A program made the translations under genes and the position numbers. This document shows, piece after piece, positions 1-64,000 of a DNA stretch of 64,000 bases. The stretch covers positions 1,564,175-1,628,174 of the forward strand of contig NC_013385.1 in the NCBI RefSeq assembly GCF_000024605.1, written 5' to 3'. The notes beneath the pieces were generated by a model that had not been told where the DNA came from, did not search any database, and saw only the letters and a list, made by a program, of their open reading frames with translations. How positions within the stretch are numbered: the first letter of the stretch is position 1; each line of letters begins with the position of its first letter. Source of the DNA: Ammonifex degensii KC4 (GTDB lineage Bacteria; Bacillota; Desulfotomaculia; Desulfotomaculales; Ammonificaceae).

Positions 1-738
1 CATAACGATTATAACCGCGCTGGCGGGGTGGTACTGCGCCACAACTTTATCCAGCTCCCGCTCTACAAAGTGCTGGATAGTCTCGTCGATGGTGAGAACC
101 AGCTTATCTCCCGGGCGGGGAGGATAAAAGCGGTGGAGGGCCGAAGGTATATCCCGCCCCACCGCGTCCTGCTCGATGACGATCCGCCCGGGCACCCCCC
201 GAAGTGCCTGGTCGTACTCCTTTTCCACCCCCAAAAGGCCCTGGTTATCCACCCCGACGAAACCCAAAATGTGGGCAGCCAAAGAGCCGCAGATGTACTG
301 CCGGCGGCTCTCCTCGTAAAGCTCTATCCCCTCCAGACGCAGCTTCCTTATCTTCTGCGCCGTGTGGTAATCCACCTTGCGCTTAAGCCACACAAAAGCC
401 TGCCGACGGGAGAGGATCTCTTTAAGTTTTTCTTCCGGCATCTCCAGAAGGGGAGCGAGCTCGGCCGCCACCTTTCCCGGGTCCTTTATCTGCGGGGGGA
501 AGGCAGCCACCGACTCGGCGCTGACGCTGGTGACCAGCAACCGGCCGTTGCGATCCGTTATATCTCCCCTTTTGGCCTCCACCGGGATGTCCCGCATGCG
601 GTTCTCCTGCGCCTGCTTCTGCAACTCTGCCCCTTTCACTATCTGCAACCAAAAAAGCCTCCCCGCCAGACAGGTAAAAAACAAAAGGGAAGAGAGAAAG
701 AGCAGGGCCAGACGCCGCCTGATTACGATATTAGCCAT
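1..738 (-). CDS. Penicillin-binding protein, PBP2/SpoVD/FtsI class (3' part outside window)
   Basis: The reading frame is open from an ATG at 738 to the window edge (246 codons), so only the N-terminal part is seen. Residues about 8-25 form a signal-anchor membrane helix (ALLFLSSLLFFTCLAGRLF). A PBP dimerisation-type domain follows, with the RGDITDRNGRLL signature near residue 55. The family makes peptidoglycan cross-links outside the membrane, either at the septum (FtsI) or in the spore cortex (SpoVD). The transpeptidase SxxK site and any C-terminal PASTA domain lie outside the window, so the two cannot be separated. The start abuts the ftsL stop, consistent with co-transcription in mraZ-rsmH-ftsL-pbp. 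Confidence 0.93.
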   Translation of the reverse strand, partial: MANIVIRRRLALLFLSSLLFFTCLAGRLFWLQIVKGAELQKQAQENRMRDIPVEAKRGDITDRNGRLLVTSVSAESVAAFPPQIKDPGKVAAELAPLLEMPEEKLKEILSRRQAFVWLKRKVDYHTAQKIRKLRLEGIELYEESRRQYICGSLAAHILGFVGVDNQGLLGVEKEYDQALRGVPGRIVIEQDAVGRDIPSALHRFYPPRPGDKLVLTIDETIQHFVERELDKVVAQYHPASAVIIVM

Positions 739-1206
739 CTACGCCCCCCTCTGTCCCAGGTGCGCCGCCAAGAATTGCAGGAACTCTTCCAGCCACCCCC
801 TCCGCCCCTTATTCTCCTCTTTAGCTGCTTCTCCCTGATTTACCGGCGGCAAGACGATCTCTCCCGCTGCGGAGGAAGGATAGACCATGCCCAGTTGCTT
901 CTTGGCAATGGCCTCCAGACGGTCAGGGGTGGTCAGGCTTTCCAAGCTGGTCTCCAGTAACTGATTTTCGGCCCGTAAACGGTCGATGGACTTCTCCAAC
1001 GCCTGCAGCCGAAAGCCCACCAGGGCTATCTGGGCCTGGCAGTAAACCAGCGCGGTGCACAAGAGGAAGCCCAGAAGGAGCAGAGAGCAGGCCTTCAACC
1101 GCGAAACCTGAGCAACTCTCTTGGCAGGCTTCCTTTCAGGCCTGGGGCTTCTTTCCGGCCTCCTCTGGGGCAAAGAGCGAGTCAGCCGTTCTTGCGCCGC
1201 TATCAA
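739..1206 (-). CDS. ftsL: Cell division protein FtsL
   Basis: A 155-residue bitopic protein. The basic cytoplasmic N-terminus (residues 1-35, rich in Arg and Lys) is followed by one membrane helix (about 38-60) and a heptad-like coiled coil (LQALEKSIDRLRAENQLLE). The tail contains AKKQLGMVYPS, as in FtsL/DivIC proteins. FtsL joins DivIB and DivIC in the divisome and activates the septal synthase complex. Sequence identity in this family is low, so the call rests on architecture plus position between rsmH and the PBP gene. It starts one base after the rsmH stop. Confidence 0.88.
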   Translation of the reverse strand: MIAAQERLTRSLPQRRPERSPRPERKPAKRVAQVSRLKACSLLLLGFLLCTALVYCQAQIALVGFRLQALEKSIDRLRAENQLLETSLESLTTPDRLEAIAKKQLGMVYPSSAAGEIVLPPVNQGEAAKEENKGRRGWLEEFLQFLAAHLGQRGA

Positions 1207-1207
1207 C

Positions 1208-2086
1208 TTATTCGCCTCCCTCCGGGTTTAGAATTTTCTCCGCCGCGCGCAATTTGCAACTCGACGCTCGGGGGTTCTGCTTTACCTCCTCCGGCGAAGG
1301 GGTCAACGGCTTTTTAGTAAGGGGGCGAAGGCAGGTATATTGGCGAAAGAACCCCTTTACCAAGCGATCTTCCAGCGAATGGTAACTCAGCACCACCAGC
1401 CTCCCCCCGGGCTTTAAGCAGTCGGCCGCCTGGGGTAAAGAAGCCTTTAAAGCCTCCAGTTCCCGGTTTACCGCTATCCGCAAAGCCTGGAAGGTGCGGC
1501 GGGCAGGATGGGGACCTCGGCGCCGGGCAGAAGCCGGAATGGCCTCTTTGATTATCTCCACCAACTGGCCGGTGGTGAGGATGGGCCGGCGGGCCCGGGC
1601 CCGCACGATGAACCGGGCTATCCTTTTGGCCCACCTCTCCTCGCCGAACTCCCTTATGATGCAGGCCAGTTCTTTTTCTTCCAGCCGGTTCACCAGATCG
1701 GCCGCCGTGACGGGAGAAGAAGGATCGAAGCGCATGTCTAAAGGAGCGTCTTCGCGGTAGGTGAAGCCCCTCTCCGGCCGGTCCAACTGGTAAGAAGAAA
1801 CCCCCAGATCATAAAGGACTCCGTCCACTCCCCTCACTCCTAACCCCGCCAACACCTCCGCCAGGTCGGCAAAGCTGGCGTGGACCAGATGCACGCGGGG
1901 GTCGTTTCCCAACCGCTTCCGGGCAAAAGAAAGCGCTTCCGGGTCCCGGTCAAGTCCGATGAGCCGGCCCTCGTCTCCTATAAAGGCCAAGATGGCCGCC
2001 GCGTGTCCCCCACCCCCCACGGTGCAGTCCACGTAGACCCCCCCTGGCTTAACCGCCAGGTAGGCCAGTACCTCTTTTACCATCAC
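1208..2086 (-). CDS. rsmH: 16S rRNA (cytosine(1402)-N(4))-methyltransferase RsmH
   Basis: A SAM-dependent methyltransferase that N4-methylates C1402 of 16S rRNA in the P site. [15 protein letters not shown] is the SAM-binding motif [19 protein letters not shown] and [13 protein letters not shown] are RsmH signatures. The GTG at 2086 is the first standard start codon of the frame. However, the family N-terminus (H-E-P-V-M) continues upstream in frame to a CTG at 2113, which has a GGGGG Shine-Dalgarno sequence nine bases before it, so the true start may be that CTG. The gene lies directly after mraZ in the division cluster. Confidence 0.96.
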
Positions 2087-2128
2087 CGGCTCGTGAAAAA
2101 ACTCTTCCGGCAGAGTCTTTGGCCCCCT

Positions 2129-2572
2129 TTACCCTTCCTGGCCGGGAGAAAAAGCCACCAGCTTGGCCGCCAGCTCCTCATACACCGCCTGGGTCTCGGC
2201 CTGATAACGTTCCCACAATTCCTGGGCCCAAAACTCCACTCGATTGGCCACCCCTAGTATGACCACTTCGCGCTGGAGCTGGGCGTACTCGCGGAGATAA
2301 GGGGGGATCAAAACCCGTCCCTGCCGGTCGACTTCCAGCTCTGCCGCCCCAGCAAAGAAAAGGCGGGCGAAAGCCCGGACCTCCGGCTGGGTGAAAGGCA
2401 GCTTTAAAAGCTTTTCTTCTAGCTGGGTCCATTCTGAAGCCGAAAAACCAAAAAGGCAGCCTTCCAGTCCCTTGGTGACCACGAAGCGCTCTCCTAGTCC
2501 TTCGCGCAAACGGGCCGGGATAAAAAGCCGCCCCTTGTTGTCCAGGGTGTGGACGTAGGTCCCGATGAACAC
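2129..2572 (-). CDS. mraZ: Transcriptional regulator MraZ
   Basis: MraZ binds DNA with two AbrB-like SpoVT domains and represses its own division/cell-wall operon. TYVHTLDNKGRLFIP and the second repeat ELEVDRQGRVLIPPYLREY are both visible. I chose the GTG at 2572 (147 residues) because it gives the usual family N-terminus (M-F-I-G-T-Y) and has GGGGAG nine bases upstream. A longer frame opens at 2605, but its extra 11 codons lie inside the TGGGN operator repeats. It is first in the mraZ-rsmH-ftsL-pbp operon. Confidence 0.94.
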   Translation of the reverse strand: MFIGTYVHTLDNKGRLFIPARLREGLGERFVVTKGLEGCLFGFSASEWTQLEEKLLKLPFTQPEVRAFARLFFAGAAELEVDRQGRVLIPPYLREYAQLQREVVILGVANRVEFWAQELWERYQAETQAVYEELAAKLVAFSPGQEG

Positions 2573-2583
2573 CGGCAACTTCT

Positions 2584-2608
2584 CCCCACTTATCCCCACC
2601 TTCACCCA
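2584..2608 (-). promoter_or_regulatory. MraZ operator: three TGGGN boxes at 10-bp pitch
   Basis: Read on the minus strand there are three boxes, TGGGT (2608-2604), TGGGG (2598-2594) and TGGGG (2588-2584), each separated by exactly five bases. This matches the MraZ binding-region pattern known from E. coli and Mycoplasma. It sits 12-36 bases upstream of the preferred mraZ start, so it is probably in the 5' leader and serves for autorepression. No convincing -35/-10 pair was identified upstream. Confidence 0.8.
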
Positions 2609-2766
2609 CCTGAATTCGCCGAGCAGGAAAAAATTCCTCCCGACCCGGTCCCAACAAATTTTGCCGGAGCGTAAATTCCGACCGTGGTCCCTGCAACTGG
2701 GCGTACTAAAGTCCCGGGTGGAAAGACATACTACCTAAAAAAGCGCACCTAAAAGGAGGAGAAGTA

Positions 2767-3150
2767 ATGTACCGTTGGCAGGAAGTCCAGGACCATCTGA
2801 ACCGCCTGCGGCAGGAGATTAACAACATAAGCCAGATGGTGATGCAACTGAGCCAGGCCGAAAGCCAGGCACAAAGTCAACTTGCCCGGCTGAGCCAGAC
2901 TGAAGGCATGAACAGCCAGCAGCTGCAGCGCATTCACCAGATGTGCTTGAGCCTGCACAACGAAATCAATGCTCTGGCCAGCGCCGCTCAAGCAATGATG
3001 CCCGGGGCCACAATGCCCGGCCAGTGGGGAGGCATGGGGGCCCAGACCTGGACCCCGGGAATGGGTTACGGGGGTAGCATGGCTTACCGCACCGAGGAAA
3101 CCGATATCCGCAGCGATATAGGAAACCTGGAGCAAAAACGCGATCTTTAA
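2767..3150 (+). CDS. Hypothetical protein with coiled coil and Gly/Met/Pro-rich tail
   Basis: A 127-residue protein I do not recognise. Residues 1-80 are strongly helical and Gln-rich with heptad spacing, suggesting a coiled coil. Residues about 84-108 are rich in Met, Gly, Pro and Trp (PGATMPGQWGGMGAQTW) and look flexible. There is no signal peptide or membrane segment. A good ribosome site (AAAAGGAGG) precedes the ATG. It is divergent from mraZ, and a clear terminator follows, so it is probably a single-gene transcript. Confidence 0.75.
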   Translation: MYRWQEVQDHLNRLRQEINNISQMVMQLSQAESQAQSQLARLSQTEGMNSQQLQRIHQMCLSLHNEINALASAAQAMMPGATMPGQWGGMGAQTWTPGMGYGGSMAYRTEETDIRSDIGNLEQKRDL

Positions 3151-3160
3151 GGAAACCAAG

Positions 3161-3200
3161 GCGGGGAGGTCCGACAAGGACCTCCCCGCTTCTCTCTTTT
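3161..3200 (+). terminator. Rho-independent terminator
   Basis: A perfect 12-bp stem (GCGGGGAGGTCC at 3161-3172 with its complement at 3178-3189), loop GACAA, then the T-rich TTCTCTCTTTT. It ends the transcript of the coiled-coil protein gene. Confidence 0.93.
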
Positions 3201-3262
3201 AGGGTCGTTCCCTTTTAACTACTTTTGTGTTATTGTATAGGCAAAAAAGGGAGGCGAAGGAA

Positions 3263-3505
3263 ATGATCAAGCTTTTGCGGGAGGGAACCACTTATACCCA
3301 AAAAGACGTCATCGAGATGCTGTCTGAGTTTTCCGCCTTCAAAGACCGGGTGACCAAAAAATTCCGGGAGGTGGCCAAAGAGTTGGAGGGGAAGAGTAAC
3401 GAGCACGAGCTGTGGGTAAACCTTTTCCTCATCGCTAGCGATTACGCCGACGACTGGCTCGCCCGCCGCCAGCGTCAAGAAGTGGCCCTGCAAAAGATCT
3501 CCTAG
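3263..3505 (+). CDS. Hypothetical small cytosolic protein
   Basis: An unrecognised 80-residue, charged, helical protein. The frame is open from a GTG at 3227, but the ATG at 3263 has GGGAGG eight bases upstream and is the likely start. No metal-binding motif, membrane helix or signal sequence is seen. It lies between the terminator at 3.2 kb and rpsT, which has its own promoter. Confidence 0.7.
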   Translation: MIKLLREGTTYTQKDVIEMLSEFSAFKDRVTKKFREVAKELEGKSNEHELWVNLFLIASDYADDWLARRQRQEVALQKIS

Positions 3506-3511
3506 AAGGGA

Positions 3512-3541
3512 TTGCGGCCCCCCGGTCAAGCATGGTAAAAT
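3512..3541 (+). promoter_or_regulatory. Sigma-A-type promoter for rpsT
   Basis: TTGCGG at 3512-3517, an 18-base spacer and TAAAAT at 3536-3541. The -10 box is preceded by TGG, an extended -10 arrangement. The rpsT start is 49 bases downstream. Confidence 0.65.
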
Positions 3542-3589
3542 ACGCACGTCATTCGAGGCGAAACAATCGGAGTACTAGGGGGAAGAGAA

Positions 3590-3859
3590 GTGGCTAAAAA
3601 ATCTTCGCTCAAGCGGTTGCGCCAAATCCGCAAGCGCACCTTGCGCAATAAGATGCTACGCTCAGCCTTGAAGACAGCCATCAAAAAGTTTGAGCAGGCT
3701 TTGGCGCAGGGAGCTCCCGATGTAGAAGAGAAGCTGCGGGCCGCCTTACGAGCCATCGACAAGGCCCGGACGAAGGGTATCTTGCACCGCAACACCGCGG
3801 CGCGCAAGAAATCACGCCTCATGCGTAAGTATAACCAAGCCAAGCTGGTCGCCAGCTAA
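3590..3859 (+). CDS. rpsT: 30S ribosomal protein S20
   Basis: An 89-residue, Lys/Arg-rich, all-helical protein with the S20 N-terminus (AKKSSLKRLRQIRKR) and the conserved KGILHRNTAARKKSRL segment. S20 binds 16S rRNA in the small-subunit body. It starts with GTG behind a GGGGGAAGAG ribosome site. It converges with holA, and the two stop codons share bases 3857-3858. Confidence 0.97.
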   Translation: MAKKSSLKRLRQIRKRTLRNKMLRSALKTAIKKFEQALAQGAPDVEEKLRAALRAIDKARTKGILHRNTAARKKSRLMRKYNQAKLVAS

Positions 3860-4866
3860 CCAGCTCCAGCTAGAAGCCAAGCCTGCCACAGACTGCGTTC
3901 CAGTCCCAGCCAGAAATCCCCTCGCCCACTTTTGAAGGCGGCGTCCAGTTCCACCAACTGTAAGTAAAGCTCTTGGGCCTGCTCGCGGGGAAAGCGGCGG
4001 GCATGGCCTAATATTTTTTTGGCCACCCAGAGGGGTATTTTCCCTTCCTGGGCCAGCTTTTCCTCCCCTCCTCCCTCCGCTAAGATCTCTTGGGCCAGGA
4101 GCAGGAGGCGCAGTTGGCGCAAAAAGAGGGCCAGAACCACTCCCGGAGGTTCTTTTTCCGCTAGCATACGCAGGCGACCAAGGGCTCGTAGGTACTGCCG
4201 CTGGCTCAAATCGTCGGTCACGCGGAAAAGGAGTTCCTCTGGCGGGGGAGTCACCACTTCTTCCACCGAGGAAGGGGTAATTTCTTTCTGCTCCCCGGCA
4301 TAGTTCAAGACCTTTTCCCATTCCTGCCGCAGGAGGGAGAGGTCCTGCCCCACACTCAAGAGTAGCCGAGCGGCTTCAGGGGTGATCTGCTTCCCGGCCT
4401 CACGGGCACGCTTCTGCAGCCAGCGCAAAAGGTCGGAGGGAGAGAGGTAGGTAAACTCCACTATCTTGCCTTTCTCCGCTAGCAGGCGGCAGGCCGGCTT
4501 CTGCCGGTCGATCGGGGCCGTGGTGCAGAAGATGAGACAGGTAGTGGGAGAGGGGTGGCGCAGGTAATCAAGCAAGGCCCTGTCCGCCTGCTTTTTACCC
4601 GCGGCAAAATAAGGAGCGTTATCTACCACCACCAGGCGCCACTGGGCCAGTACCGGTGAAGTGCTAGCCGCGGCGGCCACCTGTTCGCCCGAAGTTTCCT
4701 CTCCGTCCAGCCGGGCAAAGTCGAAGGGGTTGTCCTCCCCCACCAGCAGGGTCCTGAACCAGCGCACGGCCTCCTTCTGCAGGTAGCGCTCCGGCCCCCA
4801 AAAGAGGTAGAGGGGGCGAATCTCCCTCCGCTTCAGCTCCTCTAGCAACTCAAGAAAGTACTGCAC
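3856..4866 (-). CDS. holA: DNA polymerase III subunit delta (HolA)
   Basis: The delta subunit of the clamp loader, which opens the sliding clamp. The 336 residues fit the family. LYLFWGPERYLQKEA at the N-terminus occupies the place of a degenerate Walker A. The C-terminal part has the family's LLFRVTDDLSQRQYLRAL and QLYLQLVELDAAFKSG stretches. The GTG start directly follows the stop of the upstream thiamine-binding-like gene, with GGGGG before it, so the two are probably co-transcribed. Confidence 0.93.
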   Translation of the reverse strand: MQYFLELLEELKRREIRPLYLFWGPERYLQKEAVRWFRTLLVGEDNPFDFARLDGEETSGEQVAAAASTSPVLAQWRLVVVDNAPYFAAGKKQADRALLDYLRHPSPTTCLIFCTTAPIDRQKPACRLLAEKGKIVEFTYLSPSDLLRWLQKRAREAGKQITPEAARLLLSVGQDLSLLRQEWEKVLNYAGEQKEITPSSVEEVVTPPPEELLFRVTDDLSQRQYLRALGRLRMLAEKEPPGVVLALFLRQLRLLLLAQEILAEGGGEEKLAQEGKIPLWVAKKILGHARRFPREQAQELYLQLVELDAAFKSGRGDFWLGLERSLWQAWLLAGAG

Positions 4867-5172
4867 TTAGCTTTCCCCCAGCTCGCGCTTTACTGCCGCC
4901 ACCTTGCCTTCCAGGCTGAGTTCTTTGTCCCGGCGCTCATCGATCTTCACGGTAGTCACCACCCGCTGCACTCCCGCCGCAAAGGGGGCCAAGTGCATCT
5001 TCCGCACCAACTCTAGAATCTCCTCCAGCTCCCCCTCCACCAAAGTCCCCATGGCGGTTATCTCGTACTTAAGGCCGCTTTCCCGGACGATCTTCACGCA
5101 CTCGGCGACGTAACGCCCCACGCTGGGCGAACCCGTTCCTAGAGGAACCACCGAAATCTCGGCCACTACCAC
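4867..5172 (-). CDS. MTH1187-family thiamine-binding-like protein
   Basis: A 101-residue ferredoxin-like-fold protein of the MTH1187/YqgV family. Typical stretches are EISVVPLGTGSPSVGRYV, a central EITAMGTLVEGELEE and VVTTVKIDERRDK. Family structures bind thiamine-like ligands, but no pathway role can be read here and no thiamine operon is adjacent. It starts with GTG behind GGAGGGAG, immediately upstream of holA. Confidence 0.85.
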   Translation of the reverse strand: MVVAEISVVPLGTGSPSVGRYVAECVKIVRESGLKYEITAMGTLVEGELEEILELVRKMHLAPFAAGVQRVVTTVKIDERRDKELSLEGKVAAVKRELGES

Positions 5173-5231
5173 TTTTCTCCCTCCCAGAACTGAGCTTCTC
5201 CTTGCGTTTCTTAAATTTTATCACGTCCCGA

Positions 5232-5265
5232 AAAAGCTTTGCGCCCTCTCTTTAAGAGAGGGCGC
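5232..5265 (-). terminator. Rho-independent terminator
   Basis: A perfect 12-bp stem, GCGCCCTCTCTT, with a one-base loop (5241-5265), followed on the minus strand by AAAGCTTTTT. It lies just after the stop of the small winged-helix gene. Confidence 0.85.
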
Positions 5266-5280
5266 ACCCGATGGGAAAGC

Positions 5281-5574
5281 CTAACTTAACTCTTCCCACT
5301 TGGAGCGGTAGAAGGAGCAAAATTCCTCGCCCAGCTTGGTCAGGCTGCAAATCTTGCTCTTGCCCTCGGCGGTCACGTCTACCAAACCCAAAGCGTAAAG
5401 CTGCATCACCACGTGATCCAGGACCGCCCGTTTCACCCGGGCCATAAGCGAGAGCTCCTCTTTGTTCATGCGCCCACCGTCGCCCAAGGCGCGCAGCACC
5501 CGCCAGGCTTCTTCTGGGAGACGGTGGTTGACATAGGAGAAGTACTCGGAAAGAGGAGTCGCCAGGCTCAGCAA
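5281..5574 (-). CDS. Small winged-helix-like DNA-binding protein
   Basis: A 97-residue protein whose order of segments (EAWRVLRALGDGGRMNKEEL, LDHVVMQLYALGLV, SLTKLGEEFC) resembles a compact winged helix-turn-helix of MarR/ArsR type. No effector domain or metal-binding Cys cluster is visible. The TTG start has AAGGAGGG eight bases upstream, and a terminator follows the stop. Target and ligand are unknown; the DNA-binding call is inferred from the fold pattern. Confidence 0.65.
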   Translation of the reverse strand: MLSLATPLSEYFSYVNHRLPEEAWRVLRALGDGGRMNKEELSLMARVKRAVLDHVVMQLYALGLVDVTAEGKSKICSLTKLGEEFCSFYRSKWEELS

Positions 5575-5666
5575 AGGATCTTCCCTCCTTCAACCAAATA
5601 ATTAACTTTTCGGCTTTTATTATGCGCCAGTTTTTTGTTTTTTATAAAACCGCAAGCTTAGAAGAC

Positions 5667-5713
5667 CCGTCTCCTTCAGGGGACGGAACGATCACGGCGG
5701 CCTGGCCGCTTTT
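5667..5713. other. Two adjacent hairpins, possible relic of an IS200/IS605-type right end
   Basis: The first hairpin has an 8-bp stem (CCGTCTCC/GGGGACGG, one G-T pair) and a TTCA loop at 5667-5686. The second is GCGGCC-T-GGCCGC at 5697-5709, followed by TTTT. The first resembles the ACCCC-TTCA-GGGGT hairpin at the right end of the tnpB element at 28.5 kb. It lies between the rmlD-like gene and the small winged-helix gene, with no transposase nearby. It could instead be a terminator acting on the plus strand. Confidence 0.3.
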
Positions 5714-5770
5714 GCGAGGAAGTACGGTAAGCTTTGACACGCAGATGCCAATAAGGAACTCGTCCTTCCC

Positions 5771-6607
5771 TTAACGGCGAGCCAAGTACCGTTCCAGAGC
5801 GTCCTCCCAGGAAGGCAGGCTGTAGCCCAGGTACTCTTTGAGCGGGAAGGGATCCAGTACCGTGTAGCGGGGGCGGCGGGCCGGACGGGGAAAATCCTCG
5901 CTGCGACAGGGGATGACGTTAGCCTTGATGCCCGCCAGGCGCACGGCGCTGCAGGCCAGCTCGTACCAGGAGGCGGTTCCCGCGTTGGTCACGTGAAAAG
6001 TCCCCCTTGCTCCGGCCAAGATAAGGTCGGTGATGGCCCGGGCGGCATCGGGGGTGTAAGTGGGAGAACCGTACTGGTCCTCTACCACTTTTATTTCTCC
6101 TTCGGTTTCCGCCAAGCGCAAGATCATGCTCACGAAATTGCGCCCGGTGCCAAAAAGCCAGCTAATCCGTACGATCAGATAATCCCCGCCTTCCTCCCTT
6201 ATCGCCGCCTCCCCCCAGTATTTGCTCTCTCCGTAGCGGTTTATAGGGCGAGGAGGATCGTAAACGTGGTAAGGCTCCCCTTTTTCTCCGTCGAAAACAT
6301 AGTCGGTGCTTATGTGTACCAGCTTAGCCTCACTGGCAGCGCAAAGAGAGGCCAAATACTTAACCGCTAGACCGTTTACCAGAAAGGCCCGCCGGGGATC
6401 CTCCTCGGCCCCGTCTACATCGGTGTAAGCGGCGCAGTTGACCACCACCCGCGGCCGGTACTCCCTGAGGACTTCCGCCACCGCCTTGCGCGAAGTTATA
6501 TCTAGCTGCTGCCGCGCCAGCCCGATCACGTCAAAGCCGCGTTCCTCCAACTCTTTAACCATCGCCCGCCCTAGGCGTCCTGCGGCTCCCGTTACCAGCA
6601 CCCGCAC
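5771..6607 (-). CDS. rmlD: dTDP-4-dehydrorhamnose reductase-type sugar-nucleotide reductase (RmlD family)
   Basis: A short-chain dehydrogenase of 278 residues with the Rossmann motif GAAGRLG at residues 7-13, the STDYVFDG segment and the catalytic YGESK Tyr-x-x-x-Lys. In the dTDP-rhamnose pathway RmlD reduces dTDP-4-dehydrorhamnose with NAD(P)H. No rmlA, B or C is adjacent, so the sugar is uncertain; the family also contains MAT2B-like and other SDR reductases. The gene is alone between mqnD and a hairpin-rich spacer. Confidence 0.85.
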   Translation of the reverse strand: MRVLVTGAAGRLGRAMVKELEERGFDVIGLARQQLDITSRKAVAEVLREYRPRVVVNCAAYTDVDGAEEDPRRAFLVNGLAVKYLASLCAASEAKLVHISTDYVFDGEKGEPYHVYDPPRPINRYGESKYWGEAAIREEGGDYLIVRISWLFGTGRNFVSMILRLAETEGEIKVVEDQYGSPTYTPDAARAITDLILAGARGTFHVTNAGTASWYELACSAVRLAGIKANVIPCRSEDFPRPARRPRYTVLDPFPLKEYLGYSLPSWEDALERYLARR

Positions 6608-6619
6608 AAAAATCCCTCC

Positions 6620-7435
6620 TCATTCGACCCACTCTAAAGGTGGAAGATGGGGAATGATCCCTTGGCGGTGTCCTTCCTCCAGCAAAAGCCTCACTGCCTC
6701 TTTTCCTTTCGGCCCCAAGTCGAGCGTCCAGGAGTTGACGTACATCCCTACAAAACGATCGGCCTCTTTTCGATCCAGTCCCCGAGCAAAGGAAAGAGCA
6801 TAGTTTAGGCTTTCTTCCCGGTGGGCCAGAGACCAAGCAATGGCCTCGCGTAGAAGAGAAGACAGAAGGGAAGCTTTTTCCTGGTGGCGCCGGTGCAACA
6901 CGTTCCCTCCCAGAGGCAGGGGAAGGCCGGTTTTCTCTTGCCACCATACTCCCAGATCGACAACAAGTCTTAACCCCTCACGGGCATAGGTCAACTGTCC
7001 TTCGTGAATCAAAAGACCCGCCGGTACCTCTCCTGACTTGACCGCTTCACCTATGCGGTCGAAAGGAAGAGTGACCGTCTGCACCTTCGGGGACCAGAGC
7101 TTGAGAGCCAAGTAAGCCGTAGTCCACTCCCCCGGAACGGCCACCAAGGAGGGGGTTTCCCTTTCCTCTTCCCGCGTCACCACCACGGGACCGTAGCCAT
7201 CTCCTACACTGGCCCCGCAGGAGAGCAAGAGATAGTGCCGGGCTACGTAAGGATAGGCGTGAAAGGATATGGCCGAAAGGTCGTAAATCCCCTCCCTGGC
7301 CGCCCGGTTAAGCGTTTCGATGTCGGCCAGTACGTGCCGGAAAGTAAAACCCCGGGTATCGATCTTCCCCAGGCTTAGAGCGGCAAACATAAAGGCGTCG
7401 TCCGCATCCGGGCTGTGAGCCAAGGTAAGCTCCAA
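6620..7435 (-). CDS. mqnD: MqnD-type 1,4-dihydroxy-6-naphthoate synthase
   Basis: A periplasmic-binding-protein-fold enzyme of the MqnA/MqnD group. The signatures LAHSPDADDAFMF at the N-terminus and LSCGASVGDGYGPVVV fit MqnD, which forms 1,4-dihydroxy-6-naphthoate from cyclic de-hypoxanthine futalosine in the futalosine route to menaquinone. The 271 residues fit. The other mqn genes are not in the window, so pathway completeness cannot be judged. The TTG start has AAAGGAG upstream. It is divergent from ldh. Confidence 0.85.
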   Translation of the reverse strand: MELTLAHSPDADDAFMFAALSLGKIDTRGFTFRHVLADIETLNRAAREGIYDLSAISFHAYPYVARHYLLLSCGASVGDGYGPVVVTREEERETPSLVAVPGEWTTAYLALKLWSPKVQTVTLPFDRIGEAVKSGEVPAGLLIHEGQLTYAREGLRLVVDLGVWWQEKTGLPLPLGGNVLHRRHQEKASLLSSLLREAIAWSLAHREESLNYALSFARGLDRKEADRFVGMYVNSWTLDLGPKGKEAVRLLLEEGHRQGIIPHLPPLEWVE

Positions 7436-7570
7436 GGACTGCTCGCTCCTTTCCTTAAGGCTCGCTTTAACAGGACTTCTACAAAACTTGTCTTAGCCCT
7501 TCTCAGAACAGAGGGAATGCTGCAGCACGAGGAGAAACTAAAGGTAAACGGCATAAAAGGGGGACTTCTT

Positions 7571-8500
7571 ATGGCTAAGATCGCCATCATCGGAACGGGA
7601 TCGGTAGGAGCTACTGCCGCTTACGCGCTTATAGCCAGCGGGCTGGGAGAAGAAATAGTGCTCATAGATGTAAACCGCGCTAAAGCCGAAGGAGAAGCCC
7701 TAGACTTGGGAGACAGCACCGCCTTCACCACCCCGGTTAAGGTCTATGCAGGGGACTATCCGGATGCTAGCGATGCCGATCTTATTATCTTCGCCGCTGG
7801 GGCCAACCAGCGCCCCGGGGAGACACGGCTCGATCTCACCCAGCGCAACGTGGCCGTGCTGAAAGAGGTGGCAGGAAAGCTGGCTGTTCACTGGCGGGGA
7901 GGCATTTTGCTAATGGTGACCAACCCCGTGGACGTACTGACCTATGTAGCTTCGCGCCTACTCGACCTCGATCCCCAGCGAATTCTGGGCACAGGAACTA
8001 TTTTAGACAGCGCCCGCTTCCGCTACGCCCTAAGCCAGCATACCGGGGTGGATGCCCGCAACCTGCATGCCTACGTCATCGGCGAACATGGAGATACGGC
8101 CGTTCTCCTCTGGAGCCGGGCCACCGTGGCCGGCATACCCTTGGAAGACTTTTGCCGCCAGCGGGGTTTGAACCCGCCGGATAAGGAGCAGATCGACCGG
8201 TACGTGCGCCAGGCCGCCTACCGCATCATCGAGCGCAAAGGAGCCACCTATTACGCCATTGGGCTCGGGATCCGCCGCCTCTGCGAGGCTATTCTCAAGA
8301 ACCAGCACAGCGTGCTGACCGTCACCGGCCCCGTGGAGGGAACCTACGGCTACAAGGGCGTGGCCTTCAGCCTGCCCACCATCGTGGGTAGAGAGGGACG
8401 GCTTTTCTCCCTCGAGCTCCCCCTCTCCCCTCAGGAAGAAGAGGAACTCAAGCGCTCGGTGGATACTCTTCTGAAGGCGCAAGCCGAGGCAGGCTTTTAA
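7571..8500 (+). CDS. ldh: L-lactate dehydrogenase
   Basis: An NAD-dependent LDH/MDH-superfamily enzyme of 309 residues. It has the NAD motif GTGSVGATAAYAL and the catalytic HGD triad region (VIGEHGDTAV). The substrate-specificity loop AGANQRPGETRLDL carries Gln where malate dehydrogenases have Arg, which supports lactate. The ATG at 7571 has AGGGGG upstream. The frame extends upstream to 7415, but that part overlaps the divergent mqnD and lacks family similarity. It converges with the next gene, sharing stop bases. Confidence 0.95.
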   Translation: MAKIAIIGTGSVGATAAYALIASGLGEEIVLIDVNRAKAEGEALDLGDSTAFTTPVKVYAGDYPDASDADLIIFAAGANQRPGETRLDLTQRNVAVLKEVAGKLAVHWRGGILLMVTNPVDVLTYVASRLLDLDPQRILGTGTILDSARFRYALSQHTGVDARNLHAYVIGEHGDTAVLLWSRATVAGIPLEDFCRQRGLNPPDKEQIDRYVRQAAYRIIERKGATYYAIGLGIRRLCEAILKNQHSVLTVTGPVEGTYGYKGVAFSLPTIVGREGRLFSLELPLSPQEEEELKRSVDTLLKAQAEAGF

Positions 8501-8880
8501 GAACCTACCTCGGCCACGTAGTACTCTAGGAAGGTAAGGAGTTCTTCTTTGAGCTTATTCTGCTGGTAAATGCCCCAGCCGGCCGTGAGCATGAGGGGAG
8601 AAAAGATGAGCACCCCTGCTGCTCCTGCCGCTGCCTTGTCGAGCCATCGAGTGATCTGGGTGGAAACTTCCACCCCTTCTTCGCGTGGGCGCAGGTGAAC
8701 GGTAAAGGCGGCGGACATGCCTGCCACCTGCGCCCACGTCCCTCCCTTGCGGGCCTGCACTACCACCCCGGTCTCGTCCCTGAGTCTCTGGGTCTCGAAA
8801 CCCCGCCTTTTGAACCACAGCTCCACCGCCTGCCCCAAGTGCTCAGGGGTAAGCATAGTCCGGTAAATGCGTAGGCTCAC
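8497..8880 (-). CDS. Hypothetical protein with one membrane segment
   Basis: An unrecognised 127-residue protein. The first 85 residues look like a small soluble alpha/beta domain (FKRRGFETQRL, GTWAQVAGM, FTVHLRPREEGVEV). A single hydrophobic segment follows (about 88-107, AAGVLIFSPLMLTAGWGI) and then a short charged helix. It is probably membrane-tethered. It is encoded on the opposite strand to ldh with overlapping stops and lies 21 bases downstream of queA, so it may share the queA transcript. Confidence 0.7.
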   Translation of the reverse strand: MSLRIYRTMLTPEHLGQAVELWFKRRGFETQRLRDETGVVVQARKGGTWAQVAGMSAAFTVHLRPREEGVEVSTQITRWLDKAAAGAAGVLIFSPLMLTAGWGIYQQNKLKEELLTFLEYYVAEVGS

Positions 8881-8901
8881 CTTTTAGGCCACCACCTATC
8901 T

Positions 8902-9933
8902 TCAAAGGATTAACATGGCATCCCCGAAGCTGAAAAATCGGTAGCGCAAGCGCACGGCTTCCGCGTACGCGCGCAGGATCTTTTCCCTCCCGGCAAAAGC
9001 TGCCACTAGCATGAGGAGCGTGGAGCCGGGGAGGTGAAAGTTGGTCACCAAGGCGTCTACCACTTTAAAGCGGTAGCCGGGGTAGATGAAGAGGTCGGTA
9101 AAGCCCCTCCCAGCCCGGACGCGCCCTCGTTCGTCGGCCACCGACTCCAGGCAGCGGACCACCGTGGTTCCCACCGCCACTATTCTTCTTCCCTCTTCTT
9201 TGGCCCGGTTTACGGCCTCCGCCGTAGCCTCCGGGAGATGGTACTCCTCCGAGTGCATGCGGTGGGCGGTTATGTCCTCCTCTTTGACCGGGCGAAAGGT
9301 ATCCAGCCCTATGTGCAGGGTGAGGGTTACCACTTCCACTCCCTTTTCTTGAAGCTTTTGTAAAAGCTCTGGGGTGAAGTGAAGTCCGGCCGTCGGCGCG
9401 GCCGCCGAGCCGGGCTCAGAAGCGTAGACCGTCTGATAGCGCTCCGGCTCAGCCAGCTTCCTTTTTATGTAGGGAGGGAGGGGAATCTCCCCTAGCTGGT
9501 GCAGCAAGGCGAAGAAATCTCCTTCGTAAGTAAACCGGACGAGCCTCCCTCCACTTTCCAGGCGGCTCAGGACCTCCCCCCGCAAGAGCCCCCCACCGAA
9601 CACTATCCGGGTGCCCTCCGGCACCCGGCGGCCGGGGCGGACCAGTACCTCCCACAAGTCCGGTTCCAACTGCCTCAGCAATAAGACCTCCACTTTCCCC
9701 CCGGTGTCCTCTTTCACGCCGTAAAGGCGCGCCGGCAAAACGCGGGTGCGGTTGAGCACCAGTACGTCCCCGGGCACTAGATACTCCGGCAGGTCGCGGA
9801 AGAGCCGGTGCTCGAACTCCTCCCGGTCGCGGTAAACCACCATGAGCCGCGACTTATCTCTTTCCGGCAAAGGTTCCTGCGCAATGAGCTCCTTGGGCAG
9901 ATAGTACTCGAAATCGCTGCGTTTAAGTGCCAC
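8902..9933 (-). CDS. queA: tRNA preQ1(34) S-adenosylmethionine ribosyltransferase-isomerase QueA
   Basis: QueA transfers and isomerises the ribosyl group of SAM onto preQ1 in tRNA wobble position 34, giving epoxyqueuosine. [32 protein letters not shown]-like [11 protein letters not shown] and [15 protein letters not shown] are family signatures. I chose the GTG at 9933 (343 residues), which has GGAGG ten bases upstream; the frame is also open to a GTG at 9954. QueH, the next enzyme of the pathway, is encoded in this window at 52.6 kb. Confidence 0.96.
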
Positions 9934-9981
9934 CGCCTTTTTAACCTCCGGCACTATTTTAACACTCCCTACCCATCTTAA

Positions 9982-10011
9982 TTGACAAATTCTTCAGCCG
10001 AAAGTTAAAAT
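9982..10011 (+). promoter_or_regulatory. Sigma-A-type promoter for the universal stress protein gene
   Basis: A perfect TTGACA at 9982-9987, an 18-base spacer and TAAAAT at 10006-10011. The start codon is about 40 bases downstream behind AAAGGAGGG. Confidence 0.8.
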
Positions 10012-10049
10012 GAAGCCAATCGCAAGCTCTTTAAAGGAGGGTTTTGCCA

Positions 10050-10478
10050 ATGCGGAAGATCCTGGTGCCGGTAGACGGTTCGGAAAACTCCCTGCGCGCC
10101 CTGCGGGAAGGGATCAAACTGGCCCGAATAAGCGGCCAGGCCAAGCTTACCATCCTCACCGTGGTACCGCCGGTAGATCCCACTTTCGAGTACGGTCCCT
10201 GGCTTACCCGGGAGCAAGTGGAGGAAGCCGAAAAGAAGGCTGCAGAAAAGATATTGGACCAGGCAGAAAAGGTAGTTCAGGAAGAAGGATACCAGGCAGA
10301 CAGGGTGGTGCTGGTGGGAGATGCAGGGCAGGAAATCGCCGACTACGCGGCCAAGGAAGGCTACGACCTCATAGTCATGGGTAGCCGGGGCATGAGCCCC
10401 CTCAAAGGAATATTTTTAGGGAGCGTGAGCACCAAAGTCATCGCCCTCGCTCCCTGTCCGGTCGTGATCGTAAAGTAG
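10050..10478 (+). CDS. Universal stress protein, UspA family
   Basis: A 142-residue single-domain protein with the N-terminal KILVPVDGSENSLRAL strand-turn and the ATP-binding signature GSRGMSPLKGIFLGSVS near the C-terminus. ATP-binding Usp proteins act in stress survival, and the exact role is not deducible. The ATG at 10050 has AAAGGAGGG eight bases upstream, and a strong promoter lies just before. A hairpin follows the stop. Confidence 0.93.
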   Translation: MRKILVPVDGSENSLRALREGIKLARISGQAKLTILTVVPPVDPTFEYGPWLTREQVEEAEKKAAEKILDQAEKVVQEEGYQADRVVLVGDAGQEIADYAAKEGYDLIVMGSRGMSPLKGIFLGSVSTKVIALAPCPVVIVK

Positions 10479-10484
10479 AAGCCT

Positions 10485-10503
10485 CCGGCTTTAAGAAAGC
10501 CGG
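10485..10503 (+). terminator. Hairpin after the usp gene, possible terminator
   Basis: An 8-bp stem CCGGCTTT/AAAGCCGG with an AAG loop seven bases past the usp stop. No good T-run follows on either strand, so termination is uncertain. It overlaps the end of the small membrane-protein gene on the other strand. Confidence 0.45.
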
Positions 10504-10664
10504 GCAGCCAAAAAGCTTAAGAGATAAAGAAAACCCAGCGAACCAGCGGTCAAGGCCAAAACCCAAAGGTCGGTGGTAGAAAGCTCCATTCTATCTGCTT
10601 GCCGGCGCCAGAAAGTCTGCTTATCCTTGCTTGCTACCCCTAACTCTAGCGCCCTTTCCTTCAT
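10491..10664 (-). CDS. Small single-pass membrane protein
   Basis: A 57-residue protein starting at an ATG at 10664 with GGAGGAAGG just upstream. The N-terminal half is charged. Residues about 33-54 form one membrane helix (WVLALTAGSLGFLYLLSFLA) near the C-terminus, as in tail-anchored proteins. Homology is not recognised. The open frame extends upstream to 10745, but that part has no ribosome site. The stretch from 10665 to the trmI end at 10855 holds nothing else I can identify. Confidence 0.5.
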   Translation of the reverse strand: MKERALELGVASKDKQTFWRRQADRMELSTTDLWVLALTAGSLGFLYLLSFLAARLS

Positions 10665-10854
10665 TAATCCTTCCTCCCCCGGGAAAAAAATTGGGCGCGA
10701 CCGCCGGTCCTTACCCCGGCGGCCTACCACGATAGAGGGTTTCACCCCTACTTATTGCAAAAAGCGTGCCAGAACCTCCGCCTTTTCCGTTACTTATCTT
10801 TCCCCGCAAGGAGGAAGACCACTGCTTAAAATTTGAACACCAGTGTTTAAAAAG

Positions 10855-11646
10855 TTAACAGTTCTCTTCCGAGGAGCGAACAACCTTGCGGGCGAAGACC
10901 AAAAAGCCCGTATGTCCTACCATACGATGATAAGGGCGCACGCTCTTCCCCTCTACCTGCCAGTGACGCACTAATACTTCTAAAGACTCTATCAAAGCAA
11001 AGCTTTCCCTCTCCTCCATCGCCTTGATCAGCTGATCCACCTGAACGATAGAGGGCACGTAGGCGGAGAAGATTCCGCCGGGCAAAAGGGCAGCCTCCAC
11101 CGTATCCAAGGCCCGCCAAGGTTCGGGCACGTCGAGCAAGACCCGGTCAAAATCTTTCTCAGGGATAGGCTCGTAGATGTCCCCCAGCTTAAGCTCCAGC
11201 CCGGAAAGCTCTCCTAGGAAGTTTTTTACATTCTGCTCCGCCCAGGCCAGCATGTCCTCCCGCACATCGTAGGCCACCACCCTGCCTGTCGGTCCCACCT
11301 GGCGCAAAATGGCAATGAGCAAGGCCCCACTTCCCACCCCGCCACAGAGAACCCTCGCCCCGGGGAAAATATCTGCCCACACCAGGATGATAGCTACATC
11401 CTTGGGGTAGATAATCCCGCTTTTACGCGGCATGTTGAGGGTGTAGTCCTTAGTAGAGGGATAAAATACCAGAAACTCGCGCCCAAGGGAAGATTTCACC
11501 ACGGTGCCGGCCGGCGCCCCTATGATCTGGTCGTGGTCGATGTAGCCCTTGTGGGTGTGGAACCTTTTACCTGGGGTTAGTCGTTGCAAAAAATAACTCC
11601 CTTTGGGATCGACAAGTATCACTAGGTCGCCTTCCTTGAAAACCAA
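10855..11646 (-). CDS. trmI: tRNA (adenine(58)-N(1))-methyltransferase TrmI
   Basis: A SAM-dependent enzyme that makes m1A58 in the T-loop of tRNA, a modification important for thermostability. It has an N-terminal beta domain (residues 1-70), the family linker KSGIIYPKDVA, SAM motif I read as CGGVGSGALL and DRVLLDVPEPW. The 263 residues fit. ATG start. It stands alone between two divergent or unrelated genes. Confidence 0.93.
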   Translation of the reverse strand: MVFKEGDLVILVDPKGSYFLQRLTPGKRFHTHKGYIDHDQIIGAPAGTVVKSSLGREFLVFYPSTKDYTLNMPRKSGIIYPKDVAIILVWADIFPGARVLCGGVGSGALLIAILRQVGPTGRVVAYDVREDMLAWAEQNVKNFLGELSGLELKLGDIYEPIPEKDFDRVLLDVPEPWRALDTVEAALLPGGIFSAYVPSIVQVDQLIKAMEERESFALIESLEVLVRHWQVEGKSVRPYHRMVGHTGFLVFARKVVRSSEENC

Positions 11647-11766
11647 ACCTTTCCCCCCTCCCTACTTCTCCGATAAGTTTAACAAGCCCCTTGCCTCCAG
11701 GCCAAGGAGGGAGCAAAATAGAAGCAAGCGAAGTTTGAGAATCTGGTAGCAAGGAGGAAAACGCAA

Positions 11767-12108
11767 GTGGAAGAAGAACTTTTTCTTCCCCCGGGAATGA
11801 AGCCGATAATCCATAACCTGGCCAGCGAGCTCGTGCTAAACCCCGGAGAAGAGAAAGTTTTTCCCGAGCTCAAAAGCCGGCTGCTCAACGCCAACTTCCG
11901 TATCAAGACTGATGGTAAGCTTATCCTCACCCTGGAGGAGAACCTGGACTCGAACTGGGTAGCCACCGACAAGACCGCTTGCCACGAAGGGGTTACCCTC
12001 TGGCAGTGCCTACTTAAAAAGTCTACCTTCCGGACACGGGTGAAAAACCCTACAGACAGAAAGGTGCAGGTGACTTTGGATGTGCTCATCCCAGAGATCG
12101 AAGGGTAA
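11767..12108 (+). CDS. Hypothetical protein
   Basis: An unrecognised 113-residue soluble protein, probably mostly beta (VFPELKSRLLNANFRI, KLILTLEENLD, KVQVTLDVLIPE). It has two Cys (TACHEGVTLWQCLL), not arranged as a known metal site. The GTG start is nine bases after AAGGAGG. The alternating pattern and the RTRVKNPTDRKVQVTLDV stretch suggest an immunoglobulin-like beta fold; this is only a fold impression. Confidence 0.65.
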   Translation: MEEELFLPPGMKPIIHNLASELVLNPGEEKVFPELKSRLLNANFRIKTDGKLILTLEENLDSNWVATDKTACHEGVTLWQCLLKKSTFRTRVKNPTDRKVQVTLDVLIPEIEG

Positions 12109-12221
12109 CCTTACCCGGCGCGGAACGTTGGTGGCGGTTACCACGGGTTGCGCCTCCTACCTACGGACGGAATCTTCTGCCAGGTAGTCAAGGGCGGTTT
12201 GATACGCCAAGGGGAGAACCG

Positions 12222-12992
12222 GTGGAGAAAAAGGAAGGTCGGCTTTTCTTAGGAACGAGCGGCTATAGCTACTCACATTGGCGGGGAAACTTTTACCCGC
12301 TGGAGCTAGAGCGAGACAAGTGGCTTTCTTTCTACGCCCAGGAGTTCAACGCCGTGGAGCTCAACGTCACCTTTTACCGTTTACCTCGTCCTTCTACTTG
12401 GAAAAAGTGGCGGGAGTTAACCCCACCAGCTTTCGCTTTCGCCGTAAAGGGGCACCAGAACATCACCCACCGGAAGCGCCTGCGGGAAGTAGAAGAGGAA
12501 CTGGACCGTTTTTTAACCAATGCTTCCCTGCTAGGAGAAAAGCTTCACCTTATTCTCTGGCAGCTCCCTCCCGGAGCTCGCGCCGAGGAGGAGCACCTGG
12601 AAAGCTTCTGTCGGCTCCTGAAAGGACATCCGGTGGCCAGTGCCTGCCGGCACGCCTTTGAGTTCCGCCATCCTTCCTGGTTCCGGGAGGAGATATACGC
12701 GCTTCTGCGCCGCTTTAACTTCGCCCTCTGCTGGGCCGACGCCCCCCGCTGGCCCCGCGCAGAGGAAGTTACAGCCGACTTCGTCTACCTCCGCTTCCAT
12801 GGACACGAGAGGCTCTACGCCTCTTGTTACCCCACCGAAATACTGGACCGCTGGGCGCAGGTCATCCGCCAGCAATTAGACGCCGGGAGAGACGTCTACG
12901 CTTTCTTTAACAACGACGCCGCCGGTTACGCTGTGGCCAACGCCCGGGAATTGCAGGAGCTGGTGAAGGCCCTTAACCCCCCAGGCGGCTAA
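12222..12992 (+). CDS. DUF72 (YecE-family) protein
   Basis: A 256-residue TIM-barrel-like DUF72 protein. The diagnostic stretches are LGTSGYSYSHWRGNFYP at the N-terminus, FNAVELNVTFYRLP, FAVKGHQNITH, VYLRFHG and DVYAFFNNDAAG. The family is widespread; its function is not established. The GTG start has AGGGGAGAAC upstream. Its last 20 bases overlap the end of the convergent moaA gene. Confidence 0.93.
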   Translation: MEKKEGRLFLGTSGYSYSHWRGNFYPLELERDKWLSFYAQEFNAVELNVTFYRLPRPSTWKKWRELTPPAFAFAVKGHQNITHRKRLREVEEELDRFLTNASLLGEKLHLILWQLPPGARAEEEHLESFCRLLKGHPVASACRHAFEFRHPSWFREEIYALLRRFNFALCWADAPRWPRAEEVTADFVYLRFHGHERLYASCYPTEILDRWAQVIRQQLDAGRDVYAFFNNDAAGYAVANARELQELVKALNPPGG

Positions 12993-13923
12993 GATGATCT
13001 ATCTCTGGCAGGGAGGAAGGGCGTGAGCGCTTCAAGGCTATCGCCTGAGCCAAGAGGCGCACCAGTTCTTCTTCCCCTGCTCCTGCCCGTAGGGGGCCTT
13101 TCAGGTCTACCTCCCCTCTCCCGAAAAGGCAGGGGTGGAGCATACCGGTGGCGCTCAGACGCAGACGGTTGCAGCGGGAGCAGATGTGCCCGCTCATGCC
13201 AGCGATAAATCCTACCGTGCCCTGCGCTCCAGGGATTCGATAGTAACAGGCCGGGCCAGCGCCATATAGCTTTTTCACTTCGACCAGAGGACCAAAGTAT
13301 TCCTCCAGTCGCGCTCGAACCGCCGCCGCGCTCAAGAAAGCTTCCCGGAACCAGGCACGAACCGGACCAAAGGGCATAAGCTCAATGAAGCGGACGTGCA
13401 AGGGACGTTCCAAGGAGAGGGAAGCCAGTCTAACGAGTTCGTCTTCGTTAAACCCTTTTATGACTACCACGTTGAGCTTGACCGGCTCAAGCCCCAGCTC
13501 CAGAGCTAGTTCAATTCCCTCCCATACGCGGGTAAGTTCCCCTCCCCGCGTGATGAAGCGGTAGCGCTGGGGATCTAGGGTGTCAAGGCTCACGTTCACC
13601 CGCCGAAGCCCCGCTGCCGCCAGTTCTTTGGCCTGCTCGGCCAGGAGAATCCCGTTGGTGGTAAGGGCCAAGTCGTCGATTTCTTCGATAGCCGCCAGCT
13701 GAGCCACTAGAGAGGAAAGGTTTCTGCGCACCAAGGGCTCTCCGCCGGTAAGCCTTACCTTCCTCACCCCTATGCGGGTGGCGGCCTTTACTATCCGGAC
13801 GATCTCCTCAAAGCGCAAAATTTCCGCGTGGGCGACCGTCTTTACCCCTTCCGGCGGCAGGCAGTAACGACACCGGAGGTTACAGCGATCGGTCACCGAC
13901 ACCCGCAAGTAGTTGACCTTCAA
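12973..13923 (-). CDS. moaA: GTP 3',8-cyclase MoaA (molybdenum cofactor biosynthesis)
   Basis: A radical-SAM enzyme that converts GTP to 3',8-cyclo-GTP, the first step of molybdopterin synthesis. The SAM-cluster motif CNLRCRYC is at residues 13-20, TGGEPLVR follows, and the second cluster ligands lie in CSRCNRLRLSATG plus a Cys in LHPCLFG. The C-terminus ends in Gly-Gly, which MoaA needs. TTG start at 13923. No other moa or mog gene is adjacent. It may be the last gene of the liv-type operon, 13 bases after the DUF202 gene. Confidence 0.96.
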   Translation of the reverse strand: MKVNYLRVSVTDRCNLRCRYCLPPEGVKTVAHAEILRFEEIVRIVKAATRIGVRKVRLTGGEPLVRRNLSSLVAQLAAIEEIDDLALTTNGILLAEQAKELAAAGLRRVNVSLDTLDPQRYRFITRGGELTRVWEGIELALELGLEPVKLNVVVIKGFNEDELVRLASLSLERPLHVRFIELMPFGPVRAWFREAFLSAAAVRARLEEYFGPLVEVKKLYGAGPACYYRIPGAQGTVGFIAGMSGHICSRCNRLRLSATGMLHPCLFGRGEVDLKGPLRAGAGEEELVRLLAQAIALKRSRPSSLPEIDHLSRLGG

Positions 13924-13936
13924 AGTATCGCCCCTC

Positions 13937-14356
13937 TCAGTGGGGGAGGGTGCCGCGGGAGAAGAAGGCCAGCAGCACGGTGATCACCAGAAGGAAAACT
14001 ACCGCCACCAGGTCGAGCGTCACGGCAGGACGGTAGATTCCCCGGATCAGCTGCCGTCGCACCGAGAGAAAACGGATGGTGGCCAGCACCAGGAGCACCG
14101 CCGCCCCGCCCAGCAGTATCTCCCCCATTATTTTCAAGTGCCCTCCGCCGACTCGGACGGCCCCGGTCGGAGAAGCCATCTCTATAAGGGAGGTCCAGCG
14201 AACCAGCACGAAACCAAAGGCAATGAGCGCCAGACAGGTTCGCACCCAGGCCAGAAAGGTGCGCTCGTTGGCCAGGTGGGCCCGTACGTGCGCTCGCACG
14301 GTAAGGTGTTCTTCCTCCTTCTTCCTTTCCTTATCTACCGGCTCCTCCGGTCGCAT
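13937..14356 (-). CDS. DUF202 (YidH-family) membrane protein
   Basis: A 139-residue inner-membrane protein with the DUF202 signature (ANERTFLAWVRTCLALIAFGF) and three predicted membrane helices (about 35-55, 80-100 and 113-133). Function is unknown. The charged N-terminal tail is rich in Glu and Lys. Its start overlaps the end of the PaaK-type ligase gene by 22 bases, indicating translational coupling in the liv-type operon. Confidence 0.88.
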   Translation of the reverse strand: MRPEEPVDKERKKEEEHLTVRAHVRAHLANERTFLAWVRTCLALIAFGFVLVRWTSLIEMASPTGAVRVGGGHLKIMGEILLGGAAVLLVLATIRFLSVRRQLIRGIYRPAVTLDLVAVVFLLVITVLLAFFSRGTLPH

Positions 14357-15528
14357 ACCAACTCTTCCCCCACCGTTCCCGGCGGAACGAAGACCACCTG
14401 GCTGCGCAGGCGCAGAACCTCCTTGGCTCGGGCCGCCAAGCGCTCTGCCAGTTCCTCCGTAGGCTCCACCCCTTCCACTAGCTCCGCCTCTAAAGTGAGT
14501 TCGTCCTTGAAATCGCGCTGGGTGACCACGGCCCGCAAAGCCTTAATTTCCGGGAACTCCTGGGCCAGGGCCTTGACCTGATGGGGGTAAAGGAAAAGGC
14601 CCCGCACCTTGACCCCTGCCGCCGTGCGCCCCAGCACCCCTGCCAGGCGCTTGCCCGGACGTCCGCAGGGACAGGGCTCGTTTATGAAGGCGCTCAGGTC
14701 ACCGGTAGCCAGCCGCAGGAGGGGATAGGTGGCGTCCATCAAGGTGAGCACCACCTCACCCGCCTCTCCTTCTCCTACCGGTTGCCCCGTCTCCGGATCC
14801 ACTATCTCCACAACAACCCCTTGGGCCAAGTGCATTCCCTGCTTAACCGGGCACTCGTAGGCTACGCAGCCCACATCCGCCGTCCCGTAGCCCTGGAAAA
14901 CCTCTATGCCATATTTGCTCTGTAAAAGCTCCCGGAGCTCCGGCGCTAAATACTCGGCCGTCACCCAAGCCCGCCGGAGCTTAAGCTCCCCCACCAGGTT
15001 CATCTCCTCCGCCTTCTTGAGAAGAGAGTAAAGGAAGCTCGGCACCCCGACGTAGCCGGTAACCCCCAGGTCGCGCATGACCTTTACCTGCAGTTCAGTA
15101 TTTCCCACCCCGGCCGGAACCACCACGCAGCCCAGTTTTTGCAGGGCCTCGTCGAACATAAAGCCGGCTGGGGTGAGATGGTAGGAGAAGGTAACCTGCA
15201 CGATGTCCCCCGGGCCGAAGCCGGCAGCGGCCAGCGCCTCCCCCCAGCGCCAGTAGTCCTCTTCCCTCCCCTGCGGGTCGTAGATGGGTCCAGGGGAGAC
15301 GAAGATGCGGCGCAAACCGGAAACCGGAGTGGCTAAGAAACCCCCGAAGGGGAGCTCGGCCTGCTGGCGCTCCCCCAACTCCGTCTTGCGCAGAAGGGGA
15401 AGCTTGGGAAGATCGGCAGGGGAGCTCACATCTTCCGGCTTGAGCCCTGCCCGGGCGAAGCGCTCCCTTACCGCCGGAGCCTGCTCGTAGGCGTAGCGGA
15501 TGAAGTCTTGGAAGCTTAAAAAGCTCAC
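14335..15528 (-). CDS. Phenylacetate-CoA ligase (PaaK) family adenylate-forming enzyme
   Basis: A 397-residue ANL-superfamily member without the classic AMP-binding P-loop of the long-chain ligases. FQGYGTADVGCVAYEC is the A5-like motif, TLMDATYPLLRLATGDLSAF covers the adenylate site, and GVLGRTAAGVKVRGLFLYPHQV is typical of PaaK-like enzymes. PaaK enzymes make aryl-acyl-CoA thioesters from ATP and CoA. The GTG start at 15528 overlaps the livF stop (GTGA). The substrate, possibly an aromatic acid, is an inference from family and operon. Confidence 0.85.
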   Translation of the reverse strand: MSFLSFQDFIRYAYEQAPAVRERFARAGLKPEDVSSPADLPKLPLLRKTELGERQQAELPFGGFLATPVSGLRRIFVSPGPIYDPQGREEDYWRWGEALAAAGFGPGDIVQVTFSYHLTPAGFMFDEALQKLGCVVVPAGVGNTELQVKVMRDLGVTGYVGVPSFLYSLLKKAEEMNLVGELKLRRAWVTAEYLAPELRELLQSKYGIEVFQGYGTADVGCVAYECPVKQGMHLAQGVVVEIVDPETGQPVGEGEAGEVVLTLMDATYPLLRLATGDLSAFINEPCPCGRPGKRLAGVLGRTAAGVKVRGLFLYPHQVKALAQEFPEIKALRAVVTQRDFKDELTLEAELVEGVEPTEELAERLAARAKEVLRLRSQVVFVPPGTVGEELVCDRRSR

Positions 15529-16316
15529 GACAGCCACCTCTTGCGCCGCTTGTAGTGTTTGACCTCCCGGTAGCTCTTGCGTCCCTCCGGTGTAAGCCCC
15601 AGATAGAACTCCCGCACATCTTCATTTTCTTTAAGCTTCTCCGGTTCTCCTTCCAGGACTATGCGTCCGTTTTCCATAACGTAAGCGTAATCGGCTACCG
15701 ACAAGGCTACCCGCGCGTTCTGCTCCACCACCAGCATGGTGGTCCGCTCCCGGCGGTTTATCTCCTTGATGATGTGGAAAATCTCGTTCACCAGCAAGGG
15801 CGAAAGGCCCAAAGAAGGCTCGTCCAGCAGAATAAGTTGCGGACGAGACATCAAAGCCCTGCCTATGGCCAGCATCTGCTGCTCCCCGCCGGAAAGGTAA
15901 CCGGCTATTTTCCGTCGCAGCTCTTTAAGGCGGGGGAAATAAGAGTAGACCTTCTCCAGGTCCTCTTTTATGCCCTGGCGGTCGCGCCGAAGACAGGTGG
16001 CGGCCAGGAGGTTTTCCTCCACCGTGAGATGTTCAAAAACGTGCCTCCCCTCCAGGACGTGAAAGATCCCCTTGCGGGATATCTTTTCCGGGTCCCAGTT
16101 GGTAATATCCTCCCCCTGAAAGATGACCTGTCCGTCGGTAACCTTGCCGCGCTCCACCTGCAAGAGGCCGGAGATAGCCTTGAGGGTGGTGGTCTTCCCG
16201 GCACCGTTGGCTCCCAGCAGGGCCACGATGCTGTGCGGAGGCACTTTGAGCGAAAGCCCCTTGAGCACCAGCACCACCCGGTCGTAAATTACTTCCACGT
16301 TGTTGAGTTCCAGCAA
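15525..16316 (-). CDS. livF: Branched-chain-type ABC transporter ATP-binding protein LivF
   Basis: One of the two ATPases of a HAAT-type (LIV) importer. Walker A is GANGAGKTT (about residues 34-42), the signature motif LSGGEQQM, Walker B LILLDEPSLGL, and a conserved His replaced in VVEQNA as usual for LivF. The C-terminus has an extra basic stretch (KSYREVKHYKRRKRW). It belongs with livG, livH, livM and livK in one operon that also encodes two acyl-CoA-forming ligases. Confidence 0.94.
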   Translation of the reverse strand: MLELNNVEVIYDRVVLVLKGLSLKVPPHSIVALLGANGAGKTTTLKAISGLLQVERGKVTDGQVIFQGEDITNWDPEKISRKGIFHVLEGRHVFEHLTVEENLLAATCLRRDRQGIKEDLEKVYSYFPRLKELRRKIAGYLSGGEQQMLAIGRALMSRPQLILLDEPSLGLSPLLVNEIFHIIKEINRRERTTMLVVEQNARVALSVADYAYVMENGRIVLEGEPEKLKENEDVREFYLGLTPEGRKSYREVKHYKRRKRWLS

Positions 16317-16344
16317 GGCCGCACCCCCTTCTTGACAGTATTTT

Positions 16345-16366
16345 GGGGGCGCCTTTAAGCACCCCC
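16345..16366 (-). other. Intercistronic hairpin between livK and livF
   Basis: An 8-bp stem (GGGGGTGC/GCGCCCCC, one wobble pair) with a six-base loop, 8 bases past the livK stop. There is no T-run in the operon direction. Such hairpins after binding-protein genes can protect the upstream mRNA; this role is inferred. Confidence 0.45.
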
Positions 16367-16373
16367 CTTTTGC

Positions 16374-17558
16374 TTACTTGTAGCTTATCCAGTCGGTGAT
16401 GTAAACGAACTTGCCGTTTTCTACCTTGGCCAGGCGTATGCGATCCGTACCCCGGTGGCTGGTAGCGGTAAAGGTTATGGGAGCAGACAACCCTCCCGTA
16501 TCAAAGTCTTTCAAGCTCTCCAGGCCCTTGCGCACTCCCTCTCCGGTAAGATCGTTGCCGGCCCGCTTCACTCCTTCCAGCATGATCATGGCCGAGACCC
16601 AGCCCTGGACAAACTTCTGGTTCTTATCCTCCAGCTTCTGCCCCTTGGAAGCCAGGTAATCTTTAATGGTCTTGAGTCCGGGGGCGTTGTCGTAAGGGAA
16701 GGCGAAGGGGATGACGCCGATATAACCTTCCGCCGCCGGGCCGGCCAGCTTAATCACTTTTTCGTCTGCTGCCCAGTTAAGCCCGATGAACTGGGTCTTG
16801 AGCCCCAGCTTCTTGGCGTCCTTCAGCGTGGTGGCCGCCAAGTTAGAAGTGCCCTGGACAATGGCGAAGTCGGCCCCCTTGTTCTTAAGGTCGAGCATCT
16901 GCGGGGTGGCGTCCAGGGCAGTTAGCCCCACGATCTCGTCCCCCACCACCTCCATCCCCAACTCCTTGGCAAACTTCTTGGCGTCATCGATGGGAGAGCG
17001 GCCGAAGGGGGTGTCGTTGTAAACGAAGGCTACCTTAGGCGGCCTTTGTTCCTTCCAGTTATCCTTAATCCACTTCAGGGCCGCCTTGGCCTGGTCGGAG
17101 TAGGAAGCCGCTATCAGGAAGTTGTAGGGGCAGGTCTTGATGTCTGCCAGGCTTTCCGCGTAAGAACCGGAGATGTAAGGGATCTTGTCGGCGGCAATCA
17201 TGCTTTTCAGCGCCTCGGTATCGCCCGTTCCCCATCCTAAGATGGCGATGACTCGCTCCTGCTTCACCAGGCGGTTGTAAGCCTCCACCGCCCGGTTCTT
17301 GTCGTAAGCGTAGTCTATCTCCTTGAGCTCTACCTTGCGGCCGTTAATGCCCCCGTGCTGGTTTACGTAGTCGATGTAAGCCCGCACGCCCTCAGCGTAA
17401 GGGACTCCTACATCAGAAGTGGCGCCGGTAAGGTCGAAAATCCCACCGATCTTAATAGGACCTTCAGCCGAAGGAGTAGCACCTTTACCACCACAGCCGG
17501 CAACTACTACTAACCCTAAAACCAGAGCCGCCAAAACCAACCACCAGTAACGCCGCAT
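16374..17558 (-). CDS. livK: ABC transporter substrate-binding lipoprotein, LivK/LivJ type
   Basis: A 394-residue extracellular binding protein. The signal peptide ends in a lipobox (LVVVAGC, Cys about 22), so it is lipid-anchored to the membrane. The mature part is a type I periplasmic-binding fold (IKIGGIFDLTGATSDVG, QHGGINGRKVELKEIDYAYD, VIAILGWGTGDTEALK). The ligand is not certain: the family binds amino acids, amides, urea and aromatic or short acids. The two CoA ligases in the operon favour an organic acid. Confidence 0.92.
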   Translation of the reverse strand: MRRYWWLVLAALVLGLVVVAGCGGKGATPSAEGPIKIGGIFDLTGATSDVGVPYAEGVRAYIDYVNQHGGINGRKVELKEIDYAYDKNRAVEAYNRLVKQERVIAILGWGTGDTEALKSMIAADKIPYISGSYAESLADIKTCPYNFLIAASYSDQAKAALKWIKDNWKEQRPPKVAFVYNDTPFGRSPIDDAKKFAKELGMEVVGDEIVGLTALDATPQMLDLKNKGADFAIVQGTSNLAATTLKDAKKLGLKTQFIGLNWAADEKVIKLAGPAAEGYIGVIPFAFPYDNAPGLKTIKDYLASKGQKLEDKNQKFVQGWVSAMIMLEGVKRAGNDLTGEGVRKGLESLKDFDTGGLSAPITFTATSHRGTDRIRLAKVENGKFVYITDWISYK

Positions 17559-17633
17559 TTTCTCCCCCCTTGTTCGGAATGTTTGGCTTAAACCTGCGCA
17601 CCTGAGGAAGACTGTTTTGAACCTCCCACCCCC

Positions 17634-18701
17634 TTAGTAAGAGAAGGGCCACAGGCGGAAGTAGTCTTTGACATGCCGCCAGAGCTTGGCCAGGCCCTGG
17701 GGCTCGAAGATCAGAAAGAGAATGATCACCAGGCCAAAAAGAGCCGTCTGGCAGGCCGAGAGAAGATTGACCATCTGTGGGAAGACGCCCTGCAGGGCCT
17801 GGGCCAGGTAACTCAAGGCTATGGGGAGCAAGGAAACGAAGGCCGCCCCGTAAACCGAACCCAGGACGTCTCCCAGGCCCCCGATGACGATCATGGCCAG
17901 GAACTGTATGGAAACGTCCAGGGTGAACTGCTCCGGGGTGACCACGCGGGTATAAGCGGCCAGCATTCCTCCCGCCAGACCGGCGTAGAAGGAGCTCAAG
18001 AAAAAGGCCCGGAGCTTGTAGCCGAAGAGGTCCACCCCCAGCATGGCCGCGGCTAAGTCCCGATCCCTTATGGCCATGAAAGCTCGCCCTACCCGGCTGC
18101 GGGAAAGGTTAAGAGCAAAGATGACCCCGACCACCGCCAGGGCTAGGACTACATAGTAGAAGACGGTATCGTCGGCCAAAGAGAAAGGCCCCAGGCTCGG
18201 GGGGGTAAGAACCAGCCCGGCCGCCCCTCCGGTTATGGGTTCAAGCCGCACAAAAGCAAAGTCTAGTATAACCTGAGCCGCCAGGGTAGCAATGGCCAGG
18301 TAAAGCCCCTTCAGGCGCAGGGAAGGAAGGCCAAAAAAAGCCCCTACCAGAGCCGCTGCCAGCCCGCCTAAAGGTAAGGCCAGCCAGAAGGAAAGCCCCA
18401 GCTTGGTGGTAAGCGCCCCCACCGTGTAGGCTCCTACACCCATAAAGGCAGCGTGCCCCACTGATATCTGCCCGGCAAAACCGGTAAGCAGATTAAGTCC
18501 CACCGCCCCGAGGGCCATGATGGCCACCTGGCTAGCTATGCGCAAAGGATAAGGCCCGACCAGCCAGGGAAGAGCCAAAAGCAAAGCAAAAAGGCAAAGT
18601 ACTTTAATTTTGGCCGCCCGCGAGGGGAGGAAAGCCTGGTCTTCCTCGTAGCGGGTAAAGAAAAGGCCGCAGTTGGTCGTCCAGGGAAAGCGCAACCGCA
18701 T
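17634..18701 (-). CDS. livM: Branched-chain-type ABC transporter permease LivM
   Basis: A 355-residue permease with about ten membrane helices and the LivM-type GLNLLTGFAGQISVGHAAFMGVGAYT segment (split here: GFAGQISVGHAAF, MGVGAYT). The cytoplasmic EAA-like loop reads GRAFMAIRDRDLAAAMLGV. It pairs with LivH to form the membrane channel. It lies three bases downstream of livH and upstream of the binding-protein gene. Confidence 0.94.
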   Translation of the reverse strand: MRLRFPWTTNCGLFFTRYEEDQAFLPSRAAKIKVLCLFALLLALPWLVGPYPLRIASQVAIMALGAVGLNLLTGFAGQISVGHAAFMGVGAYTVGALTTKLGLSFWLALPLGGLAAALVGAFFGLPSLRLKGLYLAIATLAAQVILDFAFVRLEPITGGAAGLVLTPPSLGPFSLADDTVFYYVVLALAVVGVIFALNLSRSRVGRAFMAIRDRDLAAAMLGVDLFGYKLRAFFLSSFYAGLAGGMLAAYTRVVTPEQFTLDVSIQFLAMIVIGGLGDVLGSVYGAAFVSLLPIALSYLAQALQGVFPQMVNLLSACQTALFGLVIILFLIFEPQGLAKLWRHVKDYFRLWPFSY

Positions 18702-18704
18702 CCT

Positions 18705-19583
18705 CTACACCCTCTCGATGATTTCCTCGCCGAAGAGCCCGTAAGGCCTCACCAGCAACACCAGGAGCAAAATGACGAAGGGAACCACTTCCCTAAGCCC
18801 CCCGCCTACCAGAGGGTCGAGGTATCCGCCCACAAAACTCTCGATAAGACCGATGACGAAGCCCCCCACCACGGCGCCGGGTACGCTTTCTAACCCCCCC
18901 AAGATCACCACCGGCAGCACCTTGAGCCCCAGGGAGGCCAGGGAGGCGTTGACCCCGTTGATGTTGCTCAGGAGAATGCCCCCCACCGCCGCCACTACCG
19001 CCGCTATGGCCCAGGTGATCCCGAAAACCCGCTTGACGCTTATACCCACCGAAAGGGCCGCCTGCTGGTCATCCGCCACCGCCCGCATCACGATACCGGT
19101 AGTGGTGAACTTGAAAAAGAGGGAAAGCAAGAGTAAAAGGAGCACGGCCAGCCCCAGCGACCACAGGTAAACGGCCGACACGCTCACCCCGCCTAAAGAG
19201 ACCGGCTCTTGGGGGAAAATCGGGGGAAAGACACGGGTGTCGGTCCCCCAAAGGGCCTGAAAGATGCCGCGCATCAAGGCGGATAAGCCCAAGGTCACCA
19301 TGATGACCGAGATCACCGGCTCCCCGATGAAGGGGCGCAAAACCAGCCGTTCCACCACAAGTCCCACCAGCGCAGCCACCGCCAGGGTCAGGATTATGGC
19401 AGGAAGGAAGGGAACTTTGTAGGTCGCCACCAAGGTCAAAGCCACGTAGGCTCCCAGCAGCAAAAACTCTCCCTGCGCGAAGTTGAGACAGCCGCTGGCC
19501 TTATAGATCAGCACAAAGCCCAAGGCCACCAGGGCGTAAATGCTCCCTATGGCCAAACCAGTCAGTAAAAGCTGCCAGAACAT
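18705..19583 (-). CDS. livH: Branched-chain-type ABC transporter permease LivH
   Basis: A 292-residue permease with about eight membrane helices. The family N-terminus GLAIGSIYALVALGFVLIYK, NFAQGEFLLLGAYVAL and the coupling-loop region MRAVADDQQAALSVGI are visible. Its start directly follows the stop of the long-chain ligase gene. Confidence 0.94.
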   Translation of the reverse strand: MFWQLLLTGLAIGSIYALVALGFVLIYKASGCLNFAQGEFLLLGAYVALTLVATYKVPFLPAIILTLAVAALVGLVVERLVLRPFIGEPVISVIMVTLGLSALMRGIFQALWGTDTRVFPPIFPQEPVSLGGVSVSAVYLWSLGLAVLLLLLLSLFFKFTTTGIVMRAVADDQQAALSVGISVKRVFGITWAIAAVVAAVGGILLSNINGVNASLASLGLKVLPVVILGGLESVPGAVVGGFVIGLIESFVGGYLDPLVGGGLREVVPFVILLLVLLVRPYGLFGEEIIERV

Positions 19584-21485
19584 CTATCTCTCCTCCTCCG
19601 GCTCCAGCACCTTGAGCTGGGTCTTGACTATACCTTCCCTTCCGTCGCGGTACTTCACCTTGGCTTCCACCGGGATCTCCTTGGCCCCGGCGTACATCCC
19701 TTCTATGAGCTCGGCGTACTTTTGGGCCACAAACCCCAGGCGCACCTTGCGGGTGCGGGTGAGCTCCTCGTCGTCGGCATCCAGCTCTTTATGGAGGATA
19801 ACGAATTTCTTCACCCGCACCGCCGGAGGGAGCTCTTGGTTTACCCGGCGCACCTCTTTACAGACGAGCTCCTGCACTTCTGGCTTTTGGGTAAGGTCTA
19901 CGTAGGTGGTATAGGGAACGCGGTGGGTCTCCGCCCAGCGCCCCACGTTGGCCGGGTCGATGTTGATGAGAGCCACCACGTAAGGCCGGTTCTGCCCTAT
20001 TACCACCGCCTCTTTTATGTAGGGGGAGAACTTCAGCCGGTTGCTTATGTACTGGGGAGAGAAGATGCTCCCGTCCTCCAGCCGGATCACATCTTTCAAC
20101 CGGTCGATGACCACTAAGTGCCCGTCCTCATCCAAGTACCCCGCGTCGCCGGAGTGCAGCCAGCCGCCGGCTAAAGTTTCAGCCGTGGCCTCGGGGTTCT
20201 TGTAGTAACCGACGAATACCGCCGGGCTGCGGGATAAGATCTCTCCTTCGGGGGAGATGCGGATTTCCGTCTCCGGCAGGGGTTTGCCCACCGTGTGGAA
20301 CTTGATATCCCCGTCGCGGTGCACCACGGAAATGCCGGCAATCTCCGTCTGGCCGTAGATCTGCTTGAGGTTGACTCCTATGGCGTGGAAAAAGCGGAAG
20401 ACATCCGGCCCCAGGGCCGCCCCGCCCGTGTAGGCTCGCCGCAACCGGCAGAACCCCAGATGATCTTTTATGGCGCTGAAGATCAAGAATTCCCCCAGGG
20501 CGTTCAGTATCCTCAGGCCCAAGGAGGGAGTCTTCTTGGCGAAGCGGCAATCGGCCACCCGGTAACCCACCTGCAGGAAGAAGTGATAAAGCTTACGCTT
20601 AAGCCAAGTAGAGTCCTCCATCTTCACCTGTATGCTGGATACCAAATCTTCGTAAATGCGGGGAGGAGAGAACATCACATGAGGACCGATCTCCCGCAGG
20701 TTCTCTCTCACCGTATCCGTTTCCTCCGGGAAGTTGACCGTAAAGCCCACCCAGAGGGCGGAAGAGACGGTCATCATTTGTTCCCCCATCCAGGCCAGCG
20801 GGAGGAAAGAAAGGTACTCGTCCCCCGGTTCCAGCGGATCCACCGCCATGAGGTTACGAGCCATGCTCAGCATGTTGCGGTGGGTGAGCATAGCTCCCTT
20901 GGGAGGACCGGTAGTACCTGAAGTGTAGGCGATTACTGCCAAATCGTCCCCTTTACCTTCGGCCACCATTTCTTCAAAAAGGCCCGGCCGCGCCTTAGCT
21001 AGTTCCTCCCCCATTTTCTCCACTTCGGGAAAAGAGAGGAGCAAAGGATCGCGGTAGTTGCGCAGGCCCCGGGGTTCGTAGTAGATGACCTTCTCCAGGT
21101 GCGGTAGCTCTTCTTTGACTTCCAGAAGCTTGTCTACCTGCTCCTGGTCTTCCGCCACCACGAAACGGGCGTCGGAGTGGCGGACGATGTAGGCCACCTC
21201 GCGCGGGAGCGAGTCCTGGTAGATGCCCACCGCCACCCCGCCGGCCGCCTGGGCCGCCAGCTCAGCGTACACCCATTCCGGACGGTTGTCTCCTATGATG
21301 GCCAGCTTATCCCCCCGCTTAAAGCCCAGGGCACAAAGCCCCAGACAGAAGCGGCGCACATGGTCAAGATACTCTTCCCAGGTAATCGTCTGCCATATAC
21401 CGAACTCCTTTTCCCGCAGGGCCACCCGCTTGCCGAAGCGCTGCGCGTTGCGGTACAGGAGCTGAGGAAAAGTCTCTTCCCGCAT
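19584..21485 (-). CDS. Long-chain acyl-CoA synthetase-type AMP-dependent ligase
   Basis: A 633-residue ANL ligase of the FadD15/FAA-like group. YTSGTTGPPKGAMLTH is the phosphate-binding loop (about residues 190-205), IYGQTEIAG the A5 motif, LHSGDAGYLDEDGHLVVIDR the adenylate and hinge motifs, and LTRTRKVR carries the C-terminal catalytic Lys. It forms acyl-CoA from an organic acid, ATP and CoA. Its position between livG and livH points to activation of the imported substrate. Chain length cannot be deduced. Confidence 0.92.
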   Translation of the reverse strand: MREETFPQLLYRNAQRFGKRVALREKEFGIWQTITWEEYLDHVRRFCLGLCALGFKRGDKLAIIGDNRPEWVYAELAAQAAGGVAVGIYQDSLPREVAYIVRHSDARFVVAEDQEQVDKLLEVKEELPHLEKVIYYEPRGLRNYRDPLLLSFPEVEKMGEELAKARPGLFEEMVAEGKGDDLAVIAYTSGTTGPPKGAMLTHRNMLSMARNLMAVDPLEPGDEYLSFLPLAWMGEQMMTVSSALWVGFTVNFPEETDTVRENLREIGPHVMFSPPRIYEDLVSSIQVKMEDSTWLKRKLYHFFLQVGYRVADCRFAKKTPSLGLRILNALGEFLIFSAIKDHLGFCRLRRAYTGGAALGPDVFRFFHAIGVNLKQIYGQTEIAGISVVHRDGDIKFHTVGKPLPETEIRISPEGEILSRSPAVFVGYYKNPEATAETLAGGWLHSGDAGYLDEDGHLVVIDRLKDVIRLEDGSIFSPQYISNRLKFSPYIKEAVVIGQNRPYVVALINIDPANVGRWAETHRVPYTTYVDLTQKPEVQELVCKEVRRVNQELPPAVRVKKFVILHKELDADDEELTRTRKVRLGFVAQKYAELIEGMYAGAKEIPVEAKVKYRDGREGIVKTQLKVLEPEEER

Positions 21486-21497
21486 CCTTGCCTCTAC

Positions 21498-22280
21498 TCA
21501 ATCCTCCTCCGCCAATTGCCCTCCCAGGTAGGCCTCTACCACCCGGGGATTCTGTTTAATCTCTTCCGGCAGACCCTCGGCGATCTTGCGACCGAAATCA
21601 AAGACCACTACTCGGTCCGAGAGGTCCATGACCACCCCCATGTCGTGCTCGATGAGCACCAGCGTAACCCCCCACTCCTCCGCTATGTCGAGGATGAAGC
21701 GGGCCATATCTTCCTTCTCTTCCACGTTCATCCCCGCCATGGGCTCGTCCAGAAGCAAAAGCTTCGGTTCTAGCGCCAGGGCCCGGGCCAGCTCCACCCG
21801 CTTTTGCAGCCCGTAAGAGAGCGAGCCCACCACTTTGTTCCTTATAAACTCGATCTCTAAAAAGTCGATGATCTCCTCCACCCGGCGGCGGTGGCGCACC
21901 TCTTCTTTCTGGGCCAGGCCCCAGTAAATGCCTCCCGCCAGTATGCCGGAGCGCAAGTGCACGTGGCGCCCTAGCATGATGTTGTCCAGGACGGTCATGT
22001 GCTTGAAAAGCTCTATGTTCTGAAAGGTGCGGGCTATTCCCAGAGCAGCCCGCCGGTGGGGGGGCAGGCGGGTGATGTCCCGCCCTTCAAAGAAGATACG
22101 GCCGCTAGAAGGACGGTAAAGACCGCTTATGCAGTTAAGGAAGCTGGTCTTCCCGGCCCCGTTAGGGCCGATTATGGCCAAAATTTCCCCCTTGCGTACG
22201 GTCAGATCGATATTGGTTAAAGCTGCCACGCCGCCGAAATGAAGTGATAAGTTTTCGACCACCAGAAGTTCCTGCTGCAA
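21498..22280 (-). CDS. livG: Branched-chain-type ABC transporter ATP-binding protein LivG
   Basis: The 260-residue partner ATPase of LivF. Walker A is GPNGAGKTS, the LivG-type insert carries FQNIELFKHMTVLDNIMLGRH (in parts: ELFKHMTVLDN), the signature is LSYGLQKRVELARAL, and Walker B is LLLLDEPMAGMN with the LivG-specific VLIEHDMGVVM. As the most upstream gene of the liv-type operon it marks the promoter side; no clear promoter was identified in the 39 bases before it, so rmuC may be co-transcribed from further upstream. Confidence 0.94.
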   Translation of the reverse strand: MQQELLVVENLSLHFGGVAALTNIDLTVRKGEILAIIGPNGAGKTSFLNCISGLYRPSSGRIFFEGRDITRLPPHRRAALGIARTFQNIELFKHMTVLDNIMLGRHVHLRSGILAGGIYWGLAQKEEVRHRRRVEEIIDFLEIEFIRNKVVGSLSYGLQKRVELARALALEPKLLLLDEPMAGMNVEEKEDMARFILDIAEEWGVTLVLIEHDMGVVMDLSDRVVVFDFGRKIAEGLPEEIKQNPRVVEAYLGGQLAEED

Positions 22281-22319
22281 GGTGCCGAAACTCCTTTGCC
22301 TCCGGATTATAATTGACGA

Positions 22320-23330
22320 TTATTCCACTTCTGTCCCGAAAATCCTCTCGGCTTCATCGGTTTCTGCTACCGTCACCCCGGACCGCAGGGAACTCAGGCC
22401 CGCTGCTACCCGACCCAGCCAGACTCGCATATCCTGCTGGGAATTGGTAAGCATGGTAAGGGCCCGGGCCATCCGGCCCTCCACTTCTTCCTGCAAACCC
22501 CGCAACCCCTCCTCCAGAGAGGACAGGGCAGCGTCTAAGCGCCGGAGATCCAAGCTGCGGGCGTAACGCAGCACCACCTGGTAGATCAACAGGAGGTAGG
22601 GAAGGAAGAGGCTGTAACTCACCAGCACCACGTTGAACTGGTAGATCAGAGGTTGAACCCCACTGCTCAACTCGAACACGGCATCGGGCACCACTACAAG
22701 CCCAAAGTTGGGGGTGAGGGAAGGATCGAGGTATTTCTTGAGCTCCCGCGCTTTGGCCACCACCACCTCTTCGATTTGTCGTCTGATCCTCTGCCGCTTC
22801 TCAGCGTCCTCGGCCCGGTGGAACTCCTCCAGCAGGTTGGTGGCCGGCCACTTGCTGTCGATGGGCAGCACCAGACCGTTGGGCAGGCGCAGGCCAAACT
22901 CCACCACCCGGTTGCCTACCCGGAAATTGCGCACCTGCCATTCCGGAGGAAGCTGGGAAAAGAGTAGATCCAGGATATTTTCCCCTGCCGCCCCTTTACT
23001 ACGGCTGCCCGCCAGGACCAACTCCAGGCGCCGCAGTACTTCCAGCATCTGCCCTTCCTTCTCCGCCTGGGCATGCGTATGCCCCCGCAACTCGGCCAGC
23101 ACTTCTAGGGCCCGGCTCAACTCCTGCCCTAGCCGGTGCGTCACTTCTTGCAGGCTACCCGTGAGTGTCCCTGTGCGAGCCAGATCGGTGCTGATGCCCT
23201 GGAGGCTCTGCCGCAAGGCGCTTTGCTGCTCCTCCAACCAGTGCAGGCGCTCCCCTACCTTTTTTACCTGCCAGGCCAGGAAGAAAAGGAGCGGAATCCC
23301 TACAAGCATAAGCACCGCTTCCGCGCTCAC
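22320..23330 (-). CDS. rmuC: DNA recombination protein RmuC homologue
   Basis: A 336-residue protein with an N-terminal membrane anchor (residues about 5-20, LMLVGIPLLFFLAW), a long coiled coil (22-100) and the RmuC nuclease-like domain. The latter includes RVVEFGLRLPNGLVLPIDSKWP, the PD-(D/E)xK-like core, and FELSSGVQPLIYQFNVVLVS (in parts). RmuC limits DNA inversions and rearrangements; the mechanism is not fully known. GTG start behind GGGGGAGAG. Confidence 0.88.
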   Translation of the reverse strand: MSAEAVLMLVGIPLLFFLAWQVKKVGERLHWLEEQQSALRQSLQGISTDLARTGTLTGSLQEVTHRLGQELSRALEVLAELRGHTHAQAEKEGQMLEVLRRLELVLAGSRSKGAAGENILDLLFSQLPPEWQVRNFRVGNRVVEFGLRLPNGLVLPIDSKWPATNLLEEFHRAEDAEKRQRIRRQIEEVVVAKARELKKYLDPSLTPNFGLVVVPDAVFELSSGVQPLIYQFNVVLVSYSLFLPYLLLIYQVVLRYARSLDLRRLDAALSSLEEGLRGLQEEVEGRMARALTMLTNSQQDMRVWLGRVAAGLSSLRSGVTVAETDEAERIFGTEVE

Positions 23331-23421
23331 AGGCTCTCTCCCCCGGTCCCTTGTTAACTAAGGATTTTATCCGGCTCGAGGGCTTAAAGTCTAGTCCCCG
23401 AACATGAGAGGGCGTTTGGCG

Positions 23422-23430
23422 TGGTACAAT
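23422..23430 (+). promoter_or_regulatory. Extended -10 promoter for apgM
   Basis: TGG followed by TACAAT at 23425-23430 makes an extended -10 box; there is no recognisable -35. It lies 37 bases before the TTG start of apgM. Confidence 0.55.
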
Positions 23431-23466
23431 GGAAAAAAGTTTTATCCGAAAGGAGAGGATCTTCCC

Positions 23467-24696
23467 TTGGATCAGGAAAAGCTGCTGGAGGAGCTCGTCC
23501 ATCCCGCTGATACCAAGATGATACTAGTAGTGCTTGACGGGCTGGGAGGCCTCCCTTTACCGGAGAGGGAAGGGAAGACGGAGCTGGAGGCAGCCAATAA
23601 GCCCAACCTGGACGCCCTGGCCCGCGCTTCGGAGCTGGGCCTGGCCCATCCCGTCCTTCCTGGTATCACCCCGGGGTCGAGTGCCGGGCACCTAGCCCTC
23701 TTCGGTTACGACCCGACCAAGTACGTCATCGGCCGGGGGGTGCTGGAAGCGTTGGGCATCGACTTCCCCTTAGAGCCGGGTGACATAGCGATAAGAGGAA
23801 ATTTCGCCACGGCCCGCTTTACCCCCCAGGGCCCCATCATCGTAGACCGCCGCGCCGGACGCCCTTCTACCGAGCACACCGTCGCCGTCTGCCGGCGCCT
23901 ACAGGAAGAGATCCGAAGGATCGAAGATGTAGAAGTGTTCATCCGTCCGGTAAAGGAGCACCGCTTCGTGGTGGTCTTTCGCGGTTCGGGACTCGATCCC
24001 CGGGTAGCGGATACTGACCCGCAGGAGGTGGGGGTTCCTCCCTTACCCCCGCAGCCCCTGGCCCCGGAAGCCGAAAAGACTGCCCGACTGGCCACCATAT
24101 TTCTGACCAGGCTGGCCGAGGTGCTCCGGGAAGAACCGGCCACCAACTTCGCCTTACTGCGTGGCTTCTCCCAGCGCCCGCACCTCAAGCTTTTTGGTGA
24201 GCGCTTCCACCTGAAGGCCGCCGCCATAGCCCTCTACCCCATGTACCGGGGACTGGCCGCGCTGGTGGGGATGGAGGTCTTGCAGGTGAAGGAAGAAAGC
24301 TTGGCTTCTCAGCTTGCCGTCCTGCGGCAGTCCTGGCCGGACTACGACTTTTTCTTCTTCCACGTGAAGGCCACCGACTCGCGGGGAGAGGACGGCGACT
24401 GGGAAGGGAAGATTAAGGTTATCGAGGAGTTCGACCGGCACCTGCCGCAGATAATGGAGCTCAAGCCCGACGTCCTGGTGATCACCGGCGACCACAGCAC
24501 CCCCGCTCTCTACCGGGCGCACAGCTGGCATCCCGTGCCCTACCTGCTTTATTCCCGCTGGGCTCGCTACCACCGGGATACCGCCGGCTTTGGCGAGCGA
24601 GACTGCGCCCGGGGAGCTTTGGGGCACTTTCCCATGCTCTACAACATGAACCTCATGCTGGCCCATGCCCACCGCCTGGTCAAGTTCAGCGCTTAA
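23467..24696 (+). CDS. apgM: Archaeal-type 2,3-bisphosphoglycerate-independent phosphoglycerate mutase
   Basis: A 409-residue alkaline-phosphatase-superfamily enzyme that interconverts 3- and 2-phosphoglycerate. Metal-site stretches ILVVLDGLGG, TPGSSAGHLALFGYDP (phosphoserine Ser), HVKATDSRGEDGD and VITGDHSTPALYRAHSWHPVP fit ApgM rather than GpmI. The TTG at 23467 has AAAGGAGAGG upstream; the frame is open further back to 23404 without a ribosome site. The glycolytic operon at 36-45 kb has no mutase, so this gene probably fills that step. Confidence 0.93.
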   Translation: MDQEKLLEELVHPADTKMILVVLDGLGGLPLPEREGKTELEAANKPNLDALARASELGLAHPVLPGITPGSSAGHLALFGYDPTKYVIGRGVLEALGIDFPLEPGDIAIRGNFATARFTPQGPIIVDRRAGRPSTEHTVAVCRRLQEEIRRIEDVEVFIRPVKEHRFVVVFRGSGLDPRVADTDPQEVGVPPLPPQPLAPEAEKTARLATIFLTRLAEVLREEPATNFALLRGFSQRPHLKLFGERFHLKAAAIALYPMYRGLAALVGMEVLQVKEESLASQLAVLRQSWPDYDFFFFHVKATDSRGEDGDWEGKIKVIEEFDRHLPQIMELKPDVLVITGDHSTPALYRAHSWHPVPYLLYSRWARYHRDTAGFGERDCARGALGHFPMLYNMNLMLAHAHRLVKFSA

Positions 24697-24974
24697 AGAT
24701 TGAGCCCCCGCAGCCCCCAGAAGATGAGCCCCACCCCAGCCAGGAGGCAAAGGAGGTTGAGGGGGGAGATGCGGCTGGCTAGGCCTGCTATGCCCAGAAA
24801 AGTGACCAGGAAAAGAATGCTGGGACCCACAAAGCTCATGAGAGCGTTGACCTTGAGCGTCGCCTCTACCCGGCCCCAGTAAAGCATGAGCAAAGCACAG
24901 GTGAACTCCAGGACCGAGGAGAGGAAGCGCAAGGAAGCCATGCCCCATACCACCGGATCGTGAACCTGAAACAA
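24693..24974 (-). CDS. yqhV: YqhV-family (DUF2619) membrane protein
   Basis: A 93-residue protein with three membrane helices. DPVVWGMASLRFLSSVLE, RVEATLKVNALMSFVGP and the LVTFLGIAGLASRISP stretch match the YqhV/DUF2619 pattern. In Bacillus the gene sits beside spoIIIA, but that operon is not here, so no role can be assigned. I chose the TTG at 24974, eight bases after GGGGG; the open frame runs to 25097 but the extra part has no family similarity. Its stop overlaps the apgM stop. Confidence 0.8.
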   Translation of the reverse strand: MFQVHDPVVWGMASLRFLSSVLEFTCALLMLYWGRVEATLKVNALMSFVGPSILFLVTFLGIAGLASRISPLNLLCLLAGVGLIFWGLRGLNL

Positions 24975-25085
24975 GGCTTTATCCCCCGGAAAGGCCAAAA
25001 TCCCGGTAAAAGATATGCTTGCCCGGGCAGTAAAAGACCCGGTATTAGGCGCTGTCTGCCGGGGAATATTACAGCTTAAGCGGTT

Positions 25086-26279
25086 ATGAAGAGGCAAGGC
25101 GCATGGCTTCTGGCAGGCGTTCCTTTCGTCATGGTGCTGGGGAACTCGATGCTCATTCCCGTCCTCCCCAGCTTAAAAAAAGCCCTGGGGATGAGTACTT
25201 TCCAGACGGGCTTAGTCATTTCTCTTTTTTCCCTGGCCGCCGGTCTTTCCATCCCCTGGGCAGGCCTTTTGGCCGACCGCGTAGGCCGGCGCCGGGTCCT
25301 GCTCCCGGCCCTGGCCTTATACGCCCTGGGAGGACTGGGAGCAGGCTTCAGCTGCTTCCTCTCCTCCGCCTTGGCCCCCATCCTCCTTCTGCTGAGCCGA
25401 GCAGTGCAGGGTGTGGGAGCAGCCGGCACAGCGCCGGTGGCCATGGTCATGGTGGGGGACCTCTTCCAGGGAGGCAAGCGCAGCCGGGCCCTGGGCATTT
25501 TTGAAGCGTCTAACGGCCTGGGCAAGATTCTAAGCCCGCTTCTGGGAGCAGCGGCAGGCCTACTCGGCTTCTTCTGGCCCTTCTTTCTCTTCCCCTGCTT
25601 CGTTTTTCCTCTTCTTGTCCTCCTCTGGTGGCTGGTTCCCGAACCTGAAAGCCGCCCAAAAGCAGTTTCCTCGCAAACTTATTGGGAAATCTTAAAAAGC
25701 ATAGGTCGCCAGAAAGGGGTTTGGCTGGCCAGCATTTTCCTGGCCGGTCTTACCACCTTACTCACCCTTTTCGGCTTCCTCTTCTTCCTCTCCGAGCACT
25801 TCGAAACTGCTTGGCGCATAAAAGGGCTATTGAAAGGGACACTGCTGGCCCTCCCCACCGGCTGCACTTGTCTTGCCGCCTTTTTAACCGGTAAGCTCAT
25901 AAAGCCTAGAAGCAGGCTCCCCCGCCTCTTCGCTCTCTCCGGCATGTTCTTAATGGCCCTGTTCTTTGCCGGGCTTATCTTCTTCCAGCAGTTCTGGCCG
26001 CTGGTCGCCTTATCAGGCCTTGCCGGGATAGGCGCAGGTGCCACTTTGACCTCGCTTAACACCCTAGCCACTTCCAGCGCGGGGCCCCAGGCGCGAGGAT
26101 TGGTGACCTCTCTTTACGGCGGGGTACGCTTCCTAGGAGCTGCCAGCGGGCCTTCCCTCTTCAGCCTGCTCGTCCCCCACTCCCTTCCCCTCACTTTTGG
26201 CCTCACCGCCGCCCTTTGCTTGCTTTCCGCCCTAGTCCTCTTTTTGGTCAAGCCCGAAGCTACCGGTCCGCACCCTTAA
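25086..26279 (+). CDS. Major facilitator superfamily transporter
   Basis: A 397-residue, twelve-helix MFS protein. The motif A loop between helices 2 and 3 reads GLLADRVGRRRVLL, and helix 5 has the drug-exporter-like GVGAAGTAPVAMVM and RSRALGIFEASNGLGKILSP. It resembles DHA-type H+ antiporters, with substrate unknown. No strong ribosome site precedes the ATG. The ComA-like gene follows after 26 bases on the same strand. Confidence 0.88.
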   Translation: MKRQGAWLLAGVPFVMVLGNSMLIPVLPSLKKALGMSTFQTGLVISLFSLAAGLSIPWAGLLADRVGRRRVLLPALALYALGGLGAGFSCFLSSALAPILLLLSRAVQGVGAAGTAPVAMVMVGDLFQGGKRSRALGIFEASNGLGKILSPLLGAAAGLLGFFWPFFLFPCFVFPLLVLLWWLVPEPESRPKAVSSQTYWEILKSIGRQKGVWLASIFLAGLTTLLTLFGFLFFLSEHFETAWRIKGLLKGTLLALPTGCTCLAAFLTGKLIKPRSRLPRLFALSGMFLMALFFAGLIFFQQFWPLVALSGLAGIGAGATLTSLNTLATSSAGPQARGLVTSLYGGVRFLGAASGPSLFSLLVPHSLPLTFGLTAALCLLSALVLFLVKPEATGPHP

Positions 26280-26305
26280 CTACGCCTCTTGCATACACTG
26301 GTCGT

Positions 26306-27115
26306 GTGACTTCCACGGTTAAAGGGGCGGAGGAGGCTTTGTCTGCTTGCGGAATCACCATGGTGCTGGATAAAGGGCTTGGGGTGCGGGAGCTGGAAGA
26401 TCTGCTCGAGGTGGCTGGCAATTATTTTCACTTCCTGAAATTGGGTTTTGGGACCACCGGCCTCTATCGCGAGGAAGTGCTGCGCCGGAAGATAAGCTTA
26501 GCCCATTCTTTCGGCATAAAAGTCTACCCGGGAGGGACCTTTCTGGAGATCGCGCTGGCGCAGGGAGAGAAGATAGAGCATCTGCTTGAGCGGTTCTTAA
26601 ACTTGGGTTTTTCTACCGTAGAGATCTCCGAAGGAACTGTATCCTGGGAAAACCGGATGAGGGAAAGACTGATAAAGTTTGCCCGTCGAGAAGGCTTCAC
26701 CGTGCTCACGGAGGTAGGTAAAAAGAACCCTCTTTACCCTTTCGACCCGGCCGAGATCGCCCGCCAGATAGCCGCCGACCTGGAAGCCGGGGCCCACTGG
26801 GTGATCATCGAGGGAAGAGAGCGGGGACGGCAGGTGGGCATCTATGACGCCCAGGGGAGGATTAAGGAAAGGACCTTTCGGAGCCTCTTGGAAAAAGTCG
26901 AAGACCCCGGCCGCCTGATCTGGGAAGCTCCCCTTCCCTCTCAGCAGCTGGCCCTCATCCGGCGCCTGGGACTGGAGGTGAACCTGGGGAACGTGCCTCC
27001 GGGAGAGGTTCTATCCCTGGCCGCGCTGCGACGGGGGCTGCGCAGCGACACCTTCTTCCTGCTGGAGAGGCTGGGAGCCAGGCCTACCCGCCTGGCGCGC
27101 GCGAAGCTCGGCTAA
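26306..27115 (+). CDS. Phosphosulfolactate synthase (ComA/YitD)-family protein
   Basis: A TIM-barrel protein with the ComA hallmarks GITMVLDKGLGVRELEDLL, FLKLGFGTTGLY, KVYPGGTFLEIA, TVEISEGTV and WVIIEGRERGRQVGIYDAQ. ComA adds sulfite to phosphoenolpyruvate in coenzyme M synthesis; bacterial relatives such as YitD occur in sulfolactate or unknown metabolism. The start is uncertain: GTG at 26306 follows the MFS stop, while a TTG at 26339 has GGAGGAGG just upstream. The last 105 bases overlap the convergent rluD gene. Confidence 0.85.
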   Translation: MTSTVKGAEEALSACGITMVLDKGLGVRELEDLLEVAGNYFHFLKLGFGTTGLYREEVLRRKISLAHSFGIKVYPGGTFLEIALAQGEKIEHLLERFLNLGFSTVEISEGTVSWENRMRERLIKFARREGFTVLTEVGKKNPLYPFDPAEIARQIAADLEAGAHWVIIEGRERGRQVGIYDAQGRIKERTFRSLLEKVEDPGRLIWEAPLPSQQLALIRRLGLEVNLGNVPPGEVLSLAALRRGLRSDTFFLLERLGARPTRLARAKLG

Positions 27116-28006
27116 GACCCGCTCTAGCTCCGGAGGGAGAGGAGCCTCGAAGCGCAAAAACTCCCCCGTGCGGGGATGGGTGAAGCCCAGGACCCCGGCG
27201 TGAAGAAACTGCCCTTCCAGTCCCAGATGAGGGCGAGCCGGGCCGTATTTCAGATCCCCCACAATGGGGTGTCCCAAATAATGAAGGTGCACCCTTATCT
27301 GGTGCGTGCGCCCGGTCTCCGGCCGCACCCTCAAGAGGGTGTACCCGGGGAAATACTCTACCACTTCGTAATGGGTGACCGCCGGCCGCCCCCCGGCCAC
27401 CACCGCCATCTTCTGCCGGTAACGGGGATGGCGGCCGATGGGGGCCTCGATGCGTCCCTGGGCCGGCTTCACCTCCCCGTAGACCAGAGCCCAGTACTCT
27501 TTTAGCACTCGCCGCTCCTTGAGCTGGGCCGATAAAGAAAGATGCGCCGCATCGTTTTTGGCCACCATAAGGAGGCCGGAAGTATCTTTGTCCAGGCGGT
27601 GTACGATCCCGGGGCGCAAGACGCCGTTTATGCCGGAGAGGCTGCGGCAGTGGTAAAGAAGGGCGTTTACTAAGGTGCCCCGCTTGTGCCCCGCCCCCGG
27701 GTGCACCACCATCCCCCGGGGCTTGTTCACCACCAGCAAGTCCTCGTCCTCGTAGATTATCTCCAAGGGGATGGGCTCCGGCTCCACCTCCAGGGTCTCG
27801 GCCGGAGGGAGGAAGACCAGAATCTCTTCCCCCGGCTTAACCTTGTAGCTCGGCTTGACCTTTCTTCCTCCTACCTGAACGTATCCTTCGTTGATGAGAC
27901 GCTGGAGATAGGAGCGGCTGTTCTCCGGAAGGTTGCGGGCCAGGTAAACGTCCAGCCGGACCCCCGCCTCTTCTTCCTCCACCTGCAGACGACAAGCCAG
28001 AATCAA
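27011..28006 (-). CDS. rluD: Ribosomal large-subunit pseudouridine synthase, RluD family
   Basis: An enzyme that isomerises uridines in 23S rRNA. The S4-like RNA-binding domain (residues about 10-70, RLDVYLARNLPENSRSYLQR) is followed by the catalytic GIVHRLDKDTSGLLMVAK, with its Asp, and by RPETGRTHQIRVHLHYLGHPIVGD (in parts). I prefer the TTG at 28006, five bases after GGGGGAGG, just past the lspA stop. The C-terminal 30 residues are Gln/Gly/Pro-rich, not family-like, and are antisense to the end of the ComA-like gene. Confidence 0.93.
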   Translation of the reverse strand: MILACRLQVEEEEAGVRLDVYLARNLPENSRSYLQRLINEGYVQVGGRKVKPSYKVKPGEEILVFLPPAETLEVEPEPIPLEIIYEDEDLLVVNKPRGMVVHPGAGHKRGTLVNALLYHCRSLSGINGVLRPGIVHRLDKDTSGLLMVAKNDAAHLSLSAQLKERRVLKEYWALVYGEVKPAQGRIEAPIGRHPRYRQKMAVVAGGRPAVTHYEVVEYFPGYTLLRVRPETGRTHQIRVHLHYLGHPIVGDLKYGPARPHLGLEGQFLHAGVLGFTHPRTGEFLRFEAPLPPELERVLAELRARQAGRPGSQPLQQEEGVAAQPPSQRGQG

Positions 28007-28008
28007 GA

Positions 28009-28440
28009 CTACCTCCCCCGCCACCAGTACCAGAGGATGAGTCCTACTCCTACGACGATAGCCACATCGGCCAAGTTAAAAACCGGCCAGAAGCCAAAAT
28101 CGATGAAATCTACAACGTAGCCGAACCTTACCCTGTCTACGAGATTGCCCAAAGTGCCCCCCAAGAAAAAGCCCAAACCCCAGTGTATAATCGGGGGAGC
28201 ATTCAGCCTTAAGCGCTTATACCCCAAGAGCAGAACCAGGCTTGCAACCGCGGCTACTAAGATGAGCAAGGGGGTCTGGTGAGCCAGAAGCCCGAAGGCC
28301 GCCCCCGGATTGTGGACACAGCGCAAAGTGAGAAGCCCCGGTATGAGCACCAACGGACGGGAAAGATAAGACAAGGCCCATAACTTAGTAACCTGGTCCA
28401 GGAGAAAAGAAAGAAGAAACGTCAACCAAAAAGCAGCCAA
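28009..28440 (-). CDS. lspA: Lipoprotein signal peptidase (signal peptidase II) LspA
   Basis: A four-helix membrane aspartyl protease that removes signal peptides from prolipoproteins. The family motifs are LLDQVTK, VHNPGAAFG, GGTLGNLVDR and VVDFIDF-x-FNLADVAI, the last two carrying the catalytic Asp pair. The TTG at 28440 has GGGAGG seven bases upstream and gives 143 residues; the frame is also open to a GTG at 28455. It precedes rluD, the common lspA-rluD order. Confidence 0.94.
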   Translation of the reverse strand: MAAFWLTFLLSFLLDQVTKLWALSYLSRPLVLIPGLLTLRCVHNPGAAFGLLAHQTPLLILVAAVASLVLLLGYKRLRLNAPPIIHWGLGFFLGGTLGNLVDRVRFGYVVDFIDFGFWPVFNLADVAIVVGVGLILWYWWRGR

Positions 28441-28485
28441 GACCGCTCCTCCCACGCCGAGCCAAATTCTCTCCCCCAGTCTTAC

Positions 28486-28720
28486 CGTGACTTCCTCCCT
28501 AACCCCTTCAGGGGTAGGGCTTGCCTTTACGGCACGTTCCCTTTGGAAGGTACTGATGCCGGGCTACACCGGTGCGAGCGGCCCTTTTCAACCCGTTGCC
28601 GGAGGGCCTCCCGGAGGGGACCGTCACTGCCGTCCCGACTACTCCAGGTGCCGCTTATGCGGCCCTCGGAGATACTTGCGCGAACCGGTTCAGTCTCCCG
28701 TCCCAGCGCCAGACCCGCAC
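28486..28720 (-). ncRNA. Candidate TnpB guide RNA (omega RNA), 3' end of tnpB plus right end
   Basis: TnpB omega RNAs span the 3' end of tnpB and the element right end. Here the last tnpB codons and 170 non-coding bases contain several stable hairpins on the minus strand: GCCGC-ATAA-GCGGC, CCTCCGGGAGG and the terminal ACCCC-TGAA-GGGGT. The boundaries are guesses, and the guide would be the flanking DNA beyond about 28486. Confidence 0.4.
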
Positions 28721-29926
28721 TTCCTTGAGGGTAAAGGGCAGCTCCTTGCCGGTACAGTTGCCGAAAAGGTACTGCTTCAACAGGTTAGCCGCGCCGTTCA
28801 GGTCGGCCTGCAGGACCAGCCCGCACTCCCCGCATACCCACAAGCCCCGGTGCCTCCGCCAGGCAGGATTCCGGGCGCCGCAGAGACAGCACGTGGAGGA
28901 CGTGTTCCTCTCCGTCCAGGTGTCGGTCTCAATACCCCGCACGAGGTTCTTGTAGCGCTGCTCTTGCCGGAGCCGGTCGTAAGCCATCTGGTTGATCTTC
29001 TGGGTGGCCTTCCTCGACTTCATCCCGGTGCGCGCGGAGCGGCGCAGGTCGGTCAGATCGCCCACCACCGCAAAGGTCACACCTTCCGCTCCGTCCAGCT
29101 CCGCAAAGAGCTTCGTCAATGCGTGCTCCATTTGTCTTATGCGGCGGTCGAGCTTTTTCAGCTTGCGGATCTTCGCGGAAAGACACCTCTTCCACCTGCG
29201 GGAGCCTTCCTTTAAGCAGCTCATCTTTTCCTGGAACCCCGCTATGGTTTTGTTCCTGTACTGCACCAGGGAAAGGAGCTCCCGGCACACAAACAGGTCG
29301 AGCCGGCCACTGGACACAGCGCGGGCGAACATGGCGGAGTTGTAGTCGTAGGCCGAGACGGCACCCACCTGGTTTACGGGCACCACCCCCAGGTCGAGGG
29401 TCACGTGGAGCACCAGGTTTTCCACCCTGTGGCGGCGGACAACCGCCTTCACCTTGACCTCGACCGGGATGCCCTTTACCTCTGTACCGTCCGGCAAGAC
29501 GACCACATTCCACCCTTCGGGCAGCGCGACCTTGATTGGCTCTTTCTTCCGGGAGAGCTTCAACACGAGGGTGTTGTCTTTAACGTCAAAACCCTGCCTC
29601 TTCCAGGTGACGGTGCGGAGGTAGTTTTTCGACTTAAAGTTCGGCGGGTTCATCTCCAAGCGGCCGTTTTCCCTGTGCTTCCGGTAGGCAGACACGGCCT
29701 CGAAGTACTCCTCCACCACCGCCTGAGCCGACTGGGAGTGGAGCTCTCTCCAGGCGGCGAAGGACTTGAACTTCGCCTTGAGCTCTGCCTCCGTCGGCCA
29801 GCGGTTCTCCTGCTTGAAGGTCTCCCGGCTGTGCCAGACGCAGGAGTTCCAGATGCGGTTGGCCGCCTGCATGACGGGTTGGAAGACCGGCAGTACTTCC
29901 AGGCCCAGCGGGAACTGTTTGGTCAA
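28655..29926 (-). CDS. tnpB: TnpB/OrfB-type RNA-guided nuclease of IS200/IS605 (possibly damaged at 5' end)
   Basis: A 423-residue TnpB-like protein. RuvC-I Asp is at 194 (AYDYN) and RuvC-III Asp at 375 (ADLNGAANL); the zinc finger uses Cys 346, 349, 365 and 368. At the RuvC-II position the usual Glu is Gly 289 (VVGDL); Glu 339 in TERNTSS may replace it, as in TnpBs with a relocated glutamate. The TTG at 29926 has no ribosome site. A strong one (AAGGAGG, 29974-29980) serves a GTG at 29967 in another frame that ends at 29923, so a one-base frameshift near 29926 is likely. It was probably an active nuclease once; present activity is uncertain. Confidence 0.85.
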   Translation of the reverse strand: MTKQFPLGLEVLPVFQPVMQAANRIWNSCVWHSRETFKQENRWPTEAELKAKFKSFAAWRELHSQSAQAVVEEYFEAVSAYRKHRENGRLEMNPPNFKSKNYLRTVTWKRQGFDVKDNTLVLKLSRKKEPIKVALPEGWNVVVLPDGTEVKGIPVEVKVKAVVRRHRVENLVLHVTLDLGVVPVNQVGAVSAYDYNSAMFARAVSSGRLDLFVCRELLSLVQYRNKTIAGFQEKMSCLKEGSRRWKRCLSAKIRKLKKLDRRIRQMEHALTKLFAELDGAEGVTFAVVGDLTDLRRSARTGMKSRKATQKINQMAYDRLRQEQRYKNLVRGIETDTWTERNTSSTCCLCGARNPAWRRHRGLWVCGECGLVLQADLNGAANLLKQYLFGNCTGKELPFTLKEVRVWRWDGRLNRFAQVSPRAA

Positions 29927-29964
29927 AAGGAGCCGGTGGGGGTGTGACTTATCACTTCAGGCCA

Positions 29965-29980
29965 CACTTTTCACCTCCTT
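29965..29980 (-). promoter_or_regulatory. Strong ribosome binding site and GTG in the frame offset from tnpB
   Basis: AAGGAGG followed by six bases and a GTG at 29967-29965. That frame has 14 codons and then a TGA at 29925-29923, overlapping the first codon of the tnpB frame. It suggests that the original tnpB start lies here and that one base was lost, or that a -1 slip at TTTTGA joins the frames. Confidence 0.55.
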
Positions 29981-30116
29981 ATCTCCTGGAAATCTGGCAC
30001 TCGGGTTAATTATAGCACAAAAACCAGGCCGCCGTGGTCGATCCGCCCGCCTTTGTGGAGGCGGGTTGTCTTTGCTTACGGTTCTATAAGCATTGCCCGA
30101 AAGCAATCCCGGGCCT

Positions 30117-31168
30117 TCAGCTTAAGCGGCGCCACCAAATGCTCCCCAGGAAAAACAACCCTGCCAGTCCCACCGCAGTGTAAAGATAGCGGACCAAAGA
30201 GGCAAATCCTAGCAGGCTTACACCTAGGGCTATAACCGTCACGAGTACGGCCAGAAGGCGGAAAGCCCTTCCTTCGCCTGGCACCAGTCGGTTGACCAGA
30301 CCGAAGAGGCTGGCTACGGCGGTGGTGTAGACCTCCGCCAGAAGAATCAGAGCATATCCCCCCTGGATCCAAGGAGAGAACTGCCCTGCCAGATGGACCA
30401 TGGGGACCTCGAAACGCACCGCCTCCCAAGGAAAGCTCAAAAGCCCCAGGTTTATCGCCGCCGATCCAAGAAAAAGGCCGAGCGCGCCCCCGAAAGCTCC
30501 CCAGCGTAGCTCCCCTTTTCCCCGGCCCGCGCCCCTAAGGGGGCCAGAACGCAAACCGCCATTACCAGATTGTAGGATACATAAGCCAGGACCGAAAGCG
30601 GACCGAAAGGAATGGCCGGGCGGTAAAGAGAACTCCACACCTTTAACTCGTGCCAGTCCGGCGGGTGCCTAAGCCCAAGGTAGACTCCCAAAAACAGAGC
30701 CGCCGTTACCAGCACAGGCGCCACCAGGCTTATGCTGGTAACTACGCCGCTGAAGCCCGTCAGCACCGTCAGCAGAGTAAGCCCCAGAAGGATAGCCCTT
30801 CCCGCCAGCGGTGGAAGAGCAAATTGCTCGGTCAGAAGCGCCCCGGCGCCCGCTGCCATGACGGCCAGCGTGGCAAAAAGGAAAGAGGTGATGAGTAGAT
30901 CTAGTAGTCGGCCACCCCAGTCCCCAGCAGCCCAGCGAACCACTTTGGCATGCGAGCTAGCTTTAAGCTCATACCCGGCCTCCAGTATAGCCAGCCCAAA
31001 GAAGAAAAATAGGAAGGCGGAAAGGCAAAGAGAGAGAAAGCTGGGCATCCCTTGGAGAGTAAAGAACTGCAAGATTTCTTGTCCGGAGGCAAAACCTGCA
31101 CCCACTACCGCACCTATATAGGTTCCTGCAATGGCCAAAGCACCTGTCTGCCGCTTCCGCAATCCCAT
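30117..31168 (-). pseudogene. ykvI: YkvI-type membrane transporter gene, interrupted by a frameshift
   Basis: Two frames together give one protein of the usual length (about 350 residues). The first (31168 to about 30510) has the N-terminus TYIGAVVGAGFASGQEILQFF (in parts AVVGAGFASGQEI) and six membrane helices up to YNLVMAVCVLAPLG. The second (to 30117) continues with GAFGGALGLFLGSAAINLG, EVPMVHLAGQFSPW and further helices. The join falls in the G/A-run region around 30510-30530 (CCCCTTTTCCCC on the plus strand). A one-base indel explains it, either a real mutation or a sequencing error. Substrate of the family is unknown. Confidence 0.8.
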
Positions 31169-31218
31169 CAGCTCCCCTATTAGTATAGTCGCTCACTGCG
31201 TAAATTTATCCTAGTCTA

Positions 31219-31247
31219 TTTACAGCTCTACCCTTATGAGGTATAAT
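31219..31247 (+). promoter_or_regulatory. Strong sigma-A-type promoter before the small gene and thi4
   Basis: TTTACA at 31219-31224, a 17-base spacer and a perfect TATAAT at 31242-31247. It lies about 40 bases before the preferred start at 31285. Confidence 0.85.
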
Positions 31248-31284
31248 ACAAAGTGTAAATATGTCTATGAAGGAGGCTGGGAAG

Positions 31285-31647
31285 ATGCGTGAAAAAATAC
31301 TCTGGTTCAAACCCAAAGAGGCTGGCAGGTGGGTGCGAGCAGGAGTTCCCACCTGTACCATAGGCAAGACCCTGTCTCTGAATGTGGTCAGCGCGCGTTA
31401 CATTAAGCCCCCTACACGTGCCAACGTTGGTCTCGACCTCGACCATAAACTCCTGATCATTAAGGAAGATCCTGAACATGGCGAACTGAAAGTAGAAGCA
31501 GTAAACCGGGGAAAGAGTGGCAAGATAGTAAGCCGCACGCTGTTGCGCTGGCTGAAGAGCCAGGGTCTGTCGGAAGGCCGCTACCTGGGGCATTACGACG
31601 AAGAGCTCAAAGCCTTGGTCTTCCCCATCGGCGAGCAAAAGTCGTAA
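31285..31647 (+). CDS. Hypothetical protein upstream of thi4
   Basis: An unrecognised 120-residue, probably beta-rich soluble protein (KTLSLNVVSARYI, GLDLDHKLLIIKED, GKIVSRTLLRWLKSQGL). The ATG at 31285 has AAGGAGG eight bases upstream; two in-frame ATGs before it lack a ribosome site. It shares the strong promoter with thi4, whose likely start is 39 bases after its stop. A link to thiamine metabolism is only suggested by position. Confidence 0.75.
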   Translation: MREKILWFKPKEAGRWVRAGVPTCTIGKTLSLNVVSARYIKPPTRANVGLDLDHKLLIIKEDPEHGELKVEAVNRGKSGKIVSRTLLRWLKSQGLSEGRYLGHYDEELKALVFPIGEQKS

Positions 31648-31686
31648 AATACCTTAAAACAACCACCCCCAGGAAAGGAGTTGTTG

Positions 31687-32496
31687 GTGTTGGCCGGCGG
31701 AGCCATAGACGAACGCCTGGTCTCCCGGGCTATCATACAGACCTACTCCGAAGAACTGCTGCAGTTGACAGATTTTGACGTGGCGGTGGTGGGAGCTGGG
31801 CCTTCCGGCCTGACAGCAGCCTACTACTTGGCCCAGGGTGGCCTAAAAACGGTGGTCTTCGAGCGGCGTTTGAGCGTGGGAGGCGGTATGTGGGGCGGGG
31901 CCATGATGTTCAACTACCTGGTCTTCCAGGAGGAGGCCCGCCCCATCTTTGAAACCATGGGCGTGCGCTACCGGGAGTACCAGCCGGGCTACTACGTCGC
32001 CCATTCGGTGGAAGCAGTAGCCGCCTTCACTTTGGCCGCCTGCCGGGCGGGAGCGCGGATCATGAACCTCATCACCGTAGAGGATCTGGTCCTGCGCGAT
32101 AACCGGGTGGCCGGTCTGGTACTCAACTGGACCGCCGTGGATATGGCAGGGATGCACATCGACCCCTTGGCCGTACACTGCCGTTACGTAGTAGACGCTA
32201 CGGGTCACGACGCCGAAGTGGTGCGGATACTGACCCAGAAAAACCAAGTGACCGTTAAAGTACCTGGAGGACACGTCCAAGGAGAAAAATCGATGTGGTC
32301 GGAAAGGGGAGAAAAGCAGACTTTGGACCACTCCGGAGAGGTCTTCCCCGGCCTTTACGTGGCCGGAATGGCCGCCAACGCCGTAGCGGGAGGCTACCGC
32401 ATGGGTCCCATTTTCGGCGGCATGGTATTGTCAGGCAAGAAAGTGGCGGAGTTGATCCTGGAAGCCCACCGCCGCGAGAAAAGCCAAACACTTTAA
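31687..32496 (+). CDS. thi4: Sulfide-dependent adenosine diphosphate thiazole synthase (Thi4 family)
   Basis: A flavoprotein-fold enzyme with the dinucleotide motif VVGAGPSGLTAAYYLA and GGGMWGGAMMFNYLV. Thi4 makes the thiamine thiazole from NAD, glycine and sulfur. Yeast Thi4 donates sulfur from an active-site Cys and is used once; the archaeal type has His there and uses sulfide catalytically. Here the site reads AGMHIDP, with His, so a true sulfide-dependent catalyst is expected. GTG at 31687 is six bases after AAAGGAG; a TTG at 31681 is too close to it. No TPP riboswitch was found in the short leader. Confidence 0.92.
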   Translation: MLAGGAIDERLVSRAIIQTYSEELLQLTDFDVAVVGAGPSGLTAAYYLAQGGLKTVVFERRLSVGGGMWGGAMMFNYLVFQEEARPIFETMGVRYREYQPGYYVAHSVEAVAAFTLAACRAGARIMNLITVEDLVLRDNRVAGLVLNWTAVDMAGMHIDPLAVHCRYVVDATGHDAEVVRILTQKNQVTVKVPGGHVQGEKSMWSERGEKQTLDHSGEVFPGLYVAGMAANAVAGGYRMGPIFGGMVLSGKKVAELILEAHRREKSQTL

Positions 32497-32505
32497 AGCT
32501 TCCCC

Positions 32506-32535
32506 TTGCCCAGAGAGGGATTTAAGGTTTATAAT
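32506..32535 (+). promoter_or_regulatory. Promoter of tRNA-Leu
   Basis: TTGCCC at 32506-32511, an 18-base spacer and TATAAT at 32530-32535, ending 20 bases before the tRNA. Confidence 0.7.
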
Positions 32536-32555
32536 TTTAAGCAGACGGTAATTAA

Positions 32556-32641
32556 GCGGCAGTGGCGGAATGGCAGACGCGCCAGACTCAGGATCTGGTG
32601 GGGGCAACCCCGTGGAGGTTCAAATCCTCTCTGCCGCACCA
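32556..32641 (+). tRNA. tRNA-Leu (anticodon CAG), CCA encoded
   Basis: The acceptor stem GCGGCAG (32556-32562) pairs with CTGCCGC (32631-32637), and CCA is encoded at 32639-32641. The anticodon loop reads ACTCAGGA, anticodon CAG. The long variable arm (TGGGGGCAACCCC) is typical of class II tRNA-Leu, and the T-loop is GTTCAAATC. It has its own promoter and a following terminator. Confidence 0.97.
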
Positions 32642-32652
32642 ATTTAAGCTGA

Positions 32653-32693
32653 AAAGGCTGGGAGCTCTGCGGCTCCACGGCCTTTCTTGTTTT
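32653..32693 (+). terminator. Rho-independent terminator after tRNA-Leu
   Basis: A bulged stem (AAGGC ... GGAGC, loop, GCTCC ... GCCTT) at about 32653-32684 with the T-rich TTTCTTGTTTT. It touches the stop of the convergent methyltransferase gene. Confidence 0.75.
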
Positions 32694-33369
32694 AAAGACA
32701 CTTATCTGCTCGGAAAATGAGTACGGCAGCCGACGATTTAAAGAAAAGTCGGCCAAGGAACTCAAAGAGGGGAACCAGGGAAAAAAGCCAAGAGGGAAGC
32801 TCGGGAGGAAAGTAGATAACCCCCTGCCACTTCACCCGGCAGGGATTAAGTTTCCGGAGAAGCTGTTCCAACTCTCTAACCGAATAAAAGTGGGCATGGG
32901 CAAAAACCCCTTTGCCTTTTCGGCGCCGGGCCCAAGAGCTCCGGTGGTTAAGCACCCCTACAAGCAACCTCCCTCCTGGCTTCAGAACCCGCCACATTTC
33001 CTCCAGTGCCCTTTCCGGCTCGGCCACGAACTCCAGGGCGGTAAAACAGACCACGGCATCGAAAGAAGCGTCAGGGAAAGGAAGCGAACTCATATCTCCT
33101 TCCAGATAAACGATATTGCCTCCCGCGCCTTTCTCCCGCGCCACAGCTAGCATGGCCGGAGAGATGTCTATCCCTGTGACTTCCGCTCCGGCGGCTGCCA
33201 GGGCACGGGAAACTACCCCTGTGCCACAGCCGGCATCCAGCACCTTCTCCCCCGGCCGAAGGGAAAGAAGCTTCTGTAAACACCGCCACTCGAGCTCCCA
33301 CACCAGTCGGCCCCGGGGGGTAGCGTACCAGTCCTCGTAATGGGTAGCGTAAGCATCGAAAAGGGGCAT
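32692..33369 (-). CDS. Class I SAM-dependent methyltransferase (UbiE/Methyltransf_11 type)
   Basis: A 225-residue protein with SAM motif I VLDAGCGTGVVSRAL (residues about 43-57), acidic loop VTGIDISPAML and LKPGGRLLVGV. The substrate is unknown. The C-terminal 40 residues contain a hydrophobic stretch (PSWLFSLVPLFEFLGRLFF), which hints at a membrane-proximal or lipid substrate. It lies three bases downstream of rodA in the same orientation, so co-expression is likely. Confidence 0.9.
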   Translation of the reverse strand: MPLFDAYATHYEDWYATPRGRLVWELEWRCLQKLLSLRPGEKVLDAGCGTGVVSRALAAAGAEVTGIDISPAMLAVAREKGAGGNIVYLEGDMSSLPFPDASFDAVVCFTALEFVAEPERALEEMWRVLKPGGRLLVGVLNHRSSWARRRKGKGVFAHAHFYSVRELEQLLRKLNPCRVKWQGVIYFPPELPSWLFSLVPLFEFLGRLFFKSSAAVLIFRADKCL

Positions 33370-33371
33370 GG

Positions 33372-34505
33372 TCAGAAGAGCAGGCGCCGGCTGCGCCGGT
33401 AGATGTTTTCCAGAAGGCCTATGGACGCCAGATTCACTATCATCGAGCTACCTCCGTAACTGAAAAGGGGCAAGGGAATCCCGACCGCTGGCATGACGCC
33501 CATAGTCATGCCTATGTTGACGAAGACCTGGAAAGCGATCATACTGATGATACCCGCTGCCAGCAGGCGCCCGTAGGTGTCTTTAGCCTCGACCATTATC
33601 TTTATTCCCCGGAAAAGTAGGAGGAAGTAAAGCAAAAGCAGGAAGGCGGAGCCGCAAAAGCCCAACTCCTCCCCCACCACCGAGAAAATAAAGTCGGTGT
33701 GCTGCTCTGGCAAAAAATTTAGCTGGCTCTGGCTGCCCTGATAAAGACCCCGGCCCCAGATCCCGCCCGAACCTATGGCTATCTGCGATTGGATCACCTG
33801 GTAACCAGCTCCCTGCCAGTCACTCCAGGGATCGATGAATACGGTTATACGGTTGAGCTGGTACTCCTTCATCGGTATCCAGACACCGAAGCGAAAATGA
33901 GCCCATATCCAAGCAACGGCCAAGGAAAGCCCTCCCCCCACCAGCAGGAGAAGAAGACGTGCCGGTGCCCCCGCTACGTAAAGCATGCCTATCGTGATGG
34001 CAATAAAAACCAAAGAGGTGCCCAGGTCCGGCTGCTTCATCACCAGAAGAAAGAGCGGGGCCACGAAGGTGAAGACGGGAAGCAGGTCTTTAAGTCCGCG
34101 AAGCCTCCCCTCCCGCTGGGCCAGAAAACTGCCCAGGCTTGTCACCAGCGCCAGCTTGGCAAACTCCGAAGGCTGGAAGATAAAGGGACCTAGCCTTATC
34201 CAGCGCTGAGCCCCCAGCGCCTCATGCCCTACTATTAGTACCGCTAGGAGCATGAGAAAGGCACCGCCGTACACCCACCAACTATAACGGGCCAACTCCT
34301 CGTAGCGCCAGGATATAAGCGCCAGAGCCCCTATCCAACCCAAAATTGCCCAAACTATCTGCCGTTTCACGTACAGCAGCGGGTCGGGCACAGAAGGACT
34401 GGTAGCATGGGTGGCGCTGGATATGGCTACCATGCCGTATAATATTATCAGCAGGGCGGTGACAATCAACGTCCAGTCGAGACTTCGCTTTAGGCGGCTA
34501 AGCAT
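33372..34505 (-). CDS. rodA: Rod-shape-determining peptidoglycan polymerase RodA (SEDS family)
   Basis: A 377-residue, ten-helix SEDS glycosyltransferase. GAQRWIRLGPFIFQPSEFAKLAL is the family signature (QPSEFAKL); the catalytic-loop Asp is in KQPDLGTSLVF; the C-terminal GIPLPLFSYGGSSMIVN is present. RodA works with a class B PBP in lateral wall synthesis. Choice over FtsW/SpoVE rests on the QLNFLPEQHTDFIFSVVGEE pattern (in parts) and the stand-alone locus. The ATG at 34505 has GGAGGG; the frame is open to 34556 but that part contains the promoter. Confidence 0.92.
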   Translation of the reverse strand: MLSRLKRSLDWTLIVTALLIILYGMVAISSATHATSPSVPDPLLYVKRQIVWAILGWIGALALISWRYEELARYSWWVYGGAFLMLLAVLIVGHEALGAQRWIRLGPFIFQPSEFAKLALVTSLGSFLAQREGRLRGLKDLLPVFTFVAPLFLLVMKQPDLGTSLVFIAITIGMLYVAGAPARLLLLLVGGGLSLAVAWIWAHFRFGVWIPMKEYQLNRITVFIDPWSDWQGAGYQVIQSQIAIGSGGIWGRGLYQGSQSQLNFLPEQHTDFIFSVVGEELGFCGSAFLLLLYFLLLFRGIKIMVEAKDTYGRLLAAGIISMIAFQVFVNIGMTMGVMPAVGIPLPLFSYGGSSMIVNLASIGLLENIYRRSRRLLF

Positions 34506-34536
34506 TCTTCCCTCCACCTCACCCACCTCGCGCTCC

Positions 34537-34566
34537 ATTATAGTGCCGGCGGCCAAGCGCGAACAA
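34537..34566 (-). promoter_or_regulatory. Promoter of rodA
   Basis: On the minus strand TTGTTC (34566-34561), an 18-base spacer and a perfect TATAAT (34542-34537). It lies 31 bases before the ATG at 34505. Confidence 0.75.
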
Positions 34567-34663
34567 GTTAAGCCGGGATAAAATTTTTTCTTGCCGAGGA
34601 AGGGAAACGGACCGAGATAGCGAAAATATTCACTAACTGAAGACCTTTTTAGGAGGTGGTTTC

Positions 34664-35566
34664 ATGAGTGAAGTCTACGTCATCGGGCACAAGAGCCCGG
34701 ACACGGACAGCATCTGCTCGGCTATAGTTTACGCCGGGCTCAAGGGCTACAAGCCAGCCCGGGCCGGGGAGATCAACGAGGAGACGGCCTACGTACTTGA
34801 CTACTTCAAAGTCCCGGTACCCGAACTCCTGGAAAACGCCGCCGGAAAGAAACTGGTGCTGGTGGACCACAACGAGGCCGGGCAGTGTGTTGACGGCCAC
34901 GATCAGGCCGAAATCCTGGAAGTAATCGACCATCACAAGATGAACTTCAACTACCCCAACCCCATCTTCATCCACGTAGAGCCGGTGGGAAGCACGGCTA
35001 CGGTCATCGCCAAGATGTTCAAGGATAAGGTCAAGGAAAATCCCACTTACGCCGGGCTCCTGCTGGCGGCCATCCTCTCGGACACGGTGGTCTTCAAGTC
35101 CCCCACTACCACCGAGGAAGACAAGGCCATTGCCGCCGAACTGGCCCAGATCGCCGGGATCGCCGACATCAACCAGTTTGGCGTGGACATTAAGAAGGCC
35201 AAGGCCTCCATCAAGGGCAAGCCGGTGGCTGACGTCGTGCACGTGGACTTCAAGGACTACGACTTTGCCGGCAAGAAGGTGGGCATCGGGCAGACGGAGC
35301 TGGTGGATATCAACGAGGTGTACGAGCGCCAGGAGGAGTTCATTAATTACCTCAAGGAACTTAAAGAAAGTAAGAACTATGACATGGTCATCTTCATGGC
35401 CACCGACATCATCAAAGAGGGTACCGAGCTTTACTTCATCGGCGATCCCGCCATCATCGAAAAGGCTTTCGGCGTAAAGCCCCAGGGGAACTCGGTGTGG
35501 CTGCCCGGCGTGATGTCCCGCAAGAAGCAGGTGGCCCCGCCGGTAGAAAAAGCTTACTGTCAGTAA
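34664..35566 (+). CDS. ppaC: Manganese-dependent inorganic pyrophosphatase (family II)
   Basis: A 300-residue DHH-family enzyme that hydrolyses pyrophosphate in the cytosol. Metal-site motifs are IGHKSPDTDSICSA (His and Asp ligands), LVDHNE, EVIDHHK (the DHH motif) and ILSDTVVFKSPT. The C-terminal DHHA2 domain ends with SRKKQVAPPV, the family's SRKKQ substrate loop. There is no CBS-domain insert. It has a strong AGGAGG ribosome site and a strong terminator downstream, so it is monocistronic. Confidence 0.97.
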   Translation: MSEVYVIGHKSPDTDSICSAIVYAGLKGYKPARAGEINEETAYVLDYFKVPVPELLENAAGKKLVLVDHNEAGQCVDGHDQAEILEVIDHHKMNFNYPNPIFIHVEPVGSTATVIAKMFKDKVKENPTYAGLLLAAILSDTVVFKSPTTTEEDKAIAAELAQIAGIADINQFGVDIKKAKASIKGKPVADVVHVDFKDYDFAGKKVGIGQTELVDINEVYERQEEFINYLKELKESKNYDMVIFMATDIIKEGTELYFIGDPAIIEKAFGVKPQGNSVWLPGVMSRKKQVAPPVEKAYCQ

Positions 35567-35576
35567 AAAACTTAAG

Positions 35577-35609
35577 GCCCGCCCCTTCATCCGGGGCGGG
35601 CTTTTATTT
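35577..35609 (+). terminator. Rho-independent terminator of ppaC
   Basis: A 9-bp stem GCCCGCCCC/GGGGCGGGC with a seven-base loop (35577-35601), followed by TTTTATTTATTT. It also touches the end of secG and may act in both directions. Confidence 0.93.
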
Positions 35610-35847
35610 ATTTCTGGTGCCAGACTACTAAAAGCAAAGAGAGGGCACCGAAGGCTACGGCCAGCCATACGGTGACCTTGGCCAGCCACTCATCCAGCCC
35701 CTTCTTTTTCCCCAGCAGGGTTTCCGCCGCTCCGCCTATCGCTCCGGAAAGGCCAGCACTCCGGCCCGACTGCATAATTATCACCGTGATGAGCAGAAGA
35801 CACACCAGCACGTAGACAATGGTTACCAGCGTCTTGAGCATTGCCAA
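35608..35847 (-). CDS. secG: Protein translocase subunit SecG
   Basis: A 79-residue protein with two membrane helices (about 5-25 and 58-75) and the SecG signature VIIMQSGRSAGLSGAIGG between them. SecG assists the SecYEG translocon. It is last in the glycolytic operon, after eno, a placement common in Clostridia. The ATG has a GGAGG ribosome site. Confidence 0.95.
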   Translation of the reverse strand: MAMLKTLVTIVYVLVCLLLITVIIMQSGRSAGLSGAIGGAAETLLGKKKGLDEWLAKVTVWLAVAFGALSLLLVVWHQK

Positions 35848-35858
35848 CCTCCTCCATT

Positions 35859-37911
<2,053 letters not shown>

Positions 37912-37925
37912 ACTCCCACCACCTT

Positions 37926-39113
37926 TTACTTGTCCTCCAGCACCGCGATGCCGGGCAGCTCTTTCCCCTCCAGGAATTCCAGGGAAGCTCCTCCACCGGT
38001 GGAAATGTGGGTTATCCGGTCGGCCACCCCGGCCCGGGTCACCGCCGCCACTGTGTCCCCACCGCCGACTATGGTCTCGGCCGTAGCCGGTAAGGCACGG
38101 GCCACGGCTACCGTGCCCGCGTCGTAAGGGGGTTGTTCGAAATAACCCAAGGGACCGTTCCAGAAGATGGTACGGGCTCCGGCCAGTATACGGCAAAACT
38201 CCTCCACCGTCGCCGGCCCCACATCGAGCGCCATCCACCCTTCCGGCACCTCGTTAACAGGCACCACCCGGTGCTCAGCCCCCGCTTCCTTGTTGGCCGC
38301 CACCACCAGATCGCGGGGAAGGACTAGATTCACCCCCCGCTCCCGAGCTTCCTCCATGATAGAGCGGGCCTGTTCCAGCTGGTCGGGCTCCAAAAGGGAC
38401 CTCCCCAGGTTATAGCCCTGGGCCGCTAAGAAGGTGTTGGCCATGCCCCCACCGATCAGCAGGGAATCTACCCGGGTGAGAAGGCTGCGCAGCACCCCGA
38501 TCTTGTCGGAGATCTTAGCTCCCCCTATGAGGGCCACAAAGGGGCGGGCGGGAGAAGTTAGGAGCCGGCTTAAGGCTTCGATCTCCTTGGCCATTAGGAA
38601 TCCGGCCACCGCCGGGCGAAGCTTGGCCACGCCCACCGTGGAAGCGTGGGCCCGGTGTGCTGTACCAAAGGCGTCGTTGACATAGATATCGCAAAGCTTG
38701 GCTAGGCCCTGGGCCAACTCCGGGTCATTTTTGGTCTCCCCCGGGTGAAAGCGGATGTTCTCCAAAAGCAGCACGTCGCCGGGATTTAAAGCCGCCACCG
38801 CTTCCTCCACTTCCGGCCCCACGCAGGAGTCGAGCTTGCGCACCGGCCGCCCCAGCAACTCCTCCAGGCGTTGCGCCACCGGATCCAGGCGCAGAGACTC
38901 GTCAGGCGCCCCCTTGGGCCGCCCTAGGTGGGAAACCAGGATCACCTTGGCCCCCTGCTGACACAGGTACTCGATGGTGGGAAGAGCAGCGCGCAGCCGG
39001 GTGTCATCCGTCACCTTTCCGTCCTTTAAGGGGACGTTGAAGTCCACCCGCACCAGGACCCTTTTCCCCCTGACCTCCACGTCCTTGACCGTCTTTTTGG
39101 TCAAGCCATTCAC
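37926..39113 (-). CDS. pgk: Phosphoglycerate kinase
   Basis: A 395-residue enzyme making ATP from 1,3-bisphosphoglycerate. N-terminal [15 protein letters not shown], substrate-binding SHLGRPKG, hinge [12 protein letters not shown] and C-terminal nucleotide-binding [10 protein letters not shown] and GGGDTVAAV are all present. It lies in the gap-pgk-tpiA-eno order with short spacers. Confidence 0.98.
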
Positions 39114-39128
39114 ACCCCTTTTTTTCTC

Positions 39129-41557
<2,429 letters not shown>

Positions 41558-41562
41558 AAAGC

Positions 41563-42513
41563 TTACCCTTCCTTCTTTAGCTCCCGTGCCAGAGTGGCAA
41601 GACGCCGCAGACGGTGGTTAACGCAGGACTTGGAAACGGGAGGGTGGAGGAGCTCCCCCAGTTCCTTCAAGGTGGCTTCCGGGTAACGGAGACGAAGCTC
41701 CGCCACCTCGCGCAAGGAAGCAGGTAAGTTCTCCAGCCCCACCCGGGCAATTAGCTGCTCTATTTCCTTGCGGCGCGAGAGAGCCGCCTCCACCGTACGC
41801 GCCAAGTTGGCCGTCTCGCAGTTCACCAGGCGGTTTACCTGACCCCTGACCTCCCGGAGGATACGGGTGTTCTCCAGCTCCAGGAGGGAGGCACTGGCCC
41901 CCATAAGGCGCAGGCATTCGGCCACCGCTCCCCCCTGCCGCAGGTAGACTACCTTGGGCCGACGGGAGTGCCAGCGGGCCTTTACCCCCAGGCGCTCCAG
42001 CAGGGCCACCGTTTCTTGCGCCGCCTCTTCGGTGGGGAGCTCTAACTCCAGCTGGTAACCTCCTTCTACCCCTACCCAGCCGCCTCCCAGGAAAAGGCCC
42101 CGCAGGTAGGCACGGCGGCAGCACTCCCGGCGCAGAAGGGACTTGCGCAAACCGGTGACCTTCTTCCCCCACCGGTCTTTAAGCCCCAGCTTCATCAGGA
42201 GGGCAGGGTCGGTCAGGCGCACTTTCAGCCGATAAGAGTTCAAAGAGCCCTTAGCCCTATCCACCGAAATTTCCCCTGTTTCTCCCAGTACCGCCCGTAG
42301 CAGGCGGTAGGCCTTGCGCGCCAGGTTGGCCCCTTGAGCCTTGAGAATCAGGTACTTGCCCTGCCGTCCCTCCACCACCTGGGAAGAGACCCTTGCCCAC
42401 CCTGCCAGCTCGCTCCAGCAGCAGCAAGAACTTTCCGGCAGAAGGCCGGCTAACTCGGCTTTTACCTTGGCCTCGAAGGGCAGGACGTACTTGTATTCTT
42501 TCCTTAATGCCAT
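41563..42513 (-). CDS. whiA: DNA-binding protein WhiA
   Basis: A 316-residue protein with the degenerate LAGLIDADG-like N-terminal domain (RRAYLRGLFLGGGWV) and a C-terminal helix-turn-helix (LRLRYPEATLKELGELL, VSKSCVNHRLRRL). WhiA affects division and chromosome segregation in Gram-positives. It normally follows rapZ and yvcK; here a polysaccharide deacetylase gene stands in yvcK's place. Confidence 0.94.
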   Translation of the reverse strand: MALRKEYKYVLPFEAKVKAELAGLLPESSCCCWSELAGWARVSSQVVEGRQGKYLILKAQGANLARKAYRLLRAVLGETGEISVDRAKGSLNSYRLKVRLTDPALLMKLGLKDRWGKKVTGLRKSLLRRECCRRAYLRGLFLGGGWVGVEGGYQLELELPTEEAAQETVALLERLGVKARWHSRRPKVVYLRQGGAVAECLRLMGASASLLELENTRILREVRGQVNRLVNCETANLARTVEAALSRRKEIEQLIARVGLENLPASLREVAELRLRYPEATLKELGELLHPPVSKSCVNHRLRRLATLARELKKEG

Positions 42514-42556
42514 TATAACTCACTCCCCTCGCCTGGGGAAAACTTGCCGGCCCGGC

Positions 42557-43393
42557 TTATCTACCTTTGGGCTCTTCTAAGTGACGCTTCAGTTCGTGGA
42601 CGAACTTGGCCTCGCTGTAGGAGCCCATGACCCGCACCCGTTTTAAAGTATAGGGATCAGCGCCGGGCCAGTTCACCCCTTGCACGCAGGTGACGGCTCC
42701 TTTGAAGCCCGCCTCCTTAACCAGCTCCACCACCCGGGCATCGAAATCGCCATAGGGGTAAGAAAAGAAATCTACCGGGCGCCCTAGTTTCTTGCCGAGA
42801 ACTTCCCGGCAGCGGAAGATTTCGTAGCGTTGCCTTTCAGGGTCTACCTTGGTGAGGCGTGGGTGGGTCATGGTGTGGGCGCCAAAGGTTATCTTTCCTG
42901 AGGTTGCCATTTCTTTTATCTCCTGCCAGGTAAGCATCTGGTTGCGCGGCTGCCGGCCGTAATCGGCATCGAAAAAGTTATAGCTTCCCACTGCGTCTGC
43001 TGCCAGAAAGATGGTGGCAGGGTAGCCGTAGCGCTTCAAGATGGGCCAGGCATAAAGATAATTATCTTCATAGCCGTCATCGAAAGTGATTACCACCGGC
43101 TTGGGAGGCAAAGGCTTTCCCCGGGTGAGATAATCATAAGCCTCTTCCATACTCACCACGTGGTATCCGTGGGTTTTGAGATAACGCATCTGCCACTCAA
43201 ACTTCTCCGGCGGTACGCGCAAGCCTAAGCCCCCGGCCCGAGGGTCGGGGTTGACCTTATGGTACATGAGGATGATGACCGCCTTGGAGCTCCTGGCCGA
43301 GGACTCCTTAGCCCCCAGCCATCGCATCCCTCCCCATAAAAGTAGGCCCAGGAGGCCCACGCCCGCCAAGGCAATCAAGGCCCAGCGCCGCAC
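42557..43393 (-). CDS. Polysaccharide deacetylase (NodB homology domain)
   Basis: A 278-residue exported or membrane-anchored enzyme. An N-terminal hydrophobic segment (about 5-22) precedes the NodB domain: VITFDDGYEDNY with the catalytic and metal Asp, FGAHTMTHPRL with the two His ligands, and FSYPYGDFDARV. The family deacetylates chitin-like or peptidoglycan sugars. Being between rapZ and whiA it may link wall metabolism to this operon. Confidence 0.92.
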   Translation of the reverse strand: MRRWALIALAGVGLLGLLLWGGMRWLGAKESSARSSKAVIILMYHKVNPDPRAGGLGLRVPPEKFEWQMRYLKTHGYHVVSMEEAYDYLTRGKPLPPKPVVITFDDGYEDNYLYAWPILKRYGYPATIFLAADAVGSYNFFDADYGRQPRNQMLTWQEIKEMATSGKITFGAHTMTHPRLTKVDPERQRYEIFRCREVLGKKLGRPVDFFSYPYGDFDARVVELVKEAGFKGAVTCVQGVNWPGADPYTLKRVRVMGSYSEAKFVHELKRHLEEPKGR

Positions 43394-43407
43394 TCTCTTC
43401 TCCCCTC

Positions 43408-44274
43408 TCAGGCCGAATCGCGGTTTACGTCCCGGTGGCGCACTGTCACTTGGTAGTCCTTGCTCCGGAGGATCTCGGCCAGGCGGTTGACTATTACCAC
43501 CGAACGGTGCTTGCCCCCGGTGCAGCCCACCGCGATGGTGAGCATGGCCTTGCCCTCTTTAATATAAAGCGGAATTAGAAACTCCACCAGGCTGGTGAAC
43601 CGGGCAATGAACTCCCCCGTGACCGGCGAGGCAAAGACATACTCCTTTACCTCCGGATCCTCCCCGGTCAGGTTCTTGAGACGGGGCACGTAATGGGGGT
43701 TAGGAAGGAAGCGAACGTCCATCAGGAGGTCGGCGTCCAGCGGGATGCCGTACTTGTAACCGAAAGACATAAGCGTTATCCGGAAGCGCCTTAAAGCCTC
43801 CACGTCGCCGAAGAGATTGGCCAGCTGCTCCTTTAGCTGGCTTACCGATAAATTAGAAGTATCGATTATCTTGTGCGCCCGCCCCCGCAGCTCCTCAAGC
43901 CTCTTTCTCTCTTCTCTTATGGCACTTAAAAGATCCCCTCCTAAAGGATGAGGACGCCGCGTTTCCTTGAAGCGGCGCACCAGTACCTCGTCCGAAGCCT
44001 CCAGGAAAACTATTTCATAAGGTATGGCCTCCCGGTCAAAGCGGGAGAGGACCTCAAAAACCTTCTCAAAGAGCTCCCCCCCACGCACATCCACCACCAG
44101 AGCTATCTTTTTTATGGGCACCGCCGCCCGGGCACAAAGCTCGGTAAATGTGGGGATGAGGGTAGGGGGAAGGTTATCGACGCAGAAGAAGCCCAGGTCC
44201 TCCAGACAACGCAGGGCCTGGGTCTTACCCGCACCCGAAAGACCAGTTATGATTACTAGACGCGGCCAGGTCAC
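43408..44274 (-). CDS. rapZ: RNase adapter protein RapZ / YvcJ nucleotide-binding protein
   Basis: A 288-residue P-loop protein. Walker A is GLSGAGKT at the N-terminus, Walker B-like VDVRGGELF, then [22 protein letters not shown] and the C-terminal [12 protein letters not shown] motif, all typical of YvcJ/RapZ. In E. coli it delivers GlmZ to RNase E; in Gram-positives the role is less clear. It lies between pgi and the deacetylase gene. Confidence 0.96.
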
Positions 44275-44298
44275 CTCTAAGCTTATCTCCCTTTCCTT

Positions 44299-45645
44299 TC
44301 AGCTTATGGTATAGATCTGGCGGCGACGAGTGAACTCCTCCACCAGCTCTTCAAACTGCGGGCGCCTTGCCTTATAGTCTTGCCGCCCCATGAGGGCGTA
44401 AGTGATCTGCTTACCCTCCTCCACACCGGGCTGGTCGAAGGGGTTGACCTGCCAGCACTCAGCCACGAAGACCACCAAAGCCTCGAAGAAGTAGAAGAGA
44501 GCCCCCAAGGAAGCAGGGGAAACGTCTCGAGTCGCCACGTGGTAGCAGGGCCTTCCTTCGCGCACCAGGCTTATCTCGGTGGCCAGCTGCTCTATGGCCA
44601 GCTGCTCCCCCAACGTACGCCCGCCGAAATAGGCGTACTCCTTCTCGGTGGCAAAGAGGGAAGGAAGCAAGACCTCTGGTTTCTCCTTTATGGTGACGAA
44701 GCCGTAGATCTTGTCGTCCGGTCCCTCCTTGAAGAGCTGGAGCAAAGAGTGCTGGTCGGTAGTACCCACGCAGGCCAGCGGGGTCGTGCCAGCTCGCACC
44801 TCCGCGCCGGTAAGAGAAAGCTTCTTGCCCAAACTCTCGGCCCACAACTGCATGAACCAAAAGCCGAACTCGCTCAAAAGCGTCTCGTAGTTGAACAGCA
44901 CGTGAATGTTCTTCCCCCGCGCCGACCAGTAGCAGATGCCTCCCCCCAGCAGGAACAGGGGGTTAGCCTCCGGGCTCTCTGCCGCCAGGACTTCGTGTAC
45001 CCGCCTGGCTCCTTCTAAGAGCTCCTCCCCCGGGATTCTCAGCAAGGCGGCCGGGAAAAGTCCCACCGGGGAAAGGACCGAATAGCGCCCCGGCAGAGGC
45101 GGCGGGAGATGGAAGACTTCTGCCCCCAGCTCCCGGGCAATGCGGTTCATGCCGTTATCACCCGGATCGCAAATGAAAACCAGGTCTTGCGGTTTCCCTC
45201 CGGCCTCCCGGTAAAGCTTGTAGAAGTACAGGAAGTTGGCTGCCGTCTCCGGCGTGGAACCAGACTTACTTATGTAGATAAGCCCTGTTCTCCTCCAGTC
45301 AAGCAAGTCGGTGAGCTGCTGTGCAAGGTGAGGAGAGATGTTATCCAGCACCAGAAGGCGGGGCGAGCCAGCAAGATTATAGTAAGGCCCCTTGAGAAAC
45401 TGCACAAGAGCCTTGACGCCTAGCGAAGAACCGCCGATGCCTAAAACCAAAAAGGTTTCGTAAGAGTTGCGCAGGCGCTCGGCCACCGCCTCCATCGGCG
45501 GGATTTTGCTCCCCTCTTCTAAAGAGAGGGTGAAGGGATAGGTGCGGGAGCGTAGACGCTCCTGGAAGCGGAGAAAGGGTTCCTGGTAATTCTCCAGTTC
45601 CCCCTCGATTCCGGCCAAAAAGTGCCCTACGTCCACCTTGAGCAC
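44299..45645 (-). CDS. pgi: Glucose-6-phosphate isomerase
   Basis: A 448-residue enzyme of glycolysis and gluconeogenesis. VLGIGGSSLGVKAL, SKSGSTPETAANF, GGRYSVLSPVGLFPA-like PGRYSVLSPVGLF and the C-terminal DQPGVEEGK segment identify it. The GTG start has AAGGGGG upstream. It is the first gene of the ten-gene operon and has a good promoter. Confidence 0.97.
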   Translation of the reverse strand: MLKVDVGHFLAGIEGELENYQEPFLRFQERLRSRTYPFTLSLEEGSKIPPMEAVAERLRNSYETFLVLGIGGSSLGVKALVQFLKGPYYNLAGSPRLLVLDNISPHLAQQLTDLLDWRRTGLIYISKSGSTPETAANFLYFYKLYREAGGKPQDLVFICDPGDNGMNRIARELGAEVFHLPPPLPGRYSVLSPVGLFPAALLRIPGEELLEGARRVHEVLAAESPEANPLFLLGGGICYWSARGKNIHVLFNYETLLSEFGFWFMQLWAESLGKKLSLTGAEVRAGTTPLACVGTTDQHSLLQLFKEGPDDKIYGFVTIKEKPEVLLPSLFATEKEYAYFGGRTLGEQLAIEQLATEISLVREGRPCYHVATRDVSPASLGALFYFFEALVVFVAECWQVNPFDQPGVEEGKQITYALMGRQDYKARRPQFEELVEEFTRRRQIYTIS

Positions 45646-45673
45646 CCGACCACCCCCTTACCGCTACTTTCTT

Positions 45674-45703
45674 ATTATCCCCGCCCTTTTCTTCCGGTGT
45701 CAA
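45674..45703 (-). promoter_or_regulatory. Promoter of the pgi-to-secG operon
   Basis: On the minus strand a perfect TTGACA (45703-45698), an 18-base spacer and GATAAT (45679-45674), 28 bases before the pgi start. All following genes to secG are closely spaced without an evident terminator. Confidence 0.85.
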
Positions 45704-45732
45704 CCGACGCGACTCCAGCCCAGGATCTTTTT

Positions 45733-45741
45733 TGCTAAAAT
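45733..45741 (+). promoter_or_regulatory. Extended -10 promoter of hflX
   Basis: TGC followed by TAAAAT at 45736-45741, 35 bases before the hflX ATG. No clear -35 box. Confidence 0.5.
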
Positions 45742-45776
45742 GAAGTTAGAATCAGAAGGGAAAGGCGGAAGGCAAC

Positions 45777-47003
45777 ATGGAAAAAGGTGTGATCTGCTAC
45801 CTGGCCCAGGAAGAAGAGGAAGAAGAAATTGAATACGATCTCCAGGAGCTAAAGGAGCTCTTGCGCAACGTGGACATCGAAACAGTGGCCACGGTGGTGC
45901 AGCGCCGCCTGCCCGATCCCCACTACCTTTTGGGCCCGGGCAAGATCACCGAGGTCAAAGAGTTGGTAGAGAGGGAAAAGATCCAGGCGGTGGTCTTCAA
46001 CCGGGAGCTCTCCCCGCGCCAGGTGCAGGCGCTGGAGGACTTTTTCGGCCCGGAAGTGGCCGTTTGGGACCGTACCCAGGTCATCCTGGAAATCTTTCGC
46101 CGCCGGGCCCAGTCGCGAGAGGGGAAAATCCAGGTGGAGCTGGCCCGACTCACCTACCTTTACCCCCGCCTCTACGGTCTGGGAGGCACCCTCTCGCGCC
46201 TAGGAGGCGGAGTGGGTACCCGGGGTCCAGGGGAAACCAAGTTGGAGGTATTGCGCCGGGCCTTGCGAAGGCGCATAACGGAGCTGCGTCGCGAGCTAGA
46301 AGAGGTGCGCGCCAGCCGGGACCTGCTACGCCGCCACCGCCAGCGAAGTGGCATACCGGTGGTGTCTCTGGTAGGTTACACCAACGCTGGAAAATCTACC
46401 TTACTCAACGCTCTTGCAGGCGAAGGAAAAGAAGTACTGGCCGAGGACCGACTCTTCGCTACCCTGGATCCGGTGAGCCGGCGCGTAATCCTCCCCTCCG
46501 GCAGGGTCTTTCTGCTCACCGACACCGTTGGGTTCATAAAAGACCTGCCCCCCAAATTGAAGGAAGCCTTTAAAGCTACCTTAGAGGAGCTGGAAACGGC
46601 CGACCTTTTGCTGCATGTCATCGATCTCACCAGTCCTTACCTGGACGAGCAGCAACGGGCAGTGGAAAGCCTTCTGGAAGAACTAGGACTGGCGGAGAAA
46701 CCCATTCTCAAGGTCTACAACAAAGTGGATCGCTACACCGGTATTCTACCGGCCGACGGAGTTGTCATTTCAGCCTTAAAGAAAATCAACCTTGACCAAC
46801 TGCTTCACCAGATAGAAGCCCGCCTCTTCCCGGAAGAAGAAATGGAGCTCTTCCTCCCCTTCACCTCCCTGGGGAAGCTGGAGAAGTGGCGGGAACGCGT
46901 GCGGGTAGTGGCCGAAGAGTACGGAAGTGAGGGAGTCAAAGTAACCGTTAGGGGGCGGCCGGAAGATCTGGCCCGCCTGCGAGTTCAGGTTGCCGGGCAA
47001 TGA
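45777..47003 (+). CDS. hflX: GTPase HflX
   Basis: A 408-residue ribosome-associated GTPase that can split stalled ribosomes. The N-terminal HflX domain has DPHYLLGPGKITEVKELV and FNRELSPRQVQAL. A Gly-rich coiled segment (LGGTLSRLGGGVGTRGPGE) precedes the G domain with Walker A GYTNAGKST and LTDTVGFIKDLP. The ATG at 45777 follows AAGGCGGAAGG. Its last 56 bases overlap the convergent GGDEF/EAL gene. Confidence 0.95.
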   Translation: MEKGVICYLAQEEEEEEIEYDLQELKELLRNVDIETVATVVQRRLPDPHYLLGPGKITEVKELVEREKIQAVVFNRELSPRQVQALEDFFGPEVAVWDRTQVILEIFRRRAQSREGKIQVELARLTYLYPRLYGLGGTLSRLGGGVGTRGPGETKLEVLRRALRRRITELRRELEEVRASRDLLRRHRQRSGIPVVSLVGYTNAGKSTLLNALAGEGKEVLAEDRLFATLDPVSRRVILPSGRVFLLTDTVGFIKDLPPKLKEAFKATLEELETADLLLHVIDLTSPYLDEQQRAVESLLEELGLAEKPILKVYNKVDRYTGILPADGVVISALKKINLDQLLHQIEARLFPEEEMELFLPFTSLGKLEKWRERVRVVAEEYGSEGVKVTVRGRPEDLARLRVQVAGQ

Positions 47004-48969
47004 TCGCCTCTACCGGCTCCGGACGGCCGAAATAGTACCCTTGGCCGAAATCGGTCCCCAGTTCCTGGAGTATCCTCAGCGTTTCTTCGTTCTCTATTCC
47101 CTCTGCTACGGTGAGTTTACCTAAAGTGTGGGCCACCGTGTTCATGGCCTCCACCAGTGCTCGGTGCATCCGGTCGGAAGTAAGCCCGCGGATGAAAGAG
47201 AGGTCTATCTTCAAGTAATTCACCGGCAAACTACGCAGGTAGCTGAAGGTGGAAAAACCGCTGCCGAAGTCGTCCAAAGCCAACTCGCATCCTAGCTGCT
47301 TTAGCCTGCCGAGCCACCTCTCCGCCCGCAAGAGATTCCTTATGGCTGCCGTCTCAGTCACCTCAAATCCCAGGCGCGAGGGGTCCACCTCTTTTTCCTT
47401 GAGTTTCGCCTGCAGGTACTCAAGAAGGGAATCGTCCCCCACGCTCAGGCCCGAGAGGTTTACGAAAAGCTTAAGCTTTGGATGAGCTCTCAGAATATCT
47501 AAAGCCGCTTCTATCACCCAGCGGTCAAGACGGGGCATGAGGCCGAAGCGCTCCGCCAGGGGAATAAACTGCGCCGGAGAACAATACCTGTCCATATTGC
47601 ACTCGCGCAGCCGTAGCAAAGCCTCATAATGGACCACCTGTAGGTCCGAAAGTCTCACCACTGGCTGCAAGAAGAGCAACAGCCCCCGGCCGGTGGCCAG
47701 GGCCTCTTTGAGCAAATTTAGCACTTCCTGCTCTCCTTTAAGCCTGGCCAGCAGCTCTTCCTCCGGCCGGAAGAGCACCACCCGGTTGCGCCCCTCTTCC
47801 TTAGCCCGCCGTAAAGCCAGGTCGGCCTGGCTCATTACTGTTTCTGCCGCCTCGTCCCCCTTGACCATGCTGATACCTGCGCTGACCGTTATGCGGCAAC
47901 GCTGCCCATCCAGCTCAAAAGAACCTTCCTCTACCCGCCGGCGGAGTTCCTCCGCTAACTTACAAGCCTCCTCCTCAAAAACGTCTTCCATTAGCACCAT
48001 GAACTTATCGCCGGCCACCCGGGCTATGATGTCTTCCTCCCGGATGTTTTCCTGCAAAAAACGGGCAAAGGCTTGCAAAAGCCTGTCTCCTGCCTTATAC
48101 CCCCAGTTATCGTTGACTAATTGGAAGTTATCTATGTCTATTACCAGCAGGGCACTAGAAATTCCCCGCCGCGCTTTCAATACCGCCTGCTTCAGATGGT
48201 CTTCCAGGTAGAAGCGATGCGGCAGGCCGGTGAGAGGATCATGGTGCACCAAATGGTGAAGTTTCTCTTGTACCTGCAGGCACTGCTCCCGGTGGGCCAA
48301 AACCTCCAAACCAAAAGAAATATCGGCCGCTATTTGTGCCATAAGCTCTAGCTCTTCTTTGCCAAAAACTCCGGGCTTCTCCGCGCCGAAGGCCAACAGG
48401 CCCGAGATATCCTTGTTGGCCGTGAGAGGTAGAAAGGCTATTGTTCTTATCCCTTGGGCCAGGAAAAGGTCTTTGGAGGGAAATTCCCCTTTGTAGGAGA
48501 GCAGATCGTTAATCACCTGGTAAGGCGGGGTTAAAAAGCTGGGCACAAAGGCGGGAACCTCCTTTCCCTCCCGAGCCACCAGTTCCCAGGAACCGCCGGG
48601 ACCCTTAAGCACGGCCCAGGCCGTAGCGAAAAGGCCCTCTTCTACCGCCGCCCGGCAAATTGCCGCCAGAAGCGGCTGGGGACTTTGCAGGCGGATCAAG
48701 GCATGGTTGGTTTCCGCCAAGAGGGCGTACATACGGTTGAGATGCTCGATCCTCTCCTCCGCCCGCGCCTGCAGGGAACGGAAGCGCCTCAGCCCTAGGT
48801 ACAGGAAGAGAGCGGTCAAGCCCACAAAACCCAGCCCTTTAACCAGACTGAGGTGGTAGTTGAAAGGTGGAGGGAAGGAAAAAGCTAGCCAGCGATCCGA
48901 AAGGAAAACCCACAAAGAAGCAAGCAGAAGATAAACTAACGCCACTCTCCCTGCCGGCAGCTGCCGCAT
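46948..48969 (-). CDS. Membrane GAF-GGDEF-EAL protein, likely c-di-GMP phosphodiesterase
   Basis: About 673 residues from the ATG at 48969, which follows AAGGG; the frame is open back to 49068. Order: two membrane helices (about 8-25 and 45-62), a GAF-like sensor (about 75-225), GGDEF (about 235-400) and EAL (about 420-660). The cyclase motif reads AGDKF rather than GGDEF, so synthesis is unlikely. EAL residues are intact: YEALLRL, EVTETAAI, DDFGSGFSTF and EGIENEE. It probably degrades c-di-GMP, with the GGDEF domain perhaps as a GTP sensor. Confidence 0.92.
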   Translation of the reverse strand: MRQLPAGRVALVYLLLASLWVFLSDRWLAFSFPPPFNYHLSLVKGLGFVGLTALFLYLGLRRFRSLQARAEERIEHLNRMYALLAETNHALIRLQSPQPLLAAICRAAVEEGLFATAWAVLKGPGGSWELVAREGKEVPAFVPSFLTPPYQVINDLLSYKGEFPSKDLFLAQGIRTIAFLPLTANKDISGLLAFGAEKPGVFGKEELELMAQIAADISFGLEVLAHREQCLQVQEKLHHLVHHDPLTGLPHRFYLEDHLKQAVLKARRGISSALLVIDIDNFQLVNDNWGYKAGDRLLQAFARFLQENIREEDIIARVAGDKFMVLMEDVFEEEACKLAEELRRRVEEGSFELDGQRCRITVSAGISMVKGDEAAETVMSQADLALRRAKEEGRNRVVLFRPEEELLARLKGEQEVLNLLKEALATGRGLLLFLQPVVRLSDLQVVHYEALLRLRECNMDRYCSPAQFIPLAERFGLMPRLDRWVIEAALDILRAHPKLKLFVNLSGLSVGDDSLLEYLQAKLKEKEVDPSRLGFEVTETAAIRNLLRAERWLGRLKQLGCELALDDFGSGFSTFSYLRSLPVNYLKIDLSFIRGLTSDRMHRALVEAMNTVAHTLGKLTVAEGIENEETLRILQELGTDFGQGYYFGRPEPVEAIIARQPELAGGPDLPAAP

Positions 48970-49044
48970 CGGTGACATCCCTTCTGGCCAAATTTCGACA
49001 TCAAATACCATAATATTCCCTATATCGTCACAGTTAAGTCGTAA

Positions 49045-49081
49045 AAAGTAAGAGGCAACCTCTTGCACCCAAGAGGTTGCC
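49045..49081 (-). terminator. Terminator after the ferredoxin gene
   Basis: A perfect 11-bp stem GGCAACCTCTT/AAGAGGTTGCC with a six-base loop (49054-49081). The minus strand then reads TCTTACTTTTTACG. Confidence 0.85.
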
Positions 49082-49115
49082 TAACAAGGAGCGCAAAGCG
49101 CAGAGAAGTGAAACC

Positions 49116-49313
49116 TTACTCTTCTACCCAGTGGATGCACTCCGCCGGGCAGGAATCGATGGCCTCCTGAATCTTGTCCTCGGGAGCTCCGTGAGGATTT
49201 ATGACCTCCGCGTACCCCTTATCGGGGTCCAGGCGGAAAACTTCGGGCACCAGAACCTCACAAGTCCCGCAGGCCATGCACTCGGAGGTCTCGATGTAAG
49301 GAATACGGGGCAT
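49116..49313 (-). CDS. Single-cluster ferredoxin
   Basis: A 65-residue electron carrier. ECMACGTCE supplies three Cys in CxxCxxC spacing and SCPAECIHW near the C-terminus supplies the fourth plus an extra Cys, as in Thermotoga/Desulfovibrio-type [4Fe-4S] ferredoxins. Acidic overall. It has its own terminator; the redox partner is not evident from the neighbours. Confidence 0.93.
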   Translation of the reverse strand: MPRIPYIETSECMACGTCEVLVPEVFRLDPDKGYAEVINPHGAPEDKIQEAIDSCPAECIHWVEE

Positions 49314-49390
49314 ACTTCCGCCTCCTCTAAGAGAAAATTTTTCAGGTGTTCCTTATATTCAATATGCCCCGCCGATTTCCTGCTAAAAGG

Positions 49391-50152
49391 TTAGGGTTCC
49401 CCGTAGCAAAAGACCAGGTTGCCCAGCACGCAAGCCACGGGAAGGGAACGAAGGTAGGCGTTGTTAGCCCACCGGGCGTAGAAGTAGGTGGCTCCGTTGG
49501 TGGGGTCCCAGCCGGAGAGGGCGTCAAGCGCCGCCTGGTAGGCCTCCGGCGAGGCCGGGCGGTTGATCCAGCCGTTGAGCACCGGCTCAAATTGGTAATG
49601 CCCGTCCACCACCTGGTAGATCACTCCCGGAATGGTCTTGGGGAAGCCGGGCTTTTTTACCCGGTTGAGTACCACTGCCCCCACCGCCACCTTGGCTATG
49701 TAGGGCTCGCCGTCGGCCTCGGCGGTGATAAGCCGCGCCAGCAGATCGAGGTCCGAGCGGCTGACTCCTCCCCGGGAGACGGCTACCGACGGGCTTCTTT
49801 GGGGAATGCGCAGAACCTGTCCCGGATAGATGAGGGTGGAGCTCAGATGGTTGTAAGTCATGATCTCCTGGTAGGGAACACCGAAGCGCTTACCGATGAG
49901 GTAAAGTGTGTCGCCGGGGCGCACGGTATAGAGGGTGAAGGCTTCCTCGGGAACGTAGAGTACCTGGCCAGGGTAGATGAGAGTGGTCCACAGGTTGTTG
50001 GTGTACTGGATGGCTTCCACCGTGGTGCCAAACTGGCGGCTTATTTTATAAAGGGAATCGCCGGGCTTGACGGTGTAGTAGGCAGCCCAGGCAGGCAGGG
50101 CGCTAAAGAGCAAAAGCCCCAATCCAACCAAAAGACGCGAGAAAAAGCGCAT
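49391..50152 (-). CDS. LysM-domain cell-wall hydrolase, SleB type
   Basis: A 253-residue exported protein. The signal peptide (residues 1-23, cleavage near AWA-AYY) is followed by two LysM domains (YTVKPGDSLYKISRQFG and YTVRPGDTLYLIGKRFG) and a SleB-like hydrolase domain (LARLITAEADGEPYIAKVAVG). The catalytic Glu of the family lies in the AEADGEP region. Such enzymes cleave cortex or wall peptidoglycan. The gene is preceded by a c-di-AMP riboswitch, linking expression to wall or turgor signalling. Confidence 0.93.
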   Translation of the reverse strand: MRFFSRLLVGLGLLLFSALPAWAAYYTVKPGDSLYKISRQFGTTVEAIQYTNNLWTTLIYPGQVLYVPEEAFTLYTVRPGDTLYLIGKRFGVPYQEIMTYNHLSSTLIYPGQVLRIPQRSPSVAVSRGGVSRSDLDLLARLITAEADGEPYIAKVAVGAVVLNRVKKPGFPKTIPGVIYQVVDGHYQFEPVLNGWINRPASPEAYQAALDALSGWDPTNGATYFYARWANNAYLRSLPVACVLGNLVFCYGEP

Positions 50153-50169
50153 AAAGTCTTACCCCCTCT

Positions 50170-50322
50170 TTCGGCCTCTGGGGTTAGTTGACGGGTTCGG
50201 GTCGAGGGCCACCCTACCGGCCTCCCGCTCTTCCTCACCCCCTTAAGGGAAAGGCCGGATTCACCCCTTGCCATTAATTTCCCCCATACCCCGGTACTAC
50301 CGGGGATTCGGCCTTTTTGGTT
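50170..50322 (-). promoter_or_regulatory. ydaO/yuaA-type c-di-AMP riboswitch
   Basis: On the minus strand the leader of the SleB-type gene shows the aptamer landmarks in order: AGGCCGAATCC near the 5' end, AAGGGGTGAATCC in the middle, and GACCCGAACCCGTCAACTAACC (here in parts CCGAACCCGTCA and CTAACCCC) followed by AGGCC. The 3' end is only about 20 bases from the start codon and close to a GAGGGGG ribosome site, so translational control is plausible. c-di-AMP binding usually turns such genes off. Boundaries are approximate. Confidence 0.88.
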
Positions 50323-50330
50323 TCGGCTGC

Positions 50331-50359
50331 ATTTTATCGACAACTAGCTTAATAGACAA
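50331..50359 (-). promoter_or_regulatory. Promoter of the riboswitch-controlled hydrolase
   Basis: On the minus strand TTGTCT (50359-50354), a 17-base spacer and TAAAAT (50336-50331), just upstream of the riboswitch. Confidence 0.7.
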
Positions 50360-50377
50360 GACTGAAATTGCTGGAAA

Positions 50378-50406
50378 AAGAAAAAAGCCGGGACATTAGT
50401 CCCGGC
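50378..50406 (-). terminator. Terminator after the SpoIID-like gene
   Basis: An 8-bp stem GCCGGGAC/GTCCCGGC with a four-base loop (50387-50406), then TTTTTTCTTTTT on the minus strand. Confidence 0.92.
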
Positions 50407-50422
50407 GTCTGTACGCAGTCAC

Positions 50423-52300
50423 TTACCAGAGTTTAAGTAGCTTGGCCCCCGGATAGTAAAAGGCGAGTATGTCGCGATAGCTAAAACCTTTTTCAGCCAT
50501 CCCCCGGGCTCCCCACTGGGACATGCCCAGGCAGTGTCCCCAGCCGTTCCCGGTAAAGGTGATTTGAAGTAGCCTGCCCGTAGCAGGATCGTAAACTTTA
50601 CTTAAGTCGCTGGCCGGAGCCTTGAGCCCGAAAACTACCCGGACATAGTCGGCGTTCCCCAGCTTTTGCCGCACTGGCTGGTTGTTCTGATCCCGGCCCC
50701 AGATCTCCAGGACTTTAACCCGGCCGGTGGCCGTGCGTTCCACCACATAGACGTCCTCCACCACGCTCAGGTTAAAGTTACGGCTGGCCAGGCAGGAAAC
50801 TATCTCGTCTACCGTCAAGGTCCTCTGCCAGCCGTAGTGGGGGTTGCTCGGATGATGATCATAAGGGTCCGGTTTCGCTTCCAGGTAGCCGCAGGGGTAG
50901 CGCCATACGTCCTCCGACCGCTCGGTATAGCCGCCGTTGGAGCTGCAGAAATAAGCAGCTATGGGTTCTCCTCCGTACAAAAGCACCTCTCCTCTGGTTT
51001 CCTCCACCGCCCGATTGGAATTAGGTTGCTCAAAACTCATCCCACCGTAAACCTGGTCCCGCGTGTCGCTAAGGAGCTGATAGGGAGCCTGAGGGTAGAG
51101 CTCTGCACGCACCCTACTCAAGGCGTAGCTACGCGCGGCCACCGCCTGGGCTTTCAGGGCCTCCAGCGGCCAGGAGGCGGGCATTTCTCCGGGAACCACG
51201 CCTTTGAGGTAATCTTCCATCTCTAGCTCGTTGACTAACCGCAGAGCACCATTATTGAGGTCGACCCGCAAGTTGCCCCGGAAAGCTTTTCCGGAAAAGC
51301 TCCCCCCGGTGAGGGAAAACCAGTTCTCCTCTTGCCCTGCGGCTAGCACCAGCGGCCCCGGGTAAAGACCTACTGTTTCCCGGTTCTTCTCCACCTGAAT
51401 CGCCGCAGTGTTGCTACCTACGGGGAGAGACAAAGCGGTGAAAGTTAGAACGTCGTTGGACGAAAGAAGAACCAGCACCTTGCCTGCCCCGTCGAGCAAG
51501 GCATAGTTACCGCTAGGATTCACCTTAACCTCTGTTTCTCCCGGAGAAAGAAGTACCCGCACCGGCTGCTTGAACCGGTAAGGAGTGAAGTCAAGAGGCT
51601 TGGGGTTATTACTCTCCTTTTCCCCTGTACCGCGCGAGATCGGGGAAGGGAGGGTGGGCAACGGTTCAGTATAGGGTGCAGCCACCCAGCCTTCCTGGCC
51701 GTTTTCTAACTGCACCTGGTACCAGCCAGAGGCGGCCTTCAAAATACGGAGCACTTCCCCTCTCTCCACTCGCCCTTTGATACCGTAGCTGGTTCCAGGT
51801 CCTTCCCTAAGGTTAAGGGCGCTGGCCAGCACTTTGGCCGCTGGCGGCAGGACGATTCTAATCGTCTGGGTGTTCGCCTCCCAGTTGACCACATATCCCA
51901 GCGCCTCGGCTACAAACCGGGCAGGCAACATGGTCCGATCCTGGCGGATCAAAGGAGCTACGTCGATTTCCCGCCGCCCGTTATCGATCCAGATTGCCGG
52001 AGTTCCGATGACCAGTTTCAGTACGGGCCCGTTGAGGTTCAAGGTGACGGTCCTGTTCGCCGCATTCCAGCCTACATTCTTTTCGGGAACTCCCAGGGCG
52101 TAGGCAAGGTAACGGAGCGGCACGTAGGTACGGTCCCGCTCCAGGAAAGGAGCTACATCCATCGGATATTTCTGTCCTTCGGCTTCGTAATACTTCTGCC
52201 CGATGCGGAAAACGACTTCCGCCTCTGCCTGCCGCGCCCACCCTGCACTTACGGTGAACAGGAAGAGGAAAACACTAAATCCTAGCAACCAACGGCGCAT
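50423..52300 (-). CDS. SpoIID/LytB-domain surface protein with stalk and SH3 domains
   Basis: A 625-residue exported protein. The signal peptide (1-25) is followed by two copper-amine-oxidase-type stalk repeats (DVAPFLERDRTYVPLRYLAYALGV and DVAPLIRQDRTMLPARFVAEALGY, each cited here in part), a bacterial SH3 domain (ALNLREGPGTSYGIKGRVE) and a SpoIID/LytB domain (MEDYLKGVVPGEMP, KAQAVAARSYAL). SpoIID cleaves denuded glycan in spore engulfment; stalk-bearing paralogues may act on the vegetative wall. ATG at 52300 behind GGGAGGG; the open frame goes back to 52378. Confidence 0.93.
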   Translation of the reverse strand: MRRWLLGFSVFLFLFTVSAGWARQAEAEVVFRIGQKYYEAEGQKYPMDVAPFLERDRTYVPLRYLAYALGVPEKNVGWNAANRTVTLNLNGPVLKLVIGTPAIWIDNGRREIDVAPLIRQDRTMLPARFVAEALGYVVNWEANTQTIRIVLPPAAKVLASALNLREGPGTSYGIKGRVERGEVLRILKAASGWYQVQLENGQEGWVAAPYTEPLPTLPSPISRGTGEKESNNPKPLDFTPYRFKQPVRVLLSPGETEVKVNPSGNYALLDGAGKVLVLLSSNDVLTFTALSLPVGSNTAAIQVEKNRETVGLYPGPLVLAAGQEENWFSLTGGSFSGKAFRGNLRVDLNNGALRLVNELEMEDYLKGVVPGEMPASWPLEALKAQAVAARSYALSRVRAELYPQAPYQLLSDTRDQVYGGMSFEQPNSNRAVEETRGEVLLYGGEPIAAYFCSSNGGYTERSEDVWRYPCGYLEAKPDPYDHHPSNPHYGWQRTLTVDEIVSCLASRNFNLSVVEDVYVVERTATGRVKVLEIWGRDQNNQPVRQKLGNADYVRVVFGLKAPASDLSKVYDPATGRLLQITFTGNGWGHCLGMSQWGARGMAEKGFSYRDILAFYYPGAKLLKLW

Positions 52301-52383
52301 CTCGACCCTCCCTGCCGCAAGCTCTTGGTCTACCTTTTTCGACAGGGAGAGTCTCTTTCCTGCTCCAGAGAGCCACAAATGTG

Positions 52384-52614
52384 TTAACGGCGGAAAAAGA
52401 AGAAAAGGTTTAGAAGCAGGGTTAAAAGCAGGCTCAGGAGGATACAGGTAGCTAGCGGGAAATAAAAGCTGAAATTGCCCTTATGGTAGTAAATGTCTCC
52501 CGGAAGGCGCCCCAGCCCCGGCACCTTGCCGATGAGAAAGAAGAAAAGGGCCAGGAAAAGAAAGAAAAGCCCTAAGAGCAAGAAAAACTTGGCCATCTGC
52601 TGCCCGAAGTCCAT
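52384..52614 (-). CDS. DUF2905 membrane protein
   Basis: A 76-residue protein with two membrane helices (about 8-28 and 48-70) flanking the DUF2905 signature PGLGRLPGDIYYHKGNFSFY. The function is unknown; the family commonly travels with ruv and queuosine genes, as here. The stop of queH is one base upstream of its start. Confidence 0.92.
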   Translation of the reverse strand: MDFGQQMAKFFLLLGLFFLFLALFFFLIGKVPGLGRLPGDIYYHKGNFSFYFPLATCILLSLLLTLLLNLFFFFRR

Positions 52615-52615
52615 C

Positions 52616-53167
52616 CTACCCCTCCCTTCCTGGCTTCTTTTCCCGCCAGTAGCGCTCCTTTTCGCTGTAAAGACAGCCGCAGTACTGCTGACGGTAAAGC
52701 CCCAGCTCCTTGGAAAGCTCGACCCCTTCCTTGAAGCCCGGGCGGAAATCCCGGTAAAGAAAGGGCAGGCCGTAAGCCTCCGCCACCGCTTCGGCCGTCT
52801 CTTTAATAAGCTCGTGCTTCTGAAAAGGACTTACCAGTAGAGTGGTGGTGAAATAGTCGAAGCGGCCGTGCTTGGCCACCGCCGCCGTCCGCTCTAGCCT
52901 TAGGTGGTAGCAGAAGCGGCAGCGCAGAGCTTCGCGGTAGGCCACCCGGCGGAAGAACTCCTCCATAGGATAGTCGTCGGCATAGATCACCGGCAGATCG
53001 ACACTCTCCGCAAACTGGGCCAGGGCCTCCCGCCGTCGCTGGTACTCTGTGTAGGGATGGATGTTAGGGTTAAAGAAAAAGCCGTAAACCTCGAGGTTTT
53101 CTGCCCGCAAAACCTTTACCGGGTAGATGGCACAAGGACCGCAGCAGATGTGCAGCAAAACCTTCAT
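52616..53167 (-). CDS. queH: Epoxyqueuosine reductase QueH
   Basis: A 183-residue DUF208 enzyme that reduces epoxyqueuosine to queuosine in tRNA. The N-terminal [14 protein letters not shown], the [11 protein letters not shown] pair and the C-terminal QYCGCLYS supply the Cys clusters for iron-sulfur binding. The ATG at 53167 overlaps the ruvB stop as ATGA; an upstream start at 53185 is less likely. It complements queA at 9 kb. Confidence 0.94.
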
Positions 53168-54207
53168 TCTTCTTCCTCCGACCACAAAGTCTCTTGCCGT
53201 AAAACAGAAGGGGGCTTAATCCCTAGGTGCCGGTAGGCCTCGGGCGTAGCCAGGCGCCCCCGGGGGGTACGCACGATGAGTCCTACCTGCAAAAGATAAG
53301 GTTCCACTACCTCTTCTAGGGTGCTAACCTCTTCCCCCGTAGAGGCGGCCAGGGCCTCCACCCCTGCCGGTCCCCCGCCGAAGCGCTCGATGAGGCACCG
53401 CAGGTAGCGGCGGTCAACCGGATCAAGCCCCAGCTCGTCCACCGCCAGAAAGTCAAGCGCCTCGACAGCCGCTTCCTCTGTTATGATCCCTTCCGCCTTG
53501 ACCTCTACATAGTCCCTAACCCGGCGTAAAAGGCGGATGGCCACACGCGGCGTGCCCCGCGCCCGGCGAGCAATGACGGCCGCTCCTTCGGGCAAAAGCT
53601 TTATCCCCAAAATGTCGGCCGTGCGTTCGAGAATGCGCTCCAGTTCCGCAGGAGAGTAGTACTCCAGGTGAAAAGCTAGGCCGAAGCGATCCCGCAAGGG
53701 AGAAGATAAGAGTCCCATGCGGGTGGTCGCCCCTACCAGGGTGAAAGGAGGGAGTGAGAGGCGTACCGCCCGCGCCCCCGGCCCTTTACCTATGACTAGG
53801 TCCAGGGCCCGGTCTTCCATGGCAGGGTAAAGGATTTCTTCTACCGCCCGGTGCAGACGGTGGATCTCGTCGATGAAGAGCACATCTCCCGGAGAAAGGG
53901 AGGTCAAGATGGCGGCCAGATCCCCTGGCCGCTCGATGGCCGGGCCGGAGGTGACCCGCACGTTAACTCCCATTTCCGCTGCGATGATCCGCGCCAGTGT
54001 GGTCTTCCCTAGGCCCGGCGGGCCGGAGAGAAGGACGTGGTCTAAAGGCTCGCGGCGCCGGCGTGCAGCCTCGCAGGCTATCCGCAGTGCCTCTTTAACT
54101 TTTTCTTGCCCTACGAACTCCTCTAGCCGCCGCGGGCGAAGGGAAAGCTCAAATTGCCTTTCTTCTTCTCCTGCCTCTGCTGCTACCAGTCGCGGTTCTC
54201 CCTTCAT
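53164..54207 (-). CDS. ruvB: Holliday junction branch-migration helicase RuvB
   Basis: A 347-residue AAA+ motor. [18 protein letters not shown] begins the domain; Walker A is GPPGLGKTT, Walker [10 protein letters not shown], sensor 1 [19 protein letters not shown], and the C-terminal winged helix holds [17 protein letters not shown]. It forms hexamers that pull DNA through RuvA-bound junctions. It overlaps ruvA by four bases. Confidence 0.98.
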
Positions 54208-54785
54208 GCTTCTTTACCTTCCTTCCGGCGCCCTAGATAAGCCAGGCTTAACTTAAGCAACTCCTCTATTCCTTGCGCCCCCCTGGCCTTGGCTTCCCGC
54301 ACCGCTTCTTCGGCCTCCCGGCGGCGATAGCCCAGGTTTATGAGGGCCGCTACAGCATCGGCCGCCGCTTCCCCCTCTACCGGCGCACCCTTTTCTTCCT
54401 TCAGCTCTAGCAGTAACCGCCGGGCCGTTTTCTTTCCTACACCGGGAACCACGGTAAGCTTTTCTAGATCCTCGCTTCTTATCGCCTCGCGCAGCTCTTC
54501 CACCGAGAAGCAGGAGAGGAGCGCCAGAGCCGTTTTGGGGCCCACCCCACCGATTTTCAAGAGGCGTAAGAAAAAATCCCTTTCTTCCCGGTCGCCGAAG
54601 CCGTAAATTTCCGGCCGATCCTCCCGCAAAAGCAGGCAGGTATAAAGCTCGACCTCTCCTCCCTTGGCCGGCAGGCGCTCGTAGAGGGAAAGGGGGAGGA
54701 AAACCTCCAGCCCCATTCCTCCCACCAAGATTACTGCTCTCCCCCGCTCCTTTTCCAGCACCGAGCCGCGCAAAAAAGCTAGCAC
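54204..54785 (-). CDS. ruvA: Holliday junction DNA helicase subunit RuvA
   Basis: A 193-residue junction-binding protein: N-terminal OB fold ([19 protein letters not shown]), two helix-hairpin-helix motifs ([32 protein letters not shown]) and a flexible linker to a UBA-like C-terminal domain ([19 protein letters not shown]). The start overlaps the end of ruvC by seven bases. Confidence 0.97.
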
Positions 54786-55273
54786 CTCTCCTTCACCACC
54801 TGGGACAGATGGCAGATGGCCAGAGCTAAAGCGTCGGCCGTATCATCGGGGGAAGGAGGAGCAGGGAGGCCCAGCAATTCCTTTACCATGTACTGCACCT
54901 GCCTTTTGGTAGCGCGGCCGTATCCCGTCACCGCCTGCTTGACCACCTGCGGGGGATAAGAGAAGACGGGGCAGTTACTTTCCGCTGCCGCCAGAAGTAC
55001 CACACCCGCTACTTTCCCCACCATCATAGCCGTCCGAACGTTCTGGCCCCAAAAAAGCTCTTCCACCGCCAGGGCGTTAGGCTGGTACTTTTGCAAAAGC
55101 TCTTTTAGCGCCCGGTACAAGCTTTTCAGACGCAAGGGCAAAGGTTGATCCGCCGGAGTGTGAAGACAGCCGTAGGCTATTGCTTTCAGATGTTGCCCAT
55201 CTTCCCTAACTAGTCCGTATCCTAACCTTTCCGCTCCTGGATCGACGCCCATTACCACCAAAGAAGCCTTCAC
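54779..55273 (-). CDS. ruvC: Crossover junction endodeoxyribonuclease RuvC
   Basis: A 164-residue resolvase with an RNase H fold. The catalytic acids lie in VMGVDPGAERLGYG, LAVEELFWGQN and SPDDTADALALAICH. It resolves Holliday junctions made accessible by RuvAB. It is in the ruvC-ruvA-ruvB-queH-DUF2905 run. Confidence 0.97.
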   Translation of the reverse strand: MKASLVVMGVDPGAERLGYGLVREDGQHLKAIAYGCLHTPADQPLPLRLKSLYRALKELLQKYQPNALAVEELFWGQNVRTAMMVGKVAGVVLLAAAESNCPVFSYPPQVVKQAVTGYGRATKRQVQYMVKELLGLPAPPSPDDTADALALAICHLSQVVKERC

Positions 55274-55276
55274 CTT

Positions 55277-55879
55277 CTACTCCTGCAGTTCGTCCAAGTT
55301 TTCCAGGGCCGCCTTTAATCTCTTCTCATCAGGGAACTCCAACTCCTGCCTAAGCTGCGCTTGGACTTCCGGAAGCTGGTGGGTGAAGTCCATGGCCTTT
55401 TCCAGCTTAGCCCGGAAATCGGGAGGAAGAGAAGAAACGGGCAACCGCTTCTCTTGATAAAGGCATACCCGGTCGCACCCCAGAGGCCCAGCAAAGACCG
55501 CCAGGTAACCATCCTTTATTCCCAAGTGGCGGTAAGAGCGGCAGCGGGGGCAGAGTTCGTTTACCTCCTGAACTAGGTGTACGCTCACCGGCAGGTTGAG
55601 GGTGTGCCGCCATCCTTCCTCTGCCGGGAAGCGCCGGAGCAAGGCCTCGGCCTGGAGTCCCTGCCACTCTGGTGGAGCCGGCCCCTCCTGTACCAACTCT
55701 CGATCCCCGCAGAGATAGACCCGCTCCACCGTCACCAAGGTCTGCGGCCCTACCACTGGATTGCGCCAGGCACTCCAAACCCTGGCGGCCCGCGTTCCTC
55801 CCCAGTAAGCCATTCCTGCCAAGGCCGCCAGAGCTAGGGATAGCAGCAGAATTTTGGTCCAACGGCGCTTCTGAGTCAT
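55277..55879 (-). CDS. BofC-like exported protein
   Basis: A 200-residue protein with an N-terminal membrane anchor or signal (about 9-27, LLLSLALAALAGMAYWG). Its C-terminal region (YRHLGIKDGYLAVFAGP, SSLPPDFRAKLEKAMDF) resembles the BofC C-terminal domain, which in Bacillus is a forespore inhibitor of SpoIVB signalling. The CPRCRSY and DRVCLY Cys residues could form a disulfide or metal site. It is found between yebC and ruvC, a common clostridial order. The family call is moderately certain. Confidence 0.75.
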   Translation of the reverse strand: MTQKRRWTKILLLSLALAALAGMAYWGGTRAARVWSAWRNPVVGPQTLVTVERVYLCGDRELVQEGPAPPEWQGLQAEALLRRFPAEEGWRHTLNLPVSVHLVQEVNELCPRCRSYRHLGIKDGYLAVFAGPLGCDRVCLYQEKRLPVSSLPPDFRAKLEKAMDFTHQLPEVQAQLRQELEFPDEKRLKAALENLDELQE

Positions 55880-55963
55880 AAATGTCCTCCTTTTCTAGAT
55901 AAATCCTCAGCGCAACACCAATTATGCGCCGCCGGACCGCAATTTATACCTGCCAAAACCCGG

Positions 55964-56722
55964 CTAAACTCGAGCCGAAACTTCCTCCATTAAAGTGGAG
56001 GGTATATCGAAGTTGGCGTAAACCTCCTCCACGTCGTCAAGATCCTCCAGCGCCTGCACCAGACGCAGGACTTTCACCGCCTCCTCCCCCTCCAGCGGCA
56101 CGGTAGTCTGGGGAAGGAGAGTCAGCTCCGCCGATTCCACCGGAACCCCCTGCTCCTGAAGTTTCTGCTTCACTTTGGCTAGATCCTCAGGGGCGGTGAT
56201 GATTTCAAAGGTATCTTCCGTCTCCTGCAGGTCGTTGGCTCCGGCTTCCATGGCCAAAAGGAGCAGGTCTTCCTCGGAAAACCCGCTATCCTTGCGCACC
56301 GTTATAAGCCCCTGGGAGCGGAAGAGCCAGGAAACACATCCGGCCTCGCCCAAGTTCCCGCCGAACTTACTCAGAACATGCCGGACCTCGGCGGCGGTGC
56401 GGTTGCGGTTGTTGGTGGTAGTGCGGATGAGCAAAGCCACCCCACCGGGGCCGTAACCTTCGTAAAAGACCTCCTCGTACTTTTCCCCCGTTTCCTCTCC
56501 CAGGGCTTTCTGGATAGCCCGCTTGATGTTCTCCATAGGAATGTTGGCTTCCCGGGCCCGGTCGATGGCCGCTCGCAACCGGGGATTAGCTTCCGGATCG
56601 CCCCCTCCCATGCGCACGGCCACCATGATTTCCCGGGAAAGCTTGGTGAATATCTTGCCGCGCTCGGCGTCCACTTTGGCCTTTTTGCGCTTGATCTGTG
56701 CCCACTTAGAATGTCCTGCCAT
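55964..56722 (-). CDS. yebC: YebC/PmpR-family DNA- or ribosome-associated protein
   Basis: A 252-residue protein with the universal N-terminus MAGHSKWAQIKRKKAK, GRGGDPEANPRLR-like MGGGDPEANPRLR and YEGYGPGGVALL. YebC proteins were described as transcriptional regulators, and recent work points to helping translation of proline-rich stretches. The ATG at 56722 is preceded by GAGAGGG and matches the family; the open frame goes four codons further. Confidence 0.95.
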   Translation of the reverse strand: MAGHSKWAQIKRKKAKVDAERGKIFTKLSREIMVAVRMGGGDPEANPRLRAAIDRAREANIPMENIKRAIQKALGEETGEKYEEVFYEGYGPGGVALLIRTTTNNRNRTAAEVRHVLSKFGGNLGEAGCVSWLFRSQGLITVRKDSGFSEEDLLLLAMEAGANDLQETEDTFEIITAPEDLAKVKQKLQEQGVPVESAELTLLPQTTVPLEGEEAVKVLRLVQALEDLDDVEEVYANFDIPSTLMEEVSARV

Positions 56723-56748
56723 CCCTCTCACCAACCCGAAGCCAACCT

Positions 56749-57480
56749 TTAAAAAGGCGGAGTTAGCGGGGGAAAGAGCTTGTGCCGGTGCTTGGCCTTA
56801 AGGCTTTCAATCCGCTCTTTCACCCCCGGGGAAGCCTCCCCGTAAAGAATATAACGATCGAGTTCCTCGTATGTAAACCCCATCCCCTCCGCATCGGTCT
56901 GTCCCTCCCAAAGCCCGGGGGAAGGAGGACGGGTAATGATCCTCTCCGGTATGCCCAAGTAACGGGCGATCTCCTGTACCTGGAACTTTAGCAGATTAGC
57001 CAGTGGCATGATGTCCGCCGCCCCGTCGCCGTACTTGGTGAAGTGCCCTACGGTGAGTTCACAACGGTTACCCGTGCCCACCACCAGGTACTGGCGCTCG
57101 TTGGCGAAAAAGTAAAGCACGGTCATTCTCAGCCGGGGCTTGAGGTTGGACAAGGTGATGGTGCGGTGGTTCAATTCTTCGAAGCGCTTACCCGTGAGAA
57201 GCTCTGCCAGTTGGGCGTAGATAGCGTCCAGCCTTATCTTGACGTAGGGAATTTCGAAAGTGCGGGCTAGCAACTCGGCGTCTTCTGCATCCTGGGGGCT
57301 ACTGTAACAAGGCATGATCACGCCTAAAGTATTATCCGGACAGGCCCGCTTACAGAGGACCGCGGCCACCGAAGAATCTATACCCCCGCTCAACCCCACT
57401 ACAAAACCTTTCTGCCCAGTCTCTTCTAGCTGCTCTCGCAACCAGTTAACCAGGGCCGAGACGAGTTCTGCCGTTTGCAA
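56749..57480 (-). CDS. nadE: NAD(+) synthetase (ammonia-dependent)
   Basis: A 243-residue enzyme that adenylates and amidates nicotinic acid adenine dinucleotide. The P-loop VGLSGGIDSSVAAVLC is near residue 30, followed by VVGTGNRCELTVGHFTKYGDGAADIMP (in parts) and RPPSPGLWEGQTDAEGMGF (in part). No glutaminase domain is present, so free ammonia is the donor. It is upstream of yebC in the same orientation. Confidence 0.96.
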   Translation of the reverse strand: MQTAELVSALVNWLREQLEETGQKGFVVGLSGGIDSSVAAVLCKRACPDNTLGVIMPCYSSPQDAEDAELLARTFEIPYVKIRLDAIYAQLAELLTGKRFEELNHRTITLSNLKPRLRMTVLYFFANERQYLVVGTGNRCELTVGHFTKYGDGAADIMPLANLLKFQVQEIARYLGIPERIITRPPSPGLWEGQTDAEGMGFTYEELDRYILYGEASPGVKERIESLKAKHRHKLFPPLTPPF

Positions 57481-57678
57481 GACCTACCCCTCCATCCCCT
57501 TTTCACCTACCACTACTTAAATAATCTTAACACACTAATTGCCCAAGGTAAACCGATCCTAGGGTGCTCGTGCGAAAATACTTTTTCGCAGCGAAAGAAA
57601 AAGACCAAGACGCATAAAGAAACAGGAGACAGGAAAGATTAGCATGCAGAAGGATGAAAAGTGAAGGAGGTGAGCGCA

Positions 57679-57828
57679 GTGCCGGACATTAAGTGCACCG
57701 TCTCCGAGTGCCACTACAACGAAGGGATGCGCTGTAATGCACCCATGATCCAGGTAGAGAGGAACAATACTGCCAGCGCTTCCACCTCAAGCCACACCCG
57801 CTGCGAGACTTTCAAGAAGAAGGCTTAA
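57679..57828 (+). CDS. DUF1540 small Cys-rich protein
   Basis: A 49-residue protein starting at a GTG with AAGGAGGTG ten bases upstream. It has four Cys in the DUF1540 pattern: IKCTVSECHYN, MRCNAPMIQV and the C-terminal TRCETF, followed by a Lys-rich tail. The family is common in spore formers and probably binds a metal; the function is unknown. A strong terminator follows, so it is a single-gene transcript. Confidence 0.88.
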   Translation: MPDIKCTVSECHYNEGMRCNAPMIQVERNNTASASTSSHTRCETFKKKA

Positions 57829-57844
57829 AACCGCCTTTTACCCT

Positions 57845-57877
57845 CTCTGCCCCGCTTCTTGGCGGGGCAGAGGTTTC
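57845..57877 (+). terminator. Terminator after the DUF1540 gene
   Basis: An 11-bp stem CTCTGCCCCGC/GCGGGGCAGAG with a six-base loop (57845-57872), then GTTTC. The T-run is short but the stem is strong. Confidence 0.75.
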
Positions 57878-57899
57878 AATCTTCGCAGCGGGAAAGACG

Positions 57900-58574
57900 T
57901 CACAGGTCAAGATAGGCAAAGAAGGCCAGCCATAAGAGCAGAAGGGCTAGGAAGCTTACGGGCACGGGCTGGCGGCAGAAGACCTGGCGCAAAAGCTGCG
58001 CGATGGGAGCCAAAGGGAAAAGCCACATCAACTTCCCCAGCCAGAAAGGCAAGCAGTCGAGGGGAACGAAGGTACCGCTAAGAAAGCTCATGGGGATGAG
58101 CAGGAACTCGCTGATGAGGGCCTGATCGTCAAAAGAACGCAAGCATAGGCCCAGGAAGACGCCAAAAGCACCACAGGTCACCGCTACCGGAACCAGCCAG
58201 AGAAAGATCTCCCCGGGGATCCGGAGTCCCGGGACGACGACCCAGGAGAGAAAGAGCACCACGAGGCCGGTAAAGAAGCTGCGCAGAGCGCCGGTCAGGA
58301 CGAACCCCCACCACAGGGAAAAGGCACTTATGGGAGTCAGGCGGTAGGACTCGAAGGTTTGAAGGTGTAGGCGGCTGTAGAAGAGCCGGATGATGAGGAA
58401 GGAGACAGCGTTGTTGAAGACCGCCAGGGCCACCACCCCTGGCACCAGAAACTCCAGGTGGCTCACCCCGCTAGGAAGAGAAACGCGCAGAACGCAACCT
58501 CCTCCACCGCCCCGAACCTGCCCACCGACGCCATTGCCGTCACCTGGGGCCGCACGTTTTTCTATCCCCACCAC
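57900..58574 (-). pseudogene. ABC-2 type permease, 5' part missing or frameshifted
   Basis: From FLVPGVVALAVFNNAVSF onward the frame has five or so membrane helices and the ABC-2 pattern (YRLTPISAFSLWWGFVLTG, FLLIPMSFLSGTFVPLDCLP). The first 40 codons are Gly-rich (GGQVRGGGGGC) and unlike a permease; a normal member would have another membrane helix there. An alternative frame just upstream encodes VEEVAFCAFLFLAG and ends at a TGA near the join, so a frameshift at a GGGG run is possible. No partner ATPase is adjacent. It may be a decayed gene or an unrelated short permease. Confidence 0.6.
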
Positions 58575-59713
58575 TGTCGCTTTTTCTTGATTAGCAAGTA
58601 GATAAAAAAGGGGGACCCCATAAGCGCGGTGATAATTCCTACCGGAATTTCCGTCGGCGCAACGAGGGTCCGCGCCAGGGTATCAGCCAGAAGTAGAAGC
58701 ACCGCACCCATGAGGCAGGAACAAGGGATCAGAAACCGGTTGTCGCTGCCGACAAGCATCCGGCAGATGTGCGGCCCCACCAAGCAGACAAACCCAATGA
58801 TGCCGGTGAAGGCCACCGTAGCTGCAGCAGCAAGGGTAGCTAGACTCAGGGTGTAAACCCTCAGGCGCCCCACATTTATCCCTAAGCTGGCTGCCACCTC
58901 CTCCCCGGCCCCCAGGACGTTGAGGTCCCAAGCACGAAGGCACAGTCCGGCCATGCAGAGCAGCACTACCGGGGTAAGCAGCATCACCGTCCGCCAGTCC
59001 GCTCCCCAAAAGCCGCCCATCAGCCAAACAACAAGTTCTTTCAGAGCCTCGTTGTTAGAAACGTATTTCAAAAGCGAGACACCAGCTTGAAAAAGGTAAC
59101 CAATGGCCACCCCGCCTAAAACCAACGTCTCGGGCGACATCCCCTTAAACCGCGCTAGGGAGAAAGCCAGGAGCGTGGTCAACCCTCCAAAAATGAAGGC
59201 GTTGGTAACAATGAGCCACCGCGATACTTCAAGGTAACTCCCGCCCGCCAGGCCTGTCCCCAGCACAATGGCCAAAGCCGCCCCAAAAGCCGCACCACTC
59301 GAAAGACCTATCGTGTAGGGAGAAACCAGCGGGTTGCGCAACACCCCCTGCATCACTGCCCCAGCCCCCGCCAAGCTTATCCCGGTAATGGTGGCCAGCA
59401 GAATGCGGGGAAGGCGGATTTCCCAAACTACCGTCTCGGCAAGGTCGGTTACCGGAACTGTCTTTATACCCAGGTGTGCCAGTATCACACGCCAAACCTC
59501 AGGCACGCTTATTCCCGCTGCACCCACAGAGGTAGCAACCAGAGCTGTGGCCATAACCAAGCCAAGCAGAACCGCTACCCCAAAAACCTTACGGCCGATA
59601 TTACGGGAATAAGTGGCTTTTATCGCGGCGACCTGACTTTCCCAAGCCATACTGCTCATCTCAGCAGTGGGTAAACCCATACGCTCCTGAGCCCCCATAA
59701 ACTTCTTAGGCAC
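58562..59713 (-). CDS. FecCD/BtuC-family ABC transporter permease
   Basis: A 383-residue, ten-helix permease for siderophores, heme or corrinoids. Family stretches are LPRILLATITGISLAGAGAVMQGVLRNPL (in parts RLPRILLATI, AGAVMQGVLRNPL), GVSLLKYV, LGINVGRLR (the coupling loop) and FVCLVGPHICRMLVG. The GTG at 59713 lies eight bases past the DUF2149 stop; later in-frame ATGs are possible starts. Its ATPase partner is probably the gene at 62.1-62.9 kb, separated from it by the CobN-like, ExbB-like and DUF2149 genes. Confidence 0.92.
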   Translation of the reverse strand: MPKKFMGAQERMGLPTAEMSSMAWESQVAAIKATYSRNIGRKVFGVAVLLGLVMATALVATSVGAAGISVPEVWRVILAHLGIKTVPVTDLAETVVWEIRLPRILLATITGISLAGAGAVMQGVLRNPLVSPYTIGLSSGAAFGAALAIVLGTGLAGGSYLEVSRWLIVTNAFIFGGLTTLLAFSLARFKGMSPETLVLGGVAIGYLFQAGVSLLKYVSNNEALKELVVWLMGGFWGADWRTVMLLTPVVLLCMAGLCLRAWDLNVLGAGEEVAASLGINVGRLRVYTLSLATLAAAATVAFTGIIGFVCLVGPHICRMLVGSDNRFLIPCSCLMGAVLLLLADTLARTLVAPTEIPVGIITALMGSPFFIYLLIKKKRQWWG

Positions 59714-59720
59714 CCCGTCC

Positions 59721-60038
59721 CTACTTTGTAATCATAAACATTCTTCCTGTCTCGGGGTCTTTGAAAACTGTACCCACTTTTTCATACATTTTTCCTTCTC
59801 CTCGAGTTTCAATGAGATCATGTCGCACTTCTGGAAGCTGTGAAACATCCCTTCCCAGTCTTATGTCCACTCTCTCCCCTTTGTGAGCAAGGTTGATATT
59901 CCAATAGAGGGCCAGTGCTAGCATCAATCCACAGGCAAAGACTAGCATGGCATCTACAATGTTAATTGCTCCTTCTAGAGGATTAACGTCCCCTGCTGCC
60001 TGTAGCAACCTCCTTGTGCTCCGTAACCTTCCCTTCAC
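59721..60038 (-). CDS. DUF2149 protein with an ExbD-like membrane segment
   Basis: A 105-residue protein. Residues about 19-48 read NPLEGAINIVDAMLVFACG then hydrophobic to Trp 48, a single membrane helix with an Asp at 29. This recalls the N-terminal helix of ExbD/TolR/MotB, where one Asp carries protons. The rest (about 49-105) is a small soluble domain. The GTG start follows GGAGGTG and overlaps the ExbB-like gene by 56 bases. DUF2149 has no assigned function; a stator role beside the ExbB-like channel is my inference. Confidence 0.85.
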   Translation of the reverse strand: MKGRLRSTRRLLQAAGDVNPLEGAINIVDAMLVFACGLMLALALYWNINLAHKGERVDIRLGRDVSQLPEVRHDLIETRGEGKMYEKVGTVFKDPETGRMFMITK

Positions 60039-60678
60039 CTGCCAACACCTCCAGCAGAGATTCCATAATCGTTTCTAGAGTACTCAGGTAATCCTCATAC
60101 CACCTCTTCCGCACTTGAGAGATAACAAAAGCAATCGCTGCTGCGGCCAAACCAATCACCGTAGCATCGAAAGCAGTTAATAACGATTCTGCTAGTTTCT
60201 GTATATTGCCTTGGCTTAGAGCAATTAGGCCCGGTCCCAGAGGGATAAGGGTTGCCATTAAACCCAACATAGGACCCAGGCGAGCAACAGTATCTGTACG
60301 GCCCGTAATCTTAGCGTAATGCAATTCCTCCTTAGTTAATAGCTGCCGGGCAAGGGCTTGAAGTGATGCCACGGGCAGGTCATGGTGTGCTAAAAGTTCG
60401 TTCAGCGCATTTTTCTGGCGTCGGGTAAGTTCACTTTGAGAAACTAGGTTCTTGATTTTTTCGGGATCGCGCTCCTTCCGGAATTGCTGGAGTAGGTCAG
60501 CAATATTGACTATAATTTTTCTTCCATGCCGCTCTCTTAGACACTCTACCACCAAACTTCCTAACTCGGCCACGGAAAAGACGATGAAAAACAGCAGCAC
60601 GGCAATGGTTGGTGCCAGTAAGCTGTAAGAAAATACGTGCATTAGCTCTCGCAGAAACTTTAAACTCACCGAGTCCAC
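59983..60678 (-). CDS. MotA/TolQ/ExbB-family proton channel protein
   Basis: A 231-residue protein with three membrane helices: about 15-38, then after a cytoplasmic region of about 90 residues, 130-155 and 165-190. The conserved block reads VARLGPMLGLMATLIPLGPGL and LLTAFDATVIGLAAAAIAFV, the TolQ/ExbB signature. These proteins use the proton gradient to drive a partner across an envelope. Gram-positive cells usually lack TonB-type systems, which makes its place beside an importer notable. It overlaps the DUF2149 gene by 56 bases. Confidence 0.93.
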   Translation of the reverse strand: MDSVSLKFLRELMHVFSYSLLAPTIAVLLFFIVFSVAELGSLVVECLRERHGRKIIVNIADLLQQFRKERDPEKIKNLVSQSELTRRQKNALNELLAHHDLPVASLQALARQLLTKEELHYAKITGRTDTVARLGPMLGLMATLIPLGPGLIALSQGNIQKLAESLLTAFDATVIGLAAAAIAFVISQVRKRWYEDYLSTLETIMESLLEVLAGEGKVTEHKEVATGSRGR

Positions 60679-60680
60679 CT

Positions 60681-62021
60681 TTATGCCTCCCTCGCGTATT
60701 CTAGGTATCTTTTGCCCGCACCAAAGAAAAAGGGCACTAACAGTCCGATAGCAGCAACTAAAGGTGAGTTATTCTTCTTCGGCACAGCAAGCTGTTCGCA
60801 GGTTTCTACCTCGAAAACACGCGGTTCTGGGCTTTCTGACACACCTCCTTCTGGGGTGCTTGCGCTCTTACTAGCTCCTGTGTTTTTTGATTTGGCAGAA
60901 GGTACTTGTGGTGCTTTTTCTACTTCTCCTTCAGCTGCGGTTTTTTGCCTGGTATCTGCAACGCTGCTCTCCGCTAGTTTCGTCCCAGAAGCGTCCTGGC
61001 CGAAGGCATCTGGAACACCTCTACCAAGATCTTTGCTACCACCTATAAATTCATCTAACCCACCGCCGCCAAATTTTTCCAGAGCCGCCCTCAGACCTCG
61101 TAGGTAAGTATATTCCAGCGGCAAATCGTCTTGATCCAACACATCTTCCTCACTATAAGCGTGGACAAGTACATTACACCCCTTGAGCAGTTCCTTAAAA
61201 ATTCCGGGCTGGTTAGCTCCCCAGTTCGTTTCAGAATAAGCATTACCTATCCGATTTATAAACTGATCAGCTATTTTTTCTGGATCTTGGGCAGAATCTA
61301 TTACCCTTACCCCTGAACCGTATTCCCCCACGGGAGGAGCAAAAATCCCGGACACCGCCAGTGCACCGGCCTCCTTGTCCTGATGACCTGCAGCAAGCAA
61401 CTTCCGCACTGTCACCACCCACCGCGTGGCGACATAGTTTGATTCTAAGGGATCCTTCCCTTTCACGAGAAGCCCAGCCTTTTCCAGGGGAACAAGCGTA
61501 GCGTCTAATGCCGACTGCAGTTCAGGATAAGCCGAGACAATGCTCTGATAAGAAGACGCCAGAGCCAGGCGGTACGCCCTGTCGAGCAAAACGATCTGGT
61601 TTTGGAAAAGATCGCGAAACGAGCCTGTAGCCACCATTACTATGTCAATACGCGGCCGACCCAGTTCACCAAGACTTACCAATTCCAGACCGATTACTTT
61701 TCCCGAAAGATCCCACTTGGGCCTAACCCCGAGTAGGGCAAGGGCAAACGAGACCATTGGCCCTTCTTTTCCTGTCGTCTCCATACCCCACAACACCGCT
61801 GCCACCCGCGAAGGATAACGGCCTTTTTCTGTTCTAAACTTGTTTATGGTTTCACGGGCCATTTTCTCGCCTGTCGCGTATGCCTCCCGAGTAGGATACC
61901 TTTCGGGGTCCAGGGCCACTTTAACTCTTCTGTCAAACTGTTGGCCAAGGGCAAGCGAATCAAAGCCGGAAGCAAAAAGGCAGATTGCCAGTAGCACCAA
62001 GAACCACTTCCAGCCACGCAA
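60681..62021 (-). CDS. Exported CobN-like protein with C-terminal membrane anchor
   Basis: About 446 residues from a TTG at 62021, ten bases after AAAGGAGG; the frame is open to 62051. A signal peptide (WKWFLVLLAICLFASGF) leads to a region resembling the C-terminal part of CobN/magnesium chelatase H: RYPSRVAAVLWGMETTGKEG, LALLGVRPKWD, ELGRPRIDIVMVATGSFRDLF and LDQDDLPLEYTYLRGL. A low-complexity linker rich in Ser, Ala, Glu and Lys (about 345-405) ends in one membrane helix and a basic tail. CobN inserts cobalt in corrin synthesis in the cytosol; an exported partial copy more likely binds a metal or tetrapyrrole. Confidence 0.88.
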   Translation of the reverse strand: MRGWKWFLVLLAICLFASGFDSLALGQQFDRRVKVALDPERYPTREAYATGEKMARETINKFRTEKGRYPSRVAAVLWGMETTGKEGPMVSFALALLGVRPKWDLSGKVIGLELVSLGELGRPRIDIVMVATGSFRDLFQNQIVLLDRAYRLALASSYQSIVSAYPELQSALDATLVPLEKAGLLVKGKDPLESNYVATRWVVTVRKLLAAGHQDKEAGALAVSGIFAPPVGEYGSGVRVIDSAQDPEKIADQFINRIGNAYSETNWGANQPGIFKELLKGCNVLVHAYSEEDVLDQDDLPLEYTYLRGLRAALEKFGGGGLDEFIGGSKDLGRGVPDAFGQDASGTKLAESSVADTRQKTAAEGEVEKAPQVPSAKSKNTGASKSASTPEGGVSESPEPRVFEVETCEQLAVPKKNNSPLVAAIGLLVPFFFGAGKRYLEYAREA

Positions 62022-62099
62022 GAGTGCATTTCCTCCTTTCCAACAGCTCACCGCCCTTTAAAAAGAACCACGTCTTGGGTATGACCACGAAAAGGCGTT

Positions 62100-62924
62100 T
62101 TACACTTGTGCACCCACTTTACGCAGTTGCGGGTCCTTGTCTTGTGCCGGGATACCCACCGGTGCTACCGGTATCACCTGCAACCCCCACTGAGTTTCGC
62201 TGACTACCGCCTCAACGCCGTAGGTCGCACGAATGTTTTCCGGCGTGAGTACCGCTTTGGGGCTTCCTGCTGCGAAAATACGCCCTTCACACAAGAGTAT
62301 AAGGCGGTCGGCAAAGCGGCTAGCTAGATTGAGATCGTGCAATACCATCACTACTAGCCGGTCTTTGCTTGCAGCAAATTCCCTTATGAGACTAAGCACC
62401 TCAAGCTGATAACGGAGATCTAGCGTGGCTGTTGGTTCATCTAAAAGAAGCACCTCCGGCTCCTGAGCTAGAGCACGGGCAATGAGAACTTTTTGCCTTT
62501 GACCGCTCGACAGTTCTTCGAGCTGCCGCTCCGCCAGATCGGTCAGTCCCAAAAAGGCAAGAGCGCTGGTTACCACCGCTAGATCGCGCTGGCTTACCCC
62601 CCAGGTCAGGTGGGGGCGACGACCATGGAGCACCGCTTCGAGCACGGTACAAGGAAAAGGGCTTCCCGTACCCGGTGGGGGAACATAACCCAGGTATCGT
62701 CCAACTTCCCGTCCAGGCAGTGAAGCGAGGTTCTTCCCATCCAGGAGAATTGCCCCCACACGGGGCTTTAGCACCTTCGCTAGACATTTGAGCAGGGTTG
62801 ACTTGCCGGAGCCATTCGGCCCCACGATACCGAGCACTTCGCCGGCTCGCACTTTAAAGGTGACATTTTCTAGCGCAGGTATACTACCGTACGCAAAGGA
62901 CACTTCCTCGACTTGTAAACGCAT
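62100..62924 (-). CDS. FecE/BtuD-type ABC transporter ATP-binding protein
   Basis: A 274-residue ATPase of an iron, heme or cobalamin-type importer. Walker A is VGPNGSGKSTLLK, the Q-loop region YLGYVPPPG, signature LSSGQRQKVLIARAL, Walker B VLLLDEPTATLD and the switch His in MVLHDLNLA. The tail (IRATYGVEAVV) is typical of this subfamily. It is the first gene of the group with the CobN-like, ExbB-like, DUF2149 and FecCD genes. No substrate-binding protein gene is visible downstream. Confidence 0.93.
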   Translation of the reverse strand: MRLQVEEVSFAYGSIPALENVTFKVRAGEVLGIVGPNGSGKSTLLKCLAKVLKPRVGAILLDGKNLASLPGREVGRYLGYVPPPGTGSPFPCTVLEAVLHGRRPHLTWGVSQRDLAVVTSALAFLGLTDLAERQLEELSSGQRQKVLIARALAQEPEVLLLDEPTATLDLRYQLEVLSLIREFAASKDRLVVMVLHDLNLASRFADRLILLCEGRIFAAGSPKAVLTPENIRATYGVEAVVSETQWGLQVIPVAPVGIPAQDKDPQLRKVGAQV

Positions 62925-62951
62925 CCCCTTCCCCCCGATTGTGGAGGTAAA

Positions 62952-62982
62952 CCGGGCACCTCGCGAGTCGCGAAGTGCCCGG
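62952..62982 (-). terminator. Strong hairpin between the surface protein and ATPase genes
   Basis: A 14-bp stem (CCGGGCACTTCGCG/CGCGAGGTGCCCGG on the minus strand, one wobble pair) with a three-base loop, followed by GTTTACC. The T-run is weak, so it may attenuate rather than stop transcription into the ABC genes. Confidence 0.55.
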
Positions 62983-62992
62983 GGGAGAAAAC

Positions 62993-64000
62993 TTACTGGA
63001 TAATTATCGCTTGCTTTACCGGGTCCCAGGAGACTTGGAAGCCCAGCGCCTGGGCCAGATACCGGTACGGTACCATTACCCGCCCATTCACAATCTCTGG
63101 AGCAGCATCCATGGGAACATAAATCCCTTGCAGCACGTACCCCCTCTGCCCTACCTTAAATTGGACAACCCGCTTGCCCGTGAGAAGGGTCACAGTGAAG
63201 TCTTCGCTGTTCCAGAAAATCCGCTCCTCAGTCAGCCCAACCGCGTAAGCCAGATAGCGCACTGGCGCATAGATCCGCCCTTCTTTGATGTAGGGAGCTA
63301 CGTCCATCTCCCTTTCTTCGCTGCCCACCTGGTATCTAGTACTCCCGACGGTGAACACTACCTTCCTCTTTATCTCCTCCGGCGCGGGAGTTATGCAACG
63401 CGCTAGGACACAGGTCAACTTATTGAGTGACGGGGAAAAGAGGTCTTCCGTTTCGGAAAGAGCGCTACCGCTTACTTCTAAGGTGATGTCCCCTTCAGGC
63501 ACTGCCCGTTCTACCGTCAGGAGAATATCCTCCACGGCAAGCGTGCTTCCCACTTGCTCCCCAGCTTGCTTTTCGACGGGTGTAGCACTGGAAAGCTTCA
63601 CCGGGATAACGAGCGTCCGATCGTTGTCGTCAAGCTTGATTCCGGTAGCATCGAGCTCCAGATCCCCAGCAGTCACCTTCACAGTGGGTATTCGCGCAAA
63701 ACGTACCCCTGAAGGCAGGGTAAGCTTCAAGACCGCCCGATTCCCAGCAGCATCGCGGGTCCGTAAAGCCCCAACCAGGTTCTCCTGAATGGTGATTGTA
63801 CCCACCGGTTGCTCCTGTACCCCGATGCGGACCGTGCTGCCTGCGGCAGAAACCGCCACCGGAGCCTGAACGTGGGCCACGGTCACGGTGCTGCTGACGC
63901 CGGGCCCCTTGACGGTTACGGTCAGCTCCTCAGGAGCGCCAAGAGCAAGGTCCACGGTGGCGTTTTTGAAACAGAAGACCGCGCGTTCCGAAGAAGCGGC
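62993..64000 (-). CDS. Surface protein with copper-amine-oxidase-type stalk domain (5' part outside window)
   Basis: The frame is open to the window edge, so only the C-terminal 335 residues are seen. Residues up to about 215 are beta-rich repeats of adhesin or Ig-like type (STVTVAHVQAPVAVSAAGST, PTVKVTAGDLELDATGIKL). The last 110 form a stalk domain (EREMDVAPYIKEGRIYAPVRYLAYAVGL and a second half AAPEIVNGRVMVPYRYLAQALGF, cited in part). It is presumably exported and wall-linked. It may be the ligand-capturing part of the neighbouring transporter, but this rests on position only. Confidence 0.85.
   Translation of the reverse strand, partial: AASSERAVFCFKNATVDLALGAPEELTVTVKGPGVSSTVTVAHVQAPVAVSAAGSTVRIGVQEQPVGTITIQENLVGALRTRDAAGNRAVLKLTLPSGVRFARIPTVKVTAGDLELDATGIKLDDNDRTLVIPVKLSSATPVEKQAGEQVGSTLAVEDILLTVERAVPEGDITLEVSGSALSETEDLFSPSLNKLTCVLARCITPAPEEIKRKVVFTVGSTRYQVGSEEREMDVAPYIKEGRIYAPVRYLAYAVGLTEERIFWNSEDFTVTLLTGKRVVQFKVGQRGYVLQGIYVPMDAAPEIVNGRVMVPYRYLAQALGFQVSWDPVKQAIIIQ

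Follow-up and report, generated by a model that had tools for sequence, protein, structure and literature searches.

The closest described systems are the hmuYRSTUV loci of Bacteroidota, in which the DUF2149 protein HmuV is encoded next to HmuU, a protein of the MotA/TolQ/ExbB type, and near a CobN-type protein that has a membrane helix at its C-terminus. Iron-responsive hmu operons that include a DUF2149 protein and an ExbB protein are described in the available portion of one paper (PMC10434189). According to the available excerpts of a paper from 2023, HmuV is homologous to ExbD and acts by way of TonB to drive HmuR; the protein is stated to be diagnostic of heme transport (PMC10100974). 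The TonB role of HmuU/HmuV is repeated, also in a figure legend, in the accessible parts of another paper (PMC12583661), and the accessible part of a paper from 2026 describes HmuV as having no homology to any known family (PMC13227078). The idea that DUF2149 is ExbD-like is therefore partly in print already for Bacteroidota. In the portions of the literature at hand, we found neither a proposal that the DUF2149/ExbB pair drives CobN or HmuS directly nor a description of the shared C-terminal tail presented below; ExbB and DUF terms were looked for in PMC6460266 and none are present.

Here, we describe a DUF2149 gene of Ammonifex degensii KC4 within a stretch of 64,000 nucleotides (the window). 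Whereas Bacteroidota with hmu loci possess an outer membrane, HmuR, and HmuY according to the literature, neither a TonB-dependent receptor (PF00593) nor Omp85 (PF01103) is encoded in the genome to which the window belongs, and therefore a TonB role cannot explain the pair encoded in the window. A further difference is that the CobN-derived protein of the window lacks both catalytic histidine regions and that its tail motif differs. The DUF2149 proteins of the two Bacteroidota-group loci L143 and L144 carry an aspartate at the position equivalent to Asp29 of the A. degensii protein.

Genes around DUF2149

On the minus strand of the window, the order of transcription is stalk protein, ABC ATPase, CobN-derived protein, ExbB-like protein, DUF2149 protein, and FecCD permease (Table 1), and the junctions from the CobN-derived gene through the permease gene are tight or overlapping. 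Past the window end, two BtuF-type binding proteins (PF01497) and a complete CobN of 1293 amino acyl residues with no evident secretion signal are encoded in the same direction. The NCBIfam models that fit the ABC ATPase best are those of F420-0, corrinoid, and heme importers, all of them with scores below the cut-off. Because of the gene families present, the operon looks like one for the handling of metal-tetrapyrroles or corrinoids.

Table 1. Features of the DUF2149 locus, in window coordinates
Feature	Position	Strand	Remarks
Stalk protein	62993 to beyond window end	-	first in transcription order
ABC ATPase, corrinoid/heme/siderophore type	62100..62924	-	PF00005, 111.9 bits
CobN-derived secreted protein, 456 aa	60681..62051	-	PF02514, 191.7 bits, profile positions 718-974 of 1090; proposed driven partner
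Tail module of the CobN-derived partner	60684..60821	-	VFEV motif, membrane helix, GAGKRYLEYAREA; alignment A3
ExbB-like channel subunit, 231 aa	59983..60678	-	PF01618, 39.9 bits (cut-off 22.9)
Thr143 of the ExbB-like protein	60250..60252	-	corresponds to E. coli ExbB Thr148; Thr in 57/57
Asp171 of the ExbB-like protein	60166..60168	-	Asp in 53/57; Leu179 in E. coli ExbB
Thr173 of the ExbB-like protein	60160..60162	-	corresponds to E. coli ExbB Thr181; Thr in 55/57
DUF2149 gene, 105 aa	59721..60038	-	GTG start at 60038, stop 59721-59723; PF09919, 36.1 bits (curated cut-off 27.1); proposed ExbD-like B-subunit
Single membrane helix of DUF2149, residues 20-46	59901..59981	-	AlphaFold2, block-mean pLDDT 67-87; hydrophobicity
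Asp29 codon of DUF2149	59952..59954	-	GAT on the minus strand; proposed ion-carrying residue
C-terminal motif of DUF2149, YEKVGTVFKDPETGRMFMITK	59724..59786	-	predicted to be extracellular; beta-hairpin weakly predicted
FecCD/BtuC-type permease	58562..59713	-	PF01032, 313.4 bits; 7 bp past the DUF2149 stop

Hydrophobic segments at both ends of the CobN-derived protein suggest a signal peptide and a C-terminal membrane anchor. The protein aligns to neither of the histidine regions (GTHG and the C-terminal HHTC) to which a catalytic role in chelatases is assigned in the available text of PMC12583661, whereas both regions are present in the full-length secreted CobN proteins of loci L095 and L086. 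As both regions are missing, we rejected the view that the fragment works as a chelatase; a role in binding a tetrapyrrole or passing it on is more likely than one in changing the metal. CobN and ChlH, which work with the AAA+ motors CobST and ChlID, offer an analogy to this neighborhood in that a motor assists a chelatase-type protein; in contrast to these systems, the partner is predicted to be outside the cell and the proposed source of power is an ion gradient, not ATP. A second CobN locus of the same genome (G000:C1:1187815-1193871; L130-L132, L134, L136) is split over several frames, has one in-frame TAG within a matched stretch, and seems to be frameshifted or degraded.

The ExbB-like partner and the relation of DUF2149 to ExbD

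The AlphaFold2 model of the ExbB-like protein is of high confidence (pLDDT 90.7). In a Foldseek search against the PDB, all 50 matches listed are ExbB, TolQ, or MotA/PomA-type stator chains, and with VIA-align 2 the model superimposes on E. coli ExbB with a Z score of 13.9 (203 residues, 4.2 A); a Z near 13 can be unspecific for helical proteins, although here stator proteins occupy all of the top 29 rows. Z scores of about 8 to 11 are obtained with MotA/PomA and ZorA chains, so that the fold predicted for this subunit is the same as in MotAB, ZorAB, and other ion-driven stators, from which the system differs by a very short B-subunit, DUF2149, with no peptidoglycan-binding or other large domain. 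The threonines corresponding to Thr148 and Thr181 of E. coli ExbB, which we take to line the channel, are both retained. Glu176 of E. coli ExbB is not retained in this subfamily, which has a family-specific acid of its own, Asp171, two residues ahead of the channel threonine Thr173. The predicted fold, the PF01618 match, and both channel threonines assign the protein to the ExbB/TolQ/MotA group.

The DUF2149 protein is small and its AlphaFold2 model is of low confidence (pLDDT 59, pTM 0.26), comprising the membrane helix, a disordered linker (residues 52-82), and a weak C-terminal hairpin, the strands of which (86-88 and 91-93) are predicted at low confidence. Within the C-terminal motif, G89, V91, D94, T97, and G98 are conserved in the alignment. 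The initial annotation had described a single membrane helix carrying Asp29 in INIVDAMLVFA and an overlap with the ExbB-like gene. The former is confirmed by the AlphaFold2 model and by hydrophobicity, as there is one hydrophobic helix and the best 19-residue Kyte-Doolittle window, at residue 27, reaches 2.26; the overlap amounts to 56 bp. It had also required that the soluble part should not be cytoplasmic, and that Asp29 should be conserved in an alignment. In all 60 members of alignment A2, the N-terminal side is richer in lysine and arginine than the 20 residues past the helix (on average 5 versus 2.15), and because of this positive-inside charge bias the C-terminal part is predicted to be outside the cell, where the ectodomain of the neighboring secreted protein would also lie. 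Conservation was likewise borne out: Asp29 is invariant in the 19 rows of alignment A1, which consists of close relatives, and the helix position is always acidic in a sample of 56 DUF2149 proteins (55 Asp, 1 Glu). This sample contains all distinct Pfam-profile matches in whole genomes, including the protein of the window; 55 of them were tabulated (54 Asp and 1 Glu; 52 of the Asp were read by script, those of L143 and L144 by eye) and the 56th (L139) has Asp. The count was restricted to proteins found with the Pfam profile in order to avoid circularity, since 80 contig loci had been retrieved with a pattern that contains the aspartate. The gene of the Glu-for-Asp variant, represented by L103 and again by L138 (G216:C50, positions 7799-10406), lies in a cluster that also includes genes for ExbB, an ECF-type transporter, and surface proteins with DUF3344; of the latter, one has a C-terminal helix and is encoded directly before ExbB. 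This setting differs from that of the other loci.

Profiles of DUF2149 and of the ExbB subfamily match one and the same set of 17 among the 60 related genomes (Fisher p 2.6e-15, with genomes treated as independent). The spacing between the two profile matches is 29-73 bp in 19 of 20 cases; among these 19 adjacent pairs, that of G038 (L022) is a degenerate remnant. G028 is the exception: the ExbB gene beside DUF2149 is deleted there, and another copy exists elsewhere in the genome. An intact ExbB gene adjoins DUF2149 at 52 of the 55 profile-found loci (51 by script, plus L008 of G053, where it is 41 bp away), the remaining three being L014, L022, and L105, and an ExbB match is present at 79 of the 80 pattern-found contig loci, that of L093 being partial and at a contig end. 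No natural fusion of ExbB and DUF2149 was seen among the open-frame lengths of the loci examined. The obligate pairing of DUF2149 with this ExbB subfamily, outside any TonB system, is a new element. In Pelotomaculum terephthalicicum (L051, positions 3700-4400), the ExbB gene between the partner and DUF2149 is missing, and the same is observed at L187 of G028.

To what extent is DUF2149 an ExbD? As in ExbD and TolR, there is a single helix with the N-terminus inside and a conserved aspartate early in the helix (glutamate in one member), and the gene directly follows that of an ExbB/TolQ partner. In contrast to ExbD and TolR, DUF2149 has no significant sequence match to the family, no outer-membrane target, and no folded periplasmic alpha/beta domain of the ExbD type: only 58 residues follow Asn47, of which residues 52-82 are modeled as disordered at low confidence, whereas the E. 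coli proteins ExbD and TolR have about 98-100 residues beyond the helix. The absence of a recognisable ExbD, stated in the initial annotation, extends to the entire genome (99.59% complete), in which PF02472 has no match, whereas 5 of 14 control genomes do have one. The ExbD profile does not match the DUF2149 protein of the window up to E 1, no ExbD match in Pfam was obtained among 60 DUF2149 members at E 10, and the DUF2149 profile has no match among PDB sequences up to E 10. The profile-profile comparison that the annotation had suggested did not establish homology. It gives a score of 19.1 with an HHalign probability of 2.3%, and although aspartate is aligned with aspartate in the correct register, this score is also attained when the helix columns are shuffled, in 41 of 200 cases, and the comparison was rejected as evidence of homology to ExbD. 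Of 100 shuffles of the whole alignment, 1 attained the score, and the reversed profile scored 9.9. By the Pfam, PDB, and profile-profile comparisons, membership of DUF2149 in the ExbD family is not demonstrated, and the single helix stretch appears too short to choose between distant homology and convergence. The proposal of the annotation that DUF2149 is an ExbD-like stator subunit therefore stands in part: the functional likeness is supported by the aspartate, the topology, the pairing, and the channel threonines of the partner, whereas homology and an ExbD-type periplasmic domain are not. A resemblance to ExbD in arrangement, topology, acidic residue, and partner is well supported.

Surface proteins encoded beside the pair

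At loci of the type present in the window, the gene directly before that of ExbB codes for a secreted protein with a varying ectodomain, which consists of a CobN fragment (window, L023), is Ig-like (L029), contains list-type repeats (L083), has no Pfam match (L071), or is molybdopterin-domain-like with Fn3-associated and Ig-like domains (L024). Common to them is the C-terminal end, comprised of a VFEM-like motif, a helix, and then roughly G-x-G/S-R/K-R-Y-x-E-Y-x-R/K-E; this likeness is weaker in Family XIII loci. Among 53 such proteins encoded upstream of ExbB (eight window-type loci with no upstream ORF by the rule applied were left out), a C-terminal helix is present in 51 and is combined with the motif in 44, compared to 184 and 40, respectively, of the 629 other genes of the loci. 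A profile of the tail matches 8 of the 60 genomes, namely eight of the nine with a window-type DUF2149 and none of the 51 others, and 10 of its 13 matches lie beside DUF2149. The shared tail on exchangeable surface partners is likewise a new element.

In a second locus type, a complete secreted CobN is encoded after DUF2149, and 8 of 10 of these CobN C-termini have a helix with a related AYE(I/L) motif; of the two that failed the motif test, the ORF end of L084 looks to be in the wrong frame and the gene of L099 runs to the contig end. In the HmuS-like proteins encoded at the two Bacteroidota-group loci, the C-terminal helix is present and the tail motif is absent. At L024 (positions 2256-12052), five neighboring secreted proteins with similar domains are encoded, some of them weakly to moderately similar to a molybdopterin oxidoreductase domain. 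At L095, a locus of the second type, a DUF2162 predicted transporter is encoded before ExbB (positions 6671-7348), in the place that HmuT has in Bacteroidota.

A candidate ion-driven motor and its alternatives

We propose that DUF2149 is the B-subunit of an ion-driven stator of the ExbBD/TolQR/MotAB type and works like ExbD. One or two DUF2149 helices would be located in the pore of a presumably pentameric ring of the ExbB-like protein, and Asp29 would face the ring threonines from a position close to the cytoplasmic end. Protonation and deprotonation of Asp29, coupled to an ion flux, would shift the helix and, via the short flexible linker, the small C-terminal beta element outside the cell, possibly as a torque. 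With no outer membrane to serve, the motor would act on the neighboring tail-anchored surface protein, here the CobN-derived domain, through contact with the conserved VFE(M/V) segment, the helix, and the R-Y-x-E-Y tail of the partner, and its probable task would be to help in loading or releasing a metal-tetrapyrrole (e.g., heme or vitamin B12) for the adjacent BtuFCD-type importer. The sequence features, the topology bias, the acidic residue, the pairing, the ExbB fold, and the common tail are results of the analysis, and the stoichiometry, the ion flux, the torque, the target, and the substrate are inferred from them. We put the probability of this reading, worded in this way, at roughly 0.7. 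Taken on its own, an ExbD-like stator role of DUF2149 is very probable, while for the tail-anchored proteins as the target of the motor we consider the odds about even. Several results count against the reading, namely the profile-profile score that does not exceed the helix-shuffled controls, the lack of ExbD matches in Pfam and of PDB sequence matches, the low confidence of the DUF2149 model, the three tail matches with no ExbB or DUF2149 gene close by, the deletion of the local ExbB gene in G028, and the three DUF2149 genes with no intact ExbB gene adjoining. In addition, the available text of PMC12583661 reports that HmuS of B. theta strips iron from heme in a dialysed lysate with NADH present and no ATP, so that the chemistry itself seems to need no motor.

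The very short outside part, in which AlphaFold2 predicts no confidently folded domain, and the lack of demonstrable homology to ExbD would also suit a subunit with a structural or assembly role, one that carries no ions and either anchors the tail-anchored surface protein to the ExbB-like ring or positions it there. Such a pure anchor would need neither the in-helix acidic residue, kept in all 56 proteins, nor the channel threonines, which speaks against this explanation and makes it unlikely. Still less probable, and in our opinion very improbable, is that HmuU/HmuV-type proteins are merely the ExbBD of a TonB system that energises outer-membrane heme receptors, as proposed for Bacteroidota in the available text of PMC10100974 and in the figure legend of PMC12583661. 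With its lack of TonB-dependent receptors and Omp85, the A. degensii genome refutes this there unless it has an undetected outer membrane; moreover, most of the loci are from Bacillota and some from Actinomycetota, with other surface partners, and the DUF2149 profile matches the control genome of Methanosarcina acetivorans. Pairs of the HmuU/HmuV type are thereby separated from TonB, as they occur with no sign of an outer membrane.

A question compatible with the stator reading is whether DUF2149 is truly homologous to ExbD, having diverged and lost the periplasmic domain, or resembles it by convergence. Several DUF2149 proteins share IDVMLV with E. coli ExbD, the aspartates pair in HHalign, and the gene order after ExbB is the same, but the similarity does not exceed that of the helix-shuffled controls, and we regard true homology as plausible, at a little under an even chance.

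The stator reading offers a testable function for a domain of unknown function and a possible explanation of how a CobN-type protein outside the cytoplasm might be powered without ATP. The shared tail would be a sequence handle for finding other proteins driven by the same motor. More tentatively, and with somewhat more doubt than confidence, one may envisage that ion-driven motors of a hitherto unrecognised class are widespread in cells lacking an outer membrane (Bacillota, Actinomycetota, and probably archaea). In these motors, DUF2149 would be the minimal rotor within the ExbB ring, and the surface proteins driven, exchangeable and anchored at the C-terminus, would be of the CobN-type, molybdopterin-domain-like, Ig-like, or DUF3344 kinds. 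Proton energy would in that case act directly on extracellular tetrapyrrole handling and on other surface tasks, in place of the ATP motors that serve cytoplasmic chelatases. Three of the 13 tail matches (L193, L194, and L195) have no ExbB or DUF2149 gene within about 1.5 kb, one of them lying near a contig end, and these tail-bearing surface proteins are possible extra clients of a distant motor.

Follow-up and report, generated by a model that had tools for sequence, protein, structure and literature searches.

A predicted exported half-chelatase encoded with ExbB-like and DUF2149 genes in a BtuFCD-type operon of Ammonifex degensii KC4

The stretch of DNA analyzed here (the window) comprises 64,000 nucleotides of the Ammonifex degensii KC4 chromosome (NC_013385.1, positions 1,564,175 to 1,628,174) and contains a gene, referred to below as the half-chelatase gene, whose product corresponds to part of a class I chelatase (Table 1). 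The longest frame of this ORF, which ends at 60681 on the minus strand, encodes 456 amino acids from a GTG codon at position 62051. The TTG codon at position 62021 was nevertheless considered the better start, because the GGAGG motif ends 10 nt upstream of it and the homologue from locus L052 starts at the equivalent residue. Residues 46–336 of the 456-residue frame matched positions 718–974 of the 1090 positions of the CobN profile PF02514 (E 2.4e-56).

The N-terminus displayed a predicted signal peptide with the h-region FLVLLAICLFASGF and the c-region ALG/Q, and its end was conserved among the homologues as ALGQ or AFGQ; the predicted export of the half-chelatase rests on this hydropathy, cleavage motif and conservation. 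The chelatase domain was followed by a linker of 74 residues (Ser 15%, Ala 14%, Gly 14%) and by a single C-terminal hydrophobic helix, PLVAAIGLLVPFFFGAG, with a short basic tail. In the structure model, 213 residues reached a pLDDT of at least 90 and the folded part was mostly confident, whereas the linker and the anchor remained below 50. When the model was compared by Foldseek, the C-terminal regions of CobN, ChlH and HmuS were matched with a probability of 1.00, with 9fpc ranking first (E 5e-21; TM-score over the full query, 0.54), and 6ys9 and 7c6o were also found. The initial annotation had described an exported protein with a partial CobN-like domain (here about 290 residues), a Ser/Ala-rich linker, one membrane helix, a TTG start and a lower GC content, and each of these features was borne out.

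Table 1. Features of the half-chelatase locus (positions in the window).
Feature	Position	Strand	Description and basis
Half-chelatase gene	60681..62021	-	446 aa, TTG start; Pfam PF02514, conserved homologues, structure model and Foldseek
Shine-Dalgarno GGAGG	62032..62036	-	10 nt before TTG; read from sequence
Signal peptide (predicted)	61944..62021	-	Residues 1-26, probable cleavage ALG/Q; hydropathy and ALGQ/AFGQ conservation
Class I chelatase domain V	61044..61913	-	Residues 37-326, including a 48-residue insert; profile, tree, Foldseek, alignment
Low-complexity linker	60822..61043	-	Residues 327-400, Ser/Ala/Gly-rich, fast evolving
Juxtamembrane motif RVFEV	60807..60821	-	Residues 401-405; motif count in anchored partner proteins
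C-terminal membrane helix	60714..60764	-	Residues 420-436, then KRYLEYAREA; hydropathy, anchor region matched by profile in other proteins
ExbB/MotA-like gene, HmuU-like	59983..60678	-	231 aa; PF01618 E 4.3e-10; Thr143 and Thr173 conserved in 31 relatives
DUF2149 gene, HmuV-like	59721..60038	-	105 aa, one membrane helix with invariant Asp29, C-terminal hairpin; PF09919 E 8.2e-9
BtuC/FecCD-type permease	58562..59713	-	PF01032 E 1.8e-93
ABC-2 type permease	57900..58574	-	PF01061 E 3e-18
BtuD-like ATPase	62100..62924	-
Exported surface protein, C-terminal part	62993..64000	-	763 aa in full; Cu_amine_oxidN1 domains

In HmuS of Bacteroidota, an experimentally shown dechelatase, domain V forms the strictly conserved docking face for PPIX, and turnover is abolished when the essential His-538 of domain III is replaced (PMC12583661). 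Unlike HmuS, the half-chelatase corresponds by its fold only to domain V (about 290 of more than 1400 residues). Domains I–IV and VI are absent according to the PF02514 coverage, and so are the HFG(T/A)HG motif of domain III with the equivalent of the catalytic His-538, the head/neck heme site and, since domain IV is missing, the methionine-rich insertion. The domain V motif LSLDHxxEFMGG, which contains His-1209, reads VLDQDDLPLEYTYLRG in the half-chelatase, with Asp in place of His, as is also the case at position 1209 in most of the full-length Bacillota relatives. Equivalents of Glu1016, Gly1068, Arg1071, Asp1072 and Asp1208 were retained, Ser1067 was replaced by Thr, the Trp/Tyr1202 loop was missing, and Gly-Gly 1215–1216 was changed to Arg-Gly or Pro-Gly in the half-chelatases. 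The initial annotation had named the signal peptide and the pocket residues as decisive; the former is present and the latter are partly, not wholly, gone.

Catalysis by the half-chelatase appears very unlikely, for metal insertion as for removal, because the essential His is missing along with the whole of domain III and the domain V loop has changed. Of the proposal that the domain had been reused outside the cytoplasm as a receptor or metal-insertion module, the external reuse was retained and metal insertion was not; a receptor role is possible and close to the reading favored below. With a remodeled pocket and no domains I–IV, and hence no catalytic His, the half-chelatase is inferred to be a non-catalytic head. 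Its possible ligand would be a tetrapyrrole or a partner protein, and tetrapyrrole binding may have been lost through the altered Trp1202 loop and Gly-Gly turn.

In a tree of domain V, the window protein was grouped with those of L060 (Desulfovirgula thermocuniculi), L051, L052 and L056 with support of 100/100. L060 entered this tree as a shifted segment of its half-chelatase, and its placement is independently backed by 81% domain identity to the window protein. A wider group (95/97) added the full-length proteins of L072, L037a, L043 and L073 together with the half-chelatases of L073 and L074, while the CobN encoded in the operon of the window protein fell in a separate CobN clade (100/99) that excluded the latter. 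Furthermore, the 48-residue insert was common to the half-chelatases, L072, L037a and L073 and absent from CobN and the other HmuS-like proteins. The domain was 46% identical to that of L072, 30% to Bacteroides HmuS and 32% to the CobN of its own operon. By these sequence criteria, the half-chelatase belongs with exported, anchored HmuS-like proteins and not with CobN, which corrects the partial CobN of the initial annotation. An external chelatase had also been regarded as unusual, the subunits being cytosolic. This did not stand, as the HmuS of Bacteroidota is itself anchored in the membrane, probably on the periplasmic side (PMC12583661, PMC13227078), with a signal peptide or N-terminal helix and a C-terminal membrane helix (PMC13227078), and many Bacillota encode exported full-length relatives.

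An exported full-length HmuS-like ancestor would have lost domains I–IV and VI and kept its type of anchor. The monophyly of the two half-chelatase subclades was unsupported (47/0, long branches), and both one and two truncation events are compatible with the tree. An artefact or a frameshifted CobN was ruled out by the intact homologues, the protein's own signal peptide and the separate clade. A piece of an aerobic cobaltochelatase was also ruled out, as CbiX is present in the genome and a profile search of it for one partner subunit, CobT (PF06213), gave no match. A second CobN gene (L008, G000:C1:1184000-1199000, approximately 3420-9935) is broken up by an insertion that resembles IS607 elements and carries TnpB-like and MerR-type serine recombinase genes; a short tandem repeat within coding sequence (VDIHTYN) lies at the break point. 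In both G173:C36 and G409:C273, several CobN-family genes share the contig, which suggests that chelatase-like genes have expanded in particular lineages of this order.

The half-chelatase gene is separated by 2 nt from the ExbB-like gene, which overlaps the DUF2149 gene. These adjacent genes, the strongest clue at the locus, had not been used in the initial annotation of the half-chelatase. Upstream lie the genes of the BtuD-like ATPase, the Cu_amine_oxidN1 protein and, beyond the window, two BtuF-like binding proteins and a cytosolic-type CobN of 1293 aa; the BtuC-like and ABC-2 permease genes follow downstream of the three-gene cassette. The cassette has a GC content of 49.1% (57.9% in the window), the lowest among all the 2.3-kb stretches of the window, and a GC3 of 42–47% compared with 53–73% in the neighboring genes. 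A similar CobN/binding protein/BtuC/BtuD/ABC operon without the cassette was found in the same genus (L085) and in the same family (L086 and L087), and in D. thermocuniculi the cassette lies exactly between BtuD and the next ATPase, an arrangement in which it looks like an addition to a BtuFCD-type operon. It may have been acquired by horizontal transfer; the GC dip was less pronounced in L060, and L051, L052 and L056 showed none. No cobalamin riboswitch was found in the operon, which gives corrinoid specificity no support of that kind.

The operon's CobN (L007:12168-16049, minus strand) is encoded with the BtuFCD-type and ABC-2 genes and probably has a role other than aerobic B12 synthesis, since CbiX is present in the genome and CobT is absent. 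Cu_amine_oxidN1 domains, possibly a cell-wall stalk, were found in the surface protein at the window's end and in one binding protein of the operon (window 62993-64000 and L007:7168-11026); in L056 and L074, SBP_bac_5 proteins encoded next to the cassette carry them as well.

When the half-chelatase domain was compared with that of D. thermocuniculi, a dN/dS of about 0.26 (0.134/0.506) was obtained, with a higher value for the linker; the domain is under purifying selection. Together with the three further close homologues (L051, L052 and L056), signal peptide, domain and anchor are intact in five genomes of at least two families. A single-sequence scan of the genome contigs matched no homologue, whereas an alignment-based scan found two loci. 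In a second subclade (L073 and L074), the whole C-terminal half of the profile was retained, and ExbB and DUF2149 adjoin the half-chelatase in L074. In L073, the half-chelatase gene comes directly after a full-length HmuS-like gene (2313-4895, minus strand) that is truncated by the end of the contig and in which GCRG replaces the catalytic GTHG.

Of the 299 genomes sampled from the phylum, 23 encoded DUF2149, and two kinds of ExbB/DUF2149 locus were distinguished. In class A, the partner is a full-length exported HmuS-like protein of approximately 1300–1800 residues, usually with a gene that we take to be HmuT-like from its position beside ExbB and not from a comparison with Bacteroides HmuT. 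In class B, whose ExbB and DUF2149 are closer to those of the window, the partner is either a half-chelatase (L060, L051, L052 and L056) or an unrelated exported protein with PF00174-like (Mo-pterin-like) and Big_2 domains. Loci with such anchored Big_2 and PF00174-like proteins were L044, L046–L050, L054, L055, L057–L059, L077, L078, L080 and L081, with ECF/CbiQ-type transporters near some of them (L057 and L077). The half-chelatase gene is linked to ExbB and DUF2149 in L051, L052, L056, L060 and L074, and the surrounding importer varies. More generally, ABC or ECF importers of several types were found near ExbB/DUF2149 loci: in some other genomes the cassette lies beside peptide/nickel-type ABC genes, and in L042 the same set occurs with a full-length HmuS in the order BtuF-BtuD-BtuC-HmuT-ExbB-DUF2149-HmuS.

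Of 33 C-terminally anchored proteins from these loci, 28 carried a short motif, [YF]E[VILMF], in the 45-residue segment preceding the last helix (0.94 expected with shuffled residues). The set includes related sequences, so that the count is not one of independent events, and spans three kinds of extracellular domain. These proteins had been picked by position or by anchor profile, and in L038, L073, L075 and L079 no ExbB was seen beside them on the contig. The matches lie 13–23 residues before the helix, and the partners carrying the motif include full HmuS, half-HmuS and the unrelated Big_2/Mo-pterin-like proteins. Additionally, a profile built from the half-chelatases independently matched Big_2-type proteins of other genomes at their C-termini (E 1.6e-5 to 4.8e-4). 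TonB carries its own short motif, the D-box, directly outside the membrane helix, and binding to the ExbD dimer there proceeds by strand recruitment (PMC10907165); [YF]E[VILM] is reminiscent of this D-box, an analogy that offers a lead.

Asp29 in the membrane helix of DUF2149 was invariant in 32 sequences. Nevertheless, DUF2149 was rejected as an ExbD homologue by sequence, with nothing detectable in PDB, Pfam or profile comparison; the comparison with the ExbD profile gave a probability of 1.5%, and its best local alignment paired the two membrane Asp residues. The low-confidence structure model of DUF2149 showed a C-terminal hairpin and no ExbD-like domain. No match to ExbD (PF02472) was obtained in the genome and no Omp85 was found in it (99.6% complete); therefore, the motor is proposed to work at the cytoplasmic membrane or the cell surface. 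SLH proteins are present, and the host appears to lack an outer membrane. The only other gene of the MotA/ExbB family, located elsewhere in the genome and with a stronger PF01618 match, probably encodes a flagellar stator.

The architecture and export features of the half-chelatase, its homology, the cassette, the operon context and the shared anchor motif form the established part of this description. On this basis we favor, tentatively and with slightly less than even confidence, a half-chelatase that would be a tetrapyrrole- or partner-binding head, moved by an ExbB/DUF2149 proton motor and aiding a BtuFCD-type importer, with no metal chemistry of its own. It would be a type I membrane protein, with the signal peptide followed by an extracellular domain V, a flexible linker, the juxtamembrane [YF]E[VILM] and the C-terminal helix, and the ExbB-like and DUF2149 proteins would be its small proton-driven motor. 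DUF2149, with its membrane Asp, may take the role of ExbD, and its C-terminal hairpin may accept the motif as a beta strand, as ExbD accepts the TonB D-box. Proton flow would then move or re-orient the domain V head. We infer that the head binds heme, a corrinoid or a loaded binding protein, and that it helps hand the ligand over in the direction of the importer. Metal chemistry would be left to the cytosolic CobN of the operon, after import. The identity of the ligand is uncertain, because genomes of the same family have the operon without the cassette and the cassette lies elsewhere with peptide/nickel-type ABC genes.

Five other explanations were weighed: that the protein is a subunit of a split enzyme or, with decreasing likelihood, a sensor, a passive receptor, a nonfunctional remnant or an active enzyme. 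It is unlikely that the exported domain V acts as a non-catalytic subunit, with a second exported chelatase half or a full-length HmuS-like protein as the partner that it regulates or completes. The gene order of L073, with its altered GCRG motif, would fit such a pair, but the only other CobN-family genes of the genome are the cytosolic-type CobN, whose sequence lacks a signal peptide, and the interrupted copy, and no full-length exported partner lies beside the half-chelatase in L051, L052, L056, L060 or L074. Less probable still is a surface sensor or receptor that would relay outside ligand binding through the anchor to ExbB/DUF2149 for signaling instead of powering transport. Quite different extracellular domains do share the same anchor and motor; however, importers are the constant neighbors, and no kinase, sigma or anti-sigma gene was noted in the annotated stretches beside the cassette. 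A passive receptor or store, holding a tetrapyrrole or binding protein near the importer with the motor genes as unrelated passengers, would agree with the BtuFCD-type operon context and with a low-GC cassette that could have arrived as a block. This is improbable given the linkage of the half-chelatase gene to ExbB and DUF2149 in five loci despite differing importers, and given an anchor motif common to the partners.

The two remaining explanations are both very improbable. A functionless, degenerate remnant of an HmuS-like gene would explain why two thirds of the protein and some pocket residues have been lost, but it is already disfavored, since five genomes from at least two families have kept the signal peptide, domain and anchor intact and dN/dS is well below 1 in the domain and higher in the linker. 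An active external chelatase or dechelatase, removing or inserting metal, could be argued from the homology to HmuS, a shown dechelatase (PMC12583661), and from the retained Arg1071, Asp1072 and Asp1208 equivalents; against it, the domain III His, the head/neck heme site and domain VI are absent, and CobT was not found in the genome.

The favored reading, a motor-driven binding head, shares features with several known systems. Bacteroidota already provide examples of external class I chelatases whose genes accompany ExbB and DUF2149 (PMC12583661, PMC13227078, PMC10434189), and the half-chelatase resembles HmuS and the hmuYRSTUV system in its exported, anchored class I chelatase fold, its ExbB-like (HmuU) and DUF2149 (HmuV) genes and its importer context; in contrast, no HmuY, HmuR or HmuT is present here and the host lacks Omp85. 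With CobN and ChlH it shares the fold of the C-terminal region (9fpc, 6ys9 and 7c6o), and the operon has a cytosolic CobN of its own. Unlike CobN, which is cytosolic and exceeds 1100 aa, the half-chelatase (446 aa) is predicted to be exported and anchored, belongs to a separate clade with a 48-residue insert and occurs in a genome without CobT. As in TonB-ExbB-ExbD and TolA-TolQ-TolR (PMC10907165, PMC12215075), there is an ExbB-like protein with conserved Thr residues, a small partner with an invariant helix Asp and a third protein, with one helix and a short motif close to the membrane on its outer side, but the anchor helix is C-terminal and not N-terminal, no outer-membrane target is available, and DUF2149, unlike ExbD, has neither detectable homology nor an ExbD-like domain. 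The two binding proteins, BtuC-like permease and BtuD-like ATPase of the operon correspond to BtuFCD/FecCD-type importers. Importers of this type normally work without an ExbB-type motor in the cytoplasmic membrane, and ExbB-type motors are best known for work at the outer membrane and, as MotA, in flagella.

A wider proposal, which is rather doubtful, is a modular proton-driven surface machine, an "inverted TonB", in bacteria without an outer membrane. In it, ExbB-like and DUF2149 proteins would drive C-terminally anchored proteins through [YF]E[VILM], and exchangeable heads (full HmuS, half-HmuS or Mo-pterin-like/Big_2) would energize the hand-over of ligands to ABC or ECF importers. In a limited search of the open-access literature, no description was found of the truncated form, the shared anchor motif or the same motor with non-chelatase heads, which is weak evidence that these are new. 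HmuU and HmuV were called uncharacterized in the papers on HmuS, and the proposal, if true, would give them a testable role. It would also mean a new use of the proton motive force at the cell surface, by a motor in an Omp85-free genome and through a motif common to several unrelated surface domains, and that the porphyrin-facing part of a chelatase can persist without the catalytic part.
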